Assembly: GCA_016210495.1 (NCBI GenBank)
Contig: JACQUC010000217.1
Location: 21,654-85,653, forward strand
Direction: 5' to 3'
Source: Chloroflexota bacterium
GTDB lineage: Bacteria > Chloroflexota > FW602-bin22 > JACPRP01
Length of the DNA: 64,000 bases
In this document: one piece after another, positions 1 to 64,000 of the stretch
How the letters are laid out: the number at the start of each line of letters is the position of its first letter
How positions within the stretch are numbered: position 1 is the first letter of the stretch
Translations under genes and position numbers: made by a program
Notes under the pieces: generated by a model
The model's input: the letters and a program-made list of their open reading frames with translations, nothing else
Told to the model about the DNA's origin: nothing
Database searches by the model: none

Positions 1-44
1 TACTTGAGCAGTTGATGCGGGTCGGAGGTCGGGGAAGGGGGGAA

Positions 45-584
45 GTGGCCATCGACGTATTACATCTGATCGACCGGCTGGAGTCGCTCGTGACCTCGGG
101 GGTGCGAATCCCTTTGTCTTCCAAGTCCCTCATCGACGAGCAGGAGTTCCTGGACATTGTCGACCAACTGCGGGTGGCGATACCAGACGAAATAAAGCAG
201 GCCAATCGCGTGAATTCCGAGAGGGAAAATGTCATCGGTCACGCCAAATCCGAAGCCGACAAAATAGTATCAAACGCTCAGGAGCAGGCAGCCTTTATGC
301 TGAAGGATAGCGAACTCGTAAACTCAGCGCAGCAGCGTGCGCAGTCTGTGCTGGCAGAGGCCGAGCGCAGGGCGGAGGAGATTCGCGTCGGGGCGGATTC
401 CTACGCTTTGGACGTGCTTTCGGGATTGGAGAACGAGCTTACCAGACTGTTGGCCCAGGTCAGAAAGGGAAGGGCCTCGCTAGAGCGCACCGTCAAAGAG
501 AGCCCACGCAAAGATACCCGTCAGCCTGACGTGGCGACGTCCGCGAGGGCCCCTATTCGTGAGAGCTATCGTGTGATCGAGTGA
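45..584 (+). CDS. ATP synthase b-subunit-like coiled-coil protein (Chloroflexota-type conserved protein)
   Basis: A 179-residue hydrophilic protein. An N-terminal conserved block (about residues 1-60: DVLHLIDRLESLV, then LVDQLRVAIPDEIKQA-like text) precedes a long Ala/Glu-rich coiled coil (about 65-150) resembling F0 subunit b or DivIVA-type helices. I recognise this block from Chloroflexota proteins annotated loosely as ATPase and found beside DUF177; its function is not known to me. I chose GTG 45 because it follows a G/A-rich Shine-Dalgarno stretch and gives the usual family start (V-AIDVLHLIDRLE). An in-frame TTG/ATG at 12/15 is possible, and the frame stays open to the window edge. The stop overlaps a GTG at 581, but the next gene probably has its own promoter and starts at 725. 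Confidence 0.6.
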   Translation: MAIDVLHLIDRLESLVTSGVRIPLSSKSLIDEQEFLDIVDQLRVAIPDEIKQANRVNSERENVIGHAKSEADKIVSNAQEQAAFMLKDSELVNSAQQRAQSVLAEAERRAEEIRVGADSYALDVLSGLENELTRLLAQVRKGRASLERTVKESPRKDTRQPDVATSARAPIRESYRVIE

Positions 585-659
585 CGCCGAGCCTCTATGG
601 ACCGCTGCCTGGGCTCCCGGATCAGCCTTTCGCAGCTAGTGAACTGCCGATTGAATGCC

Positions 660-689
660 TTGACACCGAAGCTTTCGGTTGCCTATACT
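660..689 (+). promoter_or_regulatory. Sigma70-type promoter for the yceD-rpmF-nusB cluster
   Basis: A perfect -35 TTGACA (660-665), an 18-bp spacer and -10 TATACT (684-689) predict a transcript start near 696. That is about 29 nt before the ATG at 725 and excludes the longer reading frame starting at 581. Confidence 0.7.
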
Positions 690-724
690 TAGATTGTCTT
701 TGCCCAGTACATACAGGTAATACG

Positions 725-1258
725 ATGAGATTCAATGTCGCACAGTTGCTGAAGTCCGGCATCGGCTCGACGCGTGAGTACGATATTTCAGACGATAGCA
801 TCGAGTTAGAAGATGCCAAGGTTGTGTCTCCTTGTCGGGGGCATGTCAAGCTAACCCGGGTGCTAGCCGGCATCCTGGTCGATGCGTCAATAGTCGTGAC
901 GATAACGCTGTCCTGCAGCCGATGCCTAGAAGATTTGGCCTACCAGTTGGAAATCCGGTTCAGCGAGGAGTTCGAGCCGACGGTGGACGTCCTCACCGGA
1001 GTGCGGCTGGAATTGCCCGACGACAGCGGTGCGTTCACCATCGACGAGAACCACATACTTGATCTGACCCGTGCGGCACAGGAGTATGGGGTGCTCGCTC
1101 TGCCGATGCAGCCTCTGTGCCGTCCCGATTGCGCTGGCCTGTGTCCCGAATGCGGGCACAACCGCAACCTGGGTTCCTGCAAGTGTACGGTGGGTGATGT
1201 AGACAGTCGTCTGGCTGTCTTGCAGAGTCTCCTGGAGGGACAGCGCGAGGAAAGCTGA
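725..1258 (+). CDS. YceD/DUF177 family protein (23S rRNA accumulation protein)
   Basis: A 177-residue DUF177 (YceD) protein. The family lies immediately upstream of rpmF in many bacteria and in E. coli is linked to 23S rRNA accumulation and large-subunit biogenesis. Family marks are the central TLSCSRCLED segment, the EEFEPT stretch and a C-terminal Cys cluster (CRPDCAGLCPECG, then CKC) that probably binds zinc. The open frame runs back to 581. I start at ATG 725 because the promoter at 660-689 would place the RNA start at about 696, and because MRFNVAQLLKS matches a normal DUF177 N-terminus and length. rpmF follows directly, so the two are presumably co-transcribed. Confidence 0.85.
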   Translation: MRFNVAQLLKSGIGSTREYDISDDSIELEDAKVVSPCRGHVKLTRVLAGILVDASIVVTITLSCSRCLEDLAYQLEIRFSEEFEPTVDVLTGVRLELPDDSGAFTIDENHILDLTRAAQEYGVLALPMQPLCRPDCAGLCPECGHNRNLGSCKCTVGDVDSRLAVLQSLLEGQREES

Positions 1259-1335
1259 GGTTGCACAACAAGAATTCCCGCCGCATCCGCTTGAGACTGG
1301 AGCGGGCTAAACCATACGAAGGGAGTTGCATCAAA

Positions 1336-1536
1336 TTGGGAGCTGTACCAAAAAGAAAGATATCCAAGTCTCGCCAGGGTGAGCGCCGAAGCCACCTGCA
1401 CCTGGGCCCACTGGCTTTGGTGGATTGCCCTCAGTGCCATCGGCCCAGGCTGCCCCATAGGGCCTGCCGCGCTTGCGGCTACTACAAAGGTATGGAGATC
1501 CTGAAAACCAAGACCGCCAAGAAAGAGAAGAAGTAG
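1336..1536 (+). CDS. rpmF: 50S ribosomal protein L32
   Basis: L32, a small zinc-ribbon protein of the large ribosomal subunit. The body GAVPKRKISKSRQGERR followed by two CxxC-type pairs (CPQC, CRACG) is diagnostic. The frame opens at 1261, but conserved sequence begins at TTG 1336, preceded by GGGAG about 10 nt upstream; this gives 66 residues, close to the usual ~60. A TTG start is somewhat unusual for L32. It sits 77 nt after yceD and shares its promoter. The Lys-rich tail (KTKTAKKEKK) is normal. Confidence 0.92.
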   Translation: MGAVPKRKISKSRQGERRSHLHLGPLALVDCPQCHRPRLPHRACRACGYYKGMEILKTKTAKKEKK

Positions 1537-1693
1537 TAGCTCGAGGCGGCGAGAGCTTGCCTGATGGAGGAGGGAGAGCCGACGGTGTCACCTGCGGGCA
1601 GGACACCTTCATCCCACTCTTCAGGTCGCGTGGACGTCTCGTACCCTCGACGTCCCACAGGGAATGGAAAATGCTGCGACGCTTGGGGTTACG

Positions 1694-2104
1694 GTGTTTG
1701 GCACTAGGCGGCAGGCGAGGATAGTCGCCCTGCAAACGTTGTATGAATTTGATACGGTAAGGCATCCTCCCGGGGACATCCTTCAGCGCCATCTGGAAGA
1801 AGCGCAGTTGCCACCGGAAGTGGAGCAGTTCGCCAGCCACTTGGTTGCAGGCGTGCTTCGCAACCTCGAGCAAATAGACAATGCGATTCAGAAGGCAGCG
1901 CCAGCGTGGCCGCTCGACCAGATGGCCAAGATGGACAAGAACGTCCTGCGTATTGCAATTTTTGAGATTTTATTTGATAATAGAGCGACCCCGGTCAAGG
2001 CTGTGATCAACGAGGCAGTGGAGCTGGCTAAACTGTTCGGCAGCGATGCTTCGAGCAAGTTCGTTAACGGCGTGCTGGGGACAGTTGTATTAAAGAACGC
2101 GTGA
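1694..2104 (+). CDS. nusB: Transcription antitermination factor NusB
   Basis: NusB binds boxA RNA with S10 (NusE) and supports antitermination in rRNA operons. All-helical NusB family features are visible: [18 protein letters not shown] at the start, [19 protein letters not shown] in the middle and [17 protein letters not shown] plus [10 protein letters not shown] near the end. GTG 1694 (136 residues) gives the canonical VFGTRRQAR start with GGGG six bases upstream. ATG 1664 would add ten non-conserved residues and has its AGGGA directly against the ATG, so I prefer 1694. It lies about 160 nt after rpmF and before acpP in a translation/lipid housekeeping cluster. Confidence 0.88.
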
Positions 2105-2189
2105 GGGGAAGTTCGCAAGGGTCGTTGCGCAATCGCGACGGCTTTCTTGGCAGCGCAATTGCATCAGATTGCGGGAAGGAGGTTACATG

Positions 2190-2429
2190 ATGGCAGCGTC
2201 GACTCTCGAGCGCTTGAAGAAGATTATCGTCGATCAGCTAGGCGTGGAGGAGGATGAAGTCGTACCGACGGCGTCTTTTGTCGAAGACTTGAACGCCGAC
2301 TCGTTGGATCTCGTTGAGCTCATAATGTCTCTGGAGGAGGAGTTCGGTATGGAGATCTCTGACGAGGAAGCCGAAAATATCAAGACCGTTCAAGATGCTG
2401 TTGACTACATAAGCGAGCACCTCGAGTAG
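2190..2429 (+). CDS. acpP: Acyl carrier protein
   Basis: A 79-residue acyl carrier protein that carries growing fatty acyl chains on 4'-phosphopantetheine. The modification site is the DSL motif (Ser38 in [10 protein letters not shown]), followed by [19 protein letters not shown], typical AcpP helices II-III. A strong AGGAGG (2177-2182) lies 4 nt before ATG 2187 and 7 nt before ATG 2190, so I use 2190. A Rho-independent terminator follows at 2465-2509. No other fatty-acid synthesis gene is adjacent. Confidence 0.95.
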
Positions 2430-2464
2430 TCGGAAGCTCAAGCGTCAATGAAAACCGAACCCTG

Positions 2465-2509
2465 GCAGACCCGGGCTGCCAGACTGGCGCGTATCGGGTC
2501 TGCTTTTTT
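2465..2509 (+). terminator. Rho-independent terminator after acpP
   Basis: A nine-base arm GCAGACCCG (2465-2473) pairs with CGGGTCTGC (2495-2503) and is followed by six T. The T tract itself begins a second inverted repeat (TTTTTGCGTGT at about 2505-2515 with ACACGCAAAAA at about 2535-2546), so the site may terminate in both directions. Confidence 0.8.
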
Positions 2510-2552
2510 GCGTGTTTGACGCGGGGCGTCGCAGACACGCAAAAAGCAAATC

Positions 2553-2626
2553 CGTAGGGGCGGACGTCTCTGAACGTCTCTGTCCGCCCGGGGGTGGGGC
2601 GGGGCACCGCCACAATTTCGCACCGA
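2553..2626 (+). repeat. GTAGGGGCG intergenic hairpin repeat, copy 1
   Basis: GTAGGGGCGGACGTC pairs with a downstream GTCCGCCC and is followed by the GGGGGTGGGGCGGGG tail shared by the family. The right end (ATTTCGCACC) resembles the TTTTGCACC end of the copy at 43863-43968. The copy lies between acpP and tatC and is read through by the over-long open frame from 2594. Confidence 0.75.
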
Positions 2627-2656
2627 AAACCAACCTGGATGGATGCCCACAGTTTG

Positions 2657-3364
2657 ATGGAAGACGATGCCCGCGACAGGAGATTAACTGTCATTCAGCA
2701 TCTCGAAGAGTTGCGACACCGCATAGTCGTGTGCGTTATCGCGCTAGTCGTGACGACAGCCTTTTCGCTTGTCCTTACCAACAGGATATTCGACATACTG
2801 TTGGTTCCGACGCCGGAAGGCTTCAAGCCGATCTATACGGAGATGACAGAGATGCTGACCACCTACTTCAAGGTGGCGATTCTGTCGGGGGTCGCTCTGG
2901 CCCTGCCGGTCTTGGTCTATGAGTTCACGCTGTTTATCGCGCCAGCCCTCACCGGTGCCGAGAAGAGATATTTCTACTGGCTGCTGCCCGCCGTCTTCTT
3001 CAGCTTCGCCTGCGGACTGGCGTTCGGCTACTTCCTCGTCCTGCCATTCGCCGTCAACTATCTGCTTACTTTCAGCTCGATAGCGACGCCGTTTATCAAA
3101 GTTGGCAGTTACATATCTTTCGTTTCGACGATGCTGTTCTGGCTCGGCCTTTCCTTTGAGACGCCTCTTTTGGTGTTCTTCCTCGCCAAGATCCACGTCG
3201 TCACGGCGAAGAAGCTGGCCTCGTACCGGAAGTTTGCCATCGTAGGTGTTTTCGTCGCCGCCGCCATCATCACCCCTACACCCGACCCGATCAATCAGGC
3301 CATCGTGGCCATCCCCCTCATTCTACTGTATGAAATAGGAATTCTCTTGGCGCGGTTGGCCTAG
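2657..3364 (+). CDS. tatC: Twin-arginine translocase subunit TatC
   Basis: The TatC core of the Tat machinery, which recognises twin-arginine signal peptides and exports folded, often cofactor-containing proteins. The opening (LTVIQHLEELRHRIV), the ALTGAEKRYFYW loop, the FGYFLVLPFAVNYLL segment, the TPTPDPINQ motif and six hydrophobic helices are all characteristic. I use ATG 2657 (MEDDARDRR...), since upstream sequence is contributed by the intergenic repeat; ATG 2639 is an alternative. No tatA/tatB is seen nearby. It is transcribed convergently with the aldehyde ferredoxin oxidoreductase gene, 36 nt away. Confidence 0.93.
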   Translation: MEDDARDRRLTVIQHLEELRHRIVVCVIALVVTTAFSLVLTNRIFDILLVPTPEGFKPIYTEMTEMLTTYFKVAILSGVALALPVLVYEFTLFIAPALTGAEKRYFYWLLPAVFFSFACGLAFGYFLVLPFAVNYLLTFSSIATPFIKVGSYISFVSTMLFWLGLSFETPLLVFFLAKIHVVTAKKLASYRKFAIVGVFVAAAIITPTPDPINQAIVAIPLILLYEIGILLARLA

Positions 3365-3400
3365 CCGTCGTTCCACGGGCGATTGTCGGCACGGCCGTCT

Positions 3401-5110
3401 CTACTCGGCCAACGATGCAGACACCCTATCTATCTCGTCCAGCGGCACGTCGAACGTCAGATCGAATGGCGGCAGGGCCTCGTTCATAATGAACTCGGGA
3501 TAGCGGTCGTGGGCCGTGGTGAAACCGGCCGCCCTGTTGAAGGCCTTCTCGTTTCTGATTGTCTCCTTGCCGAGCTCGGTCAGATGCTCCGGGCCATAAT
3601 CCGTGCCATAAATGGCGTTCAAAAGATTGGTGATCAGATCTGGCCTGGCACCAAGGGCGCCGACGAGGAAGGAGCAGATGTTCACCACATCGTACGCGGC
3701 AGCCCTTATTTGCATCGTCCGTGACATTTCGGCCTGCCCGCCCGGCAGGTGGTGATCGATCTTCGTGTTCACGGTATGTCCGGCCGTGTGGTCGCCCCCC
3801 ATTGGCGAGGTGATGTAGGTCACTCCAATGCCCTTGATGCCTCGCGGGTCGTACGCGGCCAGCGCCTGCCCCTTGACGACGGGAACGCGGTCGACGCCGA
3901 AGACCTTACCAGTGACGGCCGCGCCCTGGCCAAGCACCTTTCCCAGAACCGTGCCCTCGCCAACCTCCTTCAGCAGCTGAATGGCACCATCGGCATCGCC
4001 AAACTCTAGCAGCCCTGCTTCCATAGCCACGCCAATCGCGGCGCCGATCTCGATTGTGTCCAGACCATAGTCGTTGCAGAGCCGATTTAGCACGCCGATC
4101 TTGTCCAGCGAGCCGATGCTACAGTTGATGCCGAGCATCGCGATGTTCTCGTATTCGAGAGGCGAGACGATGGTCTTGCCCTGCTCGTCGGGGAAAACGT
4201 TGGAGCAACGCACCAGACACCCGGGCATGCAGGCGTGCGTCGTGTTCCCCTCGCCACCACGAGCCAGTATGAGTTCTCTGAGCTTGTCCGCGTTGACCTC
4301 GCTGGCCAGCTCGAACGACCCCTCACGGAAGTTCCGGGTTGGCAGCGCACCAAGACGCTGGGTTACGTCGACCATGTAGGCCGTGCCGTATTTGGGCATC
4401 TTCTCCCTGGTGGGCGGGCTTTCGAGAATCGCCTGCTGATACCGCTTTAGCGCGTCTCTGAAGGCAGCTTTGTCCTTCACCGGCACTTCATCGCGGCACT
4501 CTTCCAGGACGATGGCCTTTAGCCCTTTGGACGCCATAACCGCGCCCAGCCCGCCGCGCCCCGCGTAGCGGTTCGGGTTGCCGTCGATGTCTGTCACGGC
4601 AACCCCTGCCGCCGCCATTTTCATTTCGCCGGTCGGACCGATGCAGATTATGGCCACTTTGTCTCCGAAACGCCGATGGAGCTTATCGCACAGGTCGAAG
4701 GTTCCCAGAAGGCGATACTCGTCGGCGCGAATGATCTCGGAGTCCTTCTTCCCCACACGAAGCACGTGAGGAGGTGCGTCGGCCGGTGCGTCCTCGACTA
4801 CGATTGCTCGCAGCCCGATGCGTGCCAGCGCATCGCCCGCGGTTCCACCGGCGTTGCTCTCCTTTATGGTGCCTGAAAGTGGGCTCTTTGCTCCCACCGA
4901 CAGACGTCCGGCGCTGGAGATCCTGAGCCCGGCAAAGAGGCCACAGGCCAGCACGATCCTGTTCGCCGGACTCAGAGGAGAGCATGTCGCCGGAACTTCC
5001 TTCAAGAGCACCTTAGCGATCAGACCTCTTCCTCCCCACCCAGCGTACTCATCGGAGATGTCCTGGCGGGTAGTGCTTAGCGCGGCCATATCGACGCGGA
5101 GAATCTGCAC
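3401..5110 (-). CDS. Tungsten/molybdenum aldehyde ferredoxin oxidoreductase (AOR family)
   Basis: A 569-residue AOR-family enzyme, expected to oxidise an aldehyde to the acid using tungsto- or molybdo-bispterin and one [4Fe-4S], with electrons to ferredoxin; the substrate cannot be read from sequence. N-terminal domain marks are ILRVDMAAL, GGRGLIAKVLL and the SGTIKESNAGG stretch. The cluster ligands are CMPGCLVRC plus a Cys near the C-terminus (VNICSF). Domain-2 features include LEYENIAMLG and KGQALAAYDPRGIKGIGVTY. GTG 5110 has GAGG eight bases upstream and gives the family-like VQILRVD start; an in-frame GTG at 5119 lies directly against the SD. TTGACA on the minus strand (5151-5156) may be a -35, but no good -10 follows. 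No MoaD-like partner gene is adjacent. Confidence 0.9.
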   Translation of the reverse strand: MQILRVDMAALSTTRQDISDEYAGWGGRGLIAKVLLKEVPATCSPLSPANRIVLACGLFAGLRISSAGRLSVGAKSPLSGTIKESNAGGTAGDALARIGLRAIVVEDAPADAPPHVLRVGKKDSEIIRADEYRLLGTFDLCDKLHRRFGDKVAIICIGPTGEMKMAAAGVAVTDIDGNPNRYAGRGGLGAVMASKGLKAIVLEECRDEVPVKDKAAFRDALKRYQQAILESPPTREKMPKYGTAYMVDVTQRLGALPTRNFREGSFELASEVNADKLRELILARGGEGNTTHACMPGCLVRCSNVFPDEQGKTIVSPLEYENIAMLGINCSIGSLDKIGVLNRLCNDYGLDTIEIGAAIGVAMEAGLLEFGDADGAIQLLKEVGEGTVLGKVLGQGAAVTGKVFGVDRVPVVKGQALAAYDPRGIKGIGVTYITSPMGGDHTAGHTVNTKIDHHLPGGQAEMSRTMQIRAAAYDVVNICSFLVGALGARPDLITNLLNAIYGTDYGPEHLTELGKETIRNEKAFNRAAGFTTAHDRYPEFIMNEALPPFDLTFDVPLDEIDRVSASLAE

Positions 5111-5180
5111 CTGGGTCACCTCCCACAGAACTGCTTCTGACGACGTCCAGTGTCAAGTCCCCTTGGCTGTGACCCATATT

Positions 5181-5232
5181 GCCGGGGGTGGGGTCTCGTA
5201 GCCGTCCGCCTCAGGCGGACGCGGGGTGGGGC
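5181..5232. repeat. Intergenic GC hairpin repeat, copy 2 (diverged)
   Basis: GGGGGTGGGG, a CGTAG word, a perfect GTCCGCC-TCA-GGCGGAC hairpin and a GCGGGGTGGGGC tail identify a rearranged member of the same family. It lies between the AOR and carbamate kinase genes. Confidence 0.6.
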
Positions 5233-5305
5233 ATCTGCGATGCAACCACGCGCAGTTGGTACGATCTGTCGTGTGTTCGCAGTATAGCGGCAACAGTGGC
5301 AAGAA

Positions 5306-6304
5306 TCAAGTAGAACTGTATCCCTCGATCAAGCGCGAGCCCGCCAATCCGTGCAAGGCCTCGACCGCCTCTTCCATCGCGGCGATCACGGCGAACTCGC
5401 CGCCTCCTTCCACGAACCGTATGGCAGCGTTGACCTTGGGCGCCATGCTGCCGGCCTTGAAATGGCCTTCGGCAATGTACCGTTTGGCCTCGGCCAGGGT
5501 CATCACGTCCAGATCTCTTTGCTGTCCTGTTTGGAAATTGAGGGCGACCTTGCGGACGTCGGTCAGGATCATGAGGACTTCGGCCCCCACATCGGCGGCA
5601 AGACGCTGTGCCGCCAGGTCCTTGTCGATGACGGCTTCGACGCCCTTCAAGGAGCCATCCTCCTGCACTGTGACGGGAATGCCACCGCCCCCCGCGCCGA
5701 CGACCAGATTGCTGGCTGCCAGTAGGGCTTTGATCGTCTCCTTCTCCACGATGCTGATGGGGTCGGGCGAGGGTACCACCTTGCGCCAGCCCCGGCCGCT
5801 ATCCTCGATCCACTTCTCGCCGGTTTCGGCCATGGCCTGGCGCGCGTAATCCTCAGAATAGAAGAGACCTATCGGTTTGCTGGGGTTCTGGAACGCTGGA
5901 TCTCCTCGATCGACGATCACCTGCGTTGTGACCGTCACTACCTCTCGGTTGATGCCGTGCTTGCGCAGGGCGTTGCGGAGATTCTGCTGAATCATGTAGC
6001 CGATTTGCCCCTGGCTCTCGGCCCCGCACACGTCAAGAGGCATCGCTGGAATCGCGCCGGCGGTACACTGGTGCATGATCACGATGTTTCCCACCTGAGG
6101 GCCGTTGCCGTGCGTGATCACGATCCTGTGCCCCTCTTCGACGAACTCCACCAACTCCTCGCACGTCTTCCTGACATTCTCGTATTGCTCCTCGAACGTG
6201 CCTCGATGGTGAGGCTGCAGGATGGCGTTGCCACCCAGGGCCACGACGATTGTCTTCTGCGAGGACCTATGTACCAAGCCACGTCGTGTCTGCAATTCTT
6301 GCAT
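5306..6304 (-). CDS. arcC: Carbamate kinase
   Basis: Carbamate kinase (amino acid kinase fold) converts carbamoyl phosphate and ADP to ATP, ammonia and CO2, the last step of arginine or purine/allantoin fermentation. Visible marks are TIVVALGGNAIL, the ITHGNGPQVGNI loop, GAESQGQIGYM, VGAGGGGIPV, KDLAAQRLA and FKAGSMAPKV. I start at ATG 6304 (332 residues; family ~310), because the open frame beyond it runs into the region of the neighbouring toxin gene. The SD is weak (GGGGG about 12 nt upstream). No ornithine or putrescine transcarbamoylase gene lies in the window, so the source of carbamoyl phosphate is unknown. Confidence 0.93.
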   Translation of the reverse strand: MQELQTRRGLVHRSSQKTIVVALGGNAILQPHHRGTFEEQYENVRKTCEELVEFVEEGHRIVITHGNGPQVGNIVIMHQCTAGAIPAMPLDVCGAESQGQIGYMIQQNLRNALRKHGINREVVTVTTQVIVDRGDPAFQNPSKPIGLFYSEDYARQAMAETGEKWIEDSGRGWRKVVPSPDPISIVEKETIKALLAASNLVVGAGGGGIPVTVQEDGSLKGVEAVIDKDLAAQRLAADVGAEVLMILTDVRKVALNFQTGQQRDLDVMTLAEAKRYIAEGHFKAGSMAPKVNAAIRFVEGGGEFAVIAAMEEAVEALHGLAGSRLIEGYSST

Positions 6305-6400
6305 GTTGGGAAATATTCCCCCTGAATTGATGCACCGTTCCCATGACACTTCCAGCAAGAAGCAAGCCAACCATACGAATTGGATTGCTGGAGGAGGCAG

Positions 6401-6658
6401 TTAGAAACAGCCCACGTTGTGCTCTTTGATGGCAGCCAGTTCGTTAGGTCTTTGGTGAAACTTGGAATCTTGGCCGAGCACTATCCATTCATAGTCGCCG
6501 ACGATGGCCAGCCACTCATCGTCATGCGTGTTCGCCCTGAAATGCTTCTGGTGATATTCAATCCTGACCGGTGGTTCGGAACCAGTGCTCGGCAGCCTGA
6601 ACTGGCCAAGAACCTTTGGTATCGTTGTACCTACGTTGCGATCGAAGAAGAAGATCAC
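6401..6658 (-). CDS. PIN-like toxin of a DUF433-type toxin-antitoxin pair (possibly shortened)
   Basis: An 85-residue protein beginning MIFFFDRNVGTTIPKVL, then VRIEYHQKHF and DDEWLAIVGDYEWIVLGQD, and ending AAIKEHNVGCF. This matches the PIN-like (VapC45/DUF5615-type) family as I remember it: an acidic Asp near the N-terminus and a DDEWL motif suggest metal-dependent RNase chemistry. Its start overlaps the antitoxin stop by four bases (ATGA), the standard coupled TA arrangement. Relatives I recall run on for another 40 or so residues after the HNVGCF motif, so this copy may have lost its C-terminus through an early TAA. That comparison is from memory. Confidence 0.7.
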   Translation of the reverse strand: MIFFFDRNVGTTIPKVLGQFRLPSTGSEPPVRIEYHQKHFRANTHDDEWLAIVGDYEWIVLGQDSKFHQRPNELAAIKEHNVGCF

Positions 6659-7326
6659 GCCGCTTCGACACCCTCGAAAGCTAGAGCATAAACTATTTGC
6701 TCGTCCCCCAATTCAAAATCTGCCGCGATTTCGTCGATGGATTCCCCCGCCTCGTATCGGCCTTTGATGGCCCAGGTCGGAATCCCGCAGACAGTCGGTG
6801 CACCGAAGTAGATGCGAGGATCGATTACGACGGGCTGGGACTTCCCCTCGGGATACCATCTGACCGCAAGTCCACTCTCGTAGTCGAACTCGGCGAATCG
6901 CTCTCCTACCATACCCTGCCACGCTTCTTGGCCGTCCTTGTCGGCGACGACGAGGACGCCCAGGTCGGCATCCGGCTCGACTTCCTGCAAATCTAGCAAA
7001 ACGTGATGCCCCTCGGTCTTGAGACGGATTTCGGCGAATGGATGTTCGCTGTCGAACTTCTGAGCCAGGTAGTCGCGGGCTTTGCGGATTCTCTGCAAGG
7101 GCACGCCGAGCTGCCGAAAGGTGGCGACGAAAGCGACCTCGACGAGCTGCAGGTAGGACAACGGTTTACCTCTTCCTCTATCTGACAACAACGCCGTCGC
7201 ATGCCACCGGCTAACGGTTTGCGGACGAGTATGCGCATACCTGGCAGCCTCGGAAACCGAATAGGCTGGTAAGTACAGTCTCTTCCTCCAAGGTTCCACT
7301 CGATCTTTGACGCGCTTTGGTAGCAT
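6655..7326 (-). CDS. DUF433/MerR-like antitoxin
   Basis: A 223-residue protein with an N-terminal helix-turn-helix (about residues 20-60: YSVSEAARYAHTRPQTVSRW) and a C-terminal DUF433 domain (about 165-220: IDPRIYFGAPTVCGIPTWAI, then GESIDEIAADFELGDEQIVYAL). This is the usual partner of PIN-like toxins: it binds and neutralises the toxin and represses the operon. The ATG at 7326 has GGAGG about 11 nt upstream and sits about 29 nt after the likely transcript start. The toxin gene overlaps its stop codon, so the two genes form one operon. Confidence 0.78.
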   Translation of the reverse strand: MLPKRVKDRVEPWRKRLYLPAYSVSEAARYAHTRPQTVSRWHATALLSDRGRGKPLSYLQLVEVAFVATFRQLGVPLQRIRKARDYLAQKFDSEHPFAEIRLKTEGHHVLLDLQEVEPDADLGVLVVADKDGQEAWQGMVGERFAEFDYESGLAVRWYPEGKSQPVVIDPRIYFGAPTVCGIPTWAIKGRYEAGESIDEIAADFELGDEQIVYALAFEGVEAA

Positions 7327-7361
7327 CGGTGCTTCGCCTCCGCATGAGTCACTGTGCCCCC

Positions 7362-7392
7362 ATTATACCGCAGTCTGACGCCACTCACCCAA
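7362..7392 (-). promoter_or_regulatory. Candidate promoter for the TA operon
   Basis: On the minus strand TTGGGT (7392-7387), a 19-bp spacer and a perfect TATAAT (7367-7362) precede the antitoxin gene. The long spacer and imperfect -35 would suit a repressed promoter. Confidence 0.45.
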
Positions 7393-7505
7393 TAAAGCTT
7401 GGCCAGTAGTGGCAGTTCCTCTGCAACTGCTCCACGCTCTCCATCTCCAGCAATTCCGTCGACTCCATCTCAACTGCCTAGCGGCATCCCCATGATAGTC
7501 TGCGA

Positions 7506-8047
7506 TCAATCTAACTCCCCAAGCGGTATTCCCATCCAGTTGAGCAACATCCATTGCATTCCCTTACCGTCAAGCCGCTCAGCCTCATTGATCTGAAAAA
7601 CAAAGTGCGCTCTGGCCCACTGCTCCGGGAGGGGATACATCGGATCGGGGTAGTTAACGTCATTAAGCATGAACTGTTGAAACTGTGAGTCATCGTCGAA
7701 GATTTGATAGCGGCTAAAGGGATCGATCCTATGGAGATACCTCGCGAGCTCAACTACTTGCTCTCGGCTCGCGCCAGCATGGACGACAATGTTCTTAAAG
7801 CTGCCGGACTTTGTGCGATACGTCGCTAACGGCCGATACGAGGCTCTCCCTTTGGCTTCCGCACTCAACTCCGCCGACGCCATGACCCGCGCTGGAGGAA
7901 ATGGTGTGCTGGTTGGCTTCGGCGATGCCGTGGGCGAGGGACTTCTTTGAGGAGTGGCCACCGTGCGGCTTGTAATAGCAGGGGCAAGAATTCCAATGTT
8001 GCCGCCACCACCCCCACCACCAGCAACCAAGCGACAGCGGTCCGCAT
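7506..8047 (-). pseudogene. Secreted protein of unknown function, interrupted by an apparent frameshift in a G-run
   Basis: The conserved-looking body (7506 to about 8000) has no good start of its own: its frame opens with TTG 8030 and glycines. In another frame ATG 8047 has a textbook GGGAGG six bases upstream and encodes a signal-peptide-like start (MRTAVAWLLVVGVVAA). A -1 shift, or one missing G in the five-G run (minus strand, at 8015-8011), joins the two. The product would be a signal or anchor segment, a Pro/Ser/Thr linker (about 25-50), then a ~105-residue globular domain with SFKNIVVHAGAS, VELARYLHRIDPFSRYQIF and a Trp-rich end. I do not recognise the domain. It is either a broken gene, a sequencing error or a slippery phase switch. 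Confidence 0.5.
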
Positions 8048-8192
8048 TTGAGTCCTCCCGCTTACACTGCCGAGAGACCCATATCCATCACTCGACGCCG
8101 CACAGCGGCTCGCGATACCTGAAACCGTCGAGAATCAACGAGGCTGCGATGTTTGCCCTCGGCCTCCCCGAACGATCAACGAGTGTGCGTTG

Positions 8193-10379
8193 TCACCCCT
8201 CAGCCTTCCGCACCTCGCAAAGCAGCGCCTTGAGCACCGGGAAGCCGGAGATGTTGTCCCGGTTGTCGAAGTCCGTGAGGTAGTTGGTGTTTGACTCTCG
8301 CCAGGCCGGGGCGTGGATAGGGCTTCCGCCGCCGACGTTGACCTCGACCGCCCCTTGAACGATGCCATCCGTCACCCTGGCCGTGAACCGCACCTTGCCT
8401 CGCGGCGTCTGCACGAAAACCTTGTCGCCGTCCGCTATGCCACGCGGGCCCGCATCGCCGGGGTGCACGATGACCTGTGGCTCGGGCTGAAGCTTGAGCA
8501 GTCCCGGGATATTTAGATGCTGAGAGCGGAAAGCCGATTGCAGTCTGGCTCCCGAGTTTAAGACCAGCGGGTAAGTCCGGGCTAGTTCCGGTGTGCTAAT
8601 TGGCCCTTCCCGTGGCTCCTGATACACCGGCAAGGGATCGTAGCCGTACTTGGCCAGAAGGCTGGAGGCGATCTCGACCTTGCCCGACGGTGTGTCAAAG
8701 CCGGGCCGACGATCTTTGCGCAACAGGCCCTTCTCGTACTTCCTGTACTCCATAGGGCCGATGCTGTACCTGACGCCCACCGGATTATCTGCGAGTTGTT
8801 GAACGGAAACGGGGGAGCCTTCGAAAGCGAACTGGACCAACTCCTCCTCACTCTGAGGGAACAGATCCCCGTAGCCCAGCCGTTTGGCCAGCTCGACGTA
8901 GAACGTGTAATCGCTCCTCGCCTCCGCCAGAGGCTCGATAACTCTTGGCCGCAACTGCGCCCAGCCACTCGGGTAGCGCTGGTACGCGAGGTTCTCGAAA
9001 CCAGTCGTCGCCGGCAAAACGAAGTCGGCGTACAGGGCATCGGCGGTCATGAAACGATCCATAACCACCAACAGGTCCAGCTTCTCAAAGCAGCGCTTCC
9101 ACCGCTCGGGATCCGGGTAGCCGGTGATGATAGACGCGCCGTTGATCAACAGCGCCTTGACCGGATAGGGATCGCCCTCCAGGATGGCGCGATCCGTCTC
9201 CATGAAATGAGCCGACTTAGTTAGATCGCAGTACAGCGGGTACTTGTCGTAGCCGATTGGCTTGGGCTGGGTCGGACGGTCCATGTCGGTGCGGCGGAAA
9301 GGACTGTTCACCTTGGGCCGAAACATCAGGCCGCCCGGCACGTCGAGGTTACCGGTGATCGCCCAGAGGACGAAGACCGCCCGAATGTTTTGAACGCCGC
9401 TGTTGGTATACTCTAGGCCAGTGTACATATTCAGCGTAGCGTGCCTGGCCGTGGCGATGGCGTGGGCGGTTTCGACTATTCTTTCTTTGGGTACCCACGT
9501 TATCGCCTCGCCTACCTCGGGCGGAAACGCCTGGACGTACTGGCGAAGCTCGTCGAACCCAACCGTCCATTTCTCTACGAACTCCCGATCATACAGGTTC
9601 TCACCTATGATCACGTTCATCATGGCCAGTGCCAGCGCCCCGTCGGTGCCCGGTCGTATGCACATCCATTCGTCTGCTTTTTGTGCTATCTCCGAGCGCC
9701 GGTGGTCGATGGCTATCACCCGAGCGCCCCTCTTCTTCGCGCTGAGTGTCCTCCTCATCGCCATGGGCGGTGAATCGGTGGCCGCGTTGGCGCCCCAGGC
9801 CACTATTAGTTTCGACTTGCCATAGTCGGCGTAGGTCGAGCGGATGTCCGAGCCAAACGTCGGAACCGCGGCCAGCATGCCGTAAGATACGAAACAGAGC
9901 GAAGAGCAACCAGCGTTGTTTGGGGACCCAAAAGGGAAGAGCGGGCTCAGCATCCCGGGAATGTTCACGCCTGGCGGTGAGAAGCTGTCTACCAGGGCGA
10001 CGTCGAATGTGCCTCGCCCAGAATAGGTTAGCGCAGCCTCGGGGCCGAAGCTCTGTTTGATCTCCTGCAGCTTGCTGGCAATTCGATCCAGAGCCTCGTC
10101 CCAGGTCGTCCTCTCGAATCGGCCCTCGCCTCGGGCTCCCGCCCTGGCCAGCGGGTACTTCAACCTGTCAGGAGAATATACGATCTCTTTGGCGTGGGCG
10201 CCTCGCACGCAAACTATGTCGACGGGGTGGCCGGCAAGCGGCAAGATGCGGTCGATCTTGCCGTCGACCAATTCCACGTTCACCCCACAACCGCCCGGGC
10301 AGATGCCGCAGACGCCGGCGACTATCCGCTTTCGGCCTTCTTCACCCTGGGTTTGCGCTGCACTCGAAGTAGTGATCAC
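8193..10379 (-). CDS. Molybdopterin oxidoreductase, DMSO reductase family catalytic subunit
   Basis: A 728-residue Mo/W-bisPGD enzyme. The N-terminus carries the [4Fe-4S] ligands CGICPGGC with a fourth Cys in IVCVRG. The catalytic loop FGSPNNAGCSSLC should hold the metal ligand. WDEALDRIASKL, LIVWGANAATDSPP, PGTDGALALAM and a C-terminal molydopterin-binding domain (VIVHPGDAGPRGI, DGDKVFVQTPRGKV) are standard. No twin-arginine or other signal peptide is visible, so it is probably cytoplasmic. There is no adjacent FeS (PsrB-like) or membrane subunit. AGGAGG nine bases before GTG 10379 fixes the start. The substrate cannot be inferred; the genes downstream in the transcription order are unrelated, and a CobO-like gene lies 98 nt upstream. 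Confidence 0.88.
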   Translation of the reverse strand: MITTSSAAQTQGEEGRKRIVAGVCGICPGGCGVNVELVDGKIDRILPLAGHPVDIVCVRGAHAKEIVYSPDRLKYPLARAGARGEGRFERTTWDEALDRIASKLQEIKQSFGPEAALTYSGRGTFDVALVDSFSPPGVNIPGMLSPLFPFGSPNNAGCSSLCFVSYGMLAAVPTFGSDIRSTYADYGKSKLIVAWGANAATDSPPMAMRRTLSAKKRGARVIAIDHRRSEIAQKADEWMCIRPGTDGALALAMMNVIIGENLYDREFVEKWTVGFDELRQYVQAFPPEVGEAITWVPKERIVETAHAIATARHATLNMYTGLEYTNSGVQNIRAVFVLWAITGNLDVPGGLMFRPKVNSPFRRTDMDRPTQPKPIGYDKYPLYCDLTKSAHFMETDRAILEGDPYPVKALLINGASIITGYPDPERWKRCFEKLDLLVVMDRFMTADALYADFVLPATTGFENLAYQRYPSGWAQLRPRVIEPLAEARSDYTFYVELAKRLGYGDLFPQSEEELVQFAFEGSPVSVQQLADNPVGVRYSIGPMEYRKYEKGLLRKDRRPGFDTPSGKVEIASSLLAKYGYDPLPVYQEPREGPISTPELARTYPLVLNSGARLQSAFRSQHLNIPGLLKLQPEPQVIVHPGDAGPRGIADGDKVFVQTPRGKVRFTARVTDGIVQGAVEVNVGGGSPIHAPAWRESNTNYLTDFDNRDNISGFPVLKALLCEVRKAEG

Positions 10380-10477
10380 CTTCGGTCACCTCCTGACTCG
10401 GTGTGGGAACTTCTACGAAAAAGCGCGGAAGCAAGGGTCTTGCGCGGGGGACGCCGGGGCAGGTTTGGAGCCTGCCT

Positions 10478-11035
10478 TTACGACGATACCTGGCTGCTCT
10501 CACGCCAGTACTCGATACCCATCGACTCGACAACATCCCCTTTTCGTTCTATCAGGATGGTCTCCGTCACGCTGTCCGCTAACTCGCCCAGCCGCGGCTG
10601 GACGCAAGCCCCTATGACCACGACGTCGGTCCCAGCCGGCCTTTGTCTCAACAGGCTCACGACCTCTTGCTCTTCCACAAAGCCGCAGGCGATGGCGGAC
10701 GTTATCTCGGAGAGCACCACCACGTCAAACGACTCGGACACGATAGCTTCCCTGGCATCCTGCATCTTCTTCAGAGCCGAAAGCTGATCGCCGAAAGTAG
10801 AGCAGGTGGCGCAAAACTGCTCCGAGATCTCGCTACTCCGCAGCGTCAGGTCCGGTCGTTGGTCCAGGATGTCCAACCCGCCGAGCCCGTCCTTGCAGCG
10901 CATGAACTGCACCACGCAGACCCGTTGATGCTGCCCGAGAGCATGGGCGACGAGCCCAAGCTCCATAGCCGTCCTGGCCCTCACCTCGCCGGCGTAGATG
11001 CTGATCTGTCCTTGCCTCTGGGCGCTCTCGTCCAT
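10478..11035 (-). CDS. CobO/BtuR-like ATP:corrinoid adenosyltransferase homologue with a degenerate P-loop
   Basis: A 185-residue CobA/CobO-family protein. The framework is preserved: QISIYAGE at the start, ALGQHQRVCVVQFMR after helix 1, SFDVVVLSEI at the Walker B position, SLLRQRPAGTDVVVIGACVQPRLGELADSVTE at the end (family: RP-G-EVVLTGR-P--L-ELADLVTE). The nucleotide loop normally reads GxGKGKTT; here it is GEVRARTA, with no Gly-Lys-Thr, and the Walker B Asp is Ser. Canonical ATP binding is therefore doubtful. It may bind corrinoid in a non-catalytic or regulatory way, consistent with the UroD/MtaA-like gene 116 nt upstream in the same direction. ATG 11035 has an AGG about eight bases upstream. 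Confidence 0.75.
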   Translation of the reverse strand: MDESAQRQGQISIYAGEVRARTAMELGLVAHALGQHQRVCVVQFMRCKDGLGGLDILDQRPDLTLRSSEISEQFCATCSTFGDQLSALKKMQDAREAIVSESFDVVVLSEITSAIACGFVEEQEVVSLLRQRPAGTDVVVIGACVQPRLGELADSVTETILIERKGDVVESMGIEYWRESSQVSS

Positions 11036-11151
11036 GTAACAACCTGCTTCCAGTGTCCCACGACAAAACTACGTTGCCCGCCGATCACCACGACGCGAAG
11101 CTCCAAGTGAAACTATCATACCACCAGGCATGTGTGGTGTCAAAGCTGGGA

Positions 11152-12204
11152 TCAGTACCTGCCATACTCCCTGGCGGCCGCCACCAGCGCGTGGAGGTTC
11201 TGTTCTGGGGTCGCCGGAGGAACCGCGCAATCGGCGCTGAGAATGAATCCACCCCCCGGCGCACCTCTTTCGATGCACCGGCGTGCTTCGCGTGTCACGT
11301 CCTCGACGCTGCCCAATAGCATCACGTCTACAGAACTGACATTGCCCGCGAAGCTGATCTTGCTGCCGTACAGAGACTTGAGCTGCGCCAGATCGGCCTC
11401 GGCGGCGAGGTGCAGACACGGCGGACCTTCTGTAGCTAGATCGAACCTGTCGCTCCAGTCCCCGCAGGTGTGCAGCCAGTAGGGGATGCCCTTCGCGTTC
11501 AGCGCGTCGAATACTTTCTTGGCATAAGGGTAGTTGAACTCCTCGTAGTGCTTGCGGGAGATGGCCGTCTTGCCCGAAAGAGCATCGGGGATCATCAGCA
11601 TATCCGCACCGGCCTCGATGGCCGCCTCGGCGTACTCGATGCACGGTTGCACGCCAAAATCTACGAGCCTCTTCACGAACGCGGGGTTGCGAATCAGATC
11701 CTTGTAAAAGCCCTGCGTGCCCCGCATACAATCCGCGATGCGGAAAGGAATAGGCCCTGACGCCACGATCGCCACGTCGGGGCCCAATGCCTTACGCATC
11801 CGCGAGATTATCGAGAGCAGGTGCGGTACACGGCCCTTGGACCGCACGTCGCGCGGCTGCAAAGCGTCGAGGTCGTCGTATGTCTTCACGACCGGTTCTC
11901 CCGGCACGGGAGGATTGTCCTGCGCGATGACTAGCGTGGCTCCGGCCGCCTCGGCGATCATCGGCGGCATCCCGAAATCAAAAATCCCGTCGAACCCTAA
12001 GTCCTCGTAGCACTTCACCGCCGCGGCCACAAACGTGTCGCCATTCGAAAAGCATTCCGAGAACCTGCAGTGGGCCCGGCTCATCATACCCGCCTGGTAC
12101 GCGGGCAGTACCGGGACACGGTCGGGTTGCCCGTTGCGAATAGCAGTTAGAACCCGCTCGCGCGGCGTCATTTCGTCGGCATTCGAGTTCCTTCTTGTTT
12201 CCAT
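11152..12204 (-). CDS. Uroporphyrinogen decarboxylase (UroD/MtaA)-family zinc methyltransferase-like protein
   Basis: A 350-residue UroD-fold protein. The MtaA/MtbA-type zinc site HxC...C is present (LHTCGDW and SADC near the C-terminus), whereas true HemE enzymes lack it; this favours methyl transfer from a corrinoid protein over heme synthesis. Other marks are MTPRERVLTAI, DRVPVLP, FDFGMPPMIAEAAGA and GNVSSVDVML. A strong promoter (12212-12240) predicts a transcript start at about 12205, next to this ATG at 12204, so the mRNA is apparently leaderless and the longer frame to 12267 is excluded. It is a paralogue of the 18425-19462 protein, with near-identical C-terminal layout. The CobO-like gene lies downstream. 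No corrinoid protein gene is in the window, so substrate and partner are unknown. Confidence 0.85.
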   Translation of the reverse strand: METRRNSNADEMTPRERVLTAIRNGQPDRVPVLPAYQAGMMSRAHCRFSECFSNGDTFVAAAVKCYEDLGFDGIFDFGMPPMIAEAAGATLVIAQDNPPVPGEPVVKTYDDLDALQPRDVRSKGRVPHLLSIISRMRKALGPDVAIVASGPIPFRIADCMRGTQGFYKDLIRNPAFVKRLVDFGVQPCIEYAEAAIEAGADMLMIPDALSGKTAISRKHYEEFNYPYAKKVFDALNAKGIPYWLHTCGDWSDRFDLATEGPPCLHLAAEADLAQLKSLYGSKISFAGNVSSVDVMLLGSVEDVTREARRCIERGAPGGGFILSADCAVPPATPEQNLHALVAAAREYGRY

Positions 12205-12211
12205 CCGGGCC

Positions 12212-12240
12212 ATCATAGCATTGGCGTACGCCCATGTCAA
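12212..12240 (-). promoter_or_regulatory. Promoter of the 12204 UroD-family gene
   Basis: On the minus strand a perfect TTGACA (12240-12235), a 17-bp spacer ending in TGC and TATGAT (12217-12212) predict +1 at about 12205, at the start codon. It is arranged divergently to the LCP-gene promoter at 12256-12285. Confidence 0.75.
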
Positions 12241-12255
12241 TCTGACGACCGCTCG

Positions 12256-12285
12256 TTGGGATTTCAAAAACGAATGTGCTATAAT
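12256..12285 (+). promoter_or_regulatory. Promoter of the LCP gene
   Basis: TTGGGA (12256-12261), an 18-bp spacer ending TGC and a perfect TATAAT (12280-12285). The predicted +1 at about 12292 leaves a ~28-nt leader with GAGGGAAG before GTG 12320. The ATG at 12284 lies inside the -10 and so cannot be the start. Confidence 0.7.
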
Positions 12286-12319
12286 GTTGCCCAGCTTGCA
12301 AGCCTTCAGAGGGAAGACT

Positions 12320-13669
12320 GTGCGTGACCGTAGACGTCGAGAGTATCGCGAGTTCAGTCCATCGACAAAAGGCGCTGTTAGGCCGGGCAGACGGTCCAGA
12401 GGACTGTCGATTGTTTTCCCGGTGGTGTTCTCGCTTTTTGTCCTGGGGGGACTCTATTTCGGGTGCCTCTTCCTTACGAAGGTGAGCTCGGTCTTTAGCT
12501 GGATACCGGTTCCTCGTCCATCTGCGCCAATCCTGGGCATCGATTTTGGGAGTGGCGACTCGATAGATGCTTTGCCGATGTGGACGGGGACGGACCGCGT
12601 GAACATCCTTCTGCTCGGGCTTGACCAGCGGGAGGATGAGCGGGGCCAGCCGACACGCAGCGACACCTTGATCGTGCTCACCATCGATCCAGTGACCAAA
12701 TCCGCTGGCGTGCTGTCCATCCCTCGTGACCTCTGGGCCTCCATCCCCGGCCACGGCCAAAACAAGATAAACACGGCCTACTTCTTCGGCGAGGTGGAGA
12801 AGCGCGGCAACGGCCCTGCTCTGGCGAAGAGGGCCGTGCAGGAGTTGCTGGGCATCCCTCTCCATAACTACGCTCTGGTCGACTTCCAGGGCTTCGAGAG
12901 GCTGATCGATGCGATCGGGGGAGTTGTCATCGACGTAGATAGGCCTGTCAAGGACGACGAGTACCCCTCCTCAAACTACGGCGTGATGCGAGTCTACATC
13001 CCCGCTGGTTTGCAGAGAATGGATGGTAGAACCGCGCTGCAGTACGCCAGGTCTCGCCACTCGGATAGCGACATCTATCGAATGAAGCGCCAGCAAAAGG
13101 TCTTGTTTGCCGCGCGTAGCCAGGCGCTCCAGCTCAATCTCTTGCCAAGGCTACCGACCTTGTTGAATACTCTGCGCCAGTCCATCCAGACCGATCTTTC
13201 CGCCACAGACATCCTCTCCTTGGCGCGGCTGGCCAAGGATTTCGATACCAAGAATATCGTGAGCAAGGCCATAGATGAAAGTATGATCGCCGACGTGAAC
13301 CGCGATGGCTCGGTCCTCGTGGCCAACAAGCAGGACCTCTCGAAGCTCTTGAACGAGCTGTTTTCCGATCCGCGGCTGAAAGAGGAATCGGCCAGAATCG
13401 AGGTGCAGAACGGCACAGAGCGATCCGGGCTTGCAGGCGCTGTGGCGAACAAGCTGCGCGGTCTAGGATACACCATCACCAGGATCGGCAACGCCACGGC
13501 CGACTACAAGGAGACGGTTATCATTGACTACGGTGACAAAAAACGGACCGTGAAAACTCTTACCGACGTTATGAAGGTCACTCAGAAGAACGTCCGCTCG
13601 AGTTCCTCTGCAGACAACGTCGACGTAGACATCCTCATCATCCTCGGACAGGACGCTCAGACGCCTTAG
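12320..13669 (+). CDS. LytR-CpsA-Psr (LCP) family glycopolymer ligase
   Basis: A 449-residue membrane-anchored LCP protein, a family that attaches glycopolymers from lipid carriers to peptidoglycan on the outer face of the membrane. A basic cytoplasmic N-terminus (RDRRRREYREF) precedes one hydrophobic helix (about residues 35-60). The LCP domain (about 95-270) shows VNILLLGLDQR, TRSDTLIVLTIDP, VLSIPRDLW, KINTAYFFGE, IGGVVIDVDRPV, MDGRTALQYARSRHSDSDI and RMKRQQKVL, including the Arg/Asp residues that bind the polyprenyl pyrophosphate head group. A LytR_C domain (about 350-445: IEVQNGTERSGLAGAVANKL) follows. The GTG start is fixed by the promoter and a GAGGGAAG site. A link to the polysaccharide genes at 22-33 kb is plausible but inferred. 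Confidence 0.92.
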   Translation: MRDRRRREYREFSPSTKGAVRPGRRSRGLSIVFPVVFSLFVLGGLYFGCLFLTKVSSVFSWIPVPRPSAPILGIDFGSGDSIDALPMWTGTDRVNILLLGLDQREDERGQPTRSDTLIVLTIDPVTKSAGVLSIPRDLWASIPGHGQNKINTAYFFGEVEKRGNGPALAKRAVQELLGIPLHNYALVDFQGFERLIDAIGGVVIDVDRPVKDDEYPSSNYGVMRVYIPAGLQRMDGRTALQYARSRHSDSDIYRMKRQQKVLFAARSQALQLNLLPRLPTLLNTLRQSIQTDLSATDILSLARLAKDFDTKNIVSKAIDESMIADVNRDGSVLVANKQDLSKLLNELFSDPRLKEESARIEVQNGTERSGLAGAVANKLRGLGYTITRIGNATADYKETVIIDYGDKKRTVKTLTDVMKVTQKNVRSSSSADNVDVDILIILGQDAQTP

Positions 13670-13694
13670 AAGAAATCGCCGGATGTGATATAAT
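13666..13694 (+). promoter_or_regulatory. Extended -10 promoter upstream of the aldolase gene
   Basis: A perfect TATAAT (13689-13694) preceded by TGA (extended -10) with TTAGAA (13666-13671) 17 bp upstream. The leader to the aldolase start would be about 225 nt and contain two copies of the intergenic repeat. Confidence 0.55.
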
Positions 13695-13769
13695 ACGGGT
13701 TGCTGTTGCCCGCCAGGTCTCGATTCGGCAGGCAGGTGCAGGCCGATTGGAGGCGACCGGCAACGGCTC

Positions 13770-13923
13770 CTGGCTAGCTTGTGGTGCAAAATGGAACGAC
13801 GTAGGGGCGTCCTTCCGCGGAAGCACGCCCTGGGCCGGCGGGGCGCATCAGCCAAGTTTCGCGCCAAGAACTAGCTGGTCCGTAGGGGCAACCCTGCGTG
13901 GTTGCCCCGGGGAGGGGTGGGAC
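13770..13923 (+). repeat. GTAGGGGC intergenic hairpin repeats, two adjacent copies
   Basis: The first copy (about 13770-13879) has imperfect terminal inverted repeats (TGGCTAGCTTG...GGTGCAAAA against TTTCGCGCC...CTAGCTGG) around GTAGGGGCGTCC. The second (13881-13923) is CGTAGGGGCAACC paired with GGTTGCCCC and ends GGGGAGGGGTGGGA, which also serves as the only visible Shine-Dalgarno for the next gene. Confidence 0.7.
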
Positions 13924-13925
13924 CG

Positions 13926-14855
13926 ATGGTCCTGGTTTCGAGTAGGGAAATCTTGCAGGCCGCAAAGCGCGACGGTTACGCCGTCGGCGCTTTCAACACG
14001 AGCAATCTCGAGGTGACACAGGCCATCGTCGAGGCGGCAGTCGACAAGAGGTCGCCGGTAATAGTGAGCACGAGTCCGTCAGCCATCAAGTACGCCGGCA
14101 TATCGCACATCCGCGACGTTATCCGGAGCTTTGCCGACGAGGCCTCGGTGCCGGTGGCGCTCCATCTCGATCACGGGCTCGATGTCGATACGGTCGTCGA
14201 GTGCATAGAGCACGGCTGGACATCGGTGATGATAGACGCCTCCAGACTGCCCTTCGCCGAGAACGTGGCTATGACGAGGCAGGTCATCGACATCGCCCAC
14301 GATGCTGGGGTCTCGGTCGAGGCTGAGCTGGGTCGCTTGGTGGGCATCGAGGACGCGGTGTCGGTCGACGGACGCGAGGCGAGCCTAACCGATCCGTCCG
14401 AAGCCGCCACCTTCGTAGAGGAGACCGGATGCGATGTTCTCGCAGTGGCGGTCGGGACCTCACACGGCGCCTACAAGTTCAAGGGCGAGCCGAGGTTGGA
14501 TTTTGCTCGCTTGCGTGAGATTGCCCAAGCCATTCCCATTGCCTTGGCCCTGCACGGAGCTTCTGGTGTCGCGAGGGCCAGTCTCGAAAAGGCTTTGCAA
14601 TACGGGGCCGGCGCCAAGCTGGCGAAGGGGGCAGGTGTGCCGGACGAAGCCATTATGGAGGCCATAAGGCTCGGTATTCAGAAGATCAACATCGACACCG
14701 ATCTGCGACTGGCCTTCGTCGGGGCACTTCGTGAAGTGCTCGCGACACAGCCGGACGAAATTGACCTGCGCAAGCTCCTGGCGCCCGGGCGACAAGCAGT
14801 GAAATTCGTGGTTTCCTACAAAATGGAGCTTTTTGGCAGTAGCGGCAGGGCGTAG
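13926..14855 (+). CDS. Class II fructose-bisphosphate (or tagatose-bisphosphate) aldolase
   Basis: A 309-residue zinc-dependent class II aldolase that interconverts fructose 1,6-bisphosphate with DHAP and G3P in glycolysis/gluconeogenesis. The metal and substrate residues are visible in VALHLDHGLD, VEAELGRLVGIED, GTSHGAYKF, LALHGASGV and KINIDTDLRL. ATG 13926 is preferred over 13902 because MVLVSSREILQAAKRDGYAVGAFN is the normal start and the GGGGAGGGGTGGGA of the upstream repeat lies at SD distance. FbaA and the GatY/KbaY tagatose enzymes cannot be told apart by eye. purA follows 80 nt downstream. Confidence 0.88.
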   Translation: MVLVSSREILQAAKRDGYAVGAFNTSNLEVTQAIVEAAVDKRSPVIVSTSPSAIKYAGISHIRDVIRSFADEASVPVALHLDHGLDVDTVVECIEHGWTSVMIDASRLPFAENVAMTRQVIDIAHDAGVSVEAELGRLVGIEDAVSVDGREASLTDPSEAATFVEETGCDVLAVAVGTSHGAYKFKGEPRLDFARLREIAQAIPIALALHGASGVARASLEKALQYGAGAKLAKGAGVPDEAIMEAIRLGIQKINIDTDLRLAFVGALREVLATQPDEIDLRKLLAPGRQAVKFVVSYKMELFGSSGRA

Positions 14856-14935
14856 GCAGCGGATGGATGACATCTTAGCACCCGTCCGCTCGTCGTCACC
14901 AAGCAGTCGGTTATTCAACGAAGGGGGACATTGAC

Positions 14936-16210
14936 ATGGCTGTTGTGGCCGTGGTGGGTGCTCAGTGGGGTGATGAAGGCAAGGGGAAAATCGTCGACCT
15001 CCTGGCCGAGCATGCCTCGCTTGTGGCCCGTTACCAGGGCGGCAATAATGCCGGGCACACGGTAATCAATCCTTTGGGCGAGTTTCGCCTTCATTTGGTA
15101 CCCGCCGGCATCTTTGATCCGCGGCGAGTTTGCCTGATCGGCAACGGCGTCGTCGTCGATCCCAAAGCCTTGATCGACGAAATCGACCTCTTGACCAGCC
15201 GAGGTGTTCGGGTCGACAATCTGTTTGTCAGCGATCGCGCGCACGCAATCATGCCGTACCACGTTCTGCTGGACCGGCTGGAAGAGGCGGCAAAGGGCGC
15301 CAACAACATCGGCACCACGGGGCGCGGTATCGGCCCAGCCTACGCCGACAAGGTCGCGCGAGTGGGCATCCGCATGGGCGATTTGCTCGACCGCGACGTC
15401 CTCACCGAGAAGCTGAGCTTCGTCCTGGAGCAGAAGAACCGCATCATCAGCAAGCTCTACGATACGCCGCCGGTTCCCCTGGAAGAGACGCTGGAAAGGT
15501 ATCTAGCCTTCGGAGCTCGCCTGGCAAACCATATCACCGACACCAACGTGATCATTCACGGCGCCATTTCCTCTGGTCAGAACGTCCTCCTGGAGGGCGC
15601 CCAAGGGACGCTGCTGGATGTGGACTTCGGAACGTATCCTTACGTCACTTCCTCGTCACCTACCGCTGGCGCCGCCTGCACCGGACTGGGGCTGAGCCCA
15701 ACCCAGATTGACCACGTTGTCGGGGTATACAAAGCCTACACTACGCGCGTGGGTGGAGGACCTTTCCCCACAGAGCTCGACGATGACTTGGGCGACGTGA
15801 TCAGGGAGCGCGGCCACGAGTACGGCACCCTGACGGGACGCCCCCGCAGGATTGGGTGGTTCGATGCCGTGGTAGCTCGCTATGCCGCTCGCCTCAACGG
15901 ATTTGGCTCTCTGGCTGTCACTCGTCTGGACATTCTTGATGAGCTGCCCACTCTTAAGATCTGCACCGGCTATCGACACAATGGCACAACTTACGAGCAG
16001 TTGCCGATCGATCTGAGGAAGTGTGAGCCTATTTATGAGCAGCATCCAGGGTGGCAAAGCAGAATCAGTCACATCAAGCGGTATGACGACTTGCCTCGCG
16101 AGGCCAGGGATTACGTCGAGCGCCTGGCCGAGCTGATCGGCGTGCGCTTGGCCATCGTCTCCGTCGGGTCCAATCGAGATGAGACGATTGTGCTCAACTC
16201 GGTGCTATAA
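14936..16210 (+). CDS. purA: Adenylosuccinate synthetase
   Basis: A 424-residue PurA, the GTP-dependent ligase of IMP and aspartate in AMP synthesis. The start VVGAQWGDEGKGKIVDLLA is the signature P-loop. GGNNAGHTV, GTTGRGIGPAY, GAQGTLLDVDFGTYPYVTSS, TRVGGGPFPTEL and GRPRRIGWFD complete the active site. ATG 14936 has GGGGGA seven or more bases upstream. The protein ends normally in SVGSNRDETIVL. The gene is convergent with pucR, the gap holding a MITE-like repeat. Confidence 0.97.
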   Translation: MAVVAVVGAQWGDEGKGKIVDLLAEHASLVARYQGGNNAGHTVINPLGEFRLHLVPAGIFDPRRVCLIGNGVVVDPKALIDEIDLLTSRGVRVDNLFVSDRAHAIMPYHVLLDRLEEAAKGANNIGTTGRGIGPAYADKVARVGIRMGDLLDRDVLTEKLSFVLEQKNRIISKLYDTPPVPLEETLERYLAFGARLANHITDTNVIIHGAISSGQNVLLEGAQGTLLDVDFGTYPYVTSSSPTAGAACTGLGLSPTQIDHVVGVYKAYTTRVGGGPFPTELDDDLGDVIRERGHEYGTLTGRPRRIGWFDAVVARYAARLNGFGSLAVTRLDILDELPTLKICTGYRHNGTTYEQLPIDLRKCEPIYEQHPGWQSRISHIKRYDDLPREARDYVERLAELIGVRLAIVSVGSNRDETIVLNSVL

Positions 16211-16228
16211 GGTCAACTTCAGGTACTG

Positions 16229-16325
16229 TTGCAGAAACGTAGGGGCGTCCCGACACGGGATCCCGACAGGTCGGGAGACGTCCGCTGTCCGCCCGGGGTG
16301 GGGTTGGGCTCAGGCATTTCTGCAA
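16229..16325. repeat. MITE-like intergenic repeat with terminal inverted repeats
   Basis: A 97-bp element bounded by TTGCAGAAA (16229-16237) and TTTCTGCAA (16317-16325). The interior has GTAGGGGCGTCCCGA, a GGTCGGGAGACGTCCG hairpin region and the GTCCGCCCGGGGTGGGG tail. It is almost the same sequence as the element at 34888-35016. Confidence 0.85.
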
Positions 16326-16349
16326 TCTGGCGTAAACCCCCTCAACTCA

Positions 16350-18014
16350 CTACACGTTGTACTTCAAGGTTTCGCCGACCCTCAGTGCGAGGTGCAGGGC
16401 GAGGCGAGTCTCCGCATCGTCCAGGTCGAGGCCCGCCACTTCACGTATCCGGTTGAGGCGATAGAGCAATGTATTGCGATGCGTGTGCAGCATTTGAGCT
16501 GCTTCGCTCGGGCTGTTGCAGGAAGCGAAATAGGCTTCCAGCGTCTTAACGAGCTCCGCACGGTTCCTGCGATCATACTCCAAAAGCTTACCAAGGGTTT
16601 CGCCGTAGAACGTCTGCAGCTCGGGTTCGCTTTTGATCGCAAATAGCAGCCGATATATGCCAAGGTCGCCGAAATAGGACACACAACCTTCCCCAAACAA
16701 GCGCGACCCTATCGAAAGCGCCTGACGTGCCTCCTGATTGGTCAGCGGAAGCCCGTCCATGCCGGCCTGAACGCGCCCGATGCCCACGGACGACTTGCCG
16801 CCAAGGCGCATCGTGAGGCTGTCACGTACGTTGCCGGCAAGCTTCTTGAGCAGCAGGACTTCGACGTCTTCGGTCACCGGGTAGACCAGTCTTATCGTGG
16901 CGTCCTTCAGCGAATAGATGGCCCGAGGCTCGATCCTGGCGAGCTCTTGCTCAAAAGCCTCGCAAACGACTACCTCACCACCAGATGAGCCGGTACCGTT
17001 TGACCTGTTGGCGTGCTTGGCGAGCTGTTGCGCCACATCGATAGCCGCGACGACGTATGGCGGCCTCAGTTCGTAGCCCAGGCGCTTGGCGCGTCCCCAC
17101 ATGGCTTCGGCATTGGGGAAGTTGCCTACCAGAAGGTCATCTACAAAATCCGCCTGCATACGATCCTGCGCTTCGAGCACCGCTCTTTCTCTCGCTAACT
17201 CGATTGCACAGGCCGCCGCCGCCCGAGCAACGGCAAGGCGATCTGCCTCAGAGAGTTCCGGCCTCCGGCCTAGCATCGACACGTATCCCCAAACGCCATC
17301 CTTCTGAAGAATGGGAGCGGTTAGGCGGGAGAGACCCATGTGGTTTACGTCGAACCTGGCCACCGGCGGATCGGACGGGCTCGCATTCAGCCCACTGGCC
17401 CATCGCCGAAGGCCACCCTCGCTCTGTGCCAGGGCTTGGTGTACAACATCCTCTGTGACAGAATTCCTCCTGGACGGGGAGTACAGCTTTACGCGAAGCT
17501 GGTCGTCTTCGAGCACCACTCCCTTGCCGACGATCTGGCCAAGACGCTCGACAATCGACGGCACCCCTTTGCCTTCGATAGCCAGCTCCGTCAACTGTCG
17601 GTAAATCTCCTGGCTCCGCTGGTAAAGCTCGGTGCGTGTCTCGATGATCGTGCGAGTAACGGATTGCTCCAGTTCTTGCAGGCTGGAACCGTCCGGCAGG
17701 GCAAAGAGAGGAATGCCTCGGTCGTCGCTCGCCTGCGTCGCCTCGGACGTGACGGGCCCTAACACGGCTACGGCCACGACGCCCATTTCGCACAGCCGTT
17801 CCACGACCTCACACAGAGTCAGCCGTTCGTCGAGGATCCTGAGCAAAGATACGGAAACGAGGGCGATTTCGCCGCCCTTTATGCCCGCGAATGCGGGCGG
17901 TCGCGGGGATAGCCGCACTGCCCACGTGACCTCGCGATGAAGTCCGCTCTGTCCCCCTGCCAATTCAGTACCTGCAGGCAGCGCCAGTTGCCAGATGTCT
18001 TCGACGGTCGCCAT
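16350..18014 (-). CDS. PucR-family transcriptional regulator
   Basis: A 554-residue regulator. An N-terminal PucR-type sensing domain (about residues 5-125: VEDIWQLALPAGTELAGGQ, GGEIALVSVSLL, RGIPLFALP) is followed by a GAF-like/GGDEF-like CdaR middle (about 150-430) and a C-terminal PucR helix-turn-helix (about 490-550: EAAQMLHTHRNTLLYRLNRI). Family members control purine, sugar-acid or amino-acid catabolism. ATG 18014 has GGGAGG just upstream and lies about 59 nt after a strong promoter, so the longer frame to 18119 is excluded. It is divergent from the UroD-family gene at 18425, which it may regulate; that is inferred from position only. Confidence 0.88.
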   Translation of the reverse strand: MATVEDIWQLALPAGTELAGGQSGLHREVTWAVRLSPRPPAFAGIKGGEIALVSVSLLRILDERLTLCEVVERLCEMGVVAVAVLGPVTSEATQASDDRGIPLFALPDGSSLQELEQSVTRTIIETRTELYQRSQEIYRQLTELAIEGKGVPSIVERLGQIVGKGVVLEDDQLRVKLYSPSRRNSVTEDVVHQALAQSEGGLRRWASGLNASPSDPPVARFDVNHMGLSRLTAPILQKDGVWGYVSMLGRRPELSEADRLAVARAAAACAIELARERAVLEAQDRMQADFVDDLLVGNFPNAEAMWGRAKRLGYELRPPYVVAAIDVAQQLAKHANRSNGTGSSGGEVVVCEAFEQELARIEPRAIYSLKDATIRLVYPVTEDVEVLLLKKLAGNVRDSLTMRLGGKSSVGIGRVQAGMDGLPLTNQEARQALSIGSRLFGEGCVSYFGDLGIYRLLFAIKSEPELQTFYGETLGKLLEYDRRNRAELVKTLEAYFASCNSPSEAAQMLHTHRNTLLYRLNRIREVAGLDLDDAETRLALHLALRVGETLKYNV

Positions 18015-18079
18015 CGCCCTCCCGTTTCTCGAACAAGCGTGCGGCTGTGCTATCAGTCCAAATAGTGCCGTTGACACAA

Positions 18080-18108
18080 ATGATACCACGGTCACAAACC
18101 TTTGTCCA
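18080..18108 (-). promoter_or_regulatory. Promoter of the PucR-family regulator
   Basis: On the minus strand TGGACA (18108-18103), a 17-bp spacer and TATCAT (18085-18080). The predicted +1 is near 18073. Confidence 0.6.
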
Positions 18109-18259
18109 TGTGCCCGCATTACGAAACGCGAGGCTCGTCTTTGTGCTTATAGCACAAGCCAGCTCCGTCTTGGAGTGCGCAGGCTTGCCTGCGCCCACCC
18201 GTGGGACCTTGATTAATCAAGGCCCCGCGCCCTTGCTGTACCAGGCCGGCGACACACGA

Positions 18260-18288
18260 TTGACACCACCGGACAGCCGTGCTATGAT
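18260..18288 (+). promoter_or_regulatory. Promoter of the second UroD-family gene
   Basis: A perfect TTGACA (18260-18265), a 17-bp spacer ending TGC and TATGAT (18283-18288), the same architecture as the promoter of the 12204 paralogue. Predicted +1 about 18295, giving a ~130-nt leader. The 410-bp gap between the two divergent genes (18015-18424) holds these two promoters and no gene that I can support. Confidence 0.75.
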
Positions 18289-18424
18289 GCAAGCGGCGCA
18301 GAGGGTTGGCGGTACCGCTGCTAATCTTGTGCACGCTCACTGGATCTGCCCGGCATATCGACGACCAAGCTGGCCTGGTGCGTCCCTTGCGCTCGCACAT
18401 TTTGAGCATTTCGGGAGGCTGCCT

Positions 18425-19462
18425 GTGGCAGAAAAAGAACAGATGACGTCGCTGGAGCGGGTGCTGGCGGCCGCGGAGCTGAGGGCAGCGGATCGCGTGC
18501 CCGTGCTTCCCAGCACGAAGGTTTGTGGGGTAAAGTACGCGGGCTACAGGTTGTCCGAGTGCTACGTCGACGTAGACAAGTGCGTCGATTCCCAGGTCAA
18601 GTGCAACCTCGACCTGGGCGACGACGGCGTTTACGACATCTTCTCGCTGAACATCGAAGAAGCCCTCGGCGCCAAGGTCATCTACCGCGCGGACGATCCC
18701 CCGGCCGTTGTCGAGCCTCTCTTGAGGACTCCCGACGATCTGAATCGATTGCCAGCGTTCGATCCGCGCACAGGCGGTCGTTGTCCTCGCGCAATGGAGA
18801 TGATCGAGAAGCTGAAGCGCCGCACCGAGGGCCGCGTTGCCGTGCTTGGTATGGTGAATTCGCCGTTCGAGATCGCCGCCACGCTTTACGGTCTGAAAAA
18901 CCTTTACCGCGACTTTGTCCGCAACCCTTCCTTTGTCAAAAATTTGACCGACTACTTCGTGCCCGTGGCCGCGTTCTACGCGGAGGCCCTCGTCGAGGCC
19001 GGAGCGGACGTGATTCGGACTGTGAATCCCTTGGCCAATGCCTCTTGCATCTCGCGGCAGCATTATCAGGAATTTGGCTTTCCTCCTATGCAGAAGTTCG
19101 TCTCCCGCCTTAAGGCAAAGGGGATCAAGGTGCTGTTCCACAACTGTGGCGACTGGAACGATCGCCTGGACCTCGTGTGTGACCTGGGAGTAGACATCTT
19201 GCACATCGACAGGACGGACCTGTCCCGTCTCAAGCAACAATACGGACACCGCGTGTGTATCATGGGCAACGTCAGAACAGTCGAGACGATGCTCGAAGGA
19301 ACGCCGGAGCAGGTGGAGCAGGAGTCTCGTGAATGTATCGAGCGCGCCGCGAAAGGAGGTGGCTACATTCTGAGTGCCGATTGCTTGCTTCCACGCGACA
19401 CGCCAAAGGAAAATGTGATCGCCTTGGTTGGCGCAGCCAAGAAGTTTGGGCAATACTCATGA
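18425..19462 (+). CDS. Uroporphyrinogen decarboxylase (UroD/MtaA)-family protein, second paralogue
   Basis: A 345-residue UroD-fold protein with the zinc-type HxC...C set (FHNCGDW and SADC). Other shared text is SLERVLAAAELRAADRVPVLPS, IEEALGAKVIYRADDPP, GMVNSPFEIA, AGADVI, MGNVRTVETMLEG and ECIERAAKGGGYILSADC. It aligns along its length with the 11152-12204 product, so the two are paralogues, probably corrinoid-linked methyltransferases or related decarboxylases, not HemE. GTG 18425 has GGGAGG six bases upstream and is the first plausible start after the promoter; the long frame back to 18047 crosses the promoter and is not coding. Divergent from the PucR-type regulator. Confidence 0.85.
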   Translation: MAEKEQMTSLERVLAAAELRAADRVPVLPSTKVCGVKYAGYRLSECYVDVDKCVDSQVKCNLDLGDDGVYDIFSLNIEEALGAKVIYRADDPPAVVEPLLRTPDDLNRLPAFDPRTGGRCPRAMEMIEKLKRRTEGRVAVLGMVNSPFEIAATLYGLKNLYRDFVRNPSFVKNLTDYFVPVAAFYAEALVEAGADVIRTVNPLANASCISRQHYQEFGFPPMQKFVSRLKAKGIKVLFHNCGDWNDRLDLVCDLGVDILHIDRTDLSRLKQQYGHRVCIMGNVRTVETMLEGTPEQVEQESRECIERAAKGGGYILSADCLLPRDTPKENVIALVGAAKKFGQYS

Positions 19463-19585
19463 CAAGATCACCAGGATTCCTTCACGGGTGAGGGGCTCAT
19501 AAAACCGAATGAGAAGGCAGACGTCGATAAGCTTGTCAACCTGTCCTTCGTCGACTATGCCGTCAGCATCTTGGGTAAGGATTAG
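19463..19585 (+). pseudogene. Possible C-terminal remnant of an ABC-type substrate-binding protein
   Basis: Directly after the UroD stop and in the same frame, about 40 codons read like a protein tail (GEGLIKPNEKADVDKLVNLS, then FVDYAVSILGKD and a stop). This resembles the end of NMT1/TauA-type solute-binding proteins, as I recall them. No start or upstream body remains, so I read it as debris of a deleted gene. Confidence 0.3.
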
Positions 19586-19845
19586 GTGAGAATAGGAGAA
19601 AAATACTCTTGACGAGCAGCCCACGCCTGTGCTAGGTTCAAACCACACGCCTTTGTGCGGCGTGCTGAATAGCTGTCTCAAAGATCCGCTGGCCTAACGT
19701 TGACCTAGCCACTCGTGTCAAATGGCCGGCCCTTAGAAACTCCGCCACGAGTTGACTTTGCAGGTCAAATGTGCGGGCGGGGCGGCAGAGCTGGGGACCC
19801 AAAGTTTCTTGGCGGGTTTGATTCTTCCGATTGGAGGGTTGACCC
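19586..19845. other. Leader region of the sensor kinase gene, no gene seen
   Basis: A candidate promoter, TTGACG (19609-19614) with an 18-bp spacer and TGC-TAGGTT (-10 at 19633-19638), would leave a ~200-nt leader. Two short minus-strand frames cross here but show no family features or ribosome sites. GGAGG sits seven bases before the kinase ATG. Confidence 0.4.
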
Positions 19846-22563
19846 ATGCCTTGGGCAGTGCTTAGCGCCAGCTTGAGCCGCAAACTGTTTGTTTGCCTGC
19901 TCCTCATCCTGCTCCCAGTGATCGCCCTGGAGGCTTACAATCACGACCAAGAGTCGACCCGCCTCGAGTCATCTGCCCTCGACCACCAAATGGGCATGAC
20001 CAGGGCAATGGCCACGCTTGTCCAATCGGAAATGGAGCACGCTCGCGCGCTTGTGTCGCATCTGGCCCGCGATCCAGCTCTGCGCATGGGAGATCGCGCG
20101 CCAGTCAGAGCGTATCTCCAGGCCATAGCTCCTCTGCACTCCGAGTATCTCGCCATCACTGTCCTTGCGCCCAGTGGCCTGGAATTGGCCAGTTCTCTGG
20201 TCGGGGACGAAGAACAGCCAACACTTGATGGCGCCATCCACGGGCAGTTTCTGCCTGCGACGCCCGGAGACCAGGTGGACATCTCCGGCGTCGTCCCGAT
20301 AGCCAACGAGAAGCTCAAGAGTATGGGTAAGTTGGCCACGGCGATCGTTAGTGCGCAGATTCAAGACGGTTTGGCCGGAGGCGTGGCGGGACGAGTCCAG
20401 ATCGCCCTTGATTTTGACCACTTCAGACATCTGGCCGAGAAGGCGCAGTTGGGCGAGGGGCAGGAGATATTCTTGACCGATCGTGAAGCGCGCCTTGCCT
20501 TCAGTATGGCCCGGCCGGCCTTGTCGTGGGACGAGCGAGACCTCTCCTGGTTTGAGCCCATCAAAGTCGCATTGCGCGGCATTCCAGGACGCTTTGCGTC
20601 CGTTAGCTCGCCGCTGGGCGACGCGCGCATGGTTGCCGTTCATCCGGTATCCGAATACGGCTGGGTGGTTGGCGTGAGTGTCGCCAGGCAGGTGGCCCTT
20701 GCTCCCGCGGCAGAACGCGTGCGCGCGCAGATGCTGGGCCTTGGTGGCGTGACAGTGATAGTCCTCCTCGTCGGCGCGGCGCTCGCATGGAACCTTGTTC
20801 ACCCAATAGGAAAGATGGCAGATTGTGCCCAGGCCCTGGCGCGAGGCGAGCTATCTCGCAGGGTGCGCATTCGCACGGGTGACGAGCTGGAGTCGCTTGG
20901 CAACTGCTTCAACAACCTGGCCGACCAGTTGCACCGAGCAGTGGCCAGCCTGCAAGACAGGGAAAGACACTGGCGCGTAGTTACGACGGTGACACAGGCA
21001 CTTGCCAGAGAGCTCGATCTTCAGCGTGCGGCGGAGGCCATCCTGTACCAGACGCTTAGCACGCTTGGCGCCGATAGCGCTGGCGTCTGGGCGGTGGACT
21101 GGAGTCGGCGACGGCTCCAACTGTTGATACGGCGCGGTCCATCGCCGGTGCCCGCGAAAGCATTGGGCGAGATCCCTCTGGACGCGCCGTTCCTCGCCGC
21201 ACGTGCCGCAGCCACTGGCGAGCTTCAGGTGGTGGAGGACACGTCGGTGCTGGCCCGCGAGTTCGTCGAGGTCCAGCCTTTGCCAGAGGCAAGGGGCGCG
21301 CGAAGTATCGTCGCCGTACCGCTTAGAGTTGGCACGCGCATCGTGGGGGTAATCAGCTACGTTAACCGCGAGCCTCGCCACTACTCCGAGCGCGAGCTCG
21401 AAACCATCCACGCCGTGGCCGGCATCTTCGCCGTAGCTATCGACAATGCACGCCTATACCGGCATGCGGAGGAGTTGGCCAGGGCCGCGCGCAGCCACGC
21501 CGCGGAGTTGGACGCCGTCATCGATAATATGGCTGAAGGCGTTATTGTGGCCAACGTTCAGGGCGATGTAGTTCACATCAATCACAAGGCCCTTTCGATC
21601 CTTGGCTTCGGTCCGGGCGAGGCGACGCCCCGGCGCTTAGAGGATTTCTCGGCCCTGCTGGACATACGGTATCCTGACGGTCAGATCGTTCCGGCTGAGG
21701 AATGCCCCCTGATGCGCGCGCTGCGCGGGGAAGTGCTTACAGAGCACGAGCTAGTCCTGAATGCGCGTGACGGCCGGCGGCGTGACCTGCTGCTGGGCGC
21801 AAGCTCGGTGCGGGATGAAAGCGGTCGTGTAGCGCTGGGCATCGTCGTCTTCCGAGATATCACGCCGCTGCGGGAAATGGAGCGTCAGCGGGAGGAGTTC
21901 GTGTCGGTCGTCGCGCACGACCTCCGCAGCGCTATCGCGGTCGTCCGCGGTTACGGCGATTACCTTATCAAACGAGCAGATGACCTGGGCATCTCCGAGC
22001 AGATCCGAGCCAAGATCGAGGTTATGGCTCGCGGCAGCAGGCGCCTCGAAAGAATGATATCCGACCTGCTAGACGTATCCCGCTTAGAGGCCAGACAATT
22101 GAAGGTGCAGAAGCAGTGGGTAGACATCGCGGCCCTGGCAAAGGGCCTGGTAGGCTACTCAGAGGAGCTGACCAAGGGTCACGCGGTGCGGCTGTCGATT
22201 CTCGGCGACGTGCCCAATATCCAGGCCGACTCGGGCCGATTGGAGCAGGTGTTTACGAACCTGTTGTCCAATGCCGCGAAATACTCCTACCCGGACTCGG
22301 AGATTCTGGTCCGGGTTGAGCCTGCGCCGGGTGAGGTAATCGTATCCGTGACCAACCTGGGACCGGGCATACCGCCTGAGGAAGTGCCGGAGCTGTTCAC
22401 ACGGTTCTACAGGACAAAGACCGCCGTGGCGGACCGAGTGCCGGGCCTTGGCCTTGGCTTATATATTGCCAAGGGACTGGTCGAGGCCCACGGCGGACGC
22501 ATCTGGGTCGAAAGTGAGCCCGGCAAGTCCACCACGTTCCGATTTGCTCTACCAACCGCCTGA
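19846..22563 (+). CDS. Membrane sensor histidine kinase (Cache-HAMP-GAF-PAS-HisKA-HATPase)
   Basis: A 905-residue sensor. Order: N-terminal transmembrane helix (about 10-30), extracytoplasmic dCache-like region (about 35-285), second helix (about 295-315), HAMP (about 318-370: NLVHPIGKMADCAQALARGE), GAF (about 395-535), PAS (about 545-675), HisKA with the phosphorylated His691 in VVAHDLRSA, and HATPase_c (N-box NLLSNAAKYS, LGPGIPPEEVPELFTRFYR, GLGLGLYIAKGLVEAHGG). It should autophosphorylate in response to an external ligand. GGAGG seven bases before ATG fixes the start. No response regulator is adjacent, so it is an orphan kinase. The downstream glycosyltransferase gene has its own promoter. 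Confidence 0.92.
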   Translation: MPWAVLSASLSRKLFVCLLLILLPVIALEAYNHDQESTRLESSALDHQMGMTRAMATLVQSEMEHARALVSHLARDPALRMGDRAPVRAYLQAIAPLHSEYLAITVLAPSGLELASSLVGDEEQPTLDGAIHGQFLPATPGDQVDISGVVPIANEKLKSMGKLATAIVSAQIQDGLAGGVAGRVQIALDFDHFRHLAEKAQLGEGQEIFLTDREARLAFSMARPALSWDERDLSWFEPIKVALRGIPGRFASVSSPLGDARMVAVHPVSEYGWVVGVSVARQVALAPAAERVRAQMLGLGGVTVIVLLVGAALAWNLVHPIGKMADCAQALARGELSRRVRIRTGDELESLGNCFNNLADQLHRAVASLQDRERHWRVVTTVTQALARELDLQRAAEAILYQTLSTLGADSAGVWAVDWSRRRLQLLIRRGPSPVPAKALGEIPLDAPFLAARAAATGELQVVEDTSVLAREFVEVQPLPEARGARSIVAVPLRVGTRIVGVISYVNREPRHYSERELETIHAVAGIFAVAIDNARLYRHAEELARAARSHAAELDAVIDNMAEGVIVANVQGDVVHINHKALSILGFGPGEATPRRLEDFSALLDIRYPDGQIVPAEECPLMRALRGEVLTEHELVLNARDGRRRDLLLGASSVRDESGRVALGIVVFRDITPLREMERQREEFVSVVAHDLRSAIAVVRGYGDYLIKRADDLGISEQIRAKIEVMARGSRRLERMISDLLDVSRLEARQLKVQKQWVDIAALAKGLVGYSEELTKGHAVRLSILGDVPNIQADSGRLEQVFTNLLSNAAKYSYPDSEILVRVEPAPGEVIVSVTNLGPGIPPEEVPELFTRFYRTKTAVADRVPGLGLGLYIAKGLVEAHGGRIWVESEPGKSTTFRFALPTA

Positions 22564-22584
22564 GACGGCTATGTCCCTCCGGAT

Positions 22585-22619
22585 GCGTAGGGGCGCACGT
22601 CCGCCCTGGGTGGGGTGGA
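22585..22619 (+). repeat. GTAGGGGCG intergenic repeat, short copy
   Basis: GCGTAGGGGCGCACGTCCGCCCTGGGTGGGGTGGA-type sequence without recognisable terminal inverted repeats, lying between the kinase stop and the glycosyltransferase promoter. Confidence 0.65.
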
Positions 22620-22666
22620 GGAGAGATAACTCCCCAATCTCGCACGCTACTCTTGAGGTGGCAAAG

Positions 22667-22695
22667 TTTCCTCGTGCGTGCGAGTGTGCTATACT
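22667..22695 (+). promoter_or_regulatory. Extended -10 promoter of the glycosyltransferase gene
   Basis: TTTCCT (22667-22672), a 17-bp spacer ending TGC and TATACT (22690-22695). Predicted +1 about 22702, 24 nt before GTG 22726. Confidence 0.55.
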
Positions 22696-22725
22696 TCTGC
22701 CAGCAAACCCGGAAGGAAGCTCCTC

Positions 22726-24312
22726 GTGATATCCGTCATTGCGCCGGTCAGGAACGCGGCAGATCAGATGGTCGCGTGTCTGCGCTCTCTTGAAGATCAG
22801 TCCATTTCACGCGACCTCTACGAGGTGATCGTAGTCGACGACGGTTCGACGGATGGCACCGCTAAGGTGGTGCGCCGTCATCCGGGCGTCAAGCTTCTCC
22901 AGCAAGCCCATCTGGGCCCAGCCGCGGCGCGCAATCTCGGGGCACGAGCGGCCATGGGCCACCTGTTGCTCTTTGTGGACGCGGATTGTGTCCCGGCAAG
23001 GGATTGGATCGAGAGGATGGTCGAACCGTTACAGTCGCCGGAGATAGTCGCCGTCAAGGGGGCGTATCGATCCACGCAGCGTGAGCTGATCGCCAGGTTT
23101 GCGCAACTGGAGTACGAGGACAAGTACGATCATCTGCGAAAGAGCTTGCACATCGACTTCGTCGACACGTACTCCGCCGGCTATCGCGCCCGCGAGTTTC
23201 TGGACAACGGCGGTTTCGATGTCAGTTTCCCTGCCGCCAGTGTCGAGGATCAGGAGCTCTCCTTTCGCCTTGCCGAGAAGGGCTACAAGATGGTCTTTCA
23301 TCCGCAGGCCATCGTGCACCATCAACACGTGAATTCCCTGGCACGGTACCTGCGTCGCAAGTTCTGGATTGGCTATTGGAGAGTACTTATCCACAAGCTG
23401 CATCCGCAGAGAGTTCTTTCCGATACCCGCACTCCCCCCTCGCTGAGGATCCAGGTGCTGCTGATGGCTTTGCTGCTGCCCGCTTTGCTTGGCTCCCTAT
23501 TTTCGGAAGCGTTGCAGATTGCCACCGCCGGCGTCCTGATGCTCTTGATCGCGTCGACGATTCCGTTTGCCCTTAAGGCCGCAAGAAAGGATGTGTCCGT
23601 TGGCCTTGTCGCGCCGCTGGTTTTGCCACTGAGGGCGCTGGCTCTCGGCACGGGGCTGCTCTACGGCTACGCTTTCGGTAGTTTCGGCGGGCGACGGCTC
23701 GGTCCATCGGGCTTCCAACGGCTGGTGAAGCGATGCCTCGACGTCGTGCTATCGCTTTCTCTCTTGATGGTGCTGTCGCCGGCGATCCCTCTGATAGCTC
23801 TTGCGATCAGGCTGGATTCGATGGGACCGGTGTTGTTTGCGCAAGATCGGGTGGGTGAAGGTGGCAAGGTCTTCAGGATCTACAAGTTTCGCTCGATGGT
23901 GGCCAACGCCCAGCAACTGTTGCCCGGCTTGCTTAACCTCAGCGAGCTGGACGAGCCGGCCTTCAAGATCGTGAACGATCCCAGAGTGACGCGTGTCGGC
24001 CGGCTGCTGCGCAAAGCGAGCTTGGATGAGATACCACAGCTTTTCAACGTATTGCGCGGCGATATGAGCCTGGTCGGACCTCGTCCGGAGGAGGTCGAGG
24101 TCGTCAACCTGTACAGTGCCCACCAGCGGAAACGCCTGGTCGTTAAGCCGGGAATGACGGGCCCGATGCAGGTGAACGGCCGCGCAGACCTGCGGCTTGA
24201 AAAACGCATCGCCCTGGACCTGGACTACATCGAGAACTACTCACTGCGTAAAGACCTGAGCATTCTCCTCAAGACCATTCCCGCCGTGATCGCCCGCCGG
24301 GGAGCCTACTAA
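22726..24312 (+). CDS. GT2 glycosyltransferase fused to a polyprenyl-phosphate sugar-phosphate transferase
   Basis: A 528-residue fusion. The first ~230 residues are a GT-A family 2 glycosyltransferase (SVIAPVRNAADQMVACLRSL, VVDDGSTDGTAKVV, GPAAARNLGARAA, FVDADCVPARDWI, EDQELSFRLAEKG). A hydrophobic stretch (about 245-325) follows. The C-terminal ~190 residues are a bacterial sugar transferase (WcaJ/PssY type: KRCLDVVLSLSLL, YKFRSM, RKASLDEIPQLFNVLRGDMS, VGPRPEE, KPGMTGPMQVNGR), which loads the first sugar phosphate onto undecaprenyl phosphate. One protein could thus start and extend a surface glycan. GTG 22726 has AAGGAA seven bases upstream. Polysaccharide genes continue on the opposite strand from 24.4 kb. 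Confidence 0.9.
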   Translation: MISVIAPVRNAADQMVACLRSLEDQSISRDLYEVIVVDDGSTDGTAKVVRRHPGVKLLQQAHLGPAAARNLGARAAMGHLLLFVDADCVPARDWIERMVEPLQSPEIVAVKGAYRSTQRELIARFAQLEYEDKYDHLRKSLHIDFVDTYSAGYRAREFLDNGGFDVSFPAASVEDQELSFRLAEKGYKMVFHPQAIVHHQHVNSLARYLRRKFWIGYWRVLIHKLHPQRVLSDTRTPPSLRIQVLLMALLLPALLGSLFSEALQIATAGVLMLLIASTIPFALKAARKDVSVGLVAPLVLPLRALALGTGLLYGYAFGSFGGRRLGPSGFQRLVKRCLDVVLSLSLLMVLSPAIPLIALAIRLDSMGPVLFAQDRVGEGGKVFRIYKFRSMVANAQQLLPGLLNLSELDEPAFKIVNDPRVTRVGRLLRKASLDEIPQLFNVLRGDMSLVGPRPEEVEVVNLYSAHQRKRLVVKPGMTGPMQVNGRADLRLEKRIALDLDYIENYSLRKDLSILLKTIPAVIARRGAY

Positions 24313-24353
24313 GCACATCCGCACACCAAATGCCATCGGACCACCCGGTAGTT

Positions 24354-24399
24354 GGCCCCCTCGTAGGGACGTTGCATGCAACGTCCCTACGAGGGGGCC
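24354..24399. repeat. Perfect 46-bp palindrome
   Basis: Two 23-base arms meet at TGCA (centre between 24376 and 24377). The inner 28 bp (GTAGGGACGTTGCA and its complement) recur exactly at 28340-28367. It lies between the convergent GT2-fusion and secreted-protein genes, so it could act as a hairpin transcript end for both, though without a T-run. Confidence 0.9.
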
Positions 24400-24440
24400 G
24401 CGCAGCAGCGATTGGTTCGCCCTATTTGCTAGTCGGCGGG

Positions 24441-26852
24441 TCAGTTCTTCATCAGGGCTGGCAGGTACAGGCTGTAGATGAATGATGTGTCGAGGGTAAC
24501 CACCACCGGCGCCACGCTGGAGCGCGAGGTCTGGTTGTAGCTGTCGCGAATAATCGCGTAGACATACACCCTGGCTCTAGTATTGGTCGACCCTCTGATA
24601 GCGGTCGTGTTCCAGGAGTAGGAGATGTTGCCGGCCACACCGCTGGCGATGGGACGAAGCGTGCCCAAGCCGCCCGGGTTCAGCCCCCAGTACAGATCGA
24701 CGACGGCGCCAGAATTGCCCCCAGCTTGCCAGGTAATACTGTACGTGTCGCCCGCCTCGTCGTCGGCAGTTAGCTTGACGTCATCCAGGTGAAACGTGGT
24801 CGCCGCCGGCACCTCGTTTGGATCGAAACGGAAGTACTTCACATCGCCCCGCCAGCCGTAGTCCAGGCCGGACTCCAGACTGACCCCCCTGAGGTCGAAC
24901 GAGTAGGTGTTCCAACCCTCGTCGATGACGATGTCCTGCGTCACGGAAACATCCTGATCTAAGCCCAACGTCCACCAGATCACCCGCGCGACCCAACCTC
25001 CCGATGTGTCCTGTGCGCCGTCGAGCATGTAGCGAAACGTCAGGTACTTGTATCTCCTGGAGTCGATACGCACCCCGCCGGCGTTGTTTGCGAGGTTCAC
25101 GGCGGTGTTGAGGTACAGCCAGTTATCACTTTGTGGGAGCTCTTCGGGACGGATTATGGGCGTCCCGTATGTCGTGGCATTGAGGACGCCGCCGGTGAAG
25201 TCGTAGCCGTCCCGAATGTCGTCCTTTTTTGCATCGCCGGGGTTCTGGCCGTGGAGGGTCGATGCTGTCAGCAGGCTGGGCACATCGATCACCGAGGCCA
25301 TATCCCACGCCCCACCAAGGCTGCCCAGTTGCGCTGTGGCATAGTCCTCTCCAGAGGTCATACTGGGCTTCGTTATAGAGATGTACGGCGCATCGTTGAT
25401 GGTGATACGCCCCGGACTGAAAGCCACGGTCGCCGCGAGGTCGCCTTCTCCAGTCGGCGTGTTGCCGGTCGTCAGCGCCACCCAGTCGATGTCCCATTCC
25501 ATTCCCGTTGTTGGGGGATCCCAGATGGGGTCGATGCGAATGTAACGAATCTGCTTACCGACCCATTGGCTGCCAATAGGGTTGCCGACTGAGTCGGTAA
25601 AGGTCCGCATGTCGACGGTGTACGTGTTCCAGCCCCCGGAGGTGTTTCGCACGATCCCTCCCCAAAAAGACTCGCTCTCCGTGTTGCCCCACCAGACGCC
25701 GAAGCCCTGCGGGCCGCCCGGCTTCCGAAGCCGGATCGACAGATTGTAAAACGTGCTGCCCTCGATGGGCATTGTGGGTGGAAAAGATAGAAGGATGTAC
25801 GGGTTGTCGCGCGCCGTCGAGCTTACGCCAGACAGCACGGTACCATCAGCCGTGGTCGTGAACGTTGTCGTGGTTGCGTGGGGTGCCAGCGGCCCGCTCG
25901 TGTAGATGTCGACGTCGCCGGTGGTCTCGTTCATGTCCCAGGTGTTGCCCCTCACCATCGTCGCCCAGTCGGTGGTCGTCTCGGCCCTCACCCAGTAGTC
26001 GCCGGGCGCCAGAGCGGCCGTGCCGAAGCCATAGCTACCCTGCCCGGCCCGCAGATTCGTGGCGATGGTGGCGAAACGTCCGCCTGTGCTGGTATCGGTC
26101 GCGTACAGACTCACCCGCGCCGCGGGGTCCGTCGTCGTCCAGGTGATGTTCTGCGTGGTGGCCGCCGTATCGAGCGGTGTCAGGCGCACCCAATCGATCT
26201 GGATTGTAACGCCGGCGGATGTGGTCGGATCGAGACGCAGGGCACGCATGATGTTTCCCCAATCGCTATTACCGGCAAACCGTCCGATCGTCGCTAGGTT
26301 GATCACGTAGGTGTTCCAACCCGCGTAGACCCGCATTCCGTTGGAGTAGCCCCAGGATCCGAAGGTCTCGTCCGTCGCCCAATAGACTCGGGCGACGTCT
26401 GTCGCAGACGCGGCATCCAGGTACATTCGAAAGGAAAGCTGCTTGTACCTGGCAGCGTCGATGGGATAATTCTTGCCCAGCTTGCCGACGTTCGCCGTAC
26501 TGGGCCAGCCCGGAAACAGAAGATAGAGCTGTGGATTGCCCGGGGATTTGGCGCCGTTGTTGGGGTTGGTATCTGTTCCCGAAACGGCGGTGAGAACCCC
26601 GCCGGCCACGCTTACGCTCGATAGGTTGTAGCTCCACTCCTTGCGGATGTCAGTGATTTCGATCATATCCCAGGGATCGCCCAGGACAACCTTGGCAAAG
26701 TCGTCGGCTTCCGGAAGGGTCACCCCCGGCAGGGCCGGGGATGGGGTCACATCGGCAGCGCGGACGACGGGACCAGCCTGTGAAAACAACGCCATGGCCA
26801 CGATCACGAGCAGCGCCACGACCACAGGCGCCTGCCGTCTAGGGCCCCCCAC
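24441..26852 (-). CDS. Large secreted protein with three jelly-roll (carbohydrate-binding-like) modules
   Basis: An 803-residue exported protein. A signal peptide (PVVVALLVIVAMALFSQAG) precedes three related ~200-residue modules, each opening with a D-[FWY]-A---G--WDM pattern (DFAKVVLGDPWDM, DWATMVRGNTWDM, DYATAQLG...AWDM) and ending in a D-W-V-x-L-like strand (IDWVRLTP, IDWVALTTG, LDDVKLTADD). Repeated GWNTY(V/S) strands suggest beta-sandwiches. Fibronectin-like linkers (SWNTTAIRGS) follow modules. The C-terminus SFIYSLYLPALMKN matches the YLPxxxK-type tail I associate with Chloroflexota surface proteins. I use GTG 26852 (GGGGAG at SD distance); TTG 26867 is the longer option. Function unknown; the polysaccharide locus context suggests a surface role. 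Confidence 0.7.
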   Translation of the reverse strand: MGGPRRQAPVVVALLVIVAMALFSQAGPVVRAADVTPSPALPGVTLPEADDFAKVVLGDPWDMIEITDIRKEWSYNLSSVSVAGGVLTAVSGTDTNPNNGAKSPGNPQLYLLFPGWPSTANVGKLGKNYPIDAARYKQLSFRMYLDAASATDVARVYWATDETFGSWGYSNGMRVYAGWNTYVINLATIGRFAGNSDWGNIMRALRLDPTTSAGVTIQIDWVRLTPLDTAATTQNITWTTTDPAARVSLYATDTSTGGRFATIATNLRAGQGSYGFGTAALAPGDYWVRAETTTDWATMVRGNTWDMNETTGDVDIYTSGPLAPHATTTTFTTTADGTVLSGVSSTARDNPYILLSFPPTMPIEGSTFYNLSIRLRKPGGPQGFGVWWGNTESESFWGGIVRNTSGGWNTYTVDMRTFTDSVGNPIGSQWVGKQIRYIRIDPIWDPPTTGMEWDIDWVALTTGNTPTGEGDLAATVAFSPGRITINDAPYISITKPSMTSGEDYATAQLGSLGGAWDMASVIDVPSLLTASTLHGQNPGDAKKDDIRDGYDFTGGVLNATTYGTPIIRPEELPQSDNWLYLNTAVNLANNAGGVRIDSRRYKYLTFRYMLDGAQDTSGGWVARVIWWTLGLDQDVSVTQDIVIDEGWNTYSFDLRGVSLESGLDYGWRGDVKYFRFDPNEVPAATTFHLDDVKLTADDEAGDTYSITWQAGGNSGAVVDLYWGLNPGGLGTLRPIASGVAGNISYSWNTTAIRGSTNTRARVYVYAIIRDSYNQTSRSSVAPVVVTLDTSFIYSLYLPALMKN

Positions 26853-27073
26853 TACACGTCTCCCCAAGTGCTATCTACGCGGGCCATCAACTGCAGTGCC
26901 AGGCAGCACCCGCGCACTATCTGATTGGTCCGCTCCGACCGATCCTGACAGACCTGGCGCCATACCCGTTGCCTGGCAACCGCGCGTATTAACCATACAC
27001 GGGACAGAGCGATTGTGCAACTTCCGTGCCGAGGATGCGGTAGCCTTTTTAGGCTCCCCCAAAGGCACTACTC

Positions 27074-28312
27074 CTAATTTGCCTGGGCGAGCTTGTCTGG
27101 GGCCTTGCGTGGATTGGAGAGGAAATCGACAAGCGGTCTAACGGCCTGGTGCCAGGATAGCTTTTCTCGGACCTTGGCAAATCGCGGGCCGTAGGCCTCA
27201 CGAAGGTTCGGGATCGCCAGCATTTCGTTCAGAGCGGCGACGACTTGATCCACGCTCTTGTTGGCGACGACCTTGCCCAGCCCGAACTCCTCCACAACCT
27301 TGCTCCAACTGTCGCCTAGCGACGCTATAATCGGCAAGCCACACCACACGTAGTCCAGATACCTCGTGCGATAGGCGTACCGCATCTCGATGAAGTTCTG
27401 ATGCAAACAGACGCCGATGTCGGCCTCGAGCAGGCAGTTGTGTCTGTCGCCATAGGGCACCCAGCGGTCGTTGAAGAACACGGTCTTATTGTACAGTCCG
27501 AGGTCCTTGCTCAACCTGACGGCATGCGCGTGCAAGCTGTTCCCCAACACGGCTGCGATATCTGGATTAGGATGCTCGTTTCCCATAAAAAAGAGCTTGA
27601 CGTCCTTGTGCTCAGTAGTAATCACTTTCATCGCCTGAATCAGGGTTAGCGGGTCGAGCCAGGGCCAAATGCCACCGCCCCAGATCACGAGTCTATCGTT
27701 TGCACCGATGCCTGAGCGCACGCCTTTCAGCACGGGACGAGTCAGTTGAGGCACCCCGTCTGACAGACCGAAGGGCACGACGTCGATCAGCTTCCGCAGA
27801 GACCGGTCGAACCGATAGTTGTACGGGTTGATGCGTCCGGTCGCGCTCAGCATACCCATCCAGTAGTCCCGCTGGCGTTCGTTGGCGCAAATAAAGAAGT
27901 CCCCCACGCTCAACTGCTCCACGATCACCGCCAGGTCGCGATTGTGGACGTTGTGTCTCTCCGCCATGCTGCGGAAATCGTGCGCCTCCAGGTTCTCGAT
28001 TACCAGTGGGTCATAAATGTCCACGATAAGTGGCTGGTCGATTTCTTTCACGAATGGGAAGTCGTGCAGGACGAAGCCCTGCATCAGTACGACGTCGCTT
28101 TGCTCGACCAGACGCTTCAGGGCGGCTCCGTCCGAGCCGTATGACTGGATCGTTATCCCCGAATCGGCAAGGCTGCAAGTGTTGGGGGTCGCCAGAGTCA
28201 CGCTGGCGTGAGGGACTAGTGCCCGCGCTAGCTCCCAACTGCGAATACCTGGGCCAGCCATACGGCTGTCGACTACGTCCGGCGATATTACCAGTAGCTT
28301 TACCGCTGTCAT
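27074..28312 (-). CDS. GT4-like (GT-B) glycosyltransferase
   Basis: A 412-residue GT-B fold protein. The N-terminal half has KLLVISPDVVDSRMAGPGIR and SWELARAL. The C-terminal half has VIWGGGIWPWLDPLTLIQAM, KLFFMGNEHPNPD, LLEADIGVCLHQNFIEMRYA and GLPIIASLGDSWSKVV (nucleotide-sugar site with acidic residues). It is a clear paralogue of the second half of the neighbouring 28377-30884 protein (shared GDFFICANERQRDYW, LIDVVPFGL, VLKGV). It is the fourth gene of a minus-strand operon beginning at 33227. A 28-bp palindrome separates it from the gene before. Donor and acceptor sugars cannot be inferred. Confidence 0.85.
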   Translation of the reverse strand: MTAVKLLVISPDVVDSRMAGPGIRSWELARALVPHASVTLATPNTCSLADSGITIQSYGSDGAALKRLVEQSDVVLMQGFVLHDFPFVKEIDQPLIVDIYDPLVIENLEAHDFRSMAERHNVHNRDLAVIVEQLSVGDFFICANERQRDYWMGMLSATGRINPYNYRFDRSLRKLIDVVPFGLSDGVPQLTRPVLKGVRSGIGANDRLVIWGGGIWPWLDPLTLIQAMKVITTEHKDVKLFFMGNEHPNPDIAAVLGNSLHAHAVRLSKDLGLYNKTVFFNDRWVPYGDRHNCLLEADIGVCLHQNFIEMRYAYRTRYLDYVWCGLPIIASLGDSWSKVVEEFGLGKVVANKSVDQVVAALNEMLAIPNLREAYGPRFAKVREKLSWHQAVRPLVDFLSNPRKAPDKLAQAN

Positions 28313-28339
28313 GTCAACGCCCCAGTGTCCCTAACGCCC

Positions 28340-28367
28340 GTAGGGACGTTGCATGCAACGTCCCTAC
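28340..28367. repeat. 28-bp perfect palindrome, second copy of the 24354-24399 core
   Basis: Identical to the inner 28 bp of the 46-bp palindrome, with flanks that no longer pair. It lies in the 64-bp gap between two minus-strand glycosyltransferase genes. Confidence 0.85.
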
Positions 28368-28376
28368 AGGCACACC

Positions 28377-30884
28377 TCAACGCCTCATGTCCGCCATTCG
28401 CCAGCGCACGTAGGACCGCACCTCACGGACAAGTCCGCCGGCTCCCGTCGTTCTAAGTGCCTGCCAGGCTCGCGAGGGCAGTGCCCACATGGGAGTAGGC
28501 TGCGCCGGCCCTACCGAGGGCAGCGAGGTTCGTGCCGCCTGCCAGGCCTTGTCGGCTGCCTTTCTTGGGTCGTGACACCATTCCACAATCGGGGCCGCCA
28601 CCGCTTCCCAGGTGTACTGCCTCGCCACCCTCTCGAAATCAGCGCGGCGTGTTTCCCGCAGGTTTGGCGTATCTGCCATATCCACTATCGCCGCGGCCAC
28701 ACTGTCTACATCCTCAAAGGCTACAACTTTGCCCAGGTCAAAGCGCTCAACCAGTTCGCTCATTTCGTCACCGCCCGACGCAATTACGGGCAGTCCGGCC
28801 CAGATGTAGTCGAGCATCCTGGTTCTGAAGGCAAACCGGGTTTCCACGTGATTGGGATGCAGGCTGACTCCGATGTCTGCCTCCAGCAGGAAATTCTGAC
28901 GCTCGTCGTAGCGAGTCCAATCGTTGAAAAATACGTACTTACCGAGCAGCCCGAGTCTTTCACTCAGCTCGATCGTGCGGGCGCAAATGCCGGTCTCCGG
29001 CACTGTGACCGGATCGAAGTGTTGCTTGCCGAGAAAGAACATCTTAATGTCGTCGCGACAGGAGGCAATGCTGGCCATGGCCCGTATCAGCGTTAGTGGA
29101 TCGAGCCATTCCCAGATTCCACCTCCCCAGAGCACCACCTTGTCGGACTCTCTAATGCCAGGGTGGACGCCCTTCAATACCTGGCGTAGATGCTTCGGGC
29201 GCGCGGCCGGGAGGCCGAAGGGAACCACGTCGATCAATCTGGCCAGCGTCTTGTCGTCGGCGTAGGTGCTGGGATTCACCCGGTTGTTTGCCGTCAGCAT
29301 CCCCAGCCAGTAGTCTCGCTGACGCTCGTTGGCGCAAATGAAGAAATCGCCAGCGCGCAGTTGATTGTTGATCACCGCGGTGTGGATGCTGATGATCTGC
29401 GACGAATCGGCGACGGGCCGGTCCTTATATACCTCGAGATCCTCCAGCGTAAACGGGTCGTAAACGTCTACGATGAGAGGCTTGTCGGTCGTCTGAAGGG
29501 CTGGGAAAAGATGGAGAACGAAGCCAAAAGCCAGGACGATGTCCGCATCGCTCAGCAAAGGGTTGATAGAGTTCGGATCAGAACGAGCATAGCCTTTGAC
29601 TTGGAAGTCTGGGCTGCTCAGGCTCGTGCGACCCGGACCCGCCAGGGTCACGGAGAATTCGTTCGCCAGCACTTTGGCGATTTCCCAGTAGCGGATGGCC
29701 GGCCCAGCCATATTCTCGCCGATGACGTCGTGAGAAATAAGCAAGACCCGCGGCGGTGGCTTCCTGAGAAAGGCCGGCAGACCGAGGTGCTCGACGAGCG
29801 TCTGCTGTGCCCTCAGGAAGCCATCGGTATGGATAACGGGACTGTCGACCCCGCGCTGAAACAGGCGGAGCACGTCCTCATCGCTGCGCCTGCGACGGCT
29901 TTGCACCCAGCTACGTTTCTCCGCCAACCTGGGAAGATTTGCCGTGAACTCGTCCATCGCCGCCAAACAGCTCAAACCGATCTTCGGCACTTTGACTGCA
30001 CCGGCCCGGTCGTCGTTGGAGGCGACCCTGAAGGCATCCGGGTCCACCTGTACGTCGCGAAGGCCACGGTTCGCCGATAGAAGCAACGCGATCGGCAGCA
30101 CCTTGTCCAGGTTCTGTTGCTCATAGTTCTTGTAGATCGTGAAAATGGAGTTGCGCTCCCAGAGCGTACGCAGGCGATGGGGCGAGAGTTCGCCGGCGGT
30201 GCCGTGGTGACGATGGTAGACGATCGATTTGGGAGAGAACACGACCCAGTGGCCCAAAAGCCAGAGCCGCCAGCCCAGGTCCACGTCCTCGAAGAACGCG
30301 AAATAATCCTCGTCGAAGCCGCCGCTGTCGAGAAACACCTGCCGGTCGATCAGCATCGAGGCACCACAGGCGAAGAGCAGGTACCGCTCCTCGCCGTAAG
30401 CGCCATCCGCGTGTGGCTTTCCGTAATCCATTTGGAAGCCGAATCCGCAGAAGTTCAGGTACCCTCCCACGAAATCTACCGTCCGGCCATCCCAGCTCAA
30501 TATCTTCGATCCCGCGCACGCGGCCGATGGGTGTCTCCTCAGCGTGCTCACCAGCTCGTACAGCCAGCTCGGGTCCACGCGAGCATCGTTGTTCAAGAAG
30601 GCGACGTATCCCCCAACGGCCTCGGCAGCGCCGATGTTGTTGGCCCTGGCAAAGCCATAGTTGGCGGGATTGCCTATTATCTTCACGCCCGGAAAATGGG
30701 CCGACATGAACTCTTGCGAGCCGTCGATCGAGCAATTGTCGACGAGGATGAGCTCCAGTTTCTCTTTTGGATATGCGATGGCGTACAGCGAGCGGAAGCA
30801 TGCGTCCAAATGATCTCTGCCATTGTAGTTGACGACGATAACCGATATCGTAGGCAACGAAAAGTCAGTTTGTTTGTCTGGCAT
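28377..30884 (-). CDS. Bifunctional GT2-GT4 glycosyltransferase fusion
   Basis: An 835-residue two-domain protein. Residues 10-300 form a rhamnosyltransferase-like GT2 domain (ISVIVVNYNGRDHLDACFRSL, ILVDNCSIDGSQEF, NYGFARANNIG, FLNNDARVDPSWL, GASMLIDRQVF, DEDYFAFFEDVDLGWR). Residues about 385-770 form a GT-B domain (VLLISHDVIGENMAGPAIRY, LWGGGIWEWLDPLTLIRAM, LLEADIGVSLHPNHVETRFA) homologous to the downstream GT4 protein. ATG 30884 overlaps the methyltransferase stop by 20 bases and has GAGG at SD distance. It probably adds two successive sugars to a surface glycan exported through the Wzt-type ABC transporter at the head of the operon. Confidence 0.9.
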   Translation of the reverse strand: MPDKQTDFSLPTISVIVVNYNGRDHLDACFRSLYAIAYPKEKLELILVDNCSIDGSQEFMSAHFPGVKIIGNPANYGFARANNIGAAEAVGGYVAFLNNDARVDPSWLYELVSTLRRHPSAACAGSKILSWDGRTVDFVGGYLNFCGFGFQMDYGKPHADGAYGEERYLLFACGASMLIDRQVFLDSGGFDEDYFAFFEDVDLGWRLWLLGHWVVFSPKSIVYHRHHGTAGELSPHRLRTLWERNSIFTIYKNYEQQNLDKVLPIALLLSANRGLRDVQVDPDAFRVASNDDRAGAVKVPKIGLSCLAAMDEFTANLPRLAEKRSWVQSRRRRSDEDVLRLFQRGVDSPVIHTDGFLRAQQTLVEHLGLPAFLRKPPPRVLLISHDVIGENMAGPAIRYWEIAKVLANEFSVTLAGPGRTSLSSPDFQVKGYARSDPNSINPLLSDADIVLAFGFVLHLFPALQTTDKPLIVDVYDPFTLEDLEVYKDRPVADSSQIISIHTAVINNQLRAGDFFICANERQRDYWLGMLTANNRVNPSTYADDKTLARLIDVVPFGLPAARPKHLRQVLKGVHPGIRESDKVVLWGGGIWEWLDPLTLIRAMASIASCRDDIKMFFLGKQHFDPVTVPETGICARTIELSERLGLLGKYVFFNDWTRYDERQNFLLEADIGVSLHPNHVETRFAFRTRMLDYIWAGLPVIASGGDEMSELVERFDLGKVVAFEDVDSVAAAIVDMADTPNLRETRRADFERVARQYTWEAVAAPIVEWCHDPRKAADKAWQAARTSLPSVGPAQPTPMWALPSRAWQALRTTGAGGLVREVRSYVRWRMADMRR

Positions 30885-31995
30885 CGAGCCTACCTCTAAA
30901 TATCTCCTGTAGCCGCATAACAGTCGCCAGAAGGCGTCCGCTCTTGATGCGTTTCAGGTCGCTTTCCGTAAGCTCCAGCTTCGCTCGGGTCGCGATCAGG
31001 TTATCGGCGTAATCCTTCAAGGCTTGTCTCAGGTCGGCAATAGTCTTCTCTTGCTGGCTCACCAGCGTTTCCAGGTGAGCCACGTGCCTCTCCTTTTCGA
31101 CGATTTGCTGCCGGTGTTCGTTCTCGGCGGCAATCGAATGTCGCAACACCAGCAGCGCCATCATCAGGTTTGGCACAGTCGGTTCGGCCTCACCGCTCCC
31201 CTTTACGTTTCGCGTCTTGGCCAGCGCGTCCTTCCTGATATTCTCCAGGACGTTCACGGTCCCGCGTTTGGAGCAGACGAAGACGTGCCGGTAGCCTGGC
31301 GACGCCACATCGAGCTGGGAGTAAGAGACGTTGTAGAACTCGTCGAGTTTGCTGACTATCTCCCTGCCGTTTGGTAGCCCGATGACGTAGTGCCTTGCCA
31401 TCATCATGTCCAACCAACGATACACGTTTCCCGATGGGAATTCCACGAAGGCATACCCTTTGTCGGTAAATAGGCTCGCCATCTGCTCCTTGTCCGGAAG
31501 CCCAAGGTCCAAATGCTCTCTCAACTGCACGTGTTGTACGCTCAGAGCGGAAGTAATGTAGTCCCAGAGAATCTGCTCGGCCAGAAGCGTAGCATCCTGC
31601 CGGAAAGGCGAGCTGATCACGAGGAAGTCGTCGCTAACTCGACTCAGCTCCTCGACAAACCCGCCCCGTTCGTCAGGCTCGACGTGTTCCAGGACATCCG
31701 AGGCCACCACCAGGTCGAAGCTCCCATCCGCAAAGGGAGCTGTTGCACCGGTTCCCACGACGTAGTTCGGGAACTGGCAGTCCTGGGTATCCAACACGAC
31801 GACAAACGCATCGGCCAAAAACTCGGAAATCGGCAGGAAGCGACGAATCCCGTCCAGCGCGAACGCGCAACCGCCCACGTCCAATACCTTCAGCTTGCGA
31901 CCCTTGCTCTTGCCTATCTCGGAGGCCAGCTTTGCCACCACCGAATATCGCTGATACAGATCGAAAGGCAGCGTCCTCGCGTGATCCGTGGCCAT
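30865..31995 (-). CDS. SAM-dependent methyltransferase with C-terminal coiled coil
   Basis: A 376-residue protein. A class I methyltransferase domain covers about residues 5-240 (LKVLDVGGCAFALDGIRRFL as motif I, GTGATAPFADGSFDLVVASDVLEHV as motifs II-III). The C-terminal ~85 residues form a coiled coil (ENEHRQQIVEKERHVAHLE through QALKDYADNLI). Coiled-coil methyltransferases next to Wzt-type ATPases often cap or modify O-antigen chains and measure length (WbdD-like); that role is inferred. ATG 31995 is chosen; TTG 32001 sits closer to the GGGGAGCTAGG ribosome site and ATG 32028 would overlap the Wzt gene. Confidence 0.75.
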   Translation of the reverse strand: MATDHARTLPFDLYQRYSVVAKLASEIGKSKGRKLKVLDVGGCAFALDGIRRFLPISEFLADAFVVVLDTQDCQFPNYVVGTGATAPFADGSFDLVVASDVLEHVEPDERGGFVEELSRVSDDFLVISSPFRQDATLLAEQILWDYITSALSVQHVQLREHLDLGLPDKEQMASLFTDKGYAFVEFPSGNVYRWLDMMMARHYVIGLPNGREIVSKLDEFYNVSYSQLDVASPGYRHVFVCSKRGTVNVLENIRKDALAKTRNVKGSGEAEPTVPNLMMALLVLRHSIAAENEHRQQIVEKERHVAHLETLVSQQEKTIADLRQALKDYADNLIATRAKLELTESDLKRIKSGRLLATVMRLQEIFRGRLDARQTN

Positions 31996-32006
31996 CGGCA
32001 AAATAC

Positions 32007-33227
32007 CTAGCTCCCCTTTAGATGCCATCTGGACGGGATGAAAAACGTCCCGAACCTCTCCTTGACGGAAGAGGGCTGCACCTTGAACGCGTACATTCGG
32101 TCGTGATGATCGTATGGGTGCGTGCACGAGTTGTCGTAAACAGAAGCAGAAAGGCGATAGCTTCCCTCCAACAGCGGCAGAGACGGAATGATGTAGTCTA
32201 TGCAGCCTGTGCCGTCGACATAGTCGATCGGGTAGTCGGACGTCTTCGTGTTCGGGCCATTGACGTGAATCCCGTCCTCGCGAAAGATCGCCACACCGAA
32301 GACGGGCTTGGTGATCCGCGTCACGGCGCTGTAGTGTATGCGTGCGATCAATTGTTCGCCCGTTTCAAATACGTCGCAAAGCGCCTCGCGTGCATCGACA
32401 AACTGGACGCCGGTTATTTCGACCTCTCTTGTGCCCCAACGGTTGGAGGCGGAGACGTCACTGCCTGCTCGCGCCTGCAAACGCGCCCGGTCTTTCTTGT
32501 TGGCTGCCGCTAGATAGCTGTCTACCACTTCGCCTGGGGCGCCATCTGCTTTCTTTACACCGCCCTCGAGCCATATCGCCCGTGAACAGAGGTTGCGAAC
32601 GGCGCTGAGGTCGTGGGACACGAAGACGATGGCAAGACACCGGCCCTGTAGCTCGCTGATCTTGTCCAAACACTTACGCTGGAATATCTCGTCGCCCACG
32701 GATAGAATCTCGTCGATGAGCAGTATCTCCGGCTCCAGGTTGATGGCGATGGCGAAGGCGAGGCGCATATACATCCCCGACGAGTAGTGTTTGATCGGCG
32801 TGTCGATGAAGCGCTCCAACTCGGCGAACCCAACGATGTCGTCCAGCTTCCTATCGAGGCTCTTCTTCGTAAGGCCCAGCAGAGAGCCATTCAAATAGAT
32901 GTTTTCTCGCCCGCTCAGGTCGGGATGGAAGCCCGATCCCAATTCCAGAAGGGCCGCGACTTTTCCGTTCACCGAAACACGCCCTGCTGACGGCTCGATA
33001 ATTCCAGTGATCAGTTTCAGGACGGTGCTCTTGCCCGATCCGTTTTCACCGATGATGCCGAGCGTCTCGCCCCCTTCCACCCCAAAGCTGACTTCGTGCA
33101 GTGCCCAGAATTGCTCCTTGATACCGTCCGATCTCAAGAAGTTGACCACCATATCCTGAAAGGATCGGTTCTTCTGGTGATGGATTACAAATTTCTTGGA
33201 AACGCTATCGAACTTTATGGGGAACAT
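32007..33227 (-). CDS. Wzt-like polysaccharide ABC transporter ATP-binding protein with glycan-binding C-terminus
   Basis: A 406-residue protein. The ABC ATPase (about residues 1-245) shows Walker A GENGSGKST, the polysaccharide-exporter pattern LELGSGFHPDLSGRENIYLNG, signature YSSGMYMRLAFA, Walker B ILLIDEILSVGDE and the SHDLSAVRNL switch. Residues about 260-400 form a Wzt C-terminal beta-sandwich (GVAIFREDGIHVNGPNT, LLEGSYRLSASVYD, DHHDRMYAFKV), which recognises a terminally modified O-antigen. No Wzm permease gene is present in this operon or elsewhere in the window. A strong promoter lies only ~10 nt before the ATG's predicted transcript start, and no SD is evident. Confidence 0.9.
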   Translation of the reverse strand: MFPIKFDSVSKKFVIHHQKNRSFQDMVVNFLRSDGIKEQFWALHEVSFGVEGGETLGIIGENGSGKSTVLKLITGIIEPSAGRVSVNGKVAALLELGSGFHPDLSGRENIYLNGSLLGLTKKSLDRKLDDIVGFAELERFIDTPIKHYSSGMYMRLAFAIAINLEPEILLIDEILSVGDEIFQRKCLDKISELQGRCLAIVFVSHDLSAVRNLCSRAIWLEGGVKKADGAPGEVVDSYLAAANKKDRARLQARAGSDVSASNRWGTREVEITGVQFVDAREALCDVFETGEQLIARIHYSAVTRITKPVFGVAIFREDGIHVNGPNTKTSDYPIDYVDGTGCIDYIIPSLPLLEGSYRLSASVYDNSCTHPYDHHDRMYAFKVQPSSVKERFGTFFIPSRWHLKGS

Positions 33228-33243
33228 AACTCTTGCAGACGCG

Positions 33244-33272
33244 AGTATAGCATAAGCACCGTTGCTTGTAAA
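33244..33272 (-). promoter_or_regulatory. Promoter of the polysaccharide export/glycosyltransferase operon
   Basis: On the minus strand TTTACA (33272-33267), a 17-bp spacer ending TGC and TATACT (33249-33244). Predicted +1 about 33237, only ~10 nt from the Wzt-like ATG. Confidence 0.7.
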
Positions 33273-33357
33273 TTAAGCGGAGAAGGTCGGGACCGGTACA
33301 GCGCCAGGCTAACGCGAATTTGATCGATCGTAGGGGCTAGCGAAGGAAGGTTTTTGA

Positions 33358-33366
33358 TGTTATACT
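33358..33366 (+). promoter_or_regulatory. Candidate extended -10 element upstream of the SIS gene
   Basis: TGT followed by TATACT (33361-33366), with no clear -35. It would give a ~140-nt leader that includes the repeat at 33436-33470. Confidence 0.4.
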
Positions 33367-33435
33367 GTGCATTCGAGGAACGGCTCGAAGCTACCGCCTT
33401 CGTGAAGGCTAATTTCCGGTGCAGAATACAGAAGC

Positions 33436-33470
33436 GCATGGGCGGACGTCTCTGTCCGCCCGGGGTGGCC
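33436..33470 (+). repeat. GGGCGGACGTC intergenic hairpin repeat copy
   Basis: CATGGGCGGACGTCTCTGTCCGCCCGGGGTGG-type hairpin, a slightly mutated family member (CATGGG for GTAGGG). A GGTGCAGAA word to its left resembles the terminal sequence of other copies. Confidence 0.6.
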
Positions 33471-33515
33471 GGGTTACGCCGGGCCAATTACGGACTGCGG
33501 GGGGCTGTTGGGAAC

Positions 33516-34112
33516 GTGGGACTCGTCGTAAGGAACTGGATCCTGGCGTACCTCGATCAAATCAGAAAAATCCTGGACGCGATGCCTTTGGCAGAAGTCG
33601 AGCAGGTGATGGACCTTTTGATGGATGCTCGCCGGCGCGGCGCAAGGATCTTCGTGCTCGGCAACGGCGGCAGTGCCGCCACGGCATCTCACCTGGCGTG
33701 CGATCTGGGCAAAGGCACCGCCTTTGCTGGCTTGGAGCGATTCAAGGTCATTGCTCTGACGGATAACACGCCGTTGATCACGGCGTGGGCCAACGATTTC
33801 TGCTACGACGACGTCTTTGCTGAGCAGCTTGTGAGCCTGCTGGAAGCGCGCGACGTGGTGATTGGCATCAGTGGCAGCGGCAACTCCCCAAACGTGCTGC
33901 GGGCGATGGAGTTGGCCAAAAGAATGGGCGCTACGACCATCGGCTTAGCCGGCTTTCGTGGTGGCAAGCTCGGGGAGATCGTCGACCATCCCGTGGTTAT
34001 CCCTGTCGATCATATGGGCCAGGCCGAGGACGGTCACATGATTCTCATCCATCTCATTTCCTATTGCTTGCGGGACATACTGGCGCAGGAGGCGTTCGCC
34101 AATGAAGCTTGA
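33516..34112 (+). CDS. SIS-domain phosphoheptose isomerase-like protein (GmhA type)
   Basis: A 198-residue SIS-domain protein resembling sedoheptulose-7-phosphate isomerase, the first step of ADP-heptose synthesis. Features: YLDQIRKILDAMPLAEVEQV helix, FVLGNGGSAATASHLACDLGKG (phosphosugar loop), ITAWANDFCYDDVFAEQL, IGISGSGNSPNVLRAMELAK and a C-terminal QAEDGHMILIHLISYCLRD. GTG 33516 gives the family length; the long frame back to 33354 begins inside the promoter element and crosses the repeat. It overlaps the following SDR gene by 11 bases. No gmhB/hldE genes are in the window, so a different sugar is possible. Confidence 0.8.
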   Translation: MGLVVRNWILAYLDQIRKILDAMPLAEVEQVMDLLMDARRRGARIFVLGNGGSAATASHLACDLGKGTAFAGLERFKVIALTDNTPLITAWANDFCYDDVFAEQLVSLLEARDVVIGISGSGNSPNVLRAMELAKRMGATTIGLAGFRGGKLGEIVDHPVVIPVDHMGQAEDGHMILIHLISYCLRDILAQEAFANEA

Positions 34113-34860
34113 CGGTCGGGTTGCTATCGTCACCGGCAGCGCTCAGGGTATCGGCAAGGCATATGCCAGTCGCCTGGCAAAGGACGGCGCGTGCGTCGTG
34201 ATCGCCGACATCGTCGAGGAGCAGGCCCTGGCTACGGCGGAAGAGATTCGCGCCGGGGGCGGCGAAGCCATCGCGATTGGAACCGACGTGTCGGACGAGG
34301 CTAGTGTTAACCGCATGGTTGAAGAGACCGTCCAGCACCACGGACGCATCGACGTTCTGGTGAACAACGCGGCCCTGTTCGTAGCCATCACCCCCAAGAA
34401 ACGGTTCTACGAGATTACGGTCGAGGAATGGGATCGAGTGATGGCCGTCAACGTCAGGGGCATCTTCCTGTGCTGCAAGGCCGTGTTCCCCTTTATGAAG
34501 GCCCAGGGCAAGGGCAAGATAATAAATATTTCCTCGAGTACTTTCTGGACCGGCACTGTCGACTTCTTGCAGTACGTCACGTCAAAAGCAGCCGTCATTG
34601 GGCTGACGCGGCAACTGGCGCGGGAAGTCGGCGACTACAACATCAACGTGAACGCCGTAACGCCCGGGCTAACTCTCAGCGAGGGCGTGGAGCGAAAGTA
34701 CCCTGCGGAGTTCCTGGAAACGTTTCCGCAGCGACGATGCTTCAAGCGGCCTGAGCGGCCTGACGACCTCGTCGGCACTATTGCCTTTCTTGCTTCGGAT
34801 GACAGTGACTTCATTACAGGCCAGACCATCAACGTGGACGGCGGCGAAGCCTTCCACTGA
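34102..34860 (+). CDS. Short-chain dehydrogenase/reductase (SDR)
   Basis: A 252-residue classical SDR. The NAD(P) site is VTGSAQGIGKAYA, followed by NNAALF, the catalytic Ser in ISSSTF, YVTSK (Tyr-xxx-Lys) and the C-terminal ITGQTINVDGGEAFH. An Asp near the end of beta-2 (VIADIVEE) favours NAD. It is translationally coupled to the SIS-domain gene by an 11-base overlap, which suggests both act on one sugar pathway. Substrate not inferable; FabG-like activity is an alternative. Confidence 0.87.
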   Translation: MKLDGRVAIVTGSAQGIGKAYASRLAKDGACVVIADIVEEQALATAEEIRAGGGEAIAIGTDVSDEASVNRMVEETVQHHGRIDVLVNNAALFVAITPKKRFYEITVEEWDRVMAVNVRGIFLCCKAVFPFMKAQGKGKIINISSSTFWTGTVDFLQYVTSKAAVIGLTRQLAREVGDYNINVNAVTPGLTLSEGVERKYPAEFLETFPQRRCFKRPERPDDLVGTIAFLASDDSDFITGQTINVDGGEAFH

Positions 34861-34887
34861 ATTATCGTGCCCAGCGATGGATGATTG

Positions 34888-35016
34888 GGTAGTGTAAGGA
34901 GCATTGCAGAAACGTAGGGGCGTCCCGAAGCGGGATCCCGCGAGGCGGGAGACGTCCGCTGTCCGCCCCGGAGTGGGGTTGGGCTCAGACCTTTCTGCAA
35001 TCCGCCGTACACTACC
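34888..35016. repeat. MITE-like element with 25-bp terminal inverted repeats
   Basis: Left arm 34888-34912 and right arm 34992-35016 match at 22 of 25 positions as inverted repeats (GGTAGTGTA...ATTGCAGAAA). The interior (GTAGGGGCGTCCCGA...GTCCGCCCCGGAGTGGGG) is nearly the same as the element at 16229-16325. Confidence 0.88.
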
Positions 35017-35068
35017 GAAGAGTTATTACTTGTGGCACAGAAATAACAGATTAAGGGGGTAAGGGCGT

Positions 35069-36151
35069 ATGGTCAGGGTTGATGGACTCAGGAAGGCGTT
35101 CGTCGGGCAGCAGGGAGCCGTGAAGGCTGTGGACGGGATCGGTTTCGAGGTCCCAGAAGGGGCTCTGTTCACCCTCCTTGGCCCCAGCGGCTGCGGCAAG
35201 AGCACTACCCTTCGCTGTGTCGCCGGCCTCGAGAAACCAGAGGCAGGCGAGATTGATGTGGGCGGCCAGCCGGTCTTCTCCAAGTCACGCGGGATCAGTG
35301 TGCCTCCTCACAAGAGGAACATGGGTATGGTCTTCCAGTCCTACGCCATCTGGCCCCACATGACCGTCTTCGAGAATGTTGCTTATCCGCTGCGCGTGGC
35401 CAAGAAGTACTCTTCCAAGGAGATACGCGATAAGGTGCAAAACGCCCTGGCACTCGTGAGGCTCTCGGGTCTCGAAGCGCGGCCGGCGCCACATCTGAGT
35501 GGCGGCCAGCAGCAGAGACTCGCCGTGGCGCGCGCCCTGGTGCGCGAGCCCAAGGTTCTGCTGCTCGATGAGCCGCTGAGCAACCTGGACGCCAAGCTGC
35601 GGGAGCAAATGCGCCTGGAGCTGCGCGAGCTTCAGCGGCGAATTCGCATCACCACCATTTTCGTGACCCACGACCAGTTGGAAGCCCTGGCCCTCGCCGA
35701 CATAATCGCCGTTATGCAGGATGGCAAGATCGTGCAACTTAGCGCTCCTCGTGACATGTACGAAAAGCCGAGTTGCAAATTCGTGGCCGACTTCTTCGGG
35801 TCGACGAACTTCATCGAGGGAACAATCAATGGACAGTCCGGCCGCTACGCCACCGTCGAAACCAAGCACGGCACCCTGCTGTGTTCGGCACCCGACCGCC
35901 AGATAGGCGATAGTATCCTAGTGTGTATCCGGCCCGAGAACATCGATGTCCTTCGTAGCAAAGACGGCGCCGACAACGTCTTCGAGGGCACGGTTGAGAC
36001 CGCGGCTTTTATGGGCGAGTTCCTCGACTGCCGCCTGGACGTGGGCGGGAGCGAGTTCCGGGTTCGAGTACATCCGTCTCTCGCTTTGAAACGAGGCGAG
36101 AAAGTGTTCGTGCGGTTTCCTGCCGAGTGCTGCATGGTTGTGGCAGCTTAG
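35069..36151 (+). CDS. ABC transporter ATP-binding protein of the PotA/FbpC/MalK type
   Basis: A 360-residue import-type ABC ATPase: Walker A LGPSGCGKSTT, Q-loop MVFQSYAIWPHMTVFENVAY, signature LSGGQQQRLAVARAL, Walker B VLLLDEPLSNLDAKLRE, H-switch VTHDQLEALALAD, and a C-terminal TOBE-like domain (about 245-360: VCIRPENIDV). This class drives uptake of polyamines, iron or sugars. No permease or binding-protein gene adjoins it, so it is an orphan here and the substrate is unknown. An AAGGGGG-type ribosome site precedes the start codon. Confidence 0.88.
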   Translation: MVRVDGLRKAFVGQQGAVKAVDGIGFEVPEGALFTLLGPSGCGKSTTLRCVAGLEKPEAGEIDVGGQPVFSKSRGISVPPHKRNMGMVFQSYAIWPHMTVFENVAYPLRVAKKYSSKEIRDKVQNALALVRLSGLEARPAPHLSGGQQQRLAVARALVREPKVLLLDEPLSNLDAKLREQMRLELRELQRRIRITTIFVTHDQLEALALADIIAVMQDGKIVQLSAPRDMYEKPSCKFVADFFGSTNFIEGTINGQSGRYATVETKHGTLLCSAPDRQIGDSILVCIRPENIDVLRSKDGADNVFEGTVETAAFMGEFLDCRLDVGGSEFRVRVHPSLALKRGEKVFVRFPAECCMVVAA

Positions 36152-36193
36152 TGCAAATATCTCGAATATCGCCAAAGGGGGACAAGAAGAACC

Positions 36194-36979
36194 GTGTCGT
36201 ATGAGAACATCATCGTCGAGCGTGAAGACAACATCGCGACTCTAACCGTCAACCGCCCCAAAGTGCTGAATGCCTTGAACGACGCGACCGTCGCTGAGCT
36301 CGATCGCGCCGTCGACGAGTTGGCCGCCGACGAGGGCGTGAAAGCCGTCGTGATCACAGGGGCCGGCGAGAGGGCATTCGTCGCCGGTGCGGACATCAAC
36401 GAGCTTAAGGCTCTACGTGATGCCATCGATGCGATGGGGAAAATGACCCGCGGGCACCAGTTGCTGCGCAAGATCGAGACGCTGCCCAAGCCCGTCATCA
36501 TAGCTATCAACGGTTACGCGCTGGGTGGGGGCTGCGAAATCGCCATGGCGGGAGACATACGCATTGCCGCCGACACGGCGCGACTGGGTTTGCCCGAAAT
36601 CAACCTTGGGCTGTTTCCTGGCTACGGCGGCACGCAAAGGTTGCCCCGGCTTGTGGGCAAGAGCATGGCCAAATTGATGATATTCTCAGGTGAACACCTC
36701 GACGCCCAGGAGGCGCTCCGCGTCGGGCTTGTCGACAGAGTCGTTCCGGCTGCGGAGTTGATGGCGAGCGCCAAAGAGCTCGCAAAGAAGCTGGCTGGGA
36801 AGGCACCTATCGCGCTGCGGCTTGCCAAGCAGTGCATCGACCTGGGTATCGAGATGGATCTGGATCGCGGCCTCGCCTACGAGGTCTCGCAATCGGGGAT
36901 CACACAGGCAACCGAAGATCGGGTGGAAGGCACCAGCGCCTTTCTGGAGAAAAGGCAGCCGCAGTTCAAAGGCAGATAG
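36194..36979 (+). CDS. Enoyl-CoA hydratase/isomerase (crotonase family)
   Basis: A 261-residue crotonase. Oxyanion-hole segments are FVAGADINEL and NGYALGGGCEIAMAGDIRIA. Catalytic Glu positions are present in the PEINLGLFPGYGGTQRLPRL stretch. SAFLEKRQPQFKGR is the normal tail. It should hydrate trans-2-enoyl-CoA in beta-oxidation, fitting the ETF/acyl-CoA dehydrogenase cluster at 58.6-63.9 kb, though it is separated from it by 22 kb. GTG 36194 has a GGGGGA 12 bases upstream, a long spacing. The first giant NTPase gene begins 98 nt downstream, with no obvious promoter between. Confidence 0.92.
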   Translation: MSYENIIVEREDNIATLTVNRPKVLNALNDATVAELDRAVDELAADEGVKAVVITGAGERAFVAGADINELKALRDAIDAMGKMTRGHQLLRKIETLPKPVIIAINGYALGGGCEIAMAGDIRIAADTARLGLPEINLGLFPGYGGTQRLPRLVGKSMAKLMIFSGEHLDAQEALRVGLVDRVVPAAELMASAKELAKKLAGKAPIALRLAKQCIDLGIEMDLDRGLAYEVSQSGITQATEDRVEGTSAFLEKRQPQFKGR

Positions 36980-37077
36980 CGCCAGGCCGACGGGCGATTC
37001 TACGCAACTCGCGGCAGTAGAGCAATCCTGACGGGATCCCGTGCGTAGTCGAGGCAGCTCTCCTAGGAGCGGTTGGG

Positions 37078-40000
37078 ATGGGCGAAGGCAATTCACAAGC
37101 GGGCAGTGAGCACAAGCCTCTACAAGGATGGCTTCTGCGGTACCTTCAGGCTGTGGTCCACGACCCGCTCTTGGTCCGGGCGCGCCAGCGCTACGTTCCT
37201 CTAAAGGTCGACGCTTCCCGGTCATCGAAGGACCCAACCACCTTGTCCGATGTCCTCAGAAGCTCCGGTCACATCGTGTTGCTTGGCGACGTCGGTGCCG
37301 GCAAGACCTCACTGCTGCAGGCCACGGCCTACGACTATGGCTACTACCGCCTGAATGTCGGTCACACTGACGTTTACGCTTGCACTCTGTGCGACGAGCG
37401 ACGCATTCCCGTGTACATAGAACTGGGGGGTGGCGACTGCAGACCTCTGGCAAATCTGTTCCAGGTCGCGGTCCAGGCGCGCTTGTCAGAGACGATTGAT
37501 CTTGGGGAGATCGAGCGAGCTCTGCGTGACGAGGACCTCCTCATAATGGTCGATGGCTTCGAATTCGTCCGGGTCGACAGGCACCTCGACTATCTTCGTT
37601 GCATCTCGGATGCTGTCCTCGCGAAGTACCCCCACCAGAGCTACGTTATCTCCTGTCGCTCGCATGAGATCTCTTCATTGCAGCCGTGGTTCGCCGACGT
37701 GGCACACGTCTTCTTGCAGGCGCTGGACGACGAGGACGTTGCTCGGTTCACCACGTCCGATCTCGGCGAGCGCCAGGCGCAAGACGTAATGCAGAGGCTA
37801 GGAGTTGATCGAGAGTGGTGGGAGCTCGCCAGAAACCCGATGGTCCTTGAGGCGCTTTGTTCCGTGGCGCGGGAAGCAAAGGATTTCACGTCGACGAGCA
37901 CCGCGAAGCTGGTGGTGTCGCTGACCGACGTCTTGGCGGCCCAGTCCGTGCGCGGTTGGGATCGGACCGGCCCATGCTCCACCTCTTCCGGGGATCGTCC
38001 CGACGGTTTCATCGGCACAAACGCGTCGGCACGGGCTGAAGCCGATGCAGGCTTCGTAGAGCACGCAGACAGGGCAAAGGTATCGGTAGACGCGGCGACG
38101 ATCGATAGCTGCCTGGCTGCACTCGCCACAACCATGCAGCGTGCTGGGACACGTTCCGTTACCCGCGAGCAGTTATTGGAGGCGATCCAGGAACTTCTCC
38201 CTGGGCACGGGACAGGTGAGCTGGTTAGCGAAGCCTGGCCCGTCCTGGTCAATACCGGTATCGTCTCGCTCGATCAGTCTCGAGGCCAGGTTACGTTCAG
38301 CAGCGTCCTTTTTCGACACCATTACGGCGCGATGGCCCTTCGTAAGGCACTGGCGACCGGACGCTCTTTGGCTGAAGTTCTGCACTCGAGTGCTATCGCC
38401 GGCGATTGGGAAGGCTCCCTGGTACTGCTCTACGGGCTTACCGAGGATCGCCAGCGGTTCTTGCGCGAACTTGTCGGGCAGGGTGATAGGTACGAAAACG
38501 TGCTGCTGGCCGTCAGATGTTTGATGGCCGAACACCCGACAGGCGGGTACCGGAGGCTGGTAAGACTCGATCCGCTCAACGTCCAGGTGCATCGCGCGTT
38601 CGGACGCGCCTTCAGACAGATCGAGCGGTTTGACGAGGCTCGCCAGGCTCTGGAAGATGCCGTAAGACTGGAGCCAAATCAGGCGACCATCCACCAAGAA
38701 CTGGCGGCGGTGCTGGTCGAGCAAGGCAGATTCGAGCAGGCGTCAAAGGAGTTCCAAACGGCGTGTCGCCTCAGCGGCAATCAGATGGAACTGCATCTCG
38801 GTCTTGGAGCGATCCACCTCCGTCAGAAGCGCTGGGCTGAGGCCAGGGGTGAAATCGACATCGCGGAGGAACATCTGAGGCTCGATCAGGCCGAGATCTA
38901 TCATCTGAGAGGACACGTCTGCGAGGGCGAGGGGCTGCTCGCAGAGGCTCATCAGGAGTACTGCCAGGCCATTTGCCTGTCGGCATCCCCCCATCTCTGG
39001 TTCCACGCTGGCGCGGTTCGCCGGCGGCTGGGGGAGCGTGAGTCCGCCCTGGAGGCCCTGGTGCAGGCCGTGCAGCTCTGGCCCGATAGCGTCGAAGCTC
39101 ACCGTGAGCTTGGCCTTCTTCACGAATCGCAGGCGCAATATGAGCCTGCTGTTCATGAGTATCGCTTGGCGGCAAGATTGCAGCCGGAAGCTGCAGAGAA
39201 CTACATCAATCTGGGAAGAGTGCATCGGAAATTAGGTAAGATGGCTCAAGCAGCCGCCGAGCTCGGTCGAGCGATAAGTCTGCACGGCTCATCGCACGAG
39301 GCTTACGCCGAACTGGGCCTCGTGTTCGAGCACCGAGGCCAACACGAGGAGGCGCTGGCCCAGTACCGTCACGCGAGGCAGTTGGCACCTGAGAGGGCGG
39401 AGTATTACCAGAGGGTTGGCTGGGTTTTGAGGGTTATGGGAAGGCTGAGCGAGGCCGAGGTCGAATTGGGCATCTCCGTGAAGCTTGATCCGAGCGAGGC
39501 CGATTACCGCGACCAGTTGGGCGCGATACTTGCAGAACAGGCACGCTTTGTCGATGCGCTGGAGCAGTACACGCAGGCCGTGGCATTGCGGCCGCACGAT
39601 CCCGTGCATCACCACAACGTCGGCGCGATGCTGGCGCGTCTCGGCAATTACCAGGCTGCTATCCCAGCCCTAATGGAGGCTGTCCGGCTCAGTGGTGGAT
39701 CCGGCGACGGCCGTTCGGCGAGCTCGGAGCTGGCGCTCTCCACGGCGGTGGTCGCGGCCGATGCTCACAGCGAGTTGGGCTTGGTGTACGAGAAGATCGA
39801 GCAGCACGACAAGGCCTTGTACCATTATCGACGGTCCGCCGATTTGATGCCCCTCTCGGAAGCTTACTGGCTGCGGCAGGGGCTCGTTTACCGGCGGCTC
39901 TCTCGCCACGACAGAGCTTTGACGGCCATCAAGCACGCCGTCGCACTGGCGCCCGAAGACGCCGATCTGCGCCTGGAGTTGGGCGCGACGTATGAATTGC

Positions 40001-43000
40001 TGCACGACCTGGAGAGCGCGCTTCGGGAGTTCGCGCGCGCGATAGATTTGCGGCCGGACGAAGCAGGCTTCCGCATTAGGGCAGCGACCGTCTTCTCGCG
40101 GCTTGGTCGATTCGAGCAAGCAGAGGAGCAGCTAGGGCGAGCGCTCGATCTTCAGCCCCGGTCGGCGGAAGCCCACGCCGAGTTGGGCCGACTTCGCGTG
40201 GAGAAGGGTGACGTCGAGCGTGGGCTCGGCCACTGCCTTACAGCGCTCGAGATCGAACCGGACAACGCATCTTTCCATCTTGCCGCCAGCCAGGGGTTTC
40301 GGCACGCAGGGCAACTCGAGGAAGCCATCAAAGAGGCGGAGCGCGCCGCCGAGTTGAGCGCTGATCTTGCCGAGGTGTGGTTCCAGTTGGCCCAACTGCA
40401 CGCCGAGACTGGCAGTGCAGAGAAGGCTGCGCGTTGCGCCCAACGCGCGGCCAACCTGGACGAGACAAGCCCTGTGTACGCGCGCTTGGCAGGACAACAT
40501 CTCTCTGGGCTCGGGCGAGCCGAAGATGCGATTGTGTACCTTCGCCGAGCCGCAGAAGGTGAGCCAAACAAGGCCGAGGCACACTTTGCGCTGGCGGCGG
40601 CTCTCGCCAAGACTGGAAGACTCGAGGACGCGCTTGCGGAGTACGAGCAGGCCTGCACGCATGAAGCGGGCTCGGTCACTTACTTGCTACGCCTTGGCGA
40701 GTGCCTGCTTCGCCTAGGACGGCCCGGCGACGCGGTCGGGAATCTTTTGAAGGCCGTGACCATCGATCCTGGCCTTGAAGACGGGCACGCGATGATCGCC
40801 AGAGGCCTTGCGGAGCTGGGAAAACATCGCGCGGCGTTGGACCGTCTTCGCTTGGCCAGCGGGCTGGCTCCCATGGAGGCCCGGTATTTCCAGGAGATGG
40901 CTGCCATACAGATGGCCCTGGAAGAATGGTCAGAGGCAGCCGAATCGGCACGCCAAGCGATGCGGCTTGGCTGTCAGGAGGCTGCGCTGCACCACATCCT
41001 TGGTAAAGCCGTGCAACGGCAGGGTGCCTGGCAGGAGGCTAGCGACGCACTGGCGCGTGCCGTCGAGTCCGCTCAGAGCGTTGCGGCGTTCGACCGTGAT
41101 CTGGCGATGGCTCACTGTCGATTGGGATCGGCTGAGAGCGCTGCCGAACGCCTGGCGCGGGCCGTGGCTCGCGAGGAAAACGTTCAATGGAGGTGTGAGC
41201 TGGGCTGTATCCAGGACATACTTGGTCGTCCTGAGACGGCACTCGTCCACTTCGAGCGATTGGCCCCTCCAATCGCGTCCAGCACGGCCATACAGCGCAA
41301 GCTCGGCCTGCTCTATTGGCGTTTTGGGCGTTCGCAACCCGCCATTGTGGCGCTTGAGGAAGTCGACAAGCGAGGCGACGCCGACGGCACCGTGCGCGTC
41401 GCTTTGGGCTCGGCTTACACGACGTCGGGTCAGTTCGAGCCGGCCAGGGTTCAGTTGGAGATGGCCCTTGCCGAGGAGCCCGACTCGCCGGTACTCCACA
41501 CCACCATCGCGGCGCTGTACCGCACTATGTTGGCGGCGGGGCAGCACAAGATGGAAGAGCACGGAAGGCCCACTCTTGAGCTCACCGTCGAAAGCCTGAA
41601 CAGGGCGCTGAACCTGGACCCGGGCTATGCTGAGGCCCAATGTGAGCTCGGCCGTCTGCATGAGACAACTGGGGCTGACGACAAGGCGCTAGACCAGTTC
41701 CGAAAGGCGCTGTCCCTCAAACCGACAGAGCCGGCCTATCGTTGTCTCGCTGCGGAGACGCTGCTTCGCCTGGGAAGGCCGGACGAGGCCTTGGCCTTGG
41801 TCCAGGAGGCCCTGGACCGGGGGCAGACACATCCGGCCCTCTCGCACCAACTGGGACGCGTTCTCGAGCGAAAAGAGGTGCGGGCCGAGGCGTTGGCATC
41901 CTACCAGCAAGCTGCGGACTTGGCGCCAGACAACGCACAGTATCGATACGATCTGGGCATGTTGAAACACAGGCTCGGGCGCCGGGACGCCCAATCCGAC
42001 GTGGCTCAGGCCATAAGAATGATGCCAAACAGACCGGACTGGCATTGTCAGCTGGGCCACCTAATCGAGAAGCAAGGCGACGCTACGAGCGCCCTGGAGG
42101 AGTATCGGCAGGCCGCCGCCGGGGCGCCGAAGGTCGATGAATACCACCGGAGCATCGGACGCGTGCTGCGTCTGCTGAGTCGCCTGGACGAAAGCATCGA
42201 AGCTCTGCAGATGGCGCTGTCGCTGAACCGCTCTGCCCAGAACTTGACCGAGCTGTCGATCACCCGTCAGCGGCAGGGGCATTTCCAGGAGGCGCTCCGT
42301 TGTGCTCAGCAGGCCACGAAACTGGATCCTGGGAACCCCATTAGCCGGCTACGCGTGGCGGTGGCCCTGAAGCTAACAGGTCAGCGCGCCAAAGCGGCTG
42401 AAGACATGGAGTCGGTGGTCAAGCAGTCCCAACAGTTTGCAGATGGGCACTACGAGCTTGGCAACCTGTTGGAGGAAGATGGCCGAGTTGAAGAGGCGCT
42501 GCGGCATTATCAGAAGGCTGTCGAGCTAGAGCCAGGCGATTCAGTCCACCTGTGCGCTCTCGCGCGTGGGCACCGAACGCTGGGGCAGCTCGATCTGGCA
42601 GGCGAGCGTCTCTCGCGAGCCGTGACGTTGTCTCCTAGGAGCGCGACTGTGTACCACGAGATGGCGAAGCTGTCAGAGGCAAGGTCACGCTACGCCGAAG
42701 CTTTGGCGTCCTACCAGCGGGCCATAGAGCTGGACCCCCGTACTGATTTCCATCGTGACCTGGCTAAGTTGCTGCAAACAATGGGGAAAACGAAGGAGGC
42801 GTTGGCCGCGATGCGCAAGGTAGTCGACCGTGAGCCGCGCATTGCACAGTGGCAGAGCGACCTGGGAGACATCTACGATCAGCAGGGGGCATACGATCAG
42901 GCGATCGGGCAGTATCAGCGCGCCATCCGCCTGGACGCGCACAACCCTGAGTTCCACCGGAATCTTGGCGTTGCTCTGAAGAAGGCGGGCAAGTACGAGG

Positions 43001-43122
43001 ATGCCATGGTGGAGCTACAGAGGGCACTGGAGCTCAAACCCGATTACGCGGACGCTTATCGCCACCTCACGGCCGCTTCGGCCTCGGCGCTCTTGCGGAA
43101 GACGATCAAGAAAGACAAGTAG
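37078..43122 (+). CDS. Giant NACHT-like STAND NTPase with ~44 TPR units (NLR-like sensor 1)
   Basis: 2014 residues. Residues 15-45 hold a motif shared with the second giant (LLRYLQAV-x2-DP-x8-YVPL). The NTPase follows: Walker A GDVGAGKT (70-77), Walker B LLIMVDG (154-160), sensor VISCR (190-194), then ELARNPMVLEALC, the NACHT-type helical segment. A linker/winged-helix-like region runs to ~495, where GYRRLVRLDPLN introduces TPRs that fill the rest (34-residue units with the A-VRLEP--A--H-ELG--Y pattern). Two irregular insertions interrupt them (around 39.69-39.76 kb and 41.52-41.59 kb). The tail KPDYADAYRHLTAASA matches that of the second giant. AGGAG eight bases before ATG supports the start. 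The architecture is that of a ligand-triggered oligomerising switch; the ligand is unknown. Confidence 0.85.
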   Translation: MGEGNSQAGSEHKPLQGWLLRYLQAVVHDPLLVRARQRYVPLKVDASRSSKDPTTLSDVLRSSGHIVLLGDVGAGKTSLLQATAYDYGYYRLNVGHTDVYACTLCDERRIPVYIELGGGDCRPLANLFQVAVQARLSETIDLGEIERALRDEDLLIMVDGFEFVRVDRHLDYLRCISDAVLAKYPHQSYVISCRSHEISSLQPWFADVAHVFLQALDDEDVARFTTSDLGERQAQDVMQRLGVDREWWELARNPMVLEALCSVAREAKDFTSTSTAKLVVSLTDVLAAQSVRGWDRTGPCSTSSGDRPDGFIGTNASARAEADAGFVEHADRAKVSVDAATIDSCLAALATTMQRAGTRSVTREQLLEAIQELLPGHGTGELVSEAWPVLVNTGIVSLDQSRGQVTFSSVLFRHHYGAMALRKALATGRSLAEVLHSSAIAGDWEGSLVLLYGLTEDRQRFLRELVGQGDRYENVLLAVRCLMAEHPTGGYRRLVRLDPLNVQVHRAFGRAFRQIERFDEARQALEDAVRLEPNQATIHQELAAVLVEQGRFEQASKEFQTACRLSGNQMELHLGLGAIHLRQKRWAEARGEIDIAEEHLRLDQAEIYHLRGHVCEGEGLLAEAHQEYCQAICLSASPHLWFHAGAVRRRLGERESALEALVQAVQLWPDSVEAHRELGLLHESQAQYEPAVHEYRLAARLQPEAAENYINLGRVHRKLGKMAQAAAELGRAISLHGSSHEAYAELGLVFEHRGQHEEALAQYRHARQLAPERAEYYQRVGWVLRVMGRLSEAEVELGISVKLDPSEADYRDQLGAILAEQARFVDALEQYTQAVALRPHDPVHHHNVGAMLARLGNYQAAIPALMEAVRLSGGSGDGRSASSELALSTAVVAADAHSELGLVYEKIEQHDKALYHYRRSADLMPLSEAYWLRQGLVYRRLSRHDRALTAIKHAVALAPEDADLRLELGATYELLHDLESALREFARAIDLRPDEAGFRIRAATVFSRLGRFEQAEEQLGRALDLQPRSAEAHAELGRLRVEKGDVERGLGHCLTALEIEPDNASFHLAASQGFRHAGQLEEAIKEAERAAELSADLAEVWFQLAQLHAETGSAEKAARCAQRAANLDETSPVYARLAGQHLSGLGRAEDAIVYLRRAAEGEPNKAEAHFALAAALAKTGRLEDALAEYEQACTHEAGSVTYLLRLGECLLRLGRPGDAVGNLLKAVTIDPGLEDGHAMIARGLAELGKHRAALDRLRLASGLAPMEARYFQEMAAIQMALEEWSEAAESARQAMRLGCQEAALHHILGKAVQRQGAWQEASDALARAVESAQSVAAFDRDLAMAHCRLGSAESAAERLARAVAREENVQWRCELGCIQDILGRPETALVHFERLAPPIASSTAIQRKLGLLYWRFGRSQPAIVALEEVDKRGDADGTVRVALGSAYTTSGQFEPARVQLEMALAEEPDSPVLHTTIAALYRTMLAAGQHKMEEHGRPTLELTVESLNRALNLDPGYAEAQCELGRLHETTGADDKALDQFRKALSLKPTEPAYRCLAAETLLRLGRPDEALALVQEALDRGQTHPALSHQLGRVLERKEVRAEALASYQQAADLAPDNAQYRYDLGMLKHRLGRRDAQSDVAQAIRMMPNRPDWHCQLGHLIEKQGDATSALEEYRQAAAGAPKVDEYHRSIGRVLRLLSRLDESIEALQMALSLNRSAQNLTELSITRQRQGHFQEALRCAQQATKLDPGNPISRLRVAVALKLTGQRAKAAEDMESVVKQSQQFADGHYELGNLLEEDGRVEEALRHYQKAVELEPGDSVHLCALARGHRTLGQLDLAGERLSRAVTLSPRSATVYHEMAKLSEARSRYAEALASYQRAIELDPRTDFHRDLAKLLQTMGKTKEALAAMRKVVDREPRIAQWQSDLGDIYDQQGAYDQAIGQYQRAIRLDAHNPEFHRNLGVALKKAGKYEDAMVELQRALELKPDYADAYRHLTAASASALLRKTIKKDK

Positions 43123-43123
43123 A

Positions 43124-43369
43124 TCACTTCGCCTCGACGACCTTGACAAGATTACCCTCATCGTCCACCGTCGCCCGGATGATCCTCACCAGTTGCTTCC
43201 CATCGGCGGCCTCCACGACTTTGCGGAAGCTGAAGATCTGCATCGGTGCCCTCGTCTGGCCACCGGCCACATGTGGCGGCCCAAACTCCACGATCGGCTC
43301 GACGCCCCGCAATTCGGGATAGCGCCGGTAGATCTCGGCCCGCACCTTCTTGATTCGTTCCTCGTCCAT
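43124..43369 (-). CDS. Small protein sharing its C-terminal domain with the C25-like protease
   Basis: An 81-residue protein (MDEERIKKVRAEIYRRYPEL...). Its last ~36 residues (FSFRKVVEAADGKQLVRIIR, then ATVDDEGNLVK) align with the C-terminal tail of the protease encoded at 51670-54291 (FTSRKIVHAEDGRKVPRLAR, then ATLDEVGSVLK), with roughly 16 identical positions. ATG 43369 coincides with the predicted transcript start of the promoter at 43376-43404, so the mRNA looks leaderless and the longer frame to 43474 is excluded. It ends one base from the stop of the first giant gene, convergently. The function is unrecognised; an adaptor, inhibitor or decoy for the protease is inferred. Confidence 0.7.
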   Translation of the reverse strand: MDEERIKKVRAEIYRRYPELRGVEPIVEFGPPHVAGGQTRAPMQIFSFRKVVEAADGKQLVRIIRATVDDEGNLVKVVEAK

Positions 43370-43375
43370 AGCTGC

Positions 43376-43404
43376 ATTATACGCAGCCCGCGAGGCCAAG
43401 GCAA
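43376..43404 (-). promoter_or_regulatory. Promoter of the small divergent gene
   Basis: On the minus strand TTGCCT (43404-43399), a 17-bp spacer and a perfect TATAAT (43381-43376). +1 falls at about 43369, the A of the start codon. Confidence 0.65.
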
Positions 43405-43422
43405 GGGACGCTTTTTCTGCTC

Positions 43423-43450
43423 TTGACTTTTGCCCCAAAACGTCTATAAT
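43423..43450 (+). promoter_or_regulatory. Promoter of the membrane protein-NTPase 2-protease operon
   Basis: TTGACT (43423-43428), a 16-bp spacer and a perfect TATAAT (43445-43450). Together with the minus-strand promoter at 43376-43404 it forms a compact divergent control region inside the system. Confidence 0.7.
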
Positions 43451-43548
43451 CCAAACAAGCACGCTCGGAGGCAAGCGTGTGCCTATCGTGGTGACCTGCG
43501 AGAAAGGGTCCGCTCATTTTGCAGCAGTTGTTTGGGGGAGACGCGGTA

Positions 43549-43857
43549 GTGCTGGTGATCAAGACGGCGATGGCAGTCATCCTGTTTGGGATGGGCGTGG
43601 CATCCTTTCTCTCCGGGTTACTTATCATTCTCTCGAGAGAGTACCAGGACACGTTGAAGACCATATCCGGCCATTCGGCCAAGATCAGCAGCAAGGCCAT
43701 TACCGACGAGGGGGTGGCACCAACCATCGAAGCTGCCTCACGTCTGGTCGAAGCTGTGGCGAAGTTGATTCAAACGGCCGTCGGCGTCGGTGCTTTCCTC
43801 GCCATTCTTGGAGTGGCTGTCTCGGTAATCGCTTTTTGGATGCTCTCGACTACATAG
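43549..43857 (+). CDS. Small two-helix membrane protein within the NTPase/protease locus
   Basis: A 102-residue protein with one N-terminal hydrophobic helix (about 5-30: TAMAVILFGMGVASFLSGLL), a polar helical middle (YQDTLKTISGHSAKISSKA, GVAPTIEAASRLVEA) and a C-terminal helix (LIQTAVGVGAFLAILGVAVS...). GTG 43549 with GGGGGAG eight bases upstream is preferred over TTG 43519. I recognise no family. It is the first gene after the promoter at 43423-43450. It could anchor or sense for the downstream NTPase, or be a membrane-perturbing effector; both are speculation from position and topology. Confidence 0.6.
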   Translation: MLVIKTAMAVILFGMGVASFLSGLLIILSREYQDTLKTISGHSAKISSKAITDEGVAPTIEAASRLVEAVAKLIQTAVGVGAFLAILGVAVSVIAFWMLSTT

Positions 43858-43862
43858 TTCCT

Positions 43863-43968
43863 GGTGCAAAATGCGAAGCGTAGGGGCGAGGGTGGATGGG
43901 CATCCGTAGGGGCGGACGTCTTCTGTCCGCCCGGGGTGGGGCGGGGCGCGTGGCAACCGTTTTGCACC
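43863..43968. repeat. MITE-like intergenic repeat with GGTGCAAAA ends
   Basis: GGTGCAAAA (43863-43871) and TTTTGCACC (43960-43968) are exact inverted repeats. They enclose a GTAGGGGCGAGGGTGG segment and a full GTAGGGGCGGACGTC/GTCCGCCC hairpin with the CGGGGTGGGGCGGGG tail. It lies between the small membrane protein and the second giant gene. Confidence 0.85.
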
Positions 43969-44009
43969 GACGACTGGATCTGCCGAGGGGGAGTGTTAGG
44001 AGGGTGTGA

Positions 44010-47000
44010 TTGGGTATGGCAGGGGAGACGGCGTCCAACAGCGCCCATGACCGGACGGTCGCAGGTGACTCGGCGACGATCGAGTCATCGCTCCTGCGAC
44101 GCTATCTCCAGGCGGTCAGAACGGACCCTGACAACGTTGCCGCGTTCCGCAACTACGTTCCGCTGCGACTGATCCCCCAGTCGATAGATCGTGCGGCCCG
44201 AGAGCCGTTGTCCGGCTCCGGCCTCTCCGAGCTGGACATCCAGGGCGCGGTCGCGCCTGGGCTGGCCCCCCTGGGGGTACTGGATATCCTCAAAGCTGGC
44301 CACCGCCTGCTCTTGTTCGGGGATCCTGGATCCGGCAAGACTCTGACCCTGCGTAGGCTCGCCCACGACTATGCCGATTTCTGCCTGTCTCATCCCAGCC
44401 CGGTCCCTTCGGCAGACATGCTCGCTACGGAGAAGCGCATCCCTATCTACCTGCCGCTGCACCTCTTCCACGAGGGTAGGGTCGAGGACTTGATTCTTTG
44501 CCAACTCGAGCTGTACAAGCTCCAGGACACGGCCGCGCAGACCCTGCGGGCGCTCTTGAAAGAGGAGAACGTCCTTTTTCTGATCGACGGCCTCAGCGAG
44601 ATTCCGAGCCATTATCAACTGGAAGGCACTACCCTGCTCGCGAGGTTCCTGGAGAAGAAGCACCCACGCCACAAGTGCATTCTGACGTGCCGCGTCCAGG
44701 ATTCCATAACCCTGCGCGCCTTCTTTGGCGGCGCCAAGACCTATGTGGTCGCTGCGCTGACGGATGACGACATGGAACAGTACCTGGCGAAGTATCACGG
44801 CCAGGAGGCTAGGCAGGCTATCGCCAGAGAGATGGCTGCTGACCCCAAGATCTGGGAGTTGGCACGCAACCCGCTGGTGCTGGGCAAGGTGGCCGACGTG
44901 GCGATTTCCAGCGGGGGATCGCTCGTCACCGACCGCGCCCGGAAACTGCGACAAATCGCCAGCAGCATCGCGAGTTGGGCCGACGCGAAGGTGCCGGACG
45001 GGGATAGGGTCGACGCGGCCCTGCGCGAGCGCGCGCTGGGCCAACTGGCTCTTGCAATGCAGGAAAAGGACACGCTGAGCCTGGACAGAGGCGAATGTCA
45101 CGCCATTATTCGTGAGATCGCCGCTCACGGACTCGAAGGCCAGGCAGTGGGGTGGATGGTCCGGCAGATGATGGACTCGCTCACCCACAGCGGCTTGCTC
45201 AAGCTCTCTCGCGATTGGGAAAGCTTTGAGTTCGCGCACGAGCTGCTGAGAGAGCTGTTCGCCGCCCTTGGGCTCAAACAGCGCCTGGAGCAGAATGACA
45301 GCCTGTCCGAGCTCATCGACAACGATGCCCGTCGCCAGCGCTGGAGCGGGCCTGTCGCCTTGCTGTACGGATTGCTGGATGACCCGTCGCAACTGGTCAA
45401 CGAGATCGTCGGGGACGGGGAGTCCTACCCGCGCGTGAAGATGGCAGCTCGATGTATCATCGAGAACGAGCCACCGGAACGGCGAGGATACGCCATCAGG
45501 CTCGACTCGAACAACGCCCACACTCAGTTCTATCTCGGACTGGCCCTCAAGGAGATGGGCTACTACGAGGCGGCGGCGGCATCGTTGTCATTCGCAGTGA
45601 CTACCCGACCGGACAGGGCCGATTTCCACAACGAGCTCGGATCTGTCTACAGCCTGATGGGTCGTTACGAGGAGGCTCTTACTGAATATCGGGAAGCCGT
45701 CAGAATCGAGCCGAACGATCCGGTTTTCCGGCGCAACGCAGGCGTGCTCTATGGACAGCTCGAATGTCCGGAGGAAGCCGCGGCTGAGCTGGAACAGGCG
45801 GTGGCACTGTTTCGCCAGCAGGCCGCCGACGCGCACGAGCAATTGGGACTCGTCTACGAGCGTCGCAATCTTTTCGATGAGGCGCTCCTGCAGTATCAGG
45901 CGGCAGTCGATCTGGTGGCGACCGAGCCCGCCTACCAGTATCGCCTCGCCACGGTCGCAAGAAAGCTTGGTCGGCACGATCAGGCAGTGGAAGCGCTGCG
46001 CCAGGTGGTCGTCCTGCACCCGGGCCACGCCGCGGCTCACTCCGAGCTAGGGGCAGTTTACAGAGAGCAGGGCTGGCTGAGCGAAGCGTTGACAGAGTAC
46101 CGGATGGCCGCCGAGCTGGAGCCAGGGAGGGCGGCACACCAGTTCTCGACGGGAACAATTCTGAAGGACCTCGGCCGGCACGCTGAGGCCCTGGCCAGTT
46201 TGCGTCGTGCGCTCGAACTGGATCGCGACTACGCCGAGGCGCTGAACGAGCTCGGCTTGATCCTTGCCCATTTGGGCCAGCACGAGGAGGCATGCCGTGT
46301 CCTCCGGCGCGCGGTGCAGCTAAAGCCTGGCGAGGCGCCATATCGCCGGAACTTGGGCGTTGCCACTGCTCAGCTCGGTAGGTACGCGGAAGCAACGCAG
46401 GAGTTGGAAGAAGCAGTCCGGCAATGGAACGACTACGCGCCGTGGCGCGCTGATCTGGGCGAAGCTTATGCGCTTCAAGGGCGTCACGAGGAGGCCCTGC
46501 GCGAATTCCTCCGCGCCATCGCCCTCGAGCCCGACGAAGCACTGTATCATCACAAAGCGGGAACTGCCCATAGAGCGCTCCGCCGCCTCGACGAGGCAGA
46601 GGCGGCACTTCGCCGCGCCATCGCAGCCGAGCCGAATCGGGCCGAGTCCCACAACGAGCTAGGGAAGGTTCACGAGCAACAAGGAAGGCTGGAGGACGCA
46701 CTGACCGAGTACCGGCGCGCAGTCGAGCTAGCTCCCGAGGAGGCGGTCTACAGGCGCAACGCCGGCGTGATCTATCGGAAGTTGAATCGCCACGACCAGG
46801 AGATTGAGGAACTGGAACGCGCGGCCAGTCTCAGGCCCGAATACGGCGACGTATACAACGAACTGGGGAGTGTGTACGAGCGCCAAGGCCTACTGAGCGA
46901 AGCACTCGAACAGTACCAGCGCGCTGTGCAACTGGAGCCGAGCGAGGCGGTGTACCGGTGCAACCTTGGCGTGGTGCAGCGGCAGCTTAAACAGTACGAT

Positions 47001-50000
47001 GAGGCTACCGCCAACCTGGGGATGGCCATACGCCTGGCGCCAGATTTTGCGGATGCCTACTTCCAGCTCGCCTCGGTTCACGAGCTTGAGGGACGAGACG
47101 AGGAGGCCACGGCCAAGTTTCGGCAGGCCGTTCGACTGGAGCCAGAGAATGCGGTCTATCGTCGAGCTTACGGCGTGAGCTGCCGGCGGTTGAGGCGACT
47201 TAACGAGGCCGCTTCCGAGCTCGAGCGCGCCCTAACGCAGGCATCGGATGACGCCGATACCCACAACGAGTTGGGGATAGTGTACGCGCTGCAGGGACGG
47301 CACGACGAGGCCATTCGGCGCTATCAGCGGGCACTGGAGATTGCCCCCGATCGACCGGTATATCGACGCAACGCGGCAGTCGTGTATCGCCAGTTGGAGC
47401 TATACGACCTGGCCATGGCACAGCTCGAAAAGGCGGTCGAGGCCGATCCGGATCGAGCCGACTGGTATGCTGAGCTTGGCCTGATCTTCGAAGCGCAGGG
47501 ACGTTTTGAAGATGCCTTGCACCAGTGCCGGCGGGCCGTGGATCTCAATCCAGACGAGCCGAGCTATCACCTAAGCGTCGGGGCGGCATCCATCCGTTTG
47601 GGAAGGCTCTCCGAGGCCGCGACGGCTCTGCAACGTGCCATCGGGTTGAAGCCGGATTACGCCACTGCTGAGAAGGAGTTGGGCACGGTCTATAGCCTCC
47701 TTGGACATCACGAGGAAGCGCTAGAGCACTTCCAACGCGCCGTTAATTTGGAGCCGGGAGAGGCAACGCACTACCGCAATGTGGCTGCGGCACTCGTGGC
47801 GCTTGGAAAGCGAGGAGAGGCCGTCGAGCATTTCAGGCACGCGCTGGGCTTGAAGGCCGAGCAGCCCGATTGGAGGAACGAGCTTGGCGACGCTTTGATG
47901 CATTTGGAACGCTGGCAGGACGCGCTAGCAGAATATGTTACGGCCAGCAGTTGCGCCAGGGACAATGGCCTCTATCACCTCAACGCCGGCCTCGCCTACT
48001 TCAAACTGGGCAAGCTATCGGACGCTGCGAGCGAGCTGGAGGAGGCAGTACGGCTCGATCCATCCAGAGCCGATTGGCGGAACGCGCTCGGCGAGGTTTG
48101 TGAGGCGCAGGGGTGGCACGAAGAGGCTCTGGCGGAGTACCAGAGGGCGGTCAACTTGGCGCCATCCGATCCGGTTTATCGGAGGAATGCGGGAGCCATT
48201 CGCCGCGTCTTGGGCGATCTGAACCGGGCCGCCCGCGACCTCCAGGAGGCCATCAACCTCAAGCCGGACTTCGCCGATGCCCACTATCACCTGGGCCTGA
48301 CCTTCCAGAATCTTGGCCGCACGTCCGATGCATTCGACGAGTTCCACAAAGCGGCTAGTCTGATGCCGGAAAGCGCCTCCTATCGGAGGATGGTTGGTCT
48401 GGCCCACGCGGACCTCAAACGATACGGCGAGGCTGTTCGCGAGCTTCAAGAAGCCATCCGCCGCGATCCCAGGTCAGCCATGCTGCATCACGAGTTGGGG
48501 ACCATCTTCGAGCAGCGCCATCAACTGGAACACGCCCTGGACGAGTACCAGCGGGCGGCGGAGCTCGAGTCTGAAAACCCGCTCTATCTGAAGAGCTCGG
48601 CCGCCGTCCTGAGTAAGCTCGGACGAAGGGAAGAGGCGCTGGCCGGCTTTCAGGCAGCCCTGGCGCTGAAGCCCGATTACGCCGAGGCGTTCAGCGAAAT
48701 GGGAATCGCCTTGCGCTCGCTGGGCGAATTCGACCAGGCATTGAGCGCCCAGAAGTCGGCCACGGAGCTGCAGCCCATGTCTGCTCGCTACCGGTACGAG
48801 CTGGCCATTACTAAGCGAGAGGCCGGCAGGCTAGATGAAGCTGCGAAGGACCTGGAGGAGGCGATTCGCCTCGAGCGCAACGTAGCTGAATGGCACGGGG
48901 AGTTGGGCGATGTTTGCCAGAGCCTGGGTCGCGAGAAGCTAGCTCTGGAGTCGTACCGCCGAGCTGTGGAGCTTGATTCGTCCAATGCGGAGTTGCACCT
49001 CAAGCTAGGCTTGGCCCTTGCTGCTGTGCAACGAACGAAGGAAGCCGCCGTCGAGCTGGAAGAGTCCGTGGCGCGCCGTCCACATCACGCCGAGGCGCGG
49101 CACGCGCTGGGGCAGGTCTACCAGCGTCAAGGCCGGCTGGAACTGGCGTTGCGCGAGCTAACCCAGGCAGTGAGCTTGCGGCCACAGGCCGCTGCCCACA
49201 GATTTGACCTGGCGGCCGTGCTGCAAGAAATGAACCGACTCGACGACGCCGCGCGCGAGCTCGAAGAGGCCGTCCGCCTGGATCCTGAACGGGCCGCCTG
49301 GCACAGCAGGCTGGGCGACATCTATCGCGCTCAGGGCCGCCACCGCGCAGCCCTCGATGAGTACCACAAGGCCAGCGAGCTAGATGCCGCCGATCCGGAG
49401 TACCACTGCAAGGTGGGCGCCACGTGCAAGGACCTGCGTCGATACGACGAAGCGCTAGCCGCCTTCGAGCAGGCCATCACAATGGCGCCGCGGTATGCCC
49501 TGGCGTTTTCGGAGCTGGGGTCCCTTTATGAGGCCCAGGATATGCTCGAGGAGGCCTTGGCCCAGTACCAACGAGCAGCTAAGCTCGAGCCGAGCGTAGC
49601 GCTCCATCGCCATCGCGTCGGCGTTGCGTGCCGGCGTCTCGGCCGGTTCCCAGACGCCCGGGAGGAGCTTAGCCGGGCGCTTGAGCTCGCGCCTAACGAT
49701 GCGGCCATTCACCACGATCTTGCTCTCGTACACGTCGAGAATCGAGATCACGAGGCCGCTCTGGCAGCTCACCAGCGAGCTGTGCAACTGAGCCCGCGCA
49801 ATGCCACGTTCCGCCAGGGGCTTGGAGTGCTTTGCGCCTTGCTGGGGCAGTATGACGAGGCCGCACGAGAACTGGAAGAGGCAACGCGGCTGGCCCCGGA
49901 CCGAGCTGGCATACACAACGAGTTGGCCGCCGTCTACGAGTCCCAGCGGCGGTTCAACGAGGCGCTCGCGCTCTATCGGCGCGCCTCTGGCTTGGCGCCC

Positions 50001-51662
50001 AACGTGGCGCTTTACCACCGCAATGTAGGAGCCGTGTTGCGGCAGCTTCGCCAGGATGAGCAAATAATGGGCGATCTGCACATTTTCGCCGGAACGTGGT
50101 CCAGCACCATCACGGAGGCCCTTGCCGAGCTGCAAGAGGCCCTGAGACTCCAGCCCGGCTACGCCGATGCCTTTTGCGAGCTGGGGCTTGTCTATCAGCT
50201 TCAGGGCAAACCAGAGGAAGCGTTGAACGCGTTCTTGCGCGCGGTGGAGCTCGATCCCGACAACGCGAGCTATCACCTGAAGCTCGGCGTACTCTATAAG
50301 CAGATGGAGAATCTAGATGAAGCGACACGGGAGCTTCAGAGCTCGGTGAAGCTCAGCAGCACCTTCGCTGAAGCCCACAATGAGCTAGGCACCGTCCTCG
50401 AGCTCCAGGGACAGCAGAAAGAGGCGCTTTCCCACTACCAGAAGGCAGCGAGGCTTCGACCCGACCGGGCGATATTCCAGCGCAATCTCGGCGCTTTGCT
50501 TCTATCGTTGCAGCGGTACGAGGACGCGGTGAAATCGCTGGAGCAAGCAGTGGCGCTTGATCCGAGCCAGGATTCATGGCACAATCTGCTCGGGATGGCT
50601 TACGAAAAGCAGGGGCGACACCTGGAGGCGCTGGTGCAATATCGGCGAGCCGTGGAGGCACAGTCCGGAGAGGGCGTCTATCACCGCAACGTCGGCGTTG
50701 CCTGTGCGCTTCTTGGCCGTTATGAGGAGGCCGCGGCCGAGTTGGAGCAGGCGGTCGCGCTGGACGCAACCGTCGCGCAGTGGTACGACGAGCTCGGTAA
50801 CGTCTACCACCACCAGGGATACCACGAGCGTGCCCTTAGTGCCATCGCTCGCGCCAAGGAGCTGAAGCCCGACGAGGCGCTCTACCACTACGACCAGGGG
50901 GTAGTGCATCGCGCTCTGGGTGAGTTCGTGGAGGCGACGGCTGAGTTACAACGCGCGGCCGAACTGGACCCGACTTTGGCACGGGCTCACAACCAGATGG
51001 GGGAGATTCACGAGCAACAGGGCAGGTACGAAGACGCGCTCGATGCGTTTCGGCGAGCGGTGGACCTGGCCCCTGATGTTGGCCAGTACTGCCGCAACGC
51101 CGGAGTGGCTTACAAGCGTATGGCTCGCTACGATGCGGCGGCGGCAGAGCTGGAAGAGGCAGCCAGGCTCGACCCAAACAACGCGGACATCCACTACGAG
51201 CTTGGCGTCGTGTATGAGATTCAGGGTCGGATCGATTCAGCGTTGCAGGAGCTAAGAAAGGCCGTGGAGTACGAACCGCAAAAGGCCACTTACCGCCGCA
51301 GCCTGGGCCGTCTCTATCGCGATTTGAAGCGATATCAAGCCGCACGCGGTGAGCTGGAGCAGGCCCTCCAACTGGAGCCAGAGCGTGCCGAATGGCACAA
51401 TGACCTTGGAACGGTCTACGAAGCGGAGGAGAATCACCTCGACGCTCTTCTCGAGTACGAACAGGCCATCAAGCTTGATCCTCAGGAGGCCACTTACCAT
51501 CGAAACGCGGGCGTAGTGCTTAAGCAACTGAAGCGGTACGACGAGGCCTTGGTGGAGCTGCAGAAAGCCGTGAAATTGAAGCCGGACTACGCCGATGCGA
51601 TCCGACAGTTGGCAGCGGTACACGCTTTGGCGCTCATCATGCGCGGCCTCAAGCGGCAGTAG
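44010..51662 (+). CDS. Giant NACHT-like STAND NTPase with ~60 TPR units (NLR-like sensor 2)
   Basis: 2550 residues. N-terminal motif SLLRRYLQAVRTDP...YVPLRLIP (27-56) is shared with the first giant. NTPase: Walker A GDPGSGKT (104-111), Walker B VLFLIDG (188-194), sensor ILTCR (224-228), ELARNPLVLGKVA (~284-296). The junction RRGYAIRLDSNN (~491-502) opens an array of about 60 TPRs to the C-terminus, many near-consensus (ALTEYREAVRIEPND, AVYRRNAGVIYRKL). A non-TPR insert (QIMGDLHIFAGTWSST) interrupts it near 50.07 kb. AGGAGG (43998-44003) is six bases from TTG 44010 and twelve from ATG 44016, so TTG may be the true start. The protease gene starts after a 7-base gap, strongly suggesting coupled expression and a shared complex. 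Confidence 0.87.
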   Translation: MGMAGETASNSAHDRTVAGDSATIESSLLRRYLQAVRTDPDNVAAFRNYVPLRLIPQSIDRAAREPLSGSGLSELDIQGAVAPGLAPLGVLDILKAGHRLLLFGDPGSGKTLTLRRLAHDYADFCLSHPSPVPSADMLATEKRIPIYLPLHLFHEGRVEDLILCQLELYKLQDTAAQTLRALLKEENVLFLIDGLSEIPSHYQLEGTTLLARFLEKKHPRHKCILTCRVQDSITLRAFFGGAKTYVVAALTDDDMEQYLAKYHGQEARQAIAREMAADPKIWELARNPLVLGKVADVAISSGGSLVTDRARKLRQIASSIASWADAKVPDGDRVDAALRERALGQLALAMQEKDTLSLDRGECHAIIREIAAHGLEGQAVGWMVRQMMDSLTHSGLLKLSRDWESFEFAHELLRELFAALGLKQRLEQNDSLSELIDNDARRQRWSGPVALLYGLLDDPSQLVNEIVGDGESYPRVKMAARCIIENEPPERRGYAIRLDSNNAHTQFYLGLALKEMGYYEAAAASLSFAVTTRPDRADFHNELGSVYSLMGRYEEALTEYREAVRIEPNDPVFRRNAGVLYGQLECPEEAAAELEQAVALFRQQAADAHEQLGLVYERRNLFDEALLQYQAAVDLVATEPAYQYRLATVARKLGRHDQAVEALRQVVVLHPGHAAAHSELGAVYREQGWLSEALTEYRMAAELEPGRAAHQFSTGTILKDLGRHAEALASLRRALELDRDYAEALNELGLILAHLGQHEEACRVLRRAVQLKPGEAPYRRNLGVATAQLGRYAEATQELEEAVRQWNDYAPWRADLGEAYALQGRHEEALREFLRAIALEPDEALYHHKAGTAHRALRRLDEAEAALRRAIAAEPNRAESHNELGKVHEQQGRLEDALTEYRRAVELAPEEAVYRRNAGVIYRKLNRHDQEIEELERAASLRPEYGDVYNELGSVYERQGLLSEALEQYQRAVQLEPSEAVYRCNLGVVQRQLKQYDEATANLGMAIRLAPDFADAYFQLASVHELEGRDEEATAKFRQAVRLEPENAVYRRAYGVSCRRLRRLNEAASELERALTQASDDADTHNELGIVYALQGRHDEAIRRYQRALEIAPDRPVYRRNAAVVYRQLELYDLAMAQLEKAVEADPDRADWYAELGLIFEAQGRFEDALHQCRRAVDLNPDEPSYHLSVGAASIRLGRLSEAATALQRAIGLKPDYATAEKELGTVYSLLGHHEEALEHFQRAVNLEPGEATHYRNVAAALVALGKRGEAVEHFRHALGLKAEQPDWRNELGDALMHLERWQDALAEYVTASSCARDNGLYHLNAGLAYFKLGKLSDAASELEEAVRLDPSRADWRNALGEVCEAQGWHEEALAEYQRAVNLAPSDPVYRRNAGAIRRVLGDLNRAARDLQEAINLKPDFADAHYHLGLTFQNLGRTSDAFDEFHKAASLMPESASYRRMVGLAHADLKRYGEAVRELQEAIRRDPRSAMLHHELGTIFEQRHQLEHALDEYQRAAELESENPLYLKSSAAVLSKLGRREEALAGFQAALALKPDYAEAFSEMGIALRSLGEFDQALSAQKSATELQPMSARYRYELAITKREAGRLDEAAKDLEEAIRLERNVAEWHGELGDVCQSLGREKLALESYRRAVELDSSNAELHLKLGLALAAVQRTKEAAVELEESVARRPHHAEARHALGQVYQRQGRLELALRELTQAVSLRPQAAAHRFDLAAVLQEMNRLDDAARELEEAVRLDPERAAWHSRLGDIYRAQGRHRAALDEYHKASELDAADPEYHCKVGATCKDLRRYDEALAAFEQAITMAPRYALAFSELGSLYEAQDMLEEALAQYQRAAKLEPSVALHRHRVGVACRRLGRFPDAREELSRALELAPNDAAIHHDLALVHVENRDHEAALAAHQRAVQLSPRNATFRQGLGVLCALLGQYDEAARELEEATRLAPDRAGIHNELAAVYESQRRFNEALALYRRASGLAPNVALYHRNVGAVLRQLRQDEQIMGDLHIFAGTWSSTITEALAELQEALRLQPGYADAFCELGLVYQLQGKPEEALNAFLRAVELDPDNASYHLKLGVLYKQMENLDEATRELQSSVKLSSTFAEAHNELGTVLELQGQQKEALSHYQKAARLRPDRAIFQRNLGALLLSLQRYEDAVKSLEQAVALDPSQDSWHNLLGMAYEKQGRHLEALVQYRRAVEAQSGEGVYHRNVGVACALLGRYEEAAAELEQAVALDATVAQWYDELGNVYHHQGYHERALSAIARAKELKPDEALYHYDQGVVHRALGEFVEATAELQRAAELDPTLARAHNQMGEIHEQQGRYEDALDAFRRAVDLAPDVGQYCRNAGVAYKRMARYDAAAAELEEAARLDPNNADIHYELGVVYEIQGRIDSALQELRKAVEYEPQKATYRRSLGRLYRDLKRYQAARGELEQALQLEPERAEWHNDLGTVYEAEENHLDALLEYEQAIKLDPQEATYHRNAGVVLKQLKRYDEALVELQKAVKLKPDYADAIRQLAAVHALALIMRGLKRQ

Positions 51663-51669
51663 GGGCAGG

Positions 51670-54291
51670 GTGACTTTGAAGCTCGACGATCTTTGCAGGC
51701 GCGCCGACCTGGCCATTCGACTGGGCGCCATCGATTACGCCGTCGCCGTGTGCCAGCACATCCTCGGCTACTTCCCAAACCACATTCAGGCCCGTTGCCT
51801 TCTTGGCCAGGCTCATCTGGAGCAAGGCGCTCTAGCGAAAGCCGGCGAGCAGTTCCGGTCTGTGCTGGAGGTCGATCCCGAGAATGTCCTGGCCAGGAGT
51901 GGGCTTGGCGTCGTATCCATGCGCATGGGGGATCCAGCGGGCGCGACCGAGCACTTCGAGCAAGCCTATGAGATCAATCCCAACAACCCCGAGGTAGCCG
52001 CTGGTTTGCAGCAGATCTATGCACAACGCGATGGCACCGAGCCGCCTCAGTTGAAAGCTCCAGCGGCGGCCGTTGCTCGCTGGCGGTCTCACAAGAAGCA
52101 ATATGCGCACGCTGTGAAGGAGTTCGACGATCTCCTTGGCGTGCAACCTGGCAATCTCCTGCTCGAGCTTGCGCGCGCCGAGGCCGTCTGGAAAAACGGT
52201 ATGACGGGCGAGGCCGAACGCTGCTGCGTCAGTATCTTGCGACGGGCGCCGACCTGCCTCAAGGCCAAGCTGATCCTGGCCGAGATACTCACTCGCGACA
52301 GAGCTCGGGAGAAGCAGGGCCTCTCGCTTCTGCACGAAGCCCTGGGGATTGACCCCGGCGGTACTGTGGCCGATGAGCTCTTCAAGAATACCGCCTTCAA
52401 AGTGCCCCGCGCCGGTGAAGAGATCGAAATCCCTCTGCCCGCCAACGGCTGGGCCGAAACACCGCCTCAGGTGGAAGCGGCGCTGGCTGTTTTCCCCAAG
52501 TCGCTCGTGCAAGAGACCGAGGCTGAATGGACGCCACCTCCTGAGCTGCTGGCATCGCCGCCTGTCGACGAGCCGAAGGTGCCTGGCGACCCGGAGTTGG
52601 CCAGAATTCACGCGGATTTCGAGCGCATCGCAGGAAGCGTTTTGCACAGCAAAGGGCCCCGGGTTTCGTCTCCCCGCCGTGCCCCTTCCAAGCTCACGGA
52701 GTTGATCGTCACCAGCAAACGGAAGATCGTCGGCAAGTACGGCCAGGAAGGATTTGAGAGGCTGGATGCCAAGCTGCGCGATTACCAGAACGTTCTCAAG
52801 TCCTTCGATTTGGACGCTCAACTCGTGTACGTGGATGCCGAGGACGGCATGGAAGCGAATGGACTAACTCCGATAGACCCGGAGCAACCCAACGACGTGA
52901 AGCGGGTGATCGACAGGCTGGATGTGGTGGCTTCGCAAACCGGCCGACACCTGGGAAACGTGCTGATCATCGGCGGCGACTCAATTATTCCCTTCCATCG
53001 CCTGTCCAATCCCACTCAGGACGACGACGTCGACGTGGCATCTGACAACCCCTACGGCTCGAAGGATACCGAGTTCCTGACACCAGAGCGTGCCGTCGGC
53101 AGGATGCCCGATGCCGAAGACGCGGGGATTACCCTGCTGCTGGCACAGATCGACACGGCTATGGCGCACCGCCACGAGCGTGCACCGATCAGTGAGCCTC
53201 TGGGATGTCTGGCGGTTCTGTTTGCTCTGGGGGTCAACGTCAAGCTCAGCGTTCCCAAGCTGAGTCGCTCCGCCTTTGGCTACTCCGCGCTCGTCTGGAA
53301 AGATGCTTCGGCCAGCGTGTTCCAGAGTATCGGCGATCCCAGCCGCTTGCTAACCAGCCCGCCGGTGACCGAGCAGGTTTTCGATCTTAACTGGCTGCTG
53401 GGCAGCTCCCTGAACTACTTCAACTTGCACGGTGCCAAGGATTCCGAGTTCTGGTACGGCCAGAAGGACCTGACATATCCCGAGGATTACCCGATGATGC
53501 CGGTCGCCTTGAGCCCGGCGCTCGTGGCTCAGGCCAACGTCTCATCTTCAGTGGTCTTTACTGAGGCGTGCTATGGCGCCGGCATCATTGGCAGATCGCC
53601 GGCCAATTGCATTGCCCTGCGCTTTCTATCCGAAGGCGCGCTGGCGGTAGTGGGCTCGACAGTAACTTCCTATGGTGTCCCCGCCCCACCCCTGAGCAGT
53701 GCCGATCTGCTGGCAGTCTATTTCTGGCAGAACGTAGGCCGCGGCCTGTCGATTGGTGAGGCGCTCGTCAAGGCGAAGGTGTCTCTGATGAACGAGATGC
53801 TGGAGCGCCAGGGATGGCTGGACGGCGACGACCAGAAGACGCTGCTGGAGTTCGTGCTTTACGGCGACCCGTCGTGTTATCTGGACAAAGCCCCTGAGCT
53901 AAGGAAGAACGCCCACGTGGCCCAGCCAAAGCGCGTCTTGCGCACGCGCCCGCACCTGTTCTGCCGCCGGCGGTCTTCAGCCAAGCAGGATCACGAGGTT
54001 CCCAAGGAGATCATCTACAAAGCTATGGACCACATCCAGACCTGCTGTCCTCACATGCACGATGGCAGCATTAAGATCGCCTGCTGCGTGAGCTGCGACG
54101 GGCATTGTGGTATCTACTGCCAGTGCGGCGCCGGCGAGCACCATACTCACGAGGTCTCGACTCCACAGAAAGTGCTCACGTTTACGTCCAGAAAGATCGT
54201 GCACGCCGAGGACGGCCGCAAAGTGCCACGGCTGGCCCGCGCGACCCTGGACGAGGTCGGCAGCGTCCTAAAAACGGTCGTTTCGAGGTAA
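51670..54291 (+). CDS. TPR-linked gingipain (C25)/caspase-like cysteine protease with Cys/His-rich tail
   Basis: 873 residues. N-terminal ~110 residues are TPR-like (ARCLLGQAHLEQGALAKAGE), followed by further helical repeats to ~250. The protease core lies at about 400-750: NVLIIGGDSIIPFHRL, SDNPYGSKDTEFLTPERAVG, catalytic His587 in YFNLHGAKDSEFWYG and Cys634 in VVFTEACYGAGI, then LSEGALAVVGSTVTSYG. This order (GGD-IP, SDN, VGRMP, HG, ACYG, GSTVTSYG) is that of peptidase C25, in the caspase/separase/CHAT fold. A Cys/His cluster (~795-830: CCPHMHDGSIKIACCVSC, CQCGAGEHHTHE) may bind zinc. The last ~36 residues match the small protein at 43124-43369. GTG 51670 (TTG 51676 alternative). It is probably activated through TPR contact with the upstream NTPase. 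Confidence 0.85.
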   Translation: MTLKLDDLCRRADLAIRLGAIDYAVAVCQHILGYFPNHIQARCLLGQAHLEQGALAKAGEQFRSVLEVDPENVLARSGLGVVSMRMGDPAGATEHFEQAYEINPNNPEVAAGLQQIYAQRDGTEPPQLKAPAAAVARWRSHKKQYAHAVKEFDDLLGVQPGNLLLELARAEAVWKNGMTGEAERCCVSILRRAPTCLKAKLILAEILTRDRAREKQGLSLLHEALGIDPGGTVADELFKNTAFKVPRAGEEIEIPLPANGWAETPPQVEAALAVFPKSLVQETEAEWTPPPELLASPPVDEPKVPGDPELARIHADFERIAGSVLHSKGPRVSSPRRAPSKLTELIVTSKRKIVGKYGQEGFERLDAKLRDYQNVLKSFDLDAQLVYVDAEDGMEANGLTPIDPEQPNDVKRVIDRLDVVASQTGRHLGNVLIIGGDSIIPFHRLSNPTQDDDVDVASDNPYGSKDTEFLTPERAVGRMPDAEDAGITLLLAQIDTAMAHRHERAPISEPLGCLAVLFALGVNVKLSVPKLSRSAFGYSALVWKDASASVFQSIGDPSRLLTSPPVTEQVFDLNWLLGSSLNYFNLHGAKDSEFWYGQKDLTYPEDYPMMPVALSPALVAQANVSSSVVFTEACYGAGIIGRSPANCIALRFLSEGALAVVGSTVTSYGVPAPPLSSADLLAVYFWQNVGRGLSIGEALVKAKVSLMNEMLERQGWLDGDDQKTLLEFVLYGDPSCYLDKAPELRKNAHVAQPKRVLRTRPHLFCRRRSSAKQDHEVPKEIIYKAMDHIQTCCPHMHDGSIKIACCVSCDGHCGIYCQCGAGEHHTHEVSTPQKVLTFTSRKIVHAEDGRKVPRLARATLDEVGSVLKTVVSR

Positions 54292-54297
54292 TTCATG

Positions 54298-54356
54298 GTG
54301 CAAAAATGCAAAGCGTAGGGGCGAGGTCTCCTCGCCCTGGGTGGGGTGGGGCGTTG
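54298..54356 (+). repeat. GTAGGGGCGAGG intergenic repeat copy
   Basis: GGTGCAAAA at the left end (54298-54306), then GTAGGGGCGAGGTCTCCTCGCCC hairpin and the TGGGTGGGGTGGGGC tail. The expected right inverted repeat is missing, so the copy looks truncated. Confidence 0.7.
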
Positions 54357-54400
54357 CTGCCCATATGACAGCGAGAACACCTGCTTGCCGAGGCAACTGA

Positions 54401-55753
54401 ATGCGTCTAGACAAATACCCGCGCCCGACAAACGATACAGGCATCGGCTTCCACTATTTTATGGATGCCCAGCACTATTCTGACGAGCACGCGCAGTTCT
54501 GGATTCCCGAGCTGAAGGAGATGGGGGCAAGCTGGCTGACGTTGTACGCGGAGTTCAAGAACCTCATCCCCGAAAGCTTCGTCAAAGAGCTTGTCGAGAA
54601 CGAAATCGAGCCGGTCGTGCGCATCACCCCGCCTCACATTCAGCCGCTGAATCAGGGCACTCTCTTTTCTCAGCTAAAGGCCTATGCGAGCTGGGGTGTG
54701 CACTACGTGCACGTATTCAACGAGCCTAACATTGCCGGAGAGTGGACTCCGAGCGACTGGGGCAAGCCGGGACTGGTCGAAAGGTTTATGGATATCCTCA
54801 TGCCGTGTCTGGAGCGGATGAGCGATGCAGGTCTGTACCCCCTGTTCACGCCACTCTGCCAGGGCGGCCACTATTGGGACAACACCTTCCTAGAAACTGC
54901 CCTGGAATACATGGTGGCCAAGCGAAAGCAGCCCCACTTCGACCGAATGGCCATTTGCATCCACAACTATGCCAGCAATCGGCCTCTCACCTGGGGCAAG
55001 GGCGGAAGGGAGAAATGGACCGCCTCTAAGCCGTACAACACGCCTCCAGGGAGTCAGGACCAGTGTGGTTTTTACCACTTTGAATGGTACGATGAGATCG
55101 TTCGTAGCAAGGTTGGGCAATCCCTTCCTTTCATCTGCGGCGAAAATGGCTTGATAGTTGGCACCCGCAACCACCCCTCCTATCCGGCAGTCGACGAGGC
55201 TACCCACGCCCAGCGCGTTGTCGAGATGACGAGGATGCTGATGAACGGAGAGTTACCCGATTACGTCTTCAACAACGCCTTCTGGGTGCTGGCCGACGAT
55301 GGCCCCGTGGACATCCACGCATGGTATAGAAATGGCGGCCGCACCTTGCCGGCAGTCGATGCCCTGAAGACTCTCGAAAAGCGACCGAGGCAGTTCAGTT
55401 GGGAGCAGCGCAGCCAGGCGATCAAATCCTCGCCGCGAGATAAAAAGCCCATCTATCACTACGTGCTCCTGGCCATTTCAGACGATGGTCCAAGGGGCGA
55501 GGATATGGAGGCAGTCGCTTCCTACGTGGCTAAGTTTGCCCCCACCGTTGGATTCAGTGTGCAGGAGGCAAAGATGGCATCCCGCATTACTATCCTCGGC
55601 AGCGGGGCCAGTGTCTCAGACCTGGACGAGAAAGAGCTGCGCGAAGCCGGCTGCCTGGTAGAGCGGATCGAGTGCCAGGGAAGCCGCGACGCCAAGCGCG
55701 TCCTCGGTGGAATGGTGCGCCGGGAACAGAGATTCTATTATCTGCCGGAGTAG
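54401..55753 (+). CDS. Clan GH-A-like glycoside hydrolase domain protein
   Basis: A 450-residue protein with a (beta/alpha)8 hydrolase look: an FHYFMDAQHYSDEH start, EMGASWLTLYAEF, VVRITPPHI, then HVFNEPNIAGEW, where Glu108 sits in the N-E-P motif expected for an acid/base, and FICGENGLIVG, where Glu248 could be the nucleophile. The C-terminal ~90 residues (from HYVLLAISDDGPRGEDMEAV) form a separate small alpha/beta domain ending in RREQRFYYLPE. No signal peptide is visible. I cannot name the GH family (GH5/GH39-like at best). GAGG seven bases before ATG fits. It may belong to the protease system or to cell-surface glycan turnover with the next gene; the context does not decide. Confidence 0.6.
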   Translation: MRLDKYPRPTNDTGIGFHYFMDAQHYSDEHAQFWIPELKEMGASWLTLYAEFKNLIPESFVKELVENEIEPVVRITPPHIQPLNQGTLFSQLKAYASWGVHYVHVFNEPNIAGEWTPSDWGKPGLVERFMDILMPCLERMSDAGLYPLFTPLCQGGHYWDNTFLETALEYMVAKRKQPHFDRMAICIHNYASNRPLTWGKGGREKWTASKPYNTPPGSQDQCGFYHFEWYDEIVRSKVGQSLPFICGENGLIVGTRNHPSYPAVDEATHAQRVVEMTRMLMNGELPDYVFNNAFWVLADDGPVDIHAWYRNGGRTLPAVDALKTLEKRPRQFSWEQRSQAIKSSPRDKKPIYHYVLLAISDDGPRGEDMEAVASYVAKFAPTVGFSVQEAKMASRITILGSGASVSDLDEKELREAGCLVERIECQGSRDAKRVLGGMVRREQRFYYLPE

Positions 55754-55810
55754 GAATCACGGCATCGGGTTGCCCCACTTACTTAGAGGCACGATGCCCG
55801 CCCAGGAATT

Positions 55811-55835
55811 CGTAGGGGCGAGGTCTCCTCGCCCC
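55811..55835 (+). repeat. GTAGGGGCGAGG repeat fragment
   Basis: CGTAGGGGCGAGGTCTCCTCGCCCC hairpin. A GGAGGTGGGGTGG string about 40 bp further on matches the usual tail and provides the ribosome site of the next gene. Confidence 0.65.
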
Positions 55836-55892
55836 GTCTGCCAAAGCGATGGCAACTGCAAAGTGTCGCGTCGCGAGGAGGTGGGGTGGTTT

Positions 55893-58523
55893 GTGAAGAC
55901 ATATTCTACCATACTGCTGGGGATAATCCTCGGCCTTTCTACCGTCGCCTGCATCGACGTCGAGATCAGGTCGCCGGAGACCAAGACGGCGGAAGGTACG
56001 TTGACCGCCGAGTGGCGGCAGAGCACTGCCGCTGACTTCGAGTCGGGCACGCGCTCGGGTCTCGAGGTGCGAGTAGAAGGCGATGGCGAGCTCGTGTTGG
56101 CGGGGGGCGAGCGAGGCGACTACACCTCCACAGTGAAGAAGGCAGATGGCGTGTTCAACGCCTTCGCCGTGCGACGTAACGCTCGCCTGCTGAACGGCAC
56201 AAGTGTGGAGTTTGAGGTGCGCACCAGCGAGAACGGCCGCGACTGGTCCAACTGGGTCGACGTCCATGCCGAGGCTGATGTCCAGGCCAAACAGACGAAG
56301 GACGATGCCCTTAGCCAGGTCGTGGCCGTAGGCAAGGCACAATATCTTCAGTATCGTGCCATCCTCCTGTCGACCGGCGCCGATTCTCCCGTCCTGGAGG
56401 ACGTGACGGTAACGCTGCTCAATTCGGAGTCGGGGCCGAATCTAGCTCAGGCAAAGAACGTAACTCTCCCAAAGGCCGCCGGGCAGCCGACGATCATCTC
56501 ACGGCAAGGGTGGGGTGCCAATGAGCGGCTGCGCTACGATGCCAAGGGAAAAGAGATCTGGCCCGCTGAGTTCAAAAAACCTACCAAGATAATCATCCAT
56601 CACACGCTGACCCGCAACGACGATCCCAACCCGGTAGCTAGCGTTCGTGCAGTCTACCATTACCACGCCGCGACACTGGGCTGGGGTGACGTCGGCTACA
56701 ATTATCTTGTTGATCCGCAGGGTAATCTTTACGAGGGGCGTCGCGGAGATGGTGTCGTCGGCGGCCATTCCTACGGCCACAACGAAGGCACCATTGGCAT
56801 CGCGGTCCTCGGCAACTACTTGACCACCGACGTTAGCGAGCCAGCGGCAAAGGCCCTAGTGGAGCTACTCACCTTCCTGGCGGACAAGTACGGTATCGAT
56901 CCTGGTGGCAGCTCGGTTTACATTGACCACAACCTCCCCAATATCTCCGGCCACAAAGATGCCAACAAGACCTCGTGCCCGGGCACCTATCTCTACGATC
57001 GCATACCTGATCTCCGCAAGCGCGTTCTGGATAAGCTCCCGGCGCCTGTCGTCGCCATCGACAGCCCCGACGATGGCGCGCCAGTTTGGCAGACCGTTAA
57101 GATACGGGCGTCGGCGGGTGCGGCATCCTCGTCTGTCTCGAAAATGGACTTCTACGTCAACGACAAGCTCGCGACCACCTTGAACAAGGCTCCCTGGGAA
57201 TGGCCGTGGAATATTTCCGGCTTGCCCGAAGGCCAGTACACCATCAAAGTGGTGGCGCAAAGCTCGCTTGGCAAGACCACCAGCGCCACGCGTGCGGTCA
57301 ACGTACGCAAGCCTCCGGTCATTACCTGGTATTTCGCTGAGGGCAACGCAGGGCCTACGTTTCAAACCTGGCTGCTGCTCATGAATCCGAACGCCACTCC
57401 TGCCAGGGTCTATGCCTCCTTCTACGACGAAGGCGGTAAGGTCGAGCGGCGCGAGTTCGCGGTGCAGCCCCGCCGGCGCACCAGCATTTACCTGAGTCAG
57501 ATTCTCAAAGGCGCGGCCGTGGCTATGAAAATCGAGTCCGATGGCGTGATCTTCGCGGAACGGTCGATGTTCTTCGGCCACGATGGCCACTCCACAGCCG
57601 GTACGACCACCCTTTCAAAGACCTGGTACTTTGCCGAGGGGTCGACCGAGCCTGCCTTCGAAGAATGGCTGCTCGTCTTCAACCCCAACGAAGCGCGCGC
57701 CAACGTCATTGTCACTTACTTCAAGCCGGATGGCTCTACCGTGAGCAAGAGCTATGTGGCCTCTCCCCAGGCACGCCTAAACATCTGGGCCAACAAGGAC
57801 GTGCCCGGCACAGCGCTGGCGGCTAAGGTCGAGGCGGACGTGCCGATCGTGGCCGAGAGGTCGATGTATTCCGATAGCGGCAAGTCCGGGCACAACTCGA
57901 TGGGAGCGCCCAACCTCTCGCAGACGTGGTACTTTGCGGAGGGCGCCACCGGGTCCAATTTCGACACCTGGATACTGGTGGCCAACCCGAATCCTGAGCC
58001 TACCGAAGTGAAGGCCACTCTCCTGCGCGAAAGCGCACCACCCGAGTTGCGGACATACGTCATGCCGCCGCGAACGCGCCTCAACATTTGGCTTAACAGG
58101 GAGGTCGGCCCGGGCGCCGTGGCGACCAAGATCGAGGCCACTCGACCCATCGTGGCCGAGCGATCAGTGTATCTCAAAGACACCGCCGCCACACACAATG
58201 CCCTGGGCGCTCCCGCGCCCGCCAGGGAGTGGTATCTGCCCGAGGGTGCCACGGCCGGCGGCTTCGTGGACTGGATTCTGGTAATGAATCCCGGCGCTGC
58301 GCCGGCCAATCTATCGGTGGCCTATCTCACCGAAAAAGGAGAGGCGCTGATCAAGCCCTACCAGGTAGCCCCGAACTCCCGGCTGAACATCCTCGTAAAC
58401 GCCGACGTTCCCAACGAGGCCGTTTCCGCCGTCGTCAAGTCGGACCAACCCGTAGTCGTCGAGCGCTCCACGTATTTCAAAGAAAACGCCGGTGCCACCA
58501 ACTCGATGGGCATTGCGAGGTGA
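55893..58523 (+). CDS. Secreted PGRP-type N-acetylmuramoyl-L-alanine amidase with four WYFAEG modules
   Basis: 876 residues. GTG 55893 (GGAGG 11 bases upstream) begins a signal peptide (KTYSTILLGIILGLSTVAC) that may be a lipobox. Residues ~50-180 look like a beta-sandwich (GRDWSNWVDVHAEAD). The amidase_2/PGRP domain covers ~200-370: zinc ligands HHT (His236), SGHKDANKTSCPG (His and Cys), plus YNYLVDPQGNLYEGR and GHSYGHNEGTIGIAVLGNY. A Big-type domain (~385-470) follows, then four ~100-residue modules each beginning WYFAEG or WYLPEG with a TWLLLMNPN-like strand. It should cleave peptidoglycan stem peptides outside the cell. The longer frame to 55707 crosses the repeat and is not coding. Confidence 0.87.
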   Translation: MKTYSTILLGIILGLSTVACIDVEIRSPETKTAEGTLTAEWRQSTAADFESGTRSGLEVRVEGDGELVLAGGERGDYTSTVKKADGVFNAFAVRRNARLLNGTSVEFEVRTSENGRDWSNWVDVHAEADVQAKQTKDDALSQVVAVGKAQYLQYRAILLSTGADSPVLEDVTVTLLNSESGPNLAQAKNVTLPKAAGQPTIISRQGWGANERLRYDAKGKEIWPAEFKKPTKIIIHHTLTRNDDPNPVASVRAVYHYHAATLGWGDVGYNYLVDPQGNLYEGRRGDGVVGGHSYGHNEGTIGIAVLGNYLTTDVSEPAAKALVELLTFLADKYGIDPGGSSVYIDHNLPNISGHKDANKTSCPGTYLYDRIPDLRKRVLDKLPAPVVAIDSPDDGAPVWQTVKIRASAGAASSSVSKMDFYVNDKLATTLNKAPWEWPWNISGLPEGQYTIKVVAQSSLGKTTSATRAVNVRKPPVITWYFAEGNAGPTFQTWLLLMNPNATPARVYASFYDEGGKVERREFAVQPRRRTSIYLSQILKGAAVAMKIESDGVIFAERSMFFGHDGHSTAGTTTLSKTWYFAEGSTEPAFEEWLLVFNPNEARANVIVTYFKPDGSTVSKSYVASPQARLNIWANKDVPGTALAAKVEADVPIVAERSMYSDSGKSGHNSMGAPNLSQTWYFAEGATGSNFDTWILVANPNPEPTEVKATLLRESAPPELRTYVMPPRTRLNIWLNREVGPGAVATKIEATRPIVAERSVYLKDTAATHNALGAPAPAREWYLPEGATAGGFVDWILVMNPGAAPANLSVAYLTEKGEALIKPYQVAPNSRLNILVNADVPNEAVSAVVKSDQPVVVERSTYFKENAGATNSMGIAR

Positions 58524-58538
58524 GGGCGGAGAACCTCT

Positions 58539-58568
58539 TGCAAAAGTGCACTTTCAACGGCTATAATG
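58539..58568 (+). promoter_or_regulatory. Promoter of the Fe-S oxidoreductase/ETF cluster
   Basis: TTGCAA (58539-58544), an 18-bp spacer and a perfect TATAAT (58563-58568). Predicted +1 about 58575, 38 nt before GTG 58613. Confidence 0.7.
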
Positions 58569-58612
58569 TGGGCAAATCCACGGTTCAGGCTGACCACTAG
58601 AGCGGGACGAGA

Positions 58613-60595
58613 GTGCAGACGAGAGAAGTCTTCTGGAACGTTGCCTACTCCTGGCTCTTCTATTTGTTATCGGCCGTGGCCATCTTCGTCTTCGCCGCCG
58701 GGACGTTTCGGAACGTCTCCATCTGGCTCAAAGGCCGCAAAGCCGGCACTTCTCCTACCATAGCTGCCGGCGCTCGCAACATCCTCTGGGACGCCGCTTT
58801 CAACCGCAAGACCTTCCGAGGCGACCCGATGGCCGGCGTGATGCACCTCGCCGTCATGTGGGGCTTTATCATCCTCTTCATCGGCACGGTCTTGCTCACC
58901 ATACATCACGACTTCTATCCGTACCTGTTGGGCACAACATACCTGGTTTACTCCTTTGTCCTAGATATGGCTGGCATCGTGATGATCCTCGGCATCCTGT
59001 TGGCCTTCTACCGCAGATACATCCAAAAAGCGCGCTTCTTTCGCACGACGCTCGACGACACGGCACTGTTGATCCTGCTCCTGGGCATCGCCGTCACGGG
59101 CTTTGCCCTCGAGGGCCTTCGCCTGCACACCCTGCGCCCGGCAGCAGACGACTGGTCGCCCCTTGGCGCCCTGTTCGGCGCTGTCCTGGACGGCAGCCCT
59201 GTGGCTGCTACCACTATGCACGGGATCATCTGGTGGGTGCATTCCATGTTTAGTCTGGGCCTGGTTGGCTACGTACCGTTTTCCAAGCTCTTCCATATGT
59301 TCGGTGCAGCTACCAACGTCTACTTGCAGGCTGCGCCGCCCGCTTTGCAGACGCTGGAACAGCGAGAGTCCCTCGGCGGCGAGTTCAGTAATCCTGAGAT
59401 GGTCTCGTTCGACGCCTGCACCAAGTGCAATCGGTGCGAGAACGCCTGCCCCTCAAATGAAGCCGGCGAGCCCCTTTCGCCGCGCCAGGTCGTGCTGGAT
59501 TTCAAGGCTTACCAGAAAGAGAAGTATGGTCTTGGCACCAGGCTCAAGCAGGCTCGTGGCCTGAATCCGGTCGCTCCTACCATCGACGGCGTTTTGCACA
59601 GAGACGAGTGCTGGTGGTGTACCACCTGCGCGGCGTGCGTCGAGCAGTGCCCGGTGTCTATCAGCCCGCTCGACATAATCCGAGATGTTCGGGTAGCGCT
59701 GGTGAGCGACGGCAAGAAGGTTCCGCCGACGATCAGGGACGTTTTGCGGCAGACCTCGCGACACGGCAACCCGTGGGAGCCCAGGGGCGCCAAGCGCACC
59801 CGCTGGCTGGCCGAGCTGGGCGTCAAGGATTTCTCCGCTGGGCAGGACGCAAGAGTCTGCTACTTTGTCGGGTGCGTCGGCTCGGAGGACGAGCGTAACC
59901 ACGAGGTCGTCAAGGCTTTCGTCCACACGATGAACCACGCGGGCGTGGACTTCGCCGTGCTCGGCAAGGAGGAATCCTGTTGTGGTGAGTGGGTCAGAAA
60001 GCTGGGCGAGGACGGCCTCTTCGAGGCGCTGGTCGAGGGGAACTACGCTACTTTCGCCGCCTACGGCGTATCGCGCGTCGTCACCACCTCGCCCCACTGC
60101 TACCACACCATGAAGCGCGAGTATCCCCTCATCCGCGACAAGTTGAACGTTCAAGACGCCCCAGGCCTCGACGTCTGGCATCACACGGAGTTCATCGCCA
60201 AGCTTATCGAAGACGCCGTGATTACGTTTTCGAAGCCCGTCGGCAAGGTAGTTACCTTTCACGATCCGTGCTATCTCGGGCGGCACAATCGCGTTTTCGA
60301 GGCACCCAGAAAGATCCTGAGTGCCATTCCCGGCCTACGCGTCGTGGAAATGAAGCGCTCGCGGGCGGACAGCTTCTGCTGCGGGGGCGGCGGCGGCAGG
60401 ATGTGGCTAGAAACCAGAGCCGAGCGGCGGATGTCGGAGATCCGTGTGCGGGATGCTCAGGAAGTCCAGGCTGAAGTCATCGTCACGGCCTGTCCGTTCT
60501 GCATGAGCACCCTGAGCGATTCCGTCAAAACCGCCGGCAACCCCGAAGCAATGGAGGTCAAGGATATCGTGGAACTCGTAGCGGAGGCCCTGTAA
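58613..60595 (+). CDS. Membrane Fe-S oxidoreductase (NarI-like/HdrD-like), probable ETF:quinone oxidoreductase
   Basis: 660 residues. The N-terminal ~240 residues have about six hydrophobic helices with His residues placed as in heme b-binding NarI-type domains (VMHLAVMWGFIIL, TIHHDFYPYL, TTMHGIIWWVHSMF). Two [4Fe-4S] motifs follow (CTKCNRCENACP and CWWCTTCAACVEQCP). Two CCG domains complete it (CYFVGCVGSEDERN...ESCCGEW and HDPCYLGRH...SFCCGGGGG), as in HdrD/GlpC. Proteins of this layout beside etfBA pass electrons from acyl-CoA dehydrogenases via ETF to menaquinone (EMO type). GTG 58613 is the start. etfB lies 354 nt downstream. Confidence 0.88.
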   Translation: MQTREVFWNVAYSWLFYLLSAVAIFVFAAGTFRNVSIWLKGRKAGTSPTIAAGARNILWDAAFNRKTFRGDPMAGVMHLAVMWGFIILFIGTVLLTIHHDFYPYLLGTTYLVYSFVLDMAGIVMILGILLAFYRRYIQKARFFRTTLDDTALLILLLGIAVTGFALEGLRLHTLRPAADDWSPLGALFGAVLDGSPVAATTMHGIIWWVHSMFSLGLVGYVPFSKLFHMFGAATNVYLQAAPPALQTLEQRESLGGEFSNPEMVSFDACTKCNRCENACPSNEAGEPLSPRQVVLDFKAYQKEKYGLGTRLKQARGLNPVAPTIDGVLHRDECWWCTTCAACVEQCPVSISPLDIIRDVRVALVSDGKKVPPTIRDVLRQTSRHGNPWEPRGAKRTRWLAELGVKDFSAGQDARVCYFVGCVGSEDERNHEVVKAFVHTMNHAGVDFAVLGKEESCCGEWVRKLGEDGLFEALVEGNYATFAAYGVSRVVTTSPHCYHTMKREYPLIRDKLNVQDAPGLDVWHHTEFIAKLIEDAVITFSKPVGKVVTFHDPCYLGRHNRVFEAPRKILSAIPGLRVVEMKRSRADSFCCGGGGGRMWLETRAERRMSEIRVRDAQEVQAEVIVTACPFCMSTLSDSVKTAGNPEAMEVKDIVELVAEAL

Positions 60596-60949
60596 GACGC
60601 GATTCATCGCGCCCGATGCGAACCAATCTAAGGCGAATGCCGATTCCAGAGTCACGGGCCGGGAATGAAGTTAGCGTAGGGGCGAACGGCGCTCGCCCGC
60701 AGAGACCCTACGCAGATGCAGGAAATCGCCGCGAACACCGATAACGGTGCATCGGGCCGACGTCTTGCACGTTGGACAGTGCCTCTGTGGGATCGAGAGA
60801 TCGTACGGGCGAACGCCGTTCGCCCCTACATTAAGGCTGCGCGTCTACGGGCGCGAGGATTGCCTGACTTGCCGCCTATGGGGCGCGATGAATTGCGCCC
60901 GTCGGAAACGCGCCGATAGACTACGCCACCTGCAAAAGGAGACCAACAC
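60596..60949. other. 354-bp gap with two degenerate hairpin repeats, no gene seen
   Basis: Holds GCGTAGGGGCGAACGGC...GCTCGCCC...CCCTACGC (60674-60712) and a reverse-oriented GTACGGGCGAACGCCGTTCGCCCCTAC hairpin (about 60803-60829). Two further GCGC-rich inverted words (ATGAATTGCGCCC; GATTCATCGCGCCC) also occur. No open frame here shows family features. Confidence 0.55.
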
Positions 60950-61741
60950 GTGGACATCATCGTATGCGTCAAACGAGTTCCGGATACCTCCGAAGTGGAC
61001 ATCGCGGTGGACAAAACCGGACTCGACATCGTGAAGGATGACTTGGTATTTGACATCAACGAGTGGGACAGCTACGCGCTGGAAGAGGCAGTGCTTCTAA
61101 AGGAGAGATTGGGGGGCACTGTCACCGCCTTTACGATCGGACCGGAAGATGCCGAGGAAGTGCTGCGGCGAAGCCTGGCCGTGGGTGCGGACAACGCCGT
61201 GCACCTGCTGGACCCAGCCTTCGAGTGTGCCGACGGCTATGCCACGGCCAAGACGCTTGCCGCGGCTATCAGGCGCGTGCCGTTCGATCTAGTCCTCGCC
61301 GGCGCCCAGGCTTCCGACGACGGCTTCGGCCAGACAGGAGCCGCGCTGGCCGAGCTTCTGAGCGCGCCCCACGCCACCATCGTCACCAGCATAGAGATCG
61401 ACGGCAAGACCGCCCGCGTGCGTCGCGAGCTAGAAGGCGGCCTCGAAGAACTGCTGGAGCTGAGCCTGCCAGCCGTGCTCACTATCCAGACCGGCATCAA
61501 CGAGCCCCGTTACGTTTCCATCGCCGGTATCAGGCGGGTGGCCAGGCGCGAAATCGAGGTTCTCAGCGCAGATCATCTCGGCCTCGCTCGAGAGGAAGTT
61601 GGCGAAGCCGGCTCGAAGACCAGGATCGACAAGGTATTCCTGCCACCGCCAAGCCAGGGCGGCGAGATCATCCAGGGCAGCGCCGATGCCGTGGCCGACA
61701 AGGTCGTCGGCATCTTTGCCAGCAAAGGATGGTTGAAGTAG
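60950..61741 (+). CDS. etfB: Electron transfer flavoprotein beta subunit
   Basis: A 263-residue EtfB. It binds AMP or FAD and, with EtfA, carries electrons from acyl-CoA dehydrogenase. Marks: IIVCVKRVPDTSEVDI, DINEWDSYALEEAVLLKE, LRRSLAVGADNAVHLLD, DLVLAGAQASDDGFGQTGAALAE, LEGGLEELLELSLPAVLTIQ and the NEPRYVSIAGI tail signature. GTG 60950 has AAAGGAG upstream. The stop abuts the etfA ATG with no gap. Whether the ETF is bifurcating cannot be settled by eye. Confidence 0.95.
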   Translation: MDIIVCVKRVPDTSEVDIAVDKTGLDIVKDDLVFDINEWDSYALEEAVLLKERLGGTVTAFTIGPEDAEEVLRRSLAVGADNAVHLLDPAFECADGYATAKTLAAAIRRVPFDLVLAGAQASDDGFGQTGAALAELLSAPHATIVTSIEIDGKTARVRRELEGGLEELLELSLPAVLTIQTGINEPRYVSIAGIRRVARREIEVLSADHLGLAREEVGEAGSKTRIDKVFLPPPSQGGEIIQGSADAVADKVVGIFASKGWLK

Positions 61742-62722
61742 ATGAGAGAGATACTCGTACTGGCAGAGCACAGGCGCGGAGAGATGCGTGACATAACATT
61801 GGAGATGCTGGGCAAGGGGCGACAGCTCGCCGACAAATGCGGGGCCGAGCTGGCGGCGGTGCTACTGGGAAAAGGCGTGGGGAACCTGGCCTCGGCGCTC
61901 AGCCAGCGTGCGAATAGGGTCCTCGTCGTGGAGGATGCCCAATTGGAGAACTTCAACTCGGAAGCTTATCAGCAGGTGCTTGCTGGACTTATCACCGAGC
62001 GCAAGCCAATCCTCACCCTCGTCGGTCACACCAGCTCCGGTCTCGATCTGGCGCCCTCCCTGGCAGTGCAACTGGACCTTCCGCTAGCCACCGACTGCAT
62101 CGATGTGGACTGGGCGGGCGGCAGGGTAGTGGCTACGAGGACGATGTACGGTGGCAAGGTCAGGTCGACGGTGGCTCTCGCAGAGAGCCCTGGCTACCTT
62201 GTGACGATTCAAGCGGGCAACTTCGCCCCAGCGGAGTCCAGGGGGACTGGCGAGATCGTCGACATCACGTCACCGTTGGCGGGGGAGATCGCGGCAAAGC
62301 GTTTCATCGAGTACATCGAGAGCGCGGCCGGCGACGTGGACATCGGCCAGAGCGACATTGTCGTCTCGGTGGGTCGCGGCATCGGCGATCCCAAGAACCT
62401 CCCCTTGGTAGAGGAGCTTGCCACGAAGCTTGGCGGAGTGCTGGCCTGCTCCCGACCCGTCGTCGACAAGAAATGGCTCCCGAAATCGAGGCAGGTGGGC
62501 ATCTCAGGCAAGACAGTCAACCCGAAGCTGTACCTCGCCGTGGGCATCAGCGGCGCGTTCCAGCACGTCACGGCCATCCGCGGTGCCGGAATGGTCGTGG
62601 CCATCAACAAGGACCCCAAAGCCCCAATTTTCCGAGTGGCAGACTACGGCATTGTGGGCGATCTTTTTGCCGTCGTACCGGCTCTCAACAAGAGGATCGC
62701 ACAAGCGAAGGCGGAAAAATAG
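61742..62722 (+). CDS. etfA: Electron transfer flavoprotein alpha subunit
   Basis: A 326-residue EtfA. The C-terminal FAD domain shows SVGRGIGDPKNLPLVEELA, ACSRPVVDKKWLPKSRQVG, GKTVNPKLYLAVGISGAFQH and INKDPKAPIFRVADYGIVGD. The N-terminal half has the Rossmann-like ILVLAEHRRGEMRDITLE. It starts on the base after the etfB stop and is followed 14 nt later by the acyl-CoA dehydrogenase, so the three are one operon. No ferredoxin-like extension is present. Confidence 0.96.
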   Translation: MREILVLAEHRRGEMRDITLEMLGKGRQLADKCGAELAAVLLGKGVGNLASALSQRANRVLVVEDAQLENFNSEAYQQVLAGLITERKPILTLVGHTSSGLDLAPSLAVQLDLPLATDCIDVDWAGGRVVATRTMYGGKVRSTVALAESPGYLVTIQAGNFAPAESRGTGEIVDITSPLAGEIAAKRFIEYIESAAGDVDIGQSDIVVSVGRGIGDPKNLPLVEELATKLGGVLACSRPVVDKKWLPKSRQVGISGKTVNPKLYLAVGISGAFQHVTAIRGAGMVVAINKDPKAPIFRVADYGIVGDLFAVVPALNKRIAQAKAEK

Positions 62723-62736
62723 CCAGGAGGCATACC

Positions 62737-63891
62737 GTGGACTTTGAGCTGAGCAAGGAGCAAAAGGCCATCCAAAAGGCAGCGCGGGACTTTGCCGAAG
62801 GCGAGTTCGACAGAGACCTCGCCATGGAATACGATCAAAACCACAAGTTCCCCTTCGATCTCTGGAAGAAGGCGTGCAAGCTGGGATTTGTGGGTATGCA
62901 CTTTCCGGAGGAATTCGGCGGCCAGGGCTACGGCATTTTCGAGAACGTGCTGGTGATCGAGGAGTTCTGTCGCAGAGATATCGGCTTCGGCGTGGCCGTC
63001 GTCATTCCCAGCTTTGGCACGGAGATGATACTACGATTTGGCACCGACGAGCAGAAGGCCAGGTACCTGCCGGCTGTGGTGGCTGGCGAGGCCATTAGCG
63101 CCGCCGCCTTCACCGAGCCGGACCACGGCAGCGACATAACGTCGGTCTCCACCACCGCGCTTCGCGAGGGAGACGAGTACGTCGTCAACGGCACGAAGAT
63201 CTTCATCAGCAACGGCAGCATCGCCAATTTCGTGGTGGTACTTTGTCAAACGAACCCAGATGCCAGGCCACCGCATCGGGGTATGAGCATCATCCTGGTC
63301 GAGACCGATCGTGTAGGCTTCGAAGCCACGGAAATCGGCGCCAAGATGGGCTTCAAGATGACGTCCACGGCGCAGTTGAATTTCAACGGCGTGAGGGTAC
63401 CGGTGTCGAACTTGGTGGGACAGGAGAACCGCGGCTTTCACCAGGCGGTCGAGTTCTTCGACGAGACCAGGATCGAGGTGGCGGCCCAGGCCGTTGGGGC
63501 TGCGCAAGGTGCTTTCGAGCGCGCGCTCGATTACGCCAAGCGTAGAAAGCAGTTTGGCCGACGCCTGGCCGACTTCCAGGCCATCCAGCACAAGCTTGCC
63601 GAGATGGCGACCAAGATAGAGACGGCCAGACTGATTACTTACAAAGCAGCCTGGACCTTTGACAGCGGCAAGTTGGACCCCAGGCTATCGTCGATGGCCA
63701 AGCTCTATGCCGCACGCGCCGCGTTGGAGGTCTGCGAGGAAGCCATCCAGATCTTCGGTGGGGCGGGCTACATGCTCGAAAACGAAGTCGAGCGTTATTA
63801 CCGCGACGTCCGTGTCCTTGACATTCTGGAGGGCGCCCGGGAAATCCAGAAAAACACCATCGCCGCCATCCTGGTTGGCAGAGAAGAATGA
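62737..63891 (+). CDS. Acyl-CoA dehydrogenase
   Basis: A 384-residue FAD-dependent acyl-CoA dehydrogenase. Marks: FELSKEQKAIQKAARDFAEG, FPEEFGGQGYGI, AAAFTEPDHGSDITSV, VNGTKIFISNGSIANFVVV, GFKMTSTAQLNFNGVRVP, RRKQFGRRLADFQAIQHKLAEMATK, IQIFGGAGYMLENEVERYYRD and ILEGAREIQKN, whose Glu is the catalytic base position in most short/medium-chain members. AGGAGG six bases before GTG 62737 fixes the start and rules out the longer frame from 62473 inside etfA. It should reduce EtfAB, which passes electrons to the membrane oxidoreductase upstream. Chain-length preference is not readable. Confidence 0.95.
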   Translation: MDFELSKEQKAIQKAARDFAEGEFDRDLAMEYDQNHKFPFDLWKKACKLGFVGMHFPEEFGGQGYGIFENVLVIEEFCRRDIGFGVAVVIPSFGTEMILRFGTDEQKARYLPAVVAGEAISAAAFTEPDHGSDITSVSTTALREGDEYVVNGTKIFISNGSIANFVVVLCQTNPDARPPHRGMSIILVETDRVGFEATEIGAKMGFKMTSTAQLNFNGVRVPVSNLVGQENRGFHQAVEFFDETRIEVAAQAVGAAQGAFERALDYAKRRKQFGRRLADFQAIQHKLAEMATKIETARLITYKAAWTFDSGKLDPRLSSMAKLYAARAALEVCEEAIQIFGGAGYMLENEVERYYRDVRVLDILEGAREIQKNTIAAILVGREE

Positions 63892-63893
63892 GC

Positions 63894-63923
63894 TTGACTC
63901 ACGCGCCCGCGCCGTGCTAAACT
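63894..63923 (+). promoter_or_regulatory. Candidate promoter for the gene beyond the window
   Basis: TTGACT (63894-63899), an 18-bp spacer ending TGC and TAAACT (63918-63923). Predicted +1 about 63930; no start codon with an ORF lies in the remaining 70 bases. Confidence 0.5.
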
Positions 63924-63969
63924 CCATCTCCGTGAAGGAATGCGGTGAAACGTACGCACCTTGGAGATA

Positions 63970-64000
63970 CGTAGGGGCGGACGTCCGCTGTCCGCCCCGG
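63970..64000 (+). repeat. GTAGGGGCGGACGTC intergenic repeat, cut by the window end
   Basis: CGTAGGGGCGGACGTCCGCTGTCCGCCCCGG-type hairpin, the same core as copies 1 and 34888-35016. Confidence 0.75.

Follow-up and report, generated by a model that had tools for sequence, protein, structure and literature searches.

The window (the whole stretch of 64,000 nucleotides that was analysed) contains a locus in which a giant protein with an NLR-type NACHT module and a long TPR array is encoded directly upstream of a TPR-bearing protease of predicted gingipain/caspase fold, and a giant open reading frame (ORF) precedes the protease gene in most of the related loci. Our favoured reading, held with a little less than even confidence, is a proteolytic switch that follows NLR logic, lies in the chromosome and has been passed on largely by vertical descent. 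The observations behind this reading are the gene linkage, the predicted folds, the catalytic residues, the congruent NTPase and protease distances, and the sigma-54 consensus sites in relatives. The locus joins a complete NLR-type module with a gingipain-fold protease, and the gene set holding both seems to be inherited and physiologically regulated, not mobile; if the reading is true, this would be a bacterial counterpart of the inflammasome beyond phage defence.

Organization of the locus and predicted folds

The genes listed in the initial annotation (two giants, a C25 protease, a small protein and a two-helix membrane protein) were all present, and the coordinates confirmed that the C25 gene starts 7 bases past the end of giant 2 (Table 1). 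The GH-like gene downstream was missing from that first reading of the locus.

Table 1. Features of the locus, in window coordinates.
Feature	Position	Strand	Description
Giant 1	37078..43122	+	2014 aa; N-terminal STAND/NACHT-like NTPase and TPR array; old paralogue of giant 2
Small protein	43124..43369	-	81 aa; stand-alone copy of the C25 C-terminal domain
Sigma-70-like promoter	43423..43450	+	TTGACT, 16 bp, TATAAT; assigned by eye, 5' of the two-helix gene
Two-helix membrane protein	43519..43857	+	112 aa from TTG; alternative start possible at GTG 43549
Giant 2	44010..51662	+	2550 aa; NACHT NBD-HD1-WHD-HD2 module and long TPR array
Giant 2, NLR-type NACHT module	44016..45518	+	Modelled, mean pLDDT 83.4, pTM 0.82
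Giant 2, TPR array	45618..51587	+	45 repeats by strict profile
TPR-C25 protease	51670..54291	+	873 aa from GTG; TPR, residues ~1–237; catalytic, ~340–743; C-terminal, ~761–873
Catalytic His587 codon	53428..53430	+	In C25 gene
Catalytic Cys634 codon	53569..53571	+	In C25 gene
GH-like uncharacterised protein	54401..55753	+	450 aa
Amidase_2 / Big_7 / DUF5719 protein	55707..58523	+	Pfam domains; possible cell-wall enzyme

Giant 2 matched Pfam NACHT at 4.3e-12. For giant 1 (Walker A GDVGAGKT, Walker B LLIMVDG), the Pfam matches were AAA_22 at 8.9e-7 and NACHT at 0.002, the latter below threshold (18.4 bits, cut-off 26.7). The Walker A and B residues, described earlier as intact in both giants, were indeed invariant in all 19 aligned NTPase modules, both giants' included. 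A search of a wide protein set with the giant 2 NTPase yielded 1 distant match among 7982 candidates scored, and the comparison of NTPases was therefore based on an alignment derived from the loci instead. Structure prediction and comparison gave giant 2 the NLR-type NACHT fold, NBD-HD1-WHD-HD2, in agreement with the proposed STAND assignment, and Pfam and the strict profile placed a TPR array of ~2000 residues in its C-terminal region. No N-terminal effector or adaptor domain was found ahead of the P-loop in the model, which has a low-confidence tail (residues 1–18), helices (24–46) and a second low-confidence stretch (57–82) there. Giant 2 thus resembles NLR and bNACHT STAND NTPases (NLRC4, NLRP3, bNACHT25) in having a NACHT module followed by C-terminal repeats; bacterial NACHT proteins such as bNACHT25 are treated in PMC12169576. 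It differs from them in the absence of an N-terminal effector domain, the candidate effector being the product of a separate gene, in the length of the array, and in belonging to a family in which the NACHT module is optional.

The two giants are paralogues, as had been suggested, but not recent copies: giant 1 is an old paralogue, and a recent tandem duplication was rejected as the source of the pair (27% for giant 1 against giant 2, 46–47% for giant 2 against locus L082). Nor did the presence of two giants hold up as a feature of the system. Of 95 loci, many of them cut short by contig ends, only the window and L045 had two ORFs of at least 1300 aa. The second very large ORF of L045 (L045:13352-19681, 2110 aa) lies downstream of C25 and matched none of the profiles built.

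The model of the C25 protein has the gingipain/caspase catalytic fold, again by structure prediction and comparison, consistent with the caspase-like fold anticipated for it. The protein begins with TPRs, as annotated, and the proposed His/Cys dyad was borne out by conservation, with the His in 94 and the Cys in 91 of 95 protease cores. Of 36 aligned members, 20 had a match to Peptidase_C25 (PF01364); the window protein itself had no match in the Pfam scans and was assigned to PF01364 by a precomputed list. Its profile match to RgpB was only at E 0.29, in an alignment that leaves out the S1 pocket, and compared to the gingipains RgpB and Kgp it has N-terminal TPRs, a C-terminal domain of its own and a linked giant platform. 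In the structure ranking, C25 gingipains stood far above TPR-CHAT. The TPR-CHAT protein of Craspase (Csx29, type III-E CRISPR) resembles the window protein in that a TPR domain precedes a caspase-fold protease on the same chain; PMC10028731 describes the Csx29 protease as controlled by a partner. No Cas7-11/gRAMP partner was found among the neighbours scanned with Pfam. Whole-chain superposition on TPR-CHAT and on separase (9hn0_B), the latter from another family and context, was poor (rmsd ~22 Å), which counts against the switch.

The small protein, noted earlier as tail-sharing, is homologous to the C25 C-terminal domain over its full length (hhalign probability 99, E 6.3e-18, in a single comparison).

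Linkage, phylogeny and loss of parts

A contig scan gave 236 confirmed relatives of the protease, the best 80 of which were kept as loci, and a separate draw covered 251 Chloroflexota genomes, counting the centre genome. Linkage was counted only in loci with at least 6 kb of upstream DNA (24/80 and 2/20 loci were left out), taking as a giant any ORF of at least 1000 aa directly upstream of C25. Among the best 80 of 236, a giant lay directly 5' of C25 in 52 of 56 loci (that of L030 with only 1022 aa), and a two-helix gene on the same strand was present in 53 of 56, including all 52 with a giant. The phylum draw found the protease in 20 of 251 genomes, with one match each at E ≤ 1e-10 (20/20); the 18 loci with enough upstream DNA had a giant in 11 cases and a two-helix gene in 12. 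Six of the 20 drawn loci (L083, L084, L088, L090, L094, L100) were contigs already among the 80, as recognised by their lengths; they were kept in the 11/18 and dropped from the tree and from the core-residue, sigma-54 and neighbour counts. Without contigs already counted, the draw gave 9/14 and 10/14, respectively. Giant and protease are thus linked in most loci with the protease and sufficient upstream DNA, unlike the unlinked homologues that would have refuted the initial annotation.

That the giants and C25 are neighbours by chance on one contig is hardly conceivable. L001 and L081, which among the best 80 of 236 carry the protease relatives closest to the window's, lack a visible giant (L001 with only 1.4 kb of upstream DNA, L081 with 6.3 kb), which would fit chance, but this is outweighed by the linkage counts, the gaps of a few bases, and the congruence of NTPase and protease distances (Mantel r 0.92, reached in 0/5000 permutations, 18 loci).

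The NTPase, which the initial annotation took as a defining part, was not supported as one. A P-loop pattern occurred within the first 250 residues of 12 of the 52 linked giants (best 80 of 236) and of 5 of 11 in the draw, and the NTPase profile matched exactly these P-loop-bearing giants. The remaining 40 of 52 showed neither, so the family as a whole cannot depend on an NTPase switch, and this is a point against the switch reading for the family at large. It favours a physiological regulator without NLR switching, in which the giant would be a static TPR scaffold that positions C25 at membrane or septum, the NACHT module would be optional, and control would be transcriptional, through histidine kinase, NtrC and sigma-54. 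We regard this alternative as rather unlikely. On a midpoint-rooted tree of 95 protease cores, one clade (62 rows, support 90/95) took in 47 of the 49 NTPase-less rows, as the scaffold would allow, with L011 and L012 sitting apart within an NTPase group. However, NTPase-bearing giants hold most early branches of that tree, so the NTPase looks ancestral, and this and the Walker residues kept in all 19 modules argue against a purely static role. On the midpoint root, loss of the NTPase appears likelier than gain. NTPase-less versions occur in the named strains Longilinea arvoryzae KOME-1, Anaerolinea thermolimosa IMO-1, Bellilinea caldifistulae GOMI-1 and Thermanaerothrix daxensis GNS-1, which we take to be cultured filamentous strains.

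The catalytic Cys was missing from 4 of 95 cores (L002, L003, L006 and L087), which form one clade (100/100); L006 also lacks the catalytic His. In three of these (L002, L006 and L087), 6 kb or more of upstream DNA contained neither giant nor two-helix gene, and L003 has too little to judge the giant. All four keep the GH-like gene. The loss of the Cys is a single event, which counts against the switch, but it does link protease activity with the giant module. Against this coupling, and against the switch, six loci (L028, L058, L081, L097, L098, L099) keep the Cys with no giant beside C25, of which L058 may have a split giant. The C25 genes of L051, L098 and L099 are 369–642 aa long with a small-protein homologue directly downstream; the L051 record is titled as that of an uncultured archaeon.

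Regulation and gene neighbourhood

Neighbours of the relatives' loci include rpoN, NtrC, histidine kinase, FtsZ and AlaRS genes. Of 61 loci tested, 34 had an NtrC-type regulator gene no more than 4.5 kb ahead of the two-helix gene, accompanied by a histidine kinase in 28 of the 34, and the sigma-54 factor (rpoN) gene family clustered in 19/81 sources. The possibility that NACHT and NtrC control were mutually exclusive was considered but not supported: an upstream NtrC occurred in both groups, in 6 of 17 loci with the NTPase and 28 of 44 without it, with 3 loci set aside for too little upstream DNA.

Sigma-54 sites were scored at no more than one mismatch to the consensus. The first trial gave sites in 26 of 54 regions, against 34/1080 random windows. 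In a narrow search range, which began 300 nt ahead of the stop-to-stop ORF of the two-helix gene and ran 60 nt into it, sites were found in 26/56 sources and 0/10 independent ones, compared to 2/66 on the reverse strand and 19/2046 for other ORFs (at least 150 aa, spurious frames included). After sites were seen near its edge, the range was widened to 200 nt inside, for the control ORFs as well, giving 37/56 sources and 4/10 independent ones against 30/2046 other ORFs. Narrow-range counts for other families were 11/39 (GH-like), 13/187 (C25 profile matches), 4/47 (NtrC), 3/36 (FtsZ), 1/50 (small), 1/36 (kinase) and 0/14 (AlaRS). These sites and the NtrC neighbours in relatives are consistent with the transcriptionally controlled scaffold. 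The window itself lacks an NtrC neighbour, and the best sigma-54 candidate near its two-helix gene has 3 mismatches and is no site; this weighs against the switch as well. The role of each part is testable through natural experiments: the clade that lost the Cys, the clade without the NTPase, and the sigma-54 sites.

The small protein was present in 38 of 95 loci, and its gene lay directly 3' of an FtsZ gene in 30 of the 32 loci holding both (e.g., FtsZ at L035:5361-6752), an arrangement that would also suit a scaffold at the septum. The window differs in that its small gene does not follow FtsZ but sits on the minus strand, with giant 1 on one side and the two-helix gene on the other. A representative FtsZ was named by NCBIfam at 374.8 bits, and 13 of 16 genomes had at least two FtsZ matches, with a second copy in several. 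PMC9871819, on FtsZ, mentions Chloroflexota; no link to C25 was found in its available portion.

The GH-like gene was directly downstream of C25 in 29 of the 37 loci holding it. Its label stems from motifs of glycosidase type, and the putative catalytic Glu residues were not among the conserved columns of the family. No family member (0/20) matched Pfam at E ≤ 0.01 and a PDB sequence search with the protein gave no match, so that a proven glycosidase was rejected. Some longer relatives carry PF08486 (precomputed list), presumably SpoIID. The Amidase_2 / Big_7 / DUF5719 family clustered in 5/81 sources, counting the window, and whether its protein belongs to the system is uncertain. Further upstream, window positions 24444-33227 hold a polysaccharide-type cluster with glycosyltransferases, a methyltransferase and a Wzt-type ABC ATPase.

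Proposed switch and relation to defence systems

For the switch, we infer assembly, activation, substrate and output as follows. The giant TPR protein would be the platform and probably the sensor. Where NACHT is present, as here, a ligand bound by the TPR array would cause the NBD-HD1-WHD-HD2 module to open, leading to nucleotide exchange and oligomerisation. The TPR-C25 protein would use the TPRs that it carries itself to dock on this platform, and proximity or a conformational change would then activate it in the manner of TPR-CHAT. The two-helix protein could be the membrane tie of the complex or its substrate, and the small protein may compete for the partner of the C-terminal domain and thereby set a threshold. 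The output would most likely be an envelope or division change, up to cell death, because of the GH-like and amidase neighbours here and FtsZ beside the small gene in relatives; against it, that argument draws on neighbours and on a GH-like family with neither Pfam nor PDB sequence matches nor a conserved putative Glu. A more specific form, which we find doubtful, would be an inflammasome-like chromosomal machine of Chloroflexota that many lineages switch on through histidine kinase, NtrC and sigma-54 while others gate it by an NLR module, and that cleaves a membrane or divisome target (with FtsZ and the free C-terminal domain copy as partners) to fragment, remodel or kill filament cells.

A rather unlikely alternative is an anti-phage system of the bNACHT/Avs kind, in which the TPRs would sense a phage product, NACHT would oligomerise and C25 would kill the cell (abortive infection). 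The predicted NLR fold with a separate caspase-fold effector fits such a system, as does the patchy distribution across the phylum (20/251 genomes, centre genome counted). PMC7159879 and PMC8195603 report STAND, vWA-MoxR and EAD conflict systems that share with the locus an NTPase and a caspase-fold peptidase and occur in multicellular prokaryotes including chloroflexi; STAND with caspase-like peptidases is covered in the former. No vWA, MoxR or EAD domain was found above the Pfam cut-off in the core proteins, the small protein reaching E 0.093 against EAD1 (13.6 bits, cut-off 24.2). The term C25 was not found in the accessible portions of PMC7159879, PMC8195603, PMC3501461 and PMC10907252, nor gingipain in those of the first two, and no description of a C25 and giant NACHT system was found in the accessible open-licence literature, a weak absence.

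PADLOC (E ≤ 0.01) gave 0 matches for the protease, the two-helix protein, the small protein, the GH-like protein and the giant 1 NTPase module; the giant 2 NTPase module matched one model (0.0017) over 26 residues, and the repeats of the giants matched TPR-bearing models. An ABC ATPase of the window, with Wzt-like Pfam content, also matched one PADLOC model. A phage search gave no match, and a plasmid search gave 9 distant matches, all alphaproteobacterial, at <29% identity. Of 14 genomes, 11 had a single match, and the remaining three had one strong or a few weak extra ones. These results, the congruent NTPase and protease distances and the regulatory or housekeeping neighbours (rpoN, NtrC, histidine kinase, FtsZ, AlaRS) speak against an anti-phage role. 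Of the NLR-like protease conflict system first proposed, the linkage and the folds have stood, while the NTPase as defining part, the two giants as a feature and the conflict-system label have not.

The alphaproteobacterial plasmid C25 genes were rejected as the same system, with no giant within 9 kb in two annotated regions (for which the gene table is incomplete), and none of three plasmid C25 regions matched the small-protein or two-helix profiles. On Bradyrhizobium and Rhizobium plasmids (L101 and L102), a distant C25 gene adjoins a gene of 80–87 aa that has no small-protein profile match, and a caspase-family gene lies nearby in L102.
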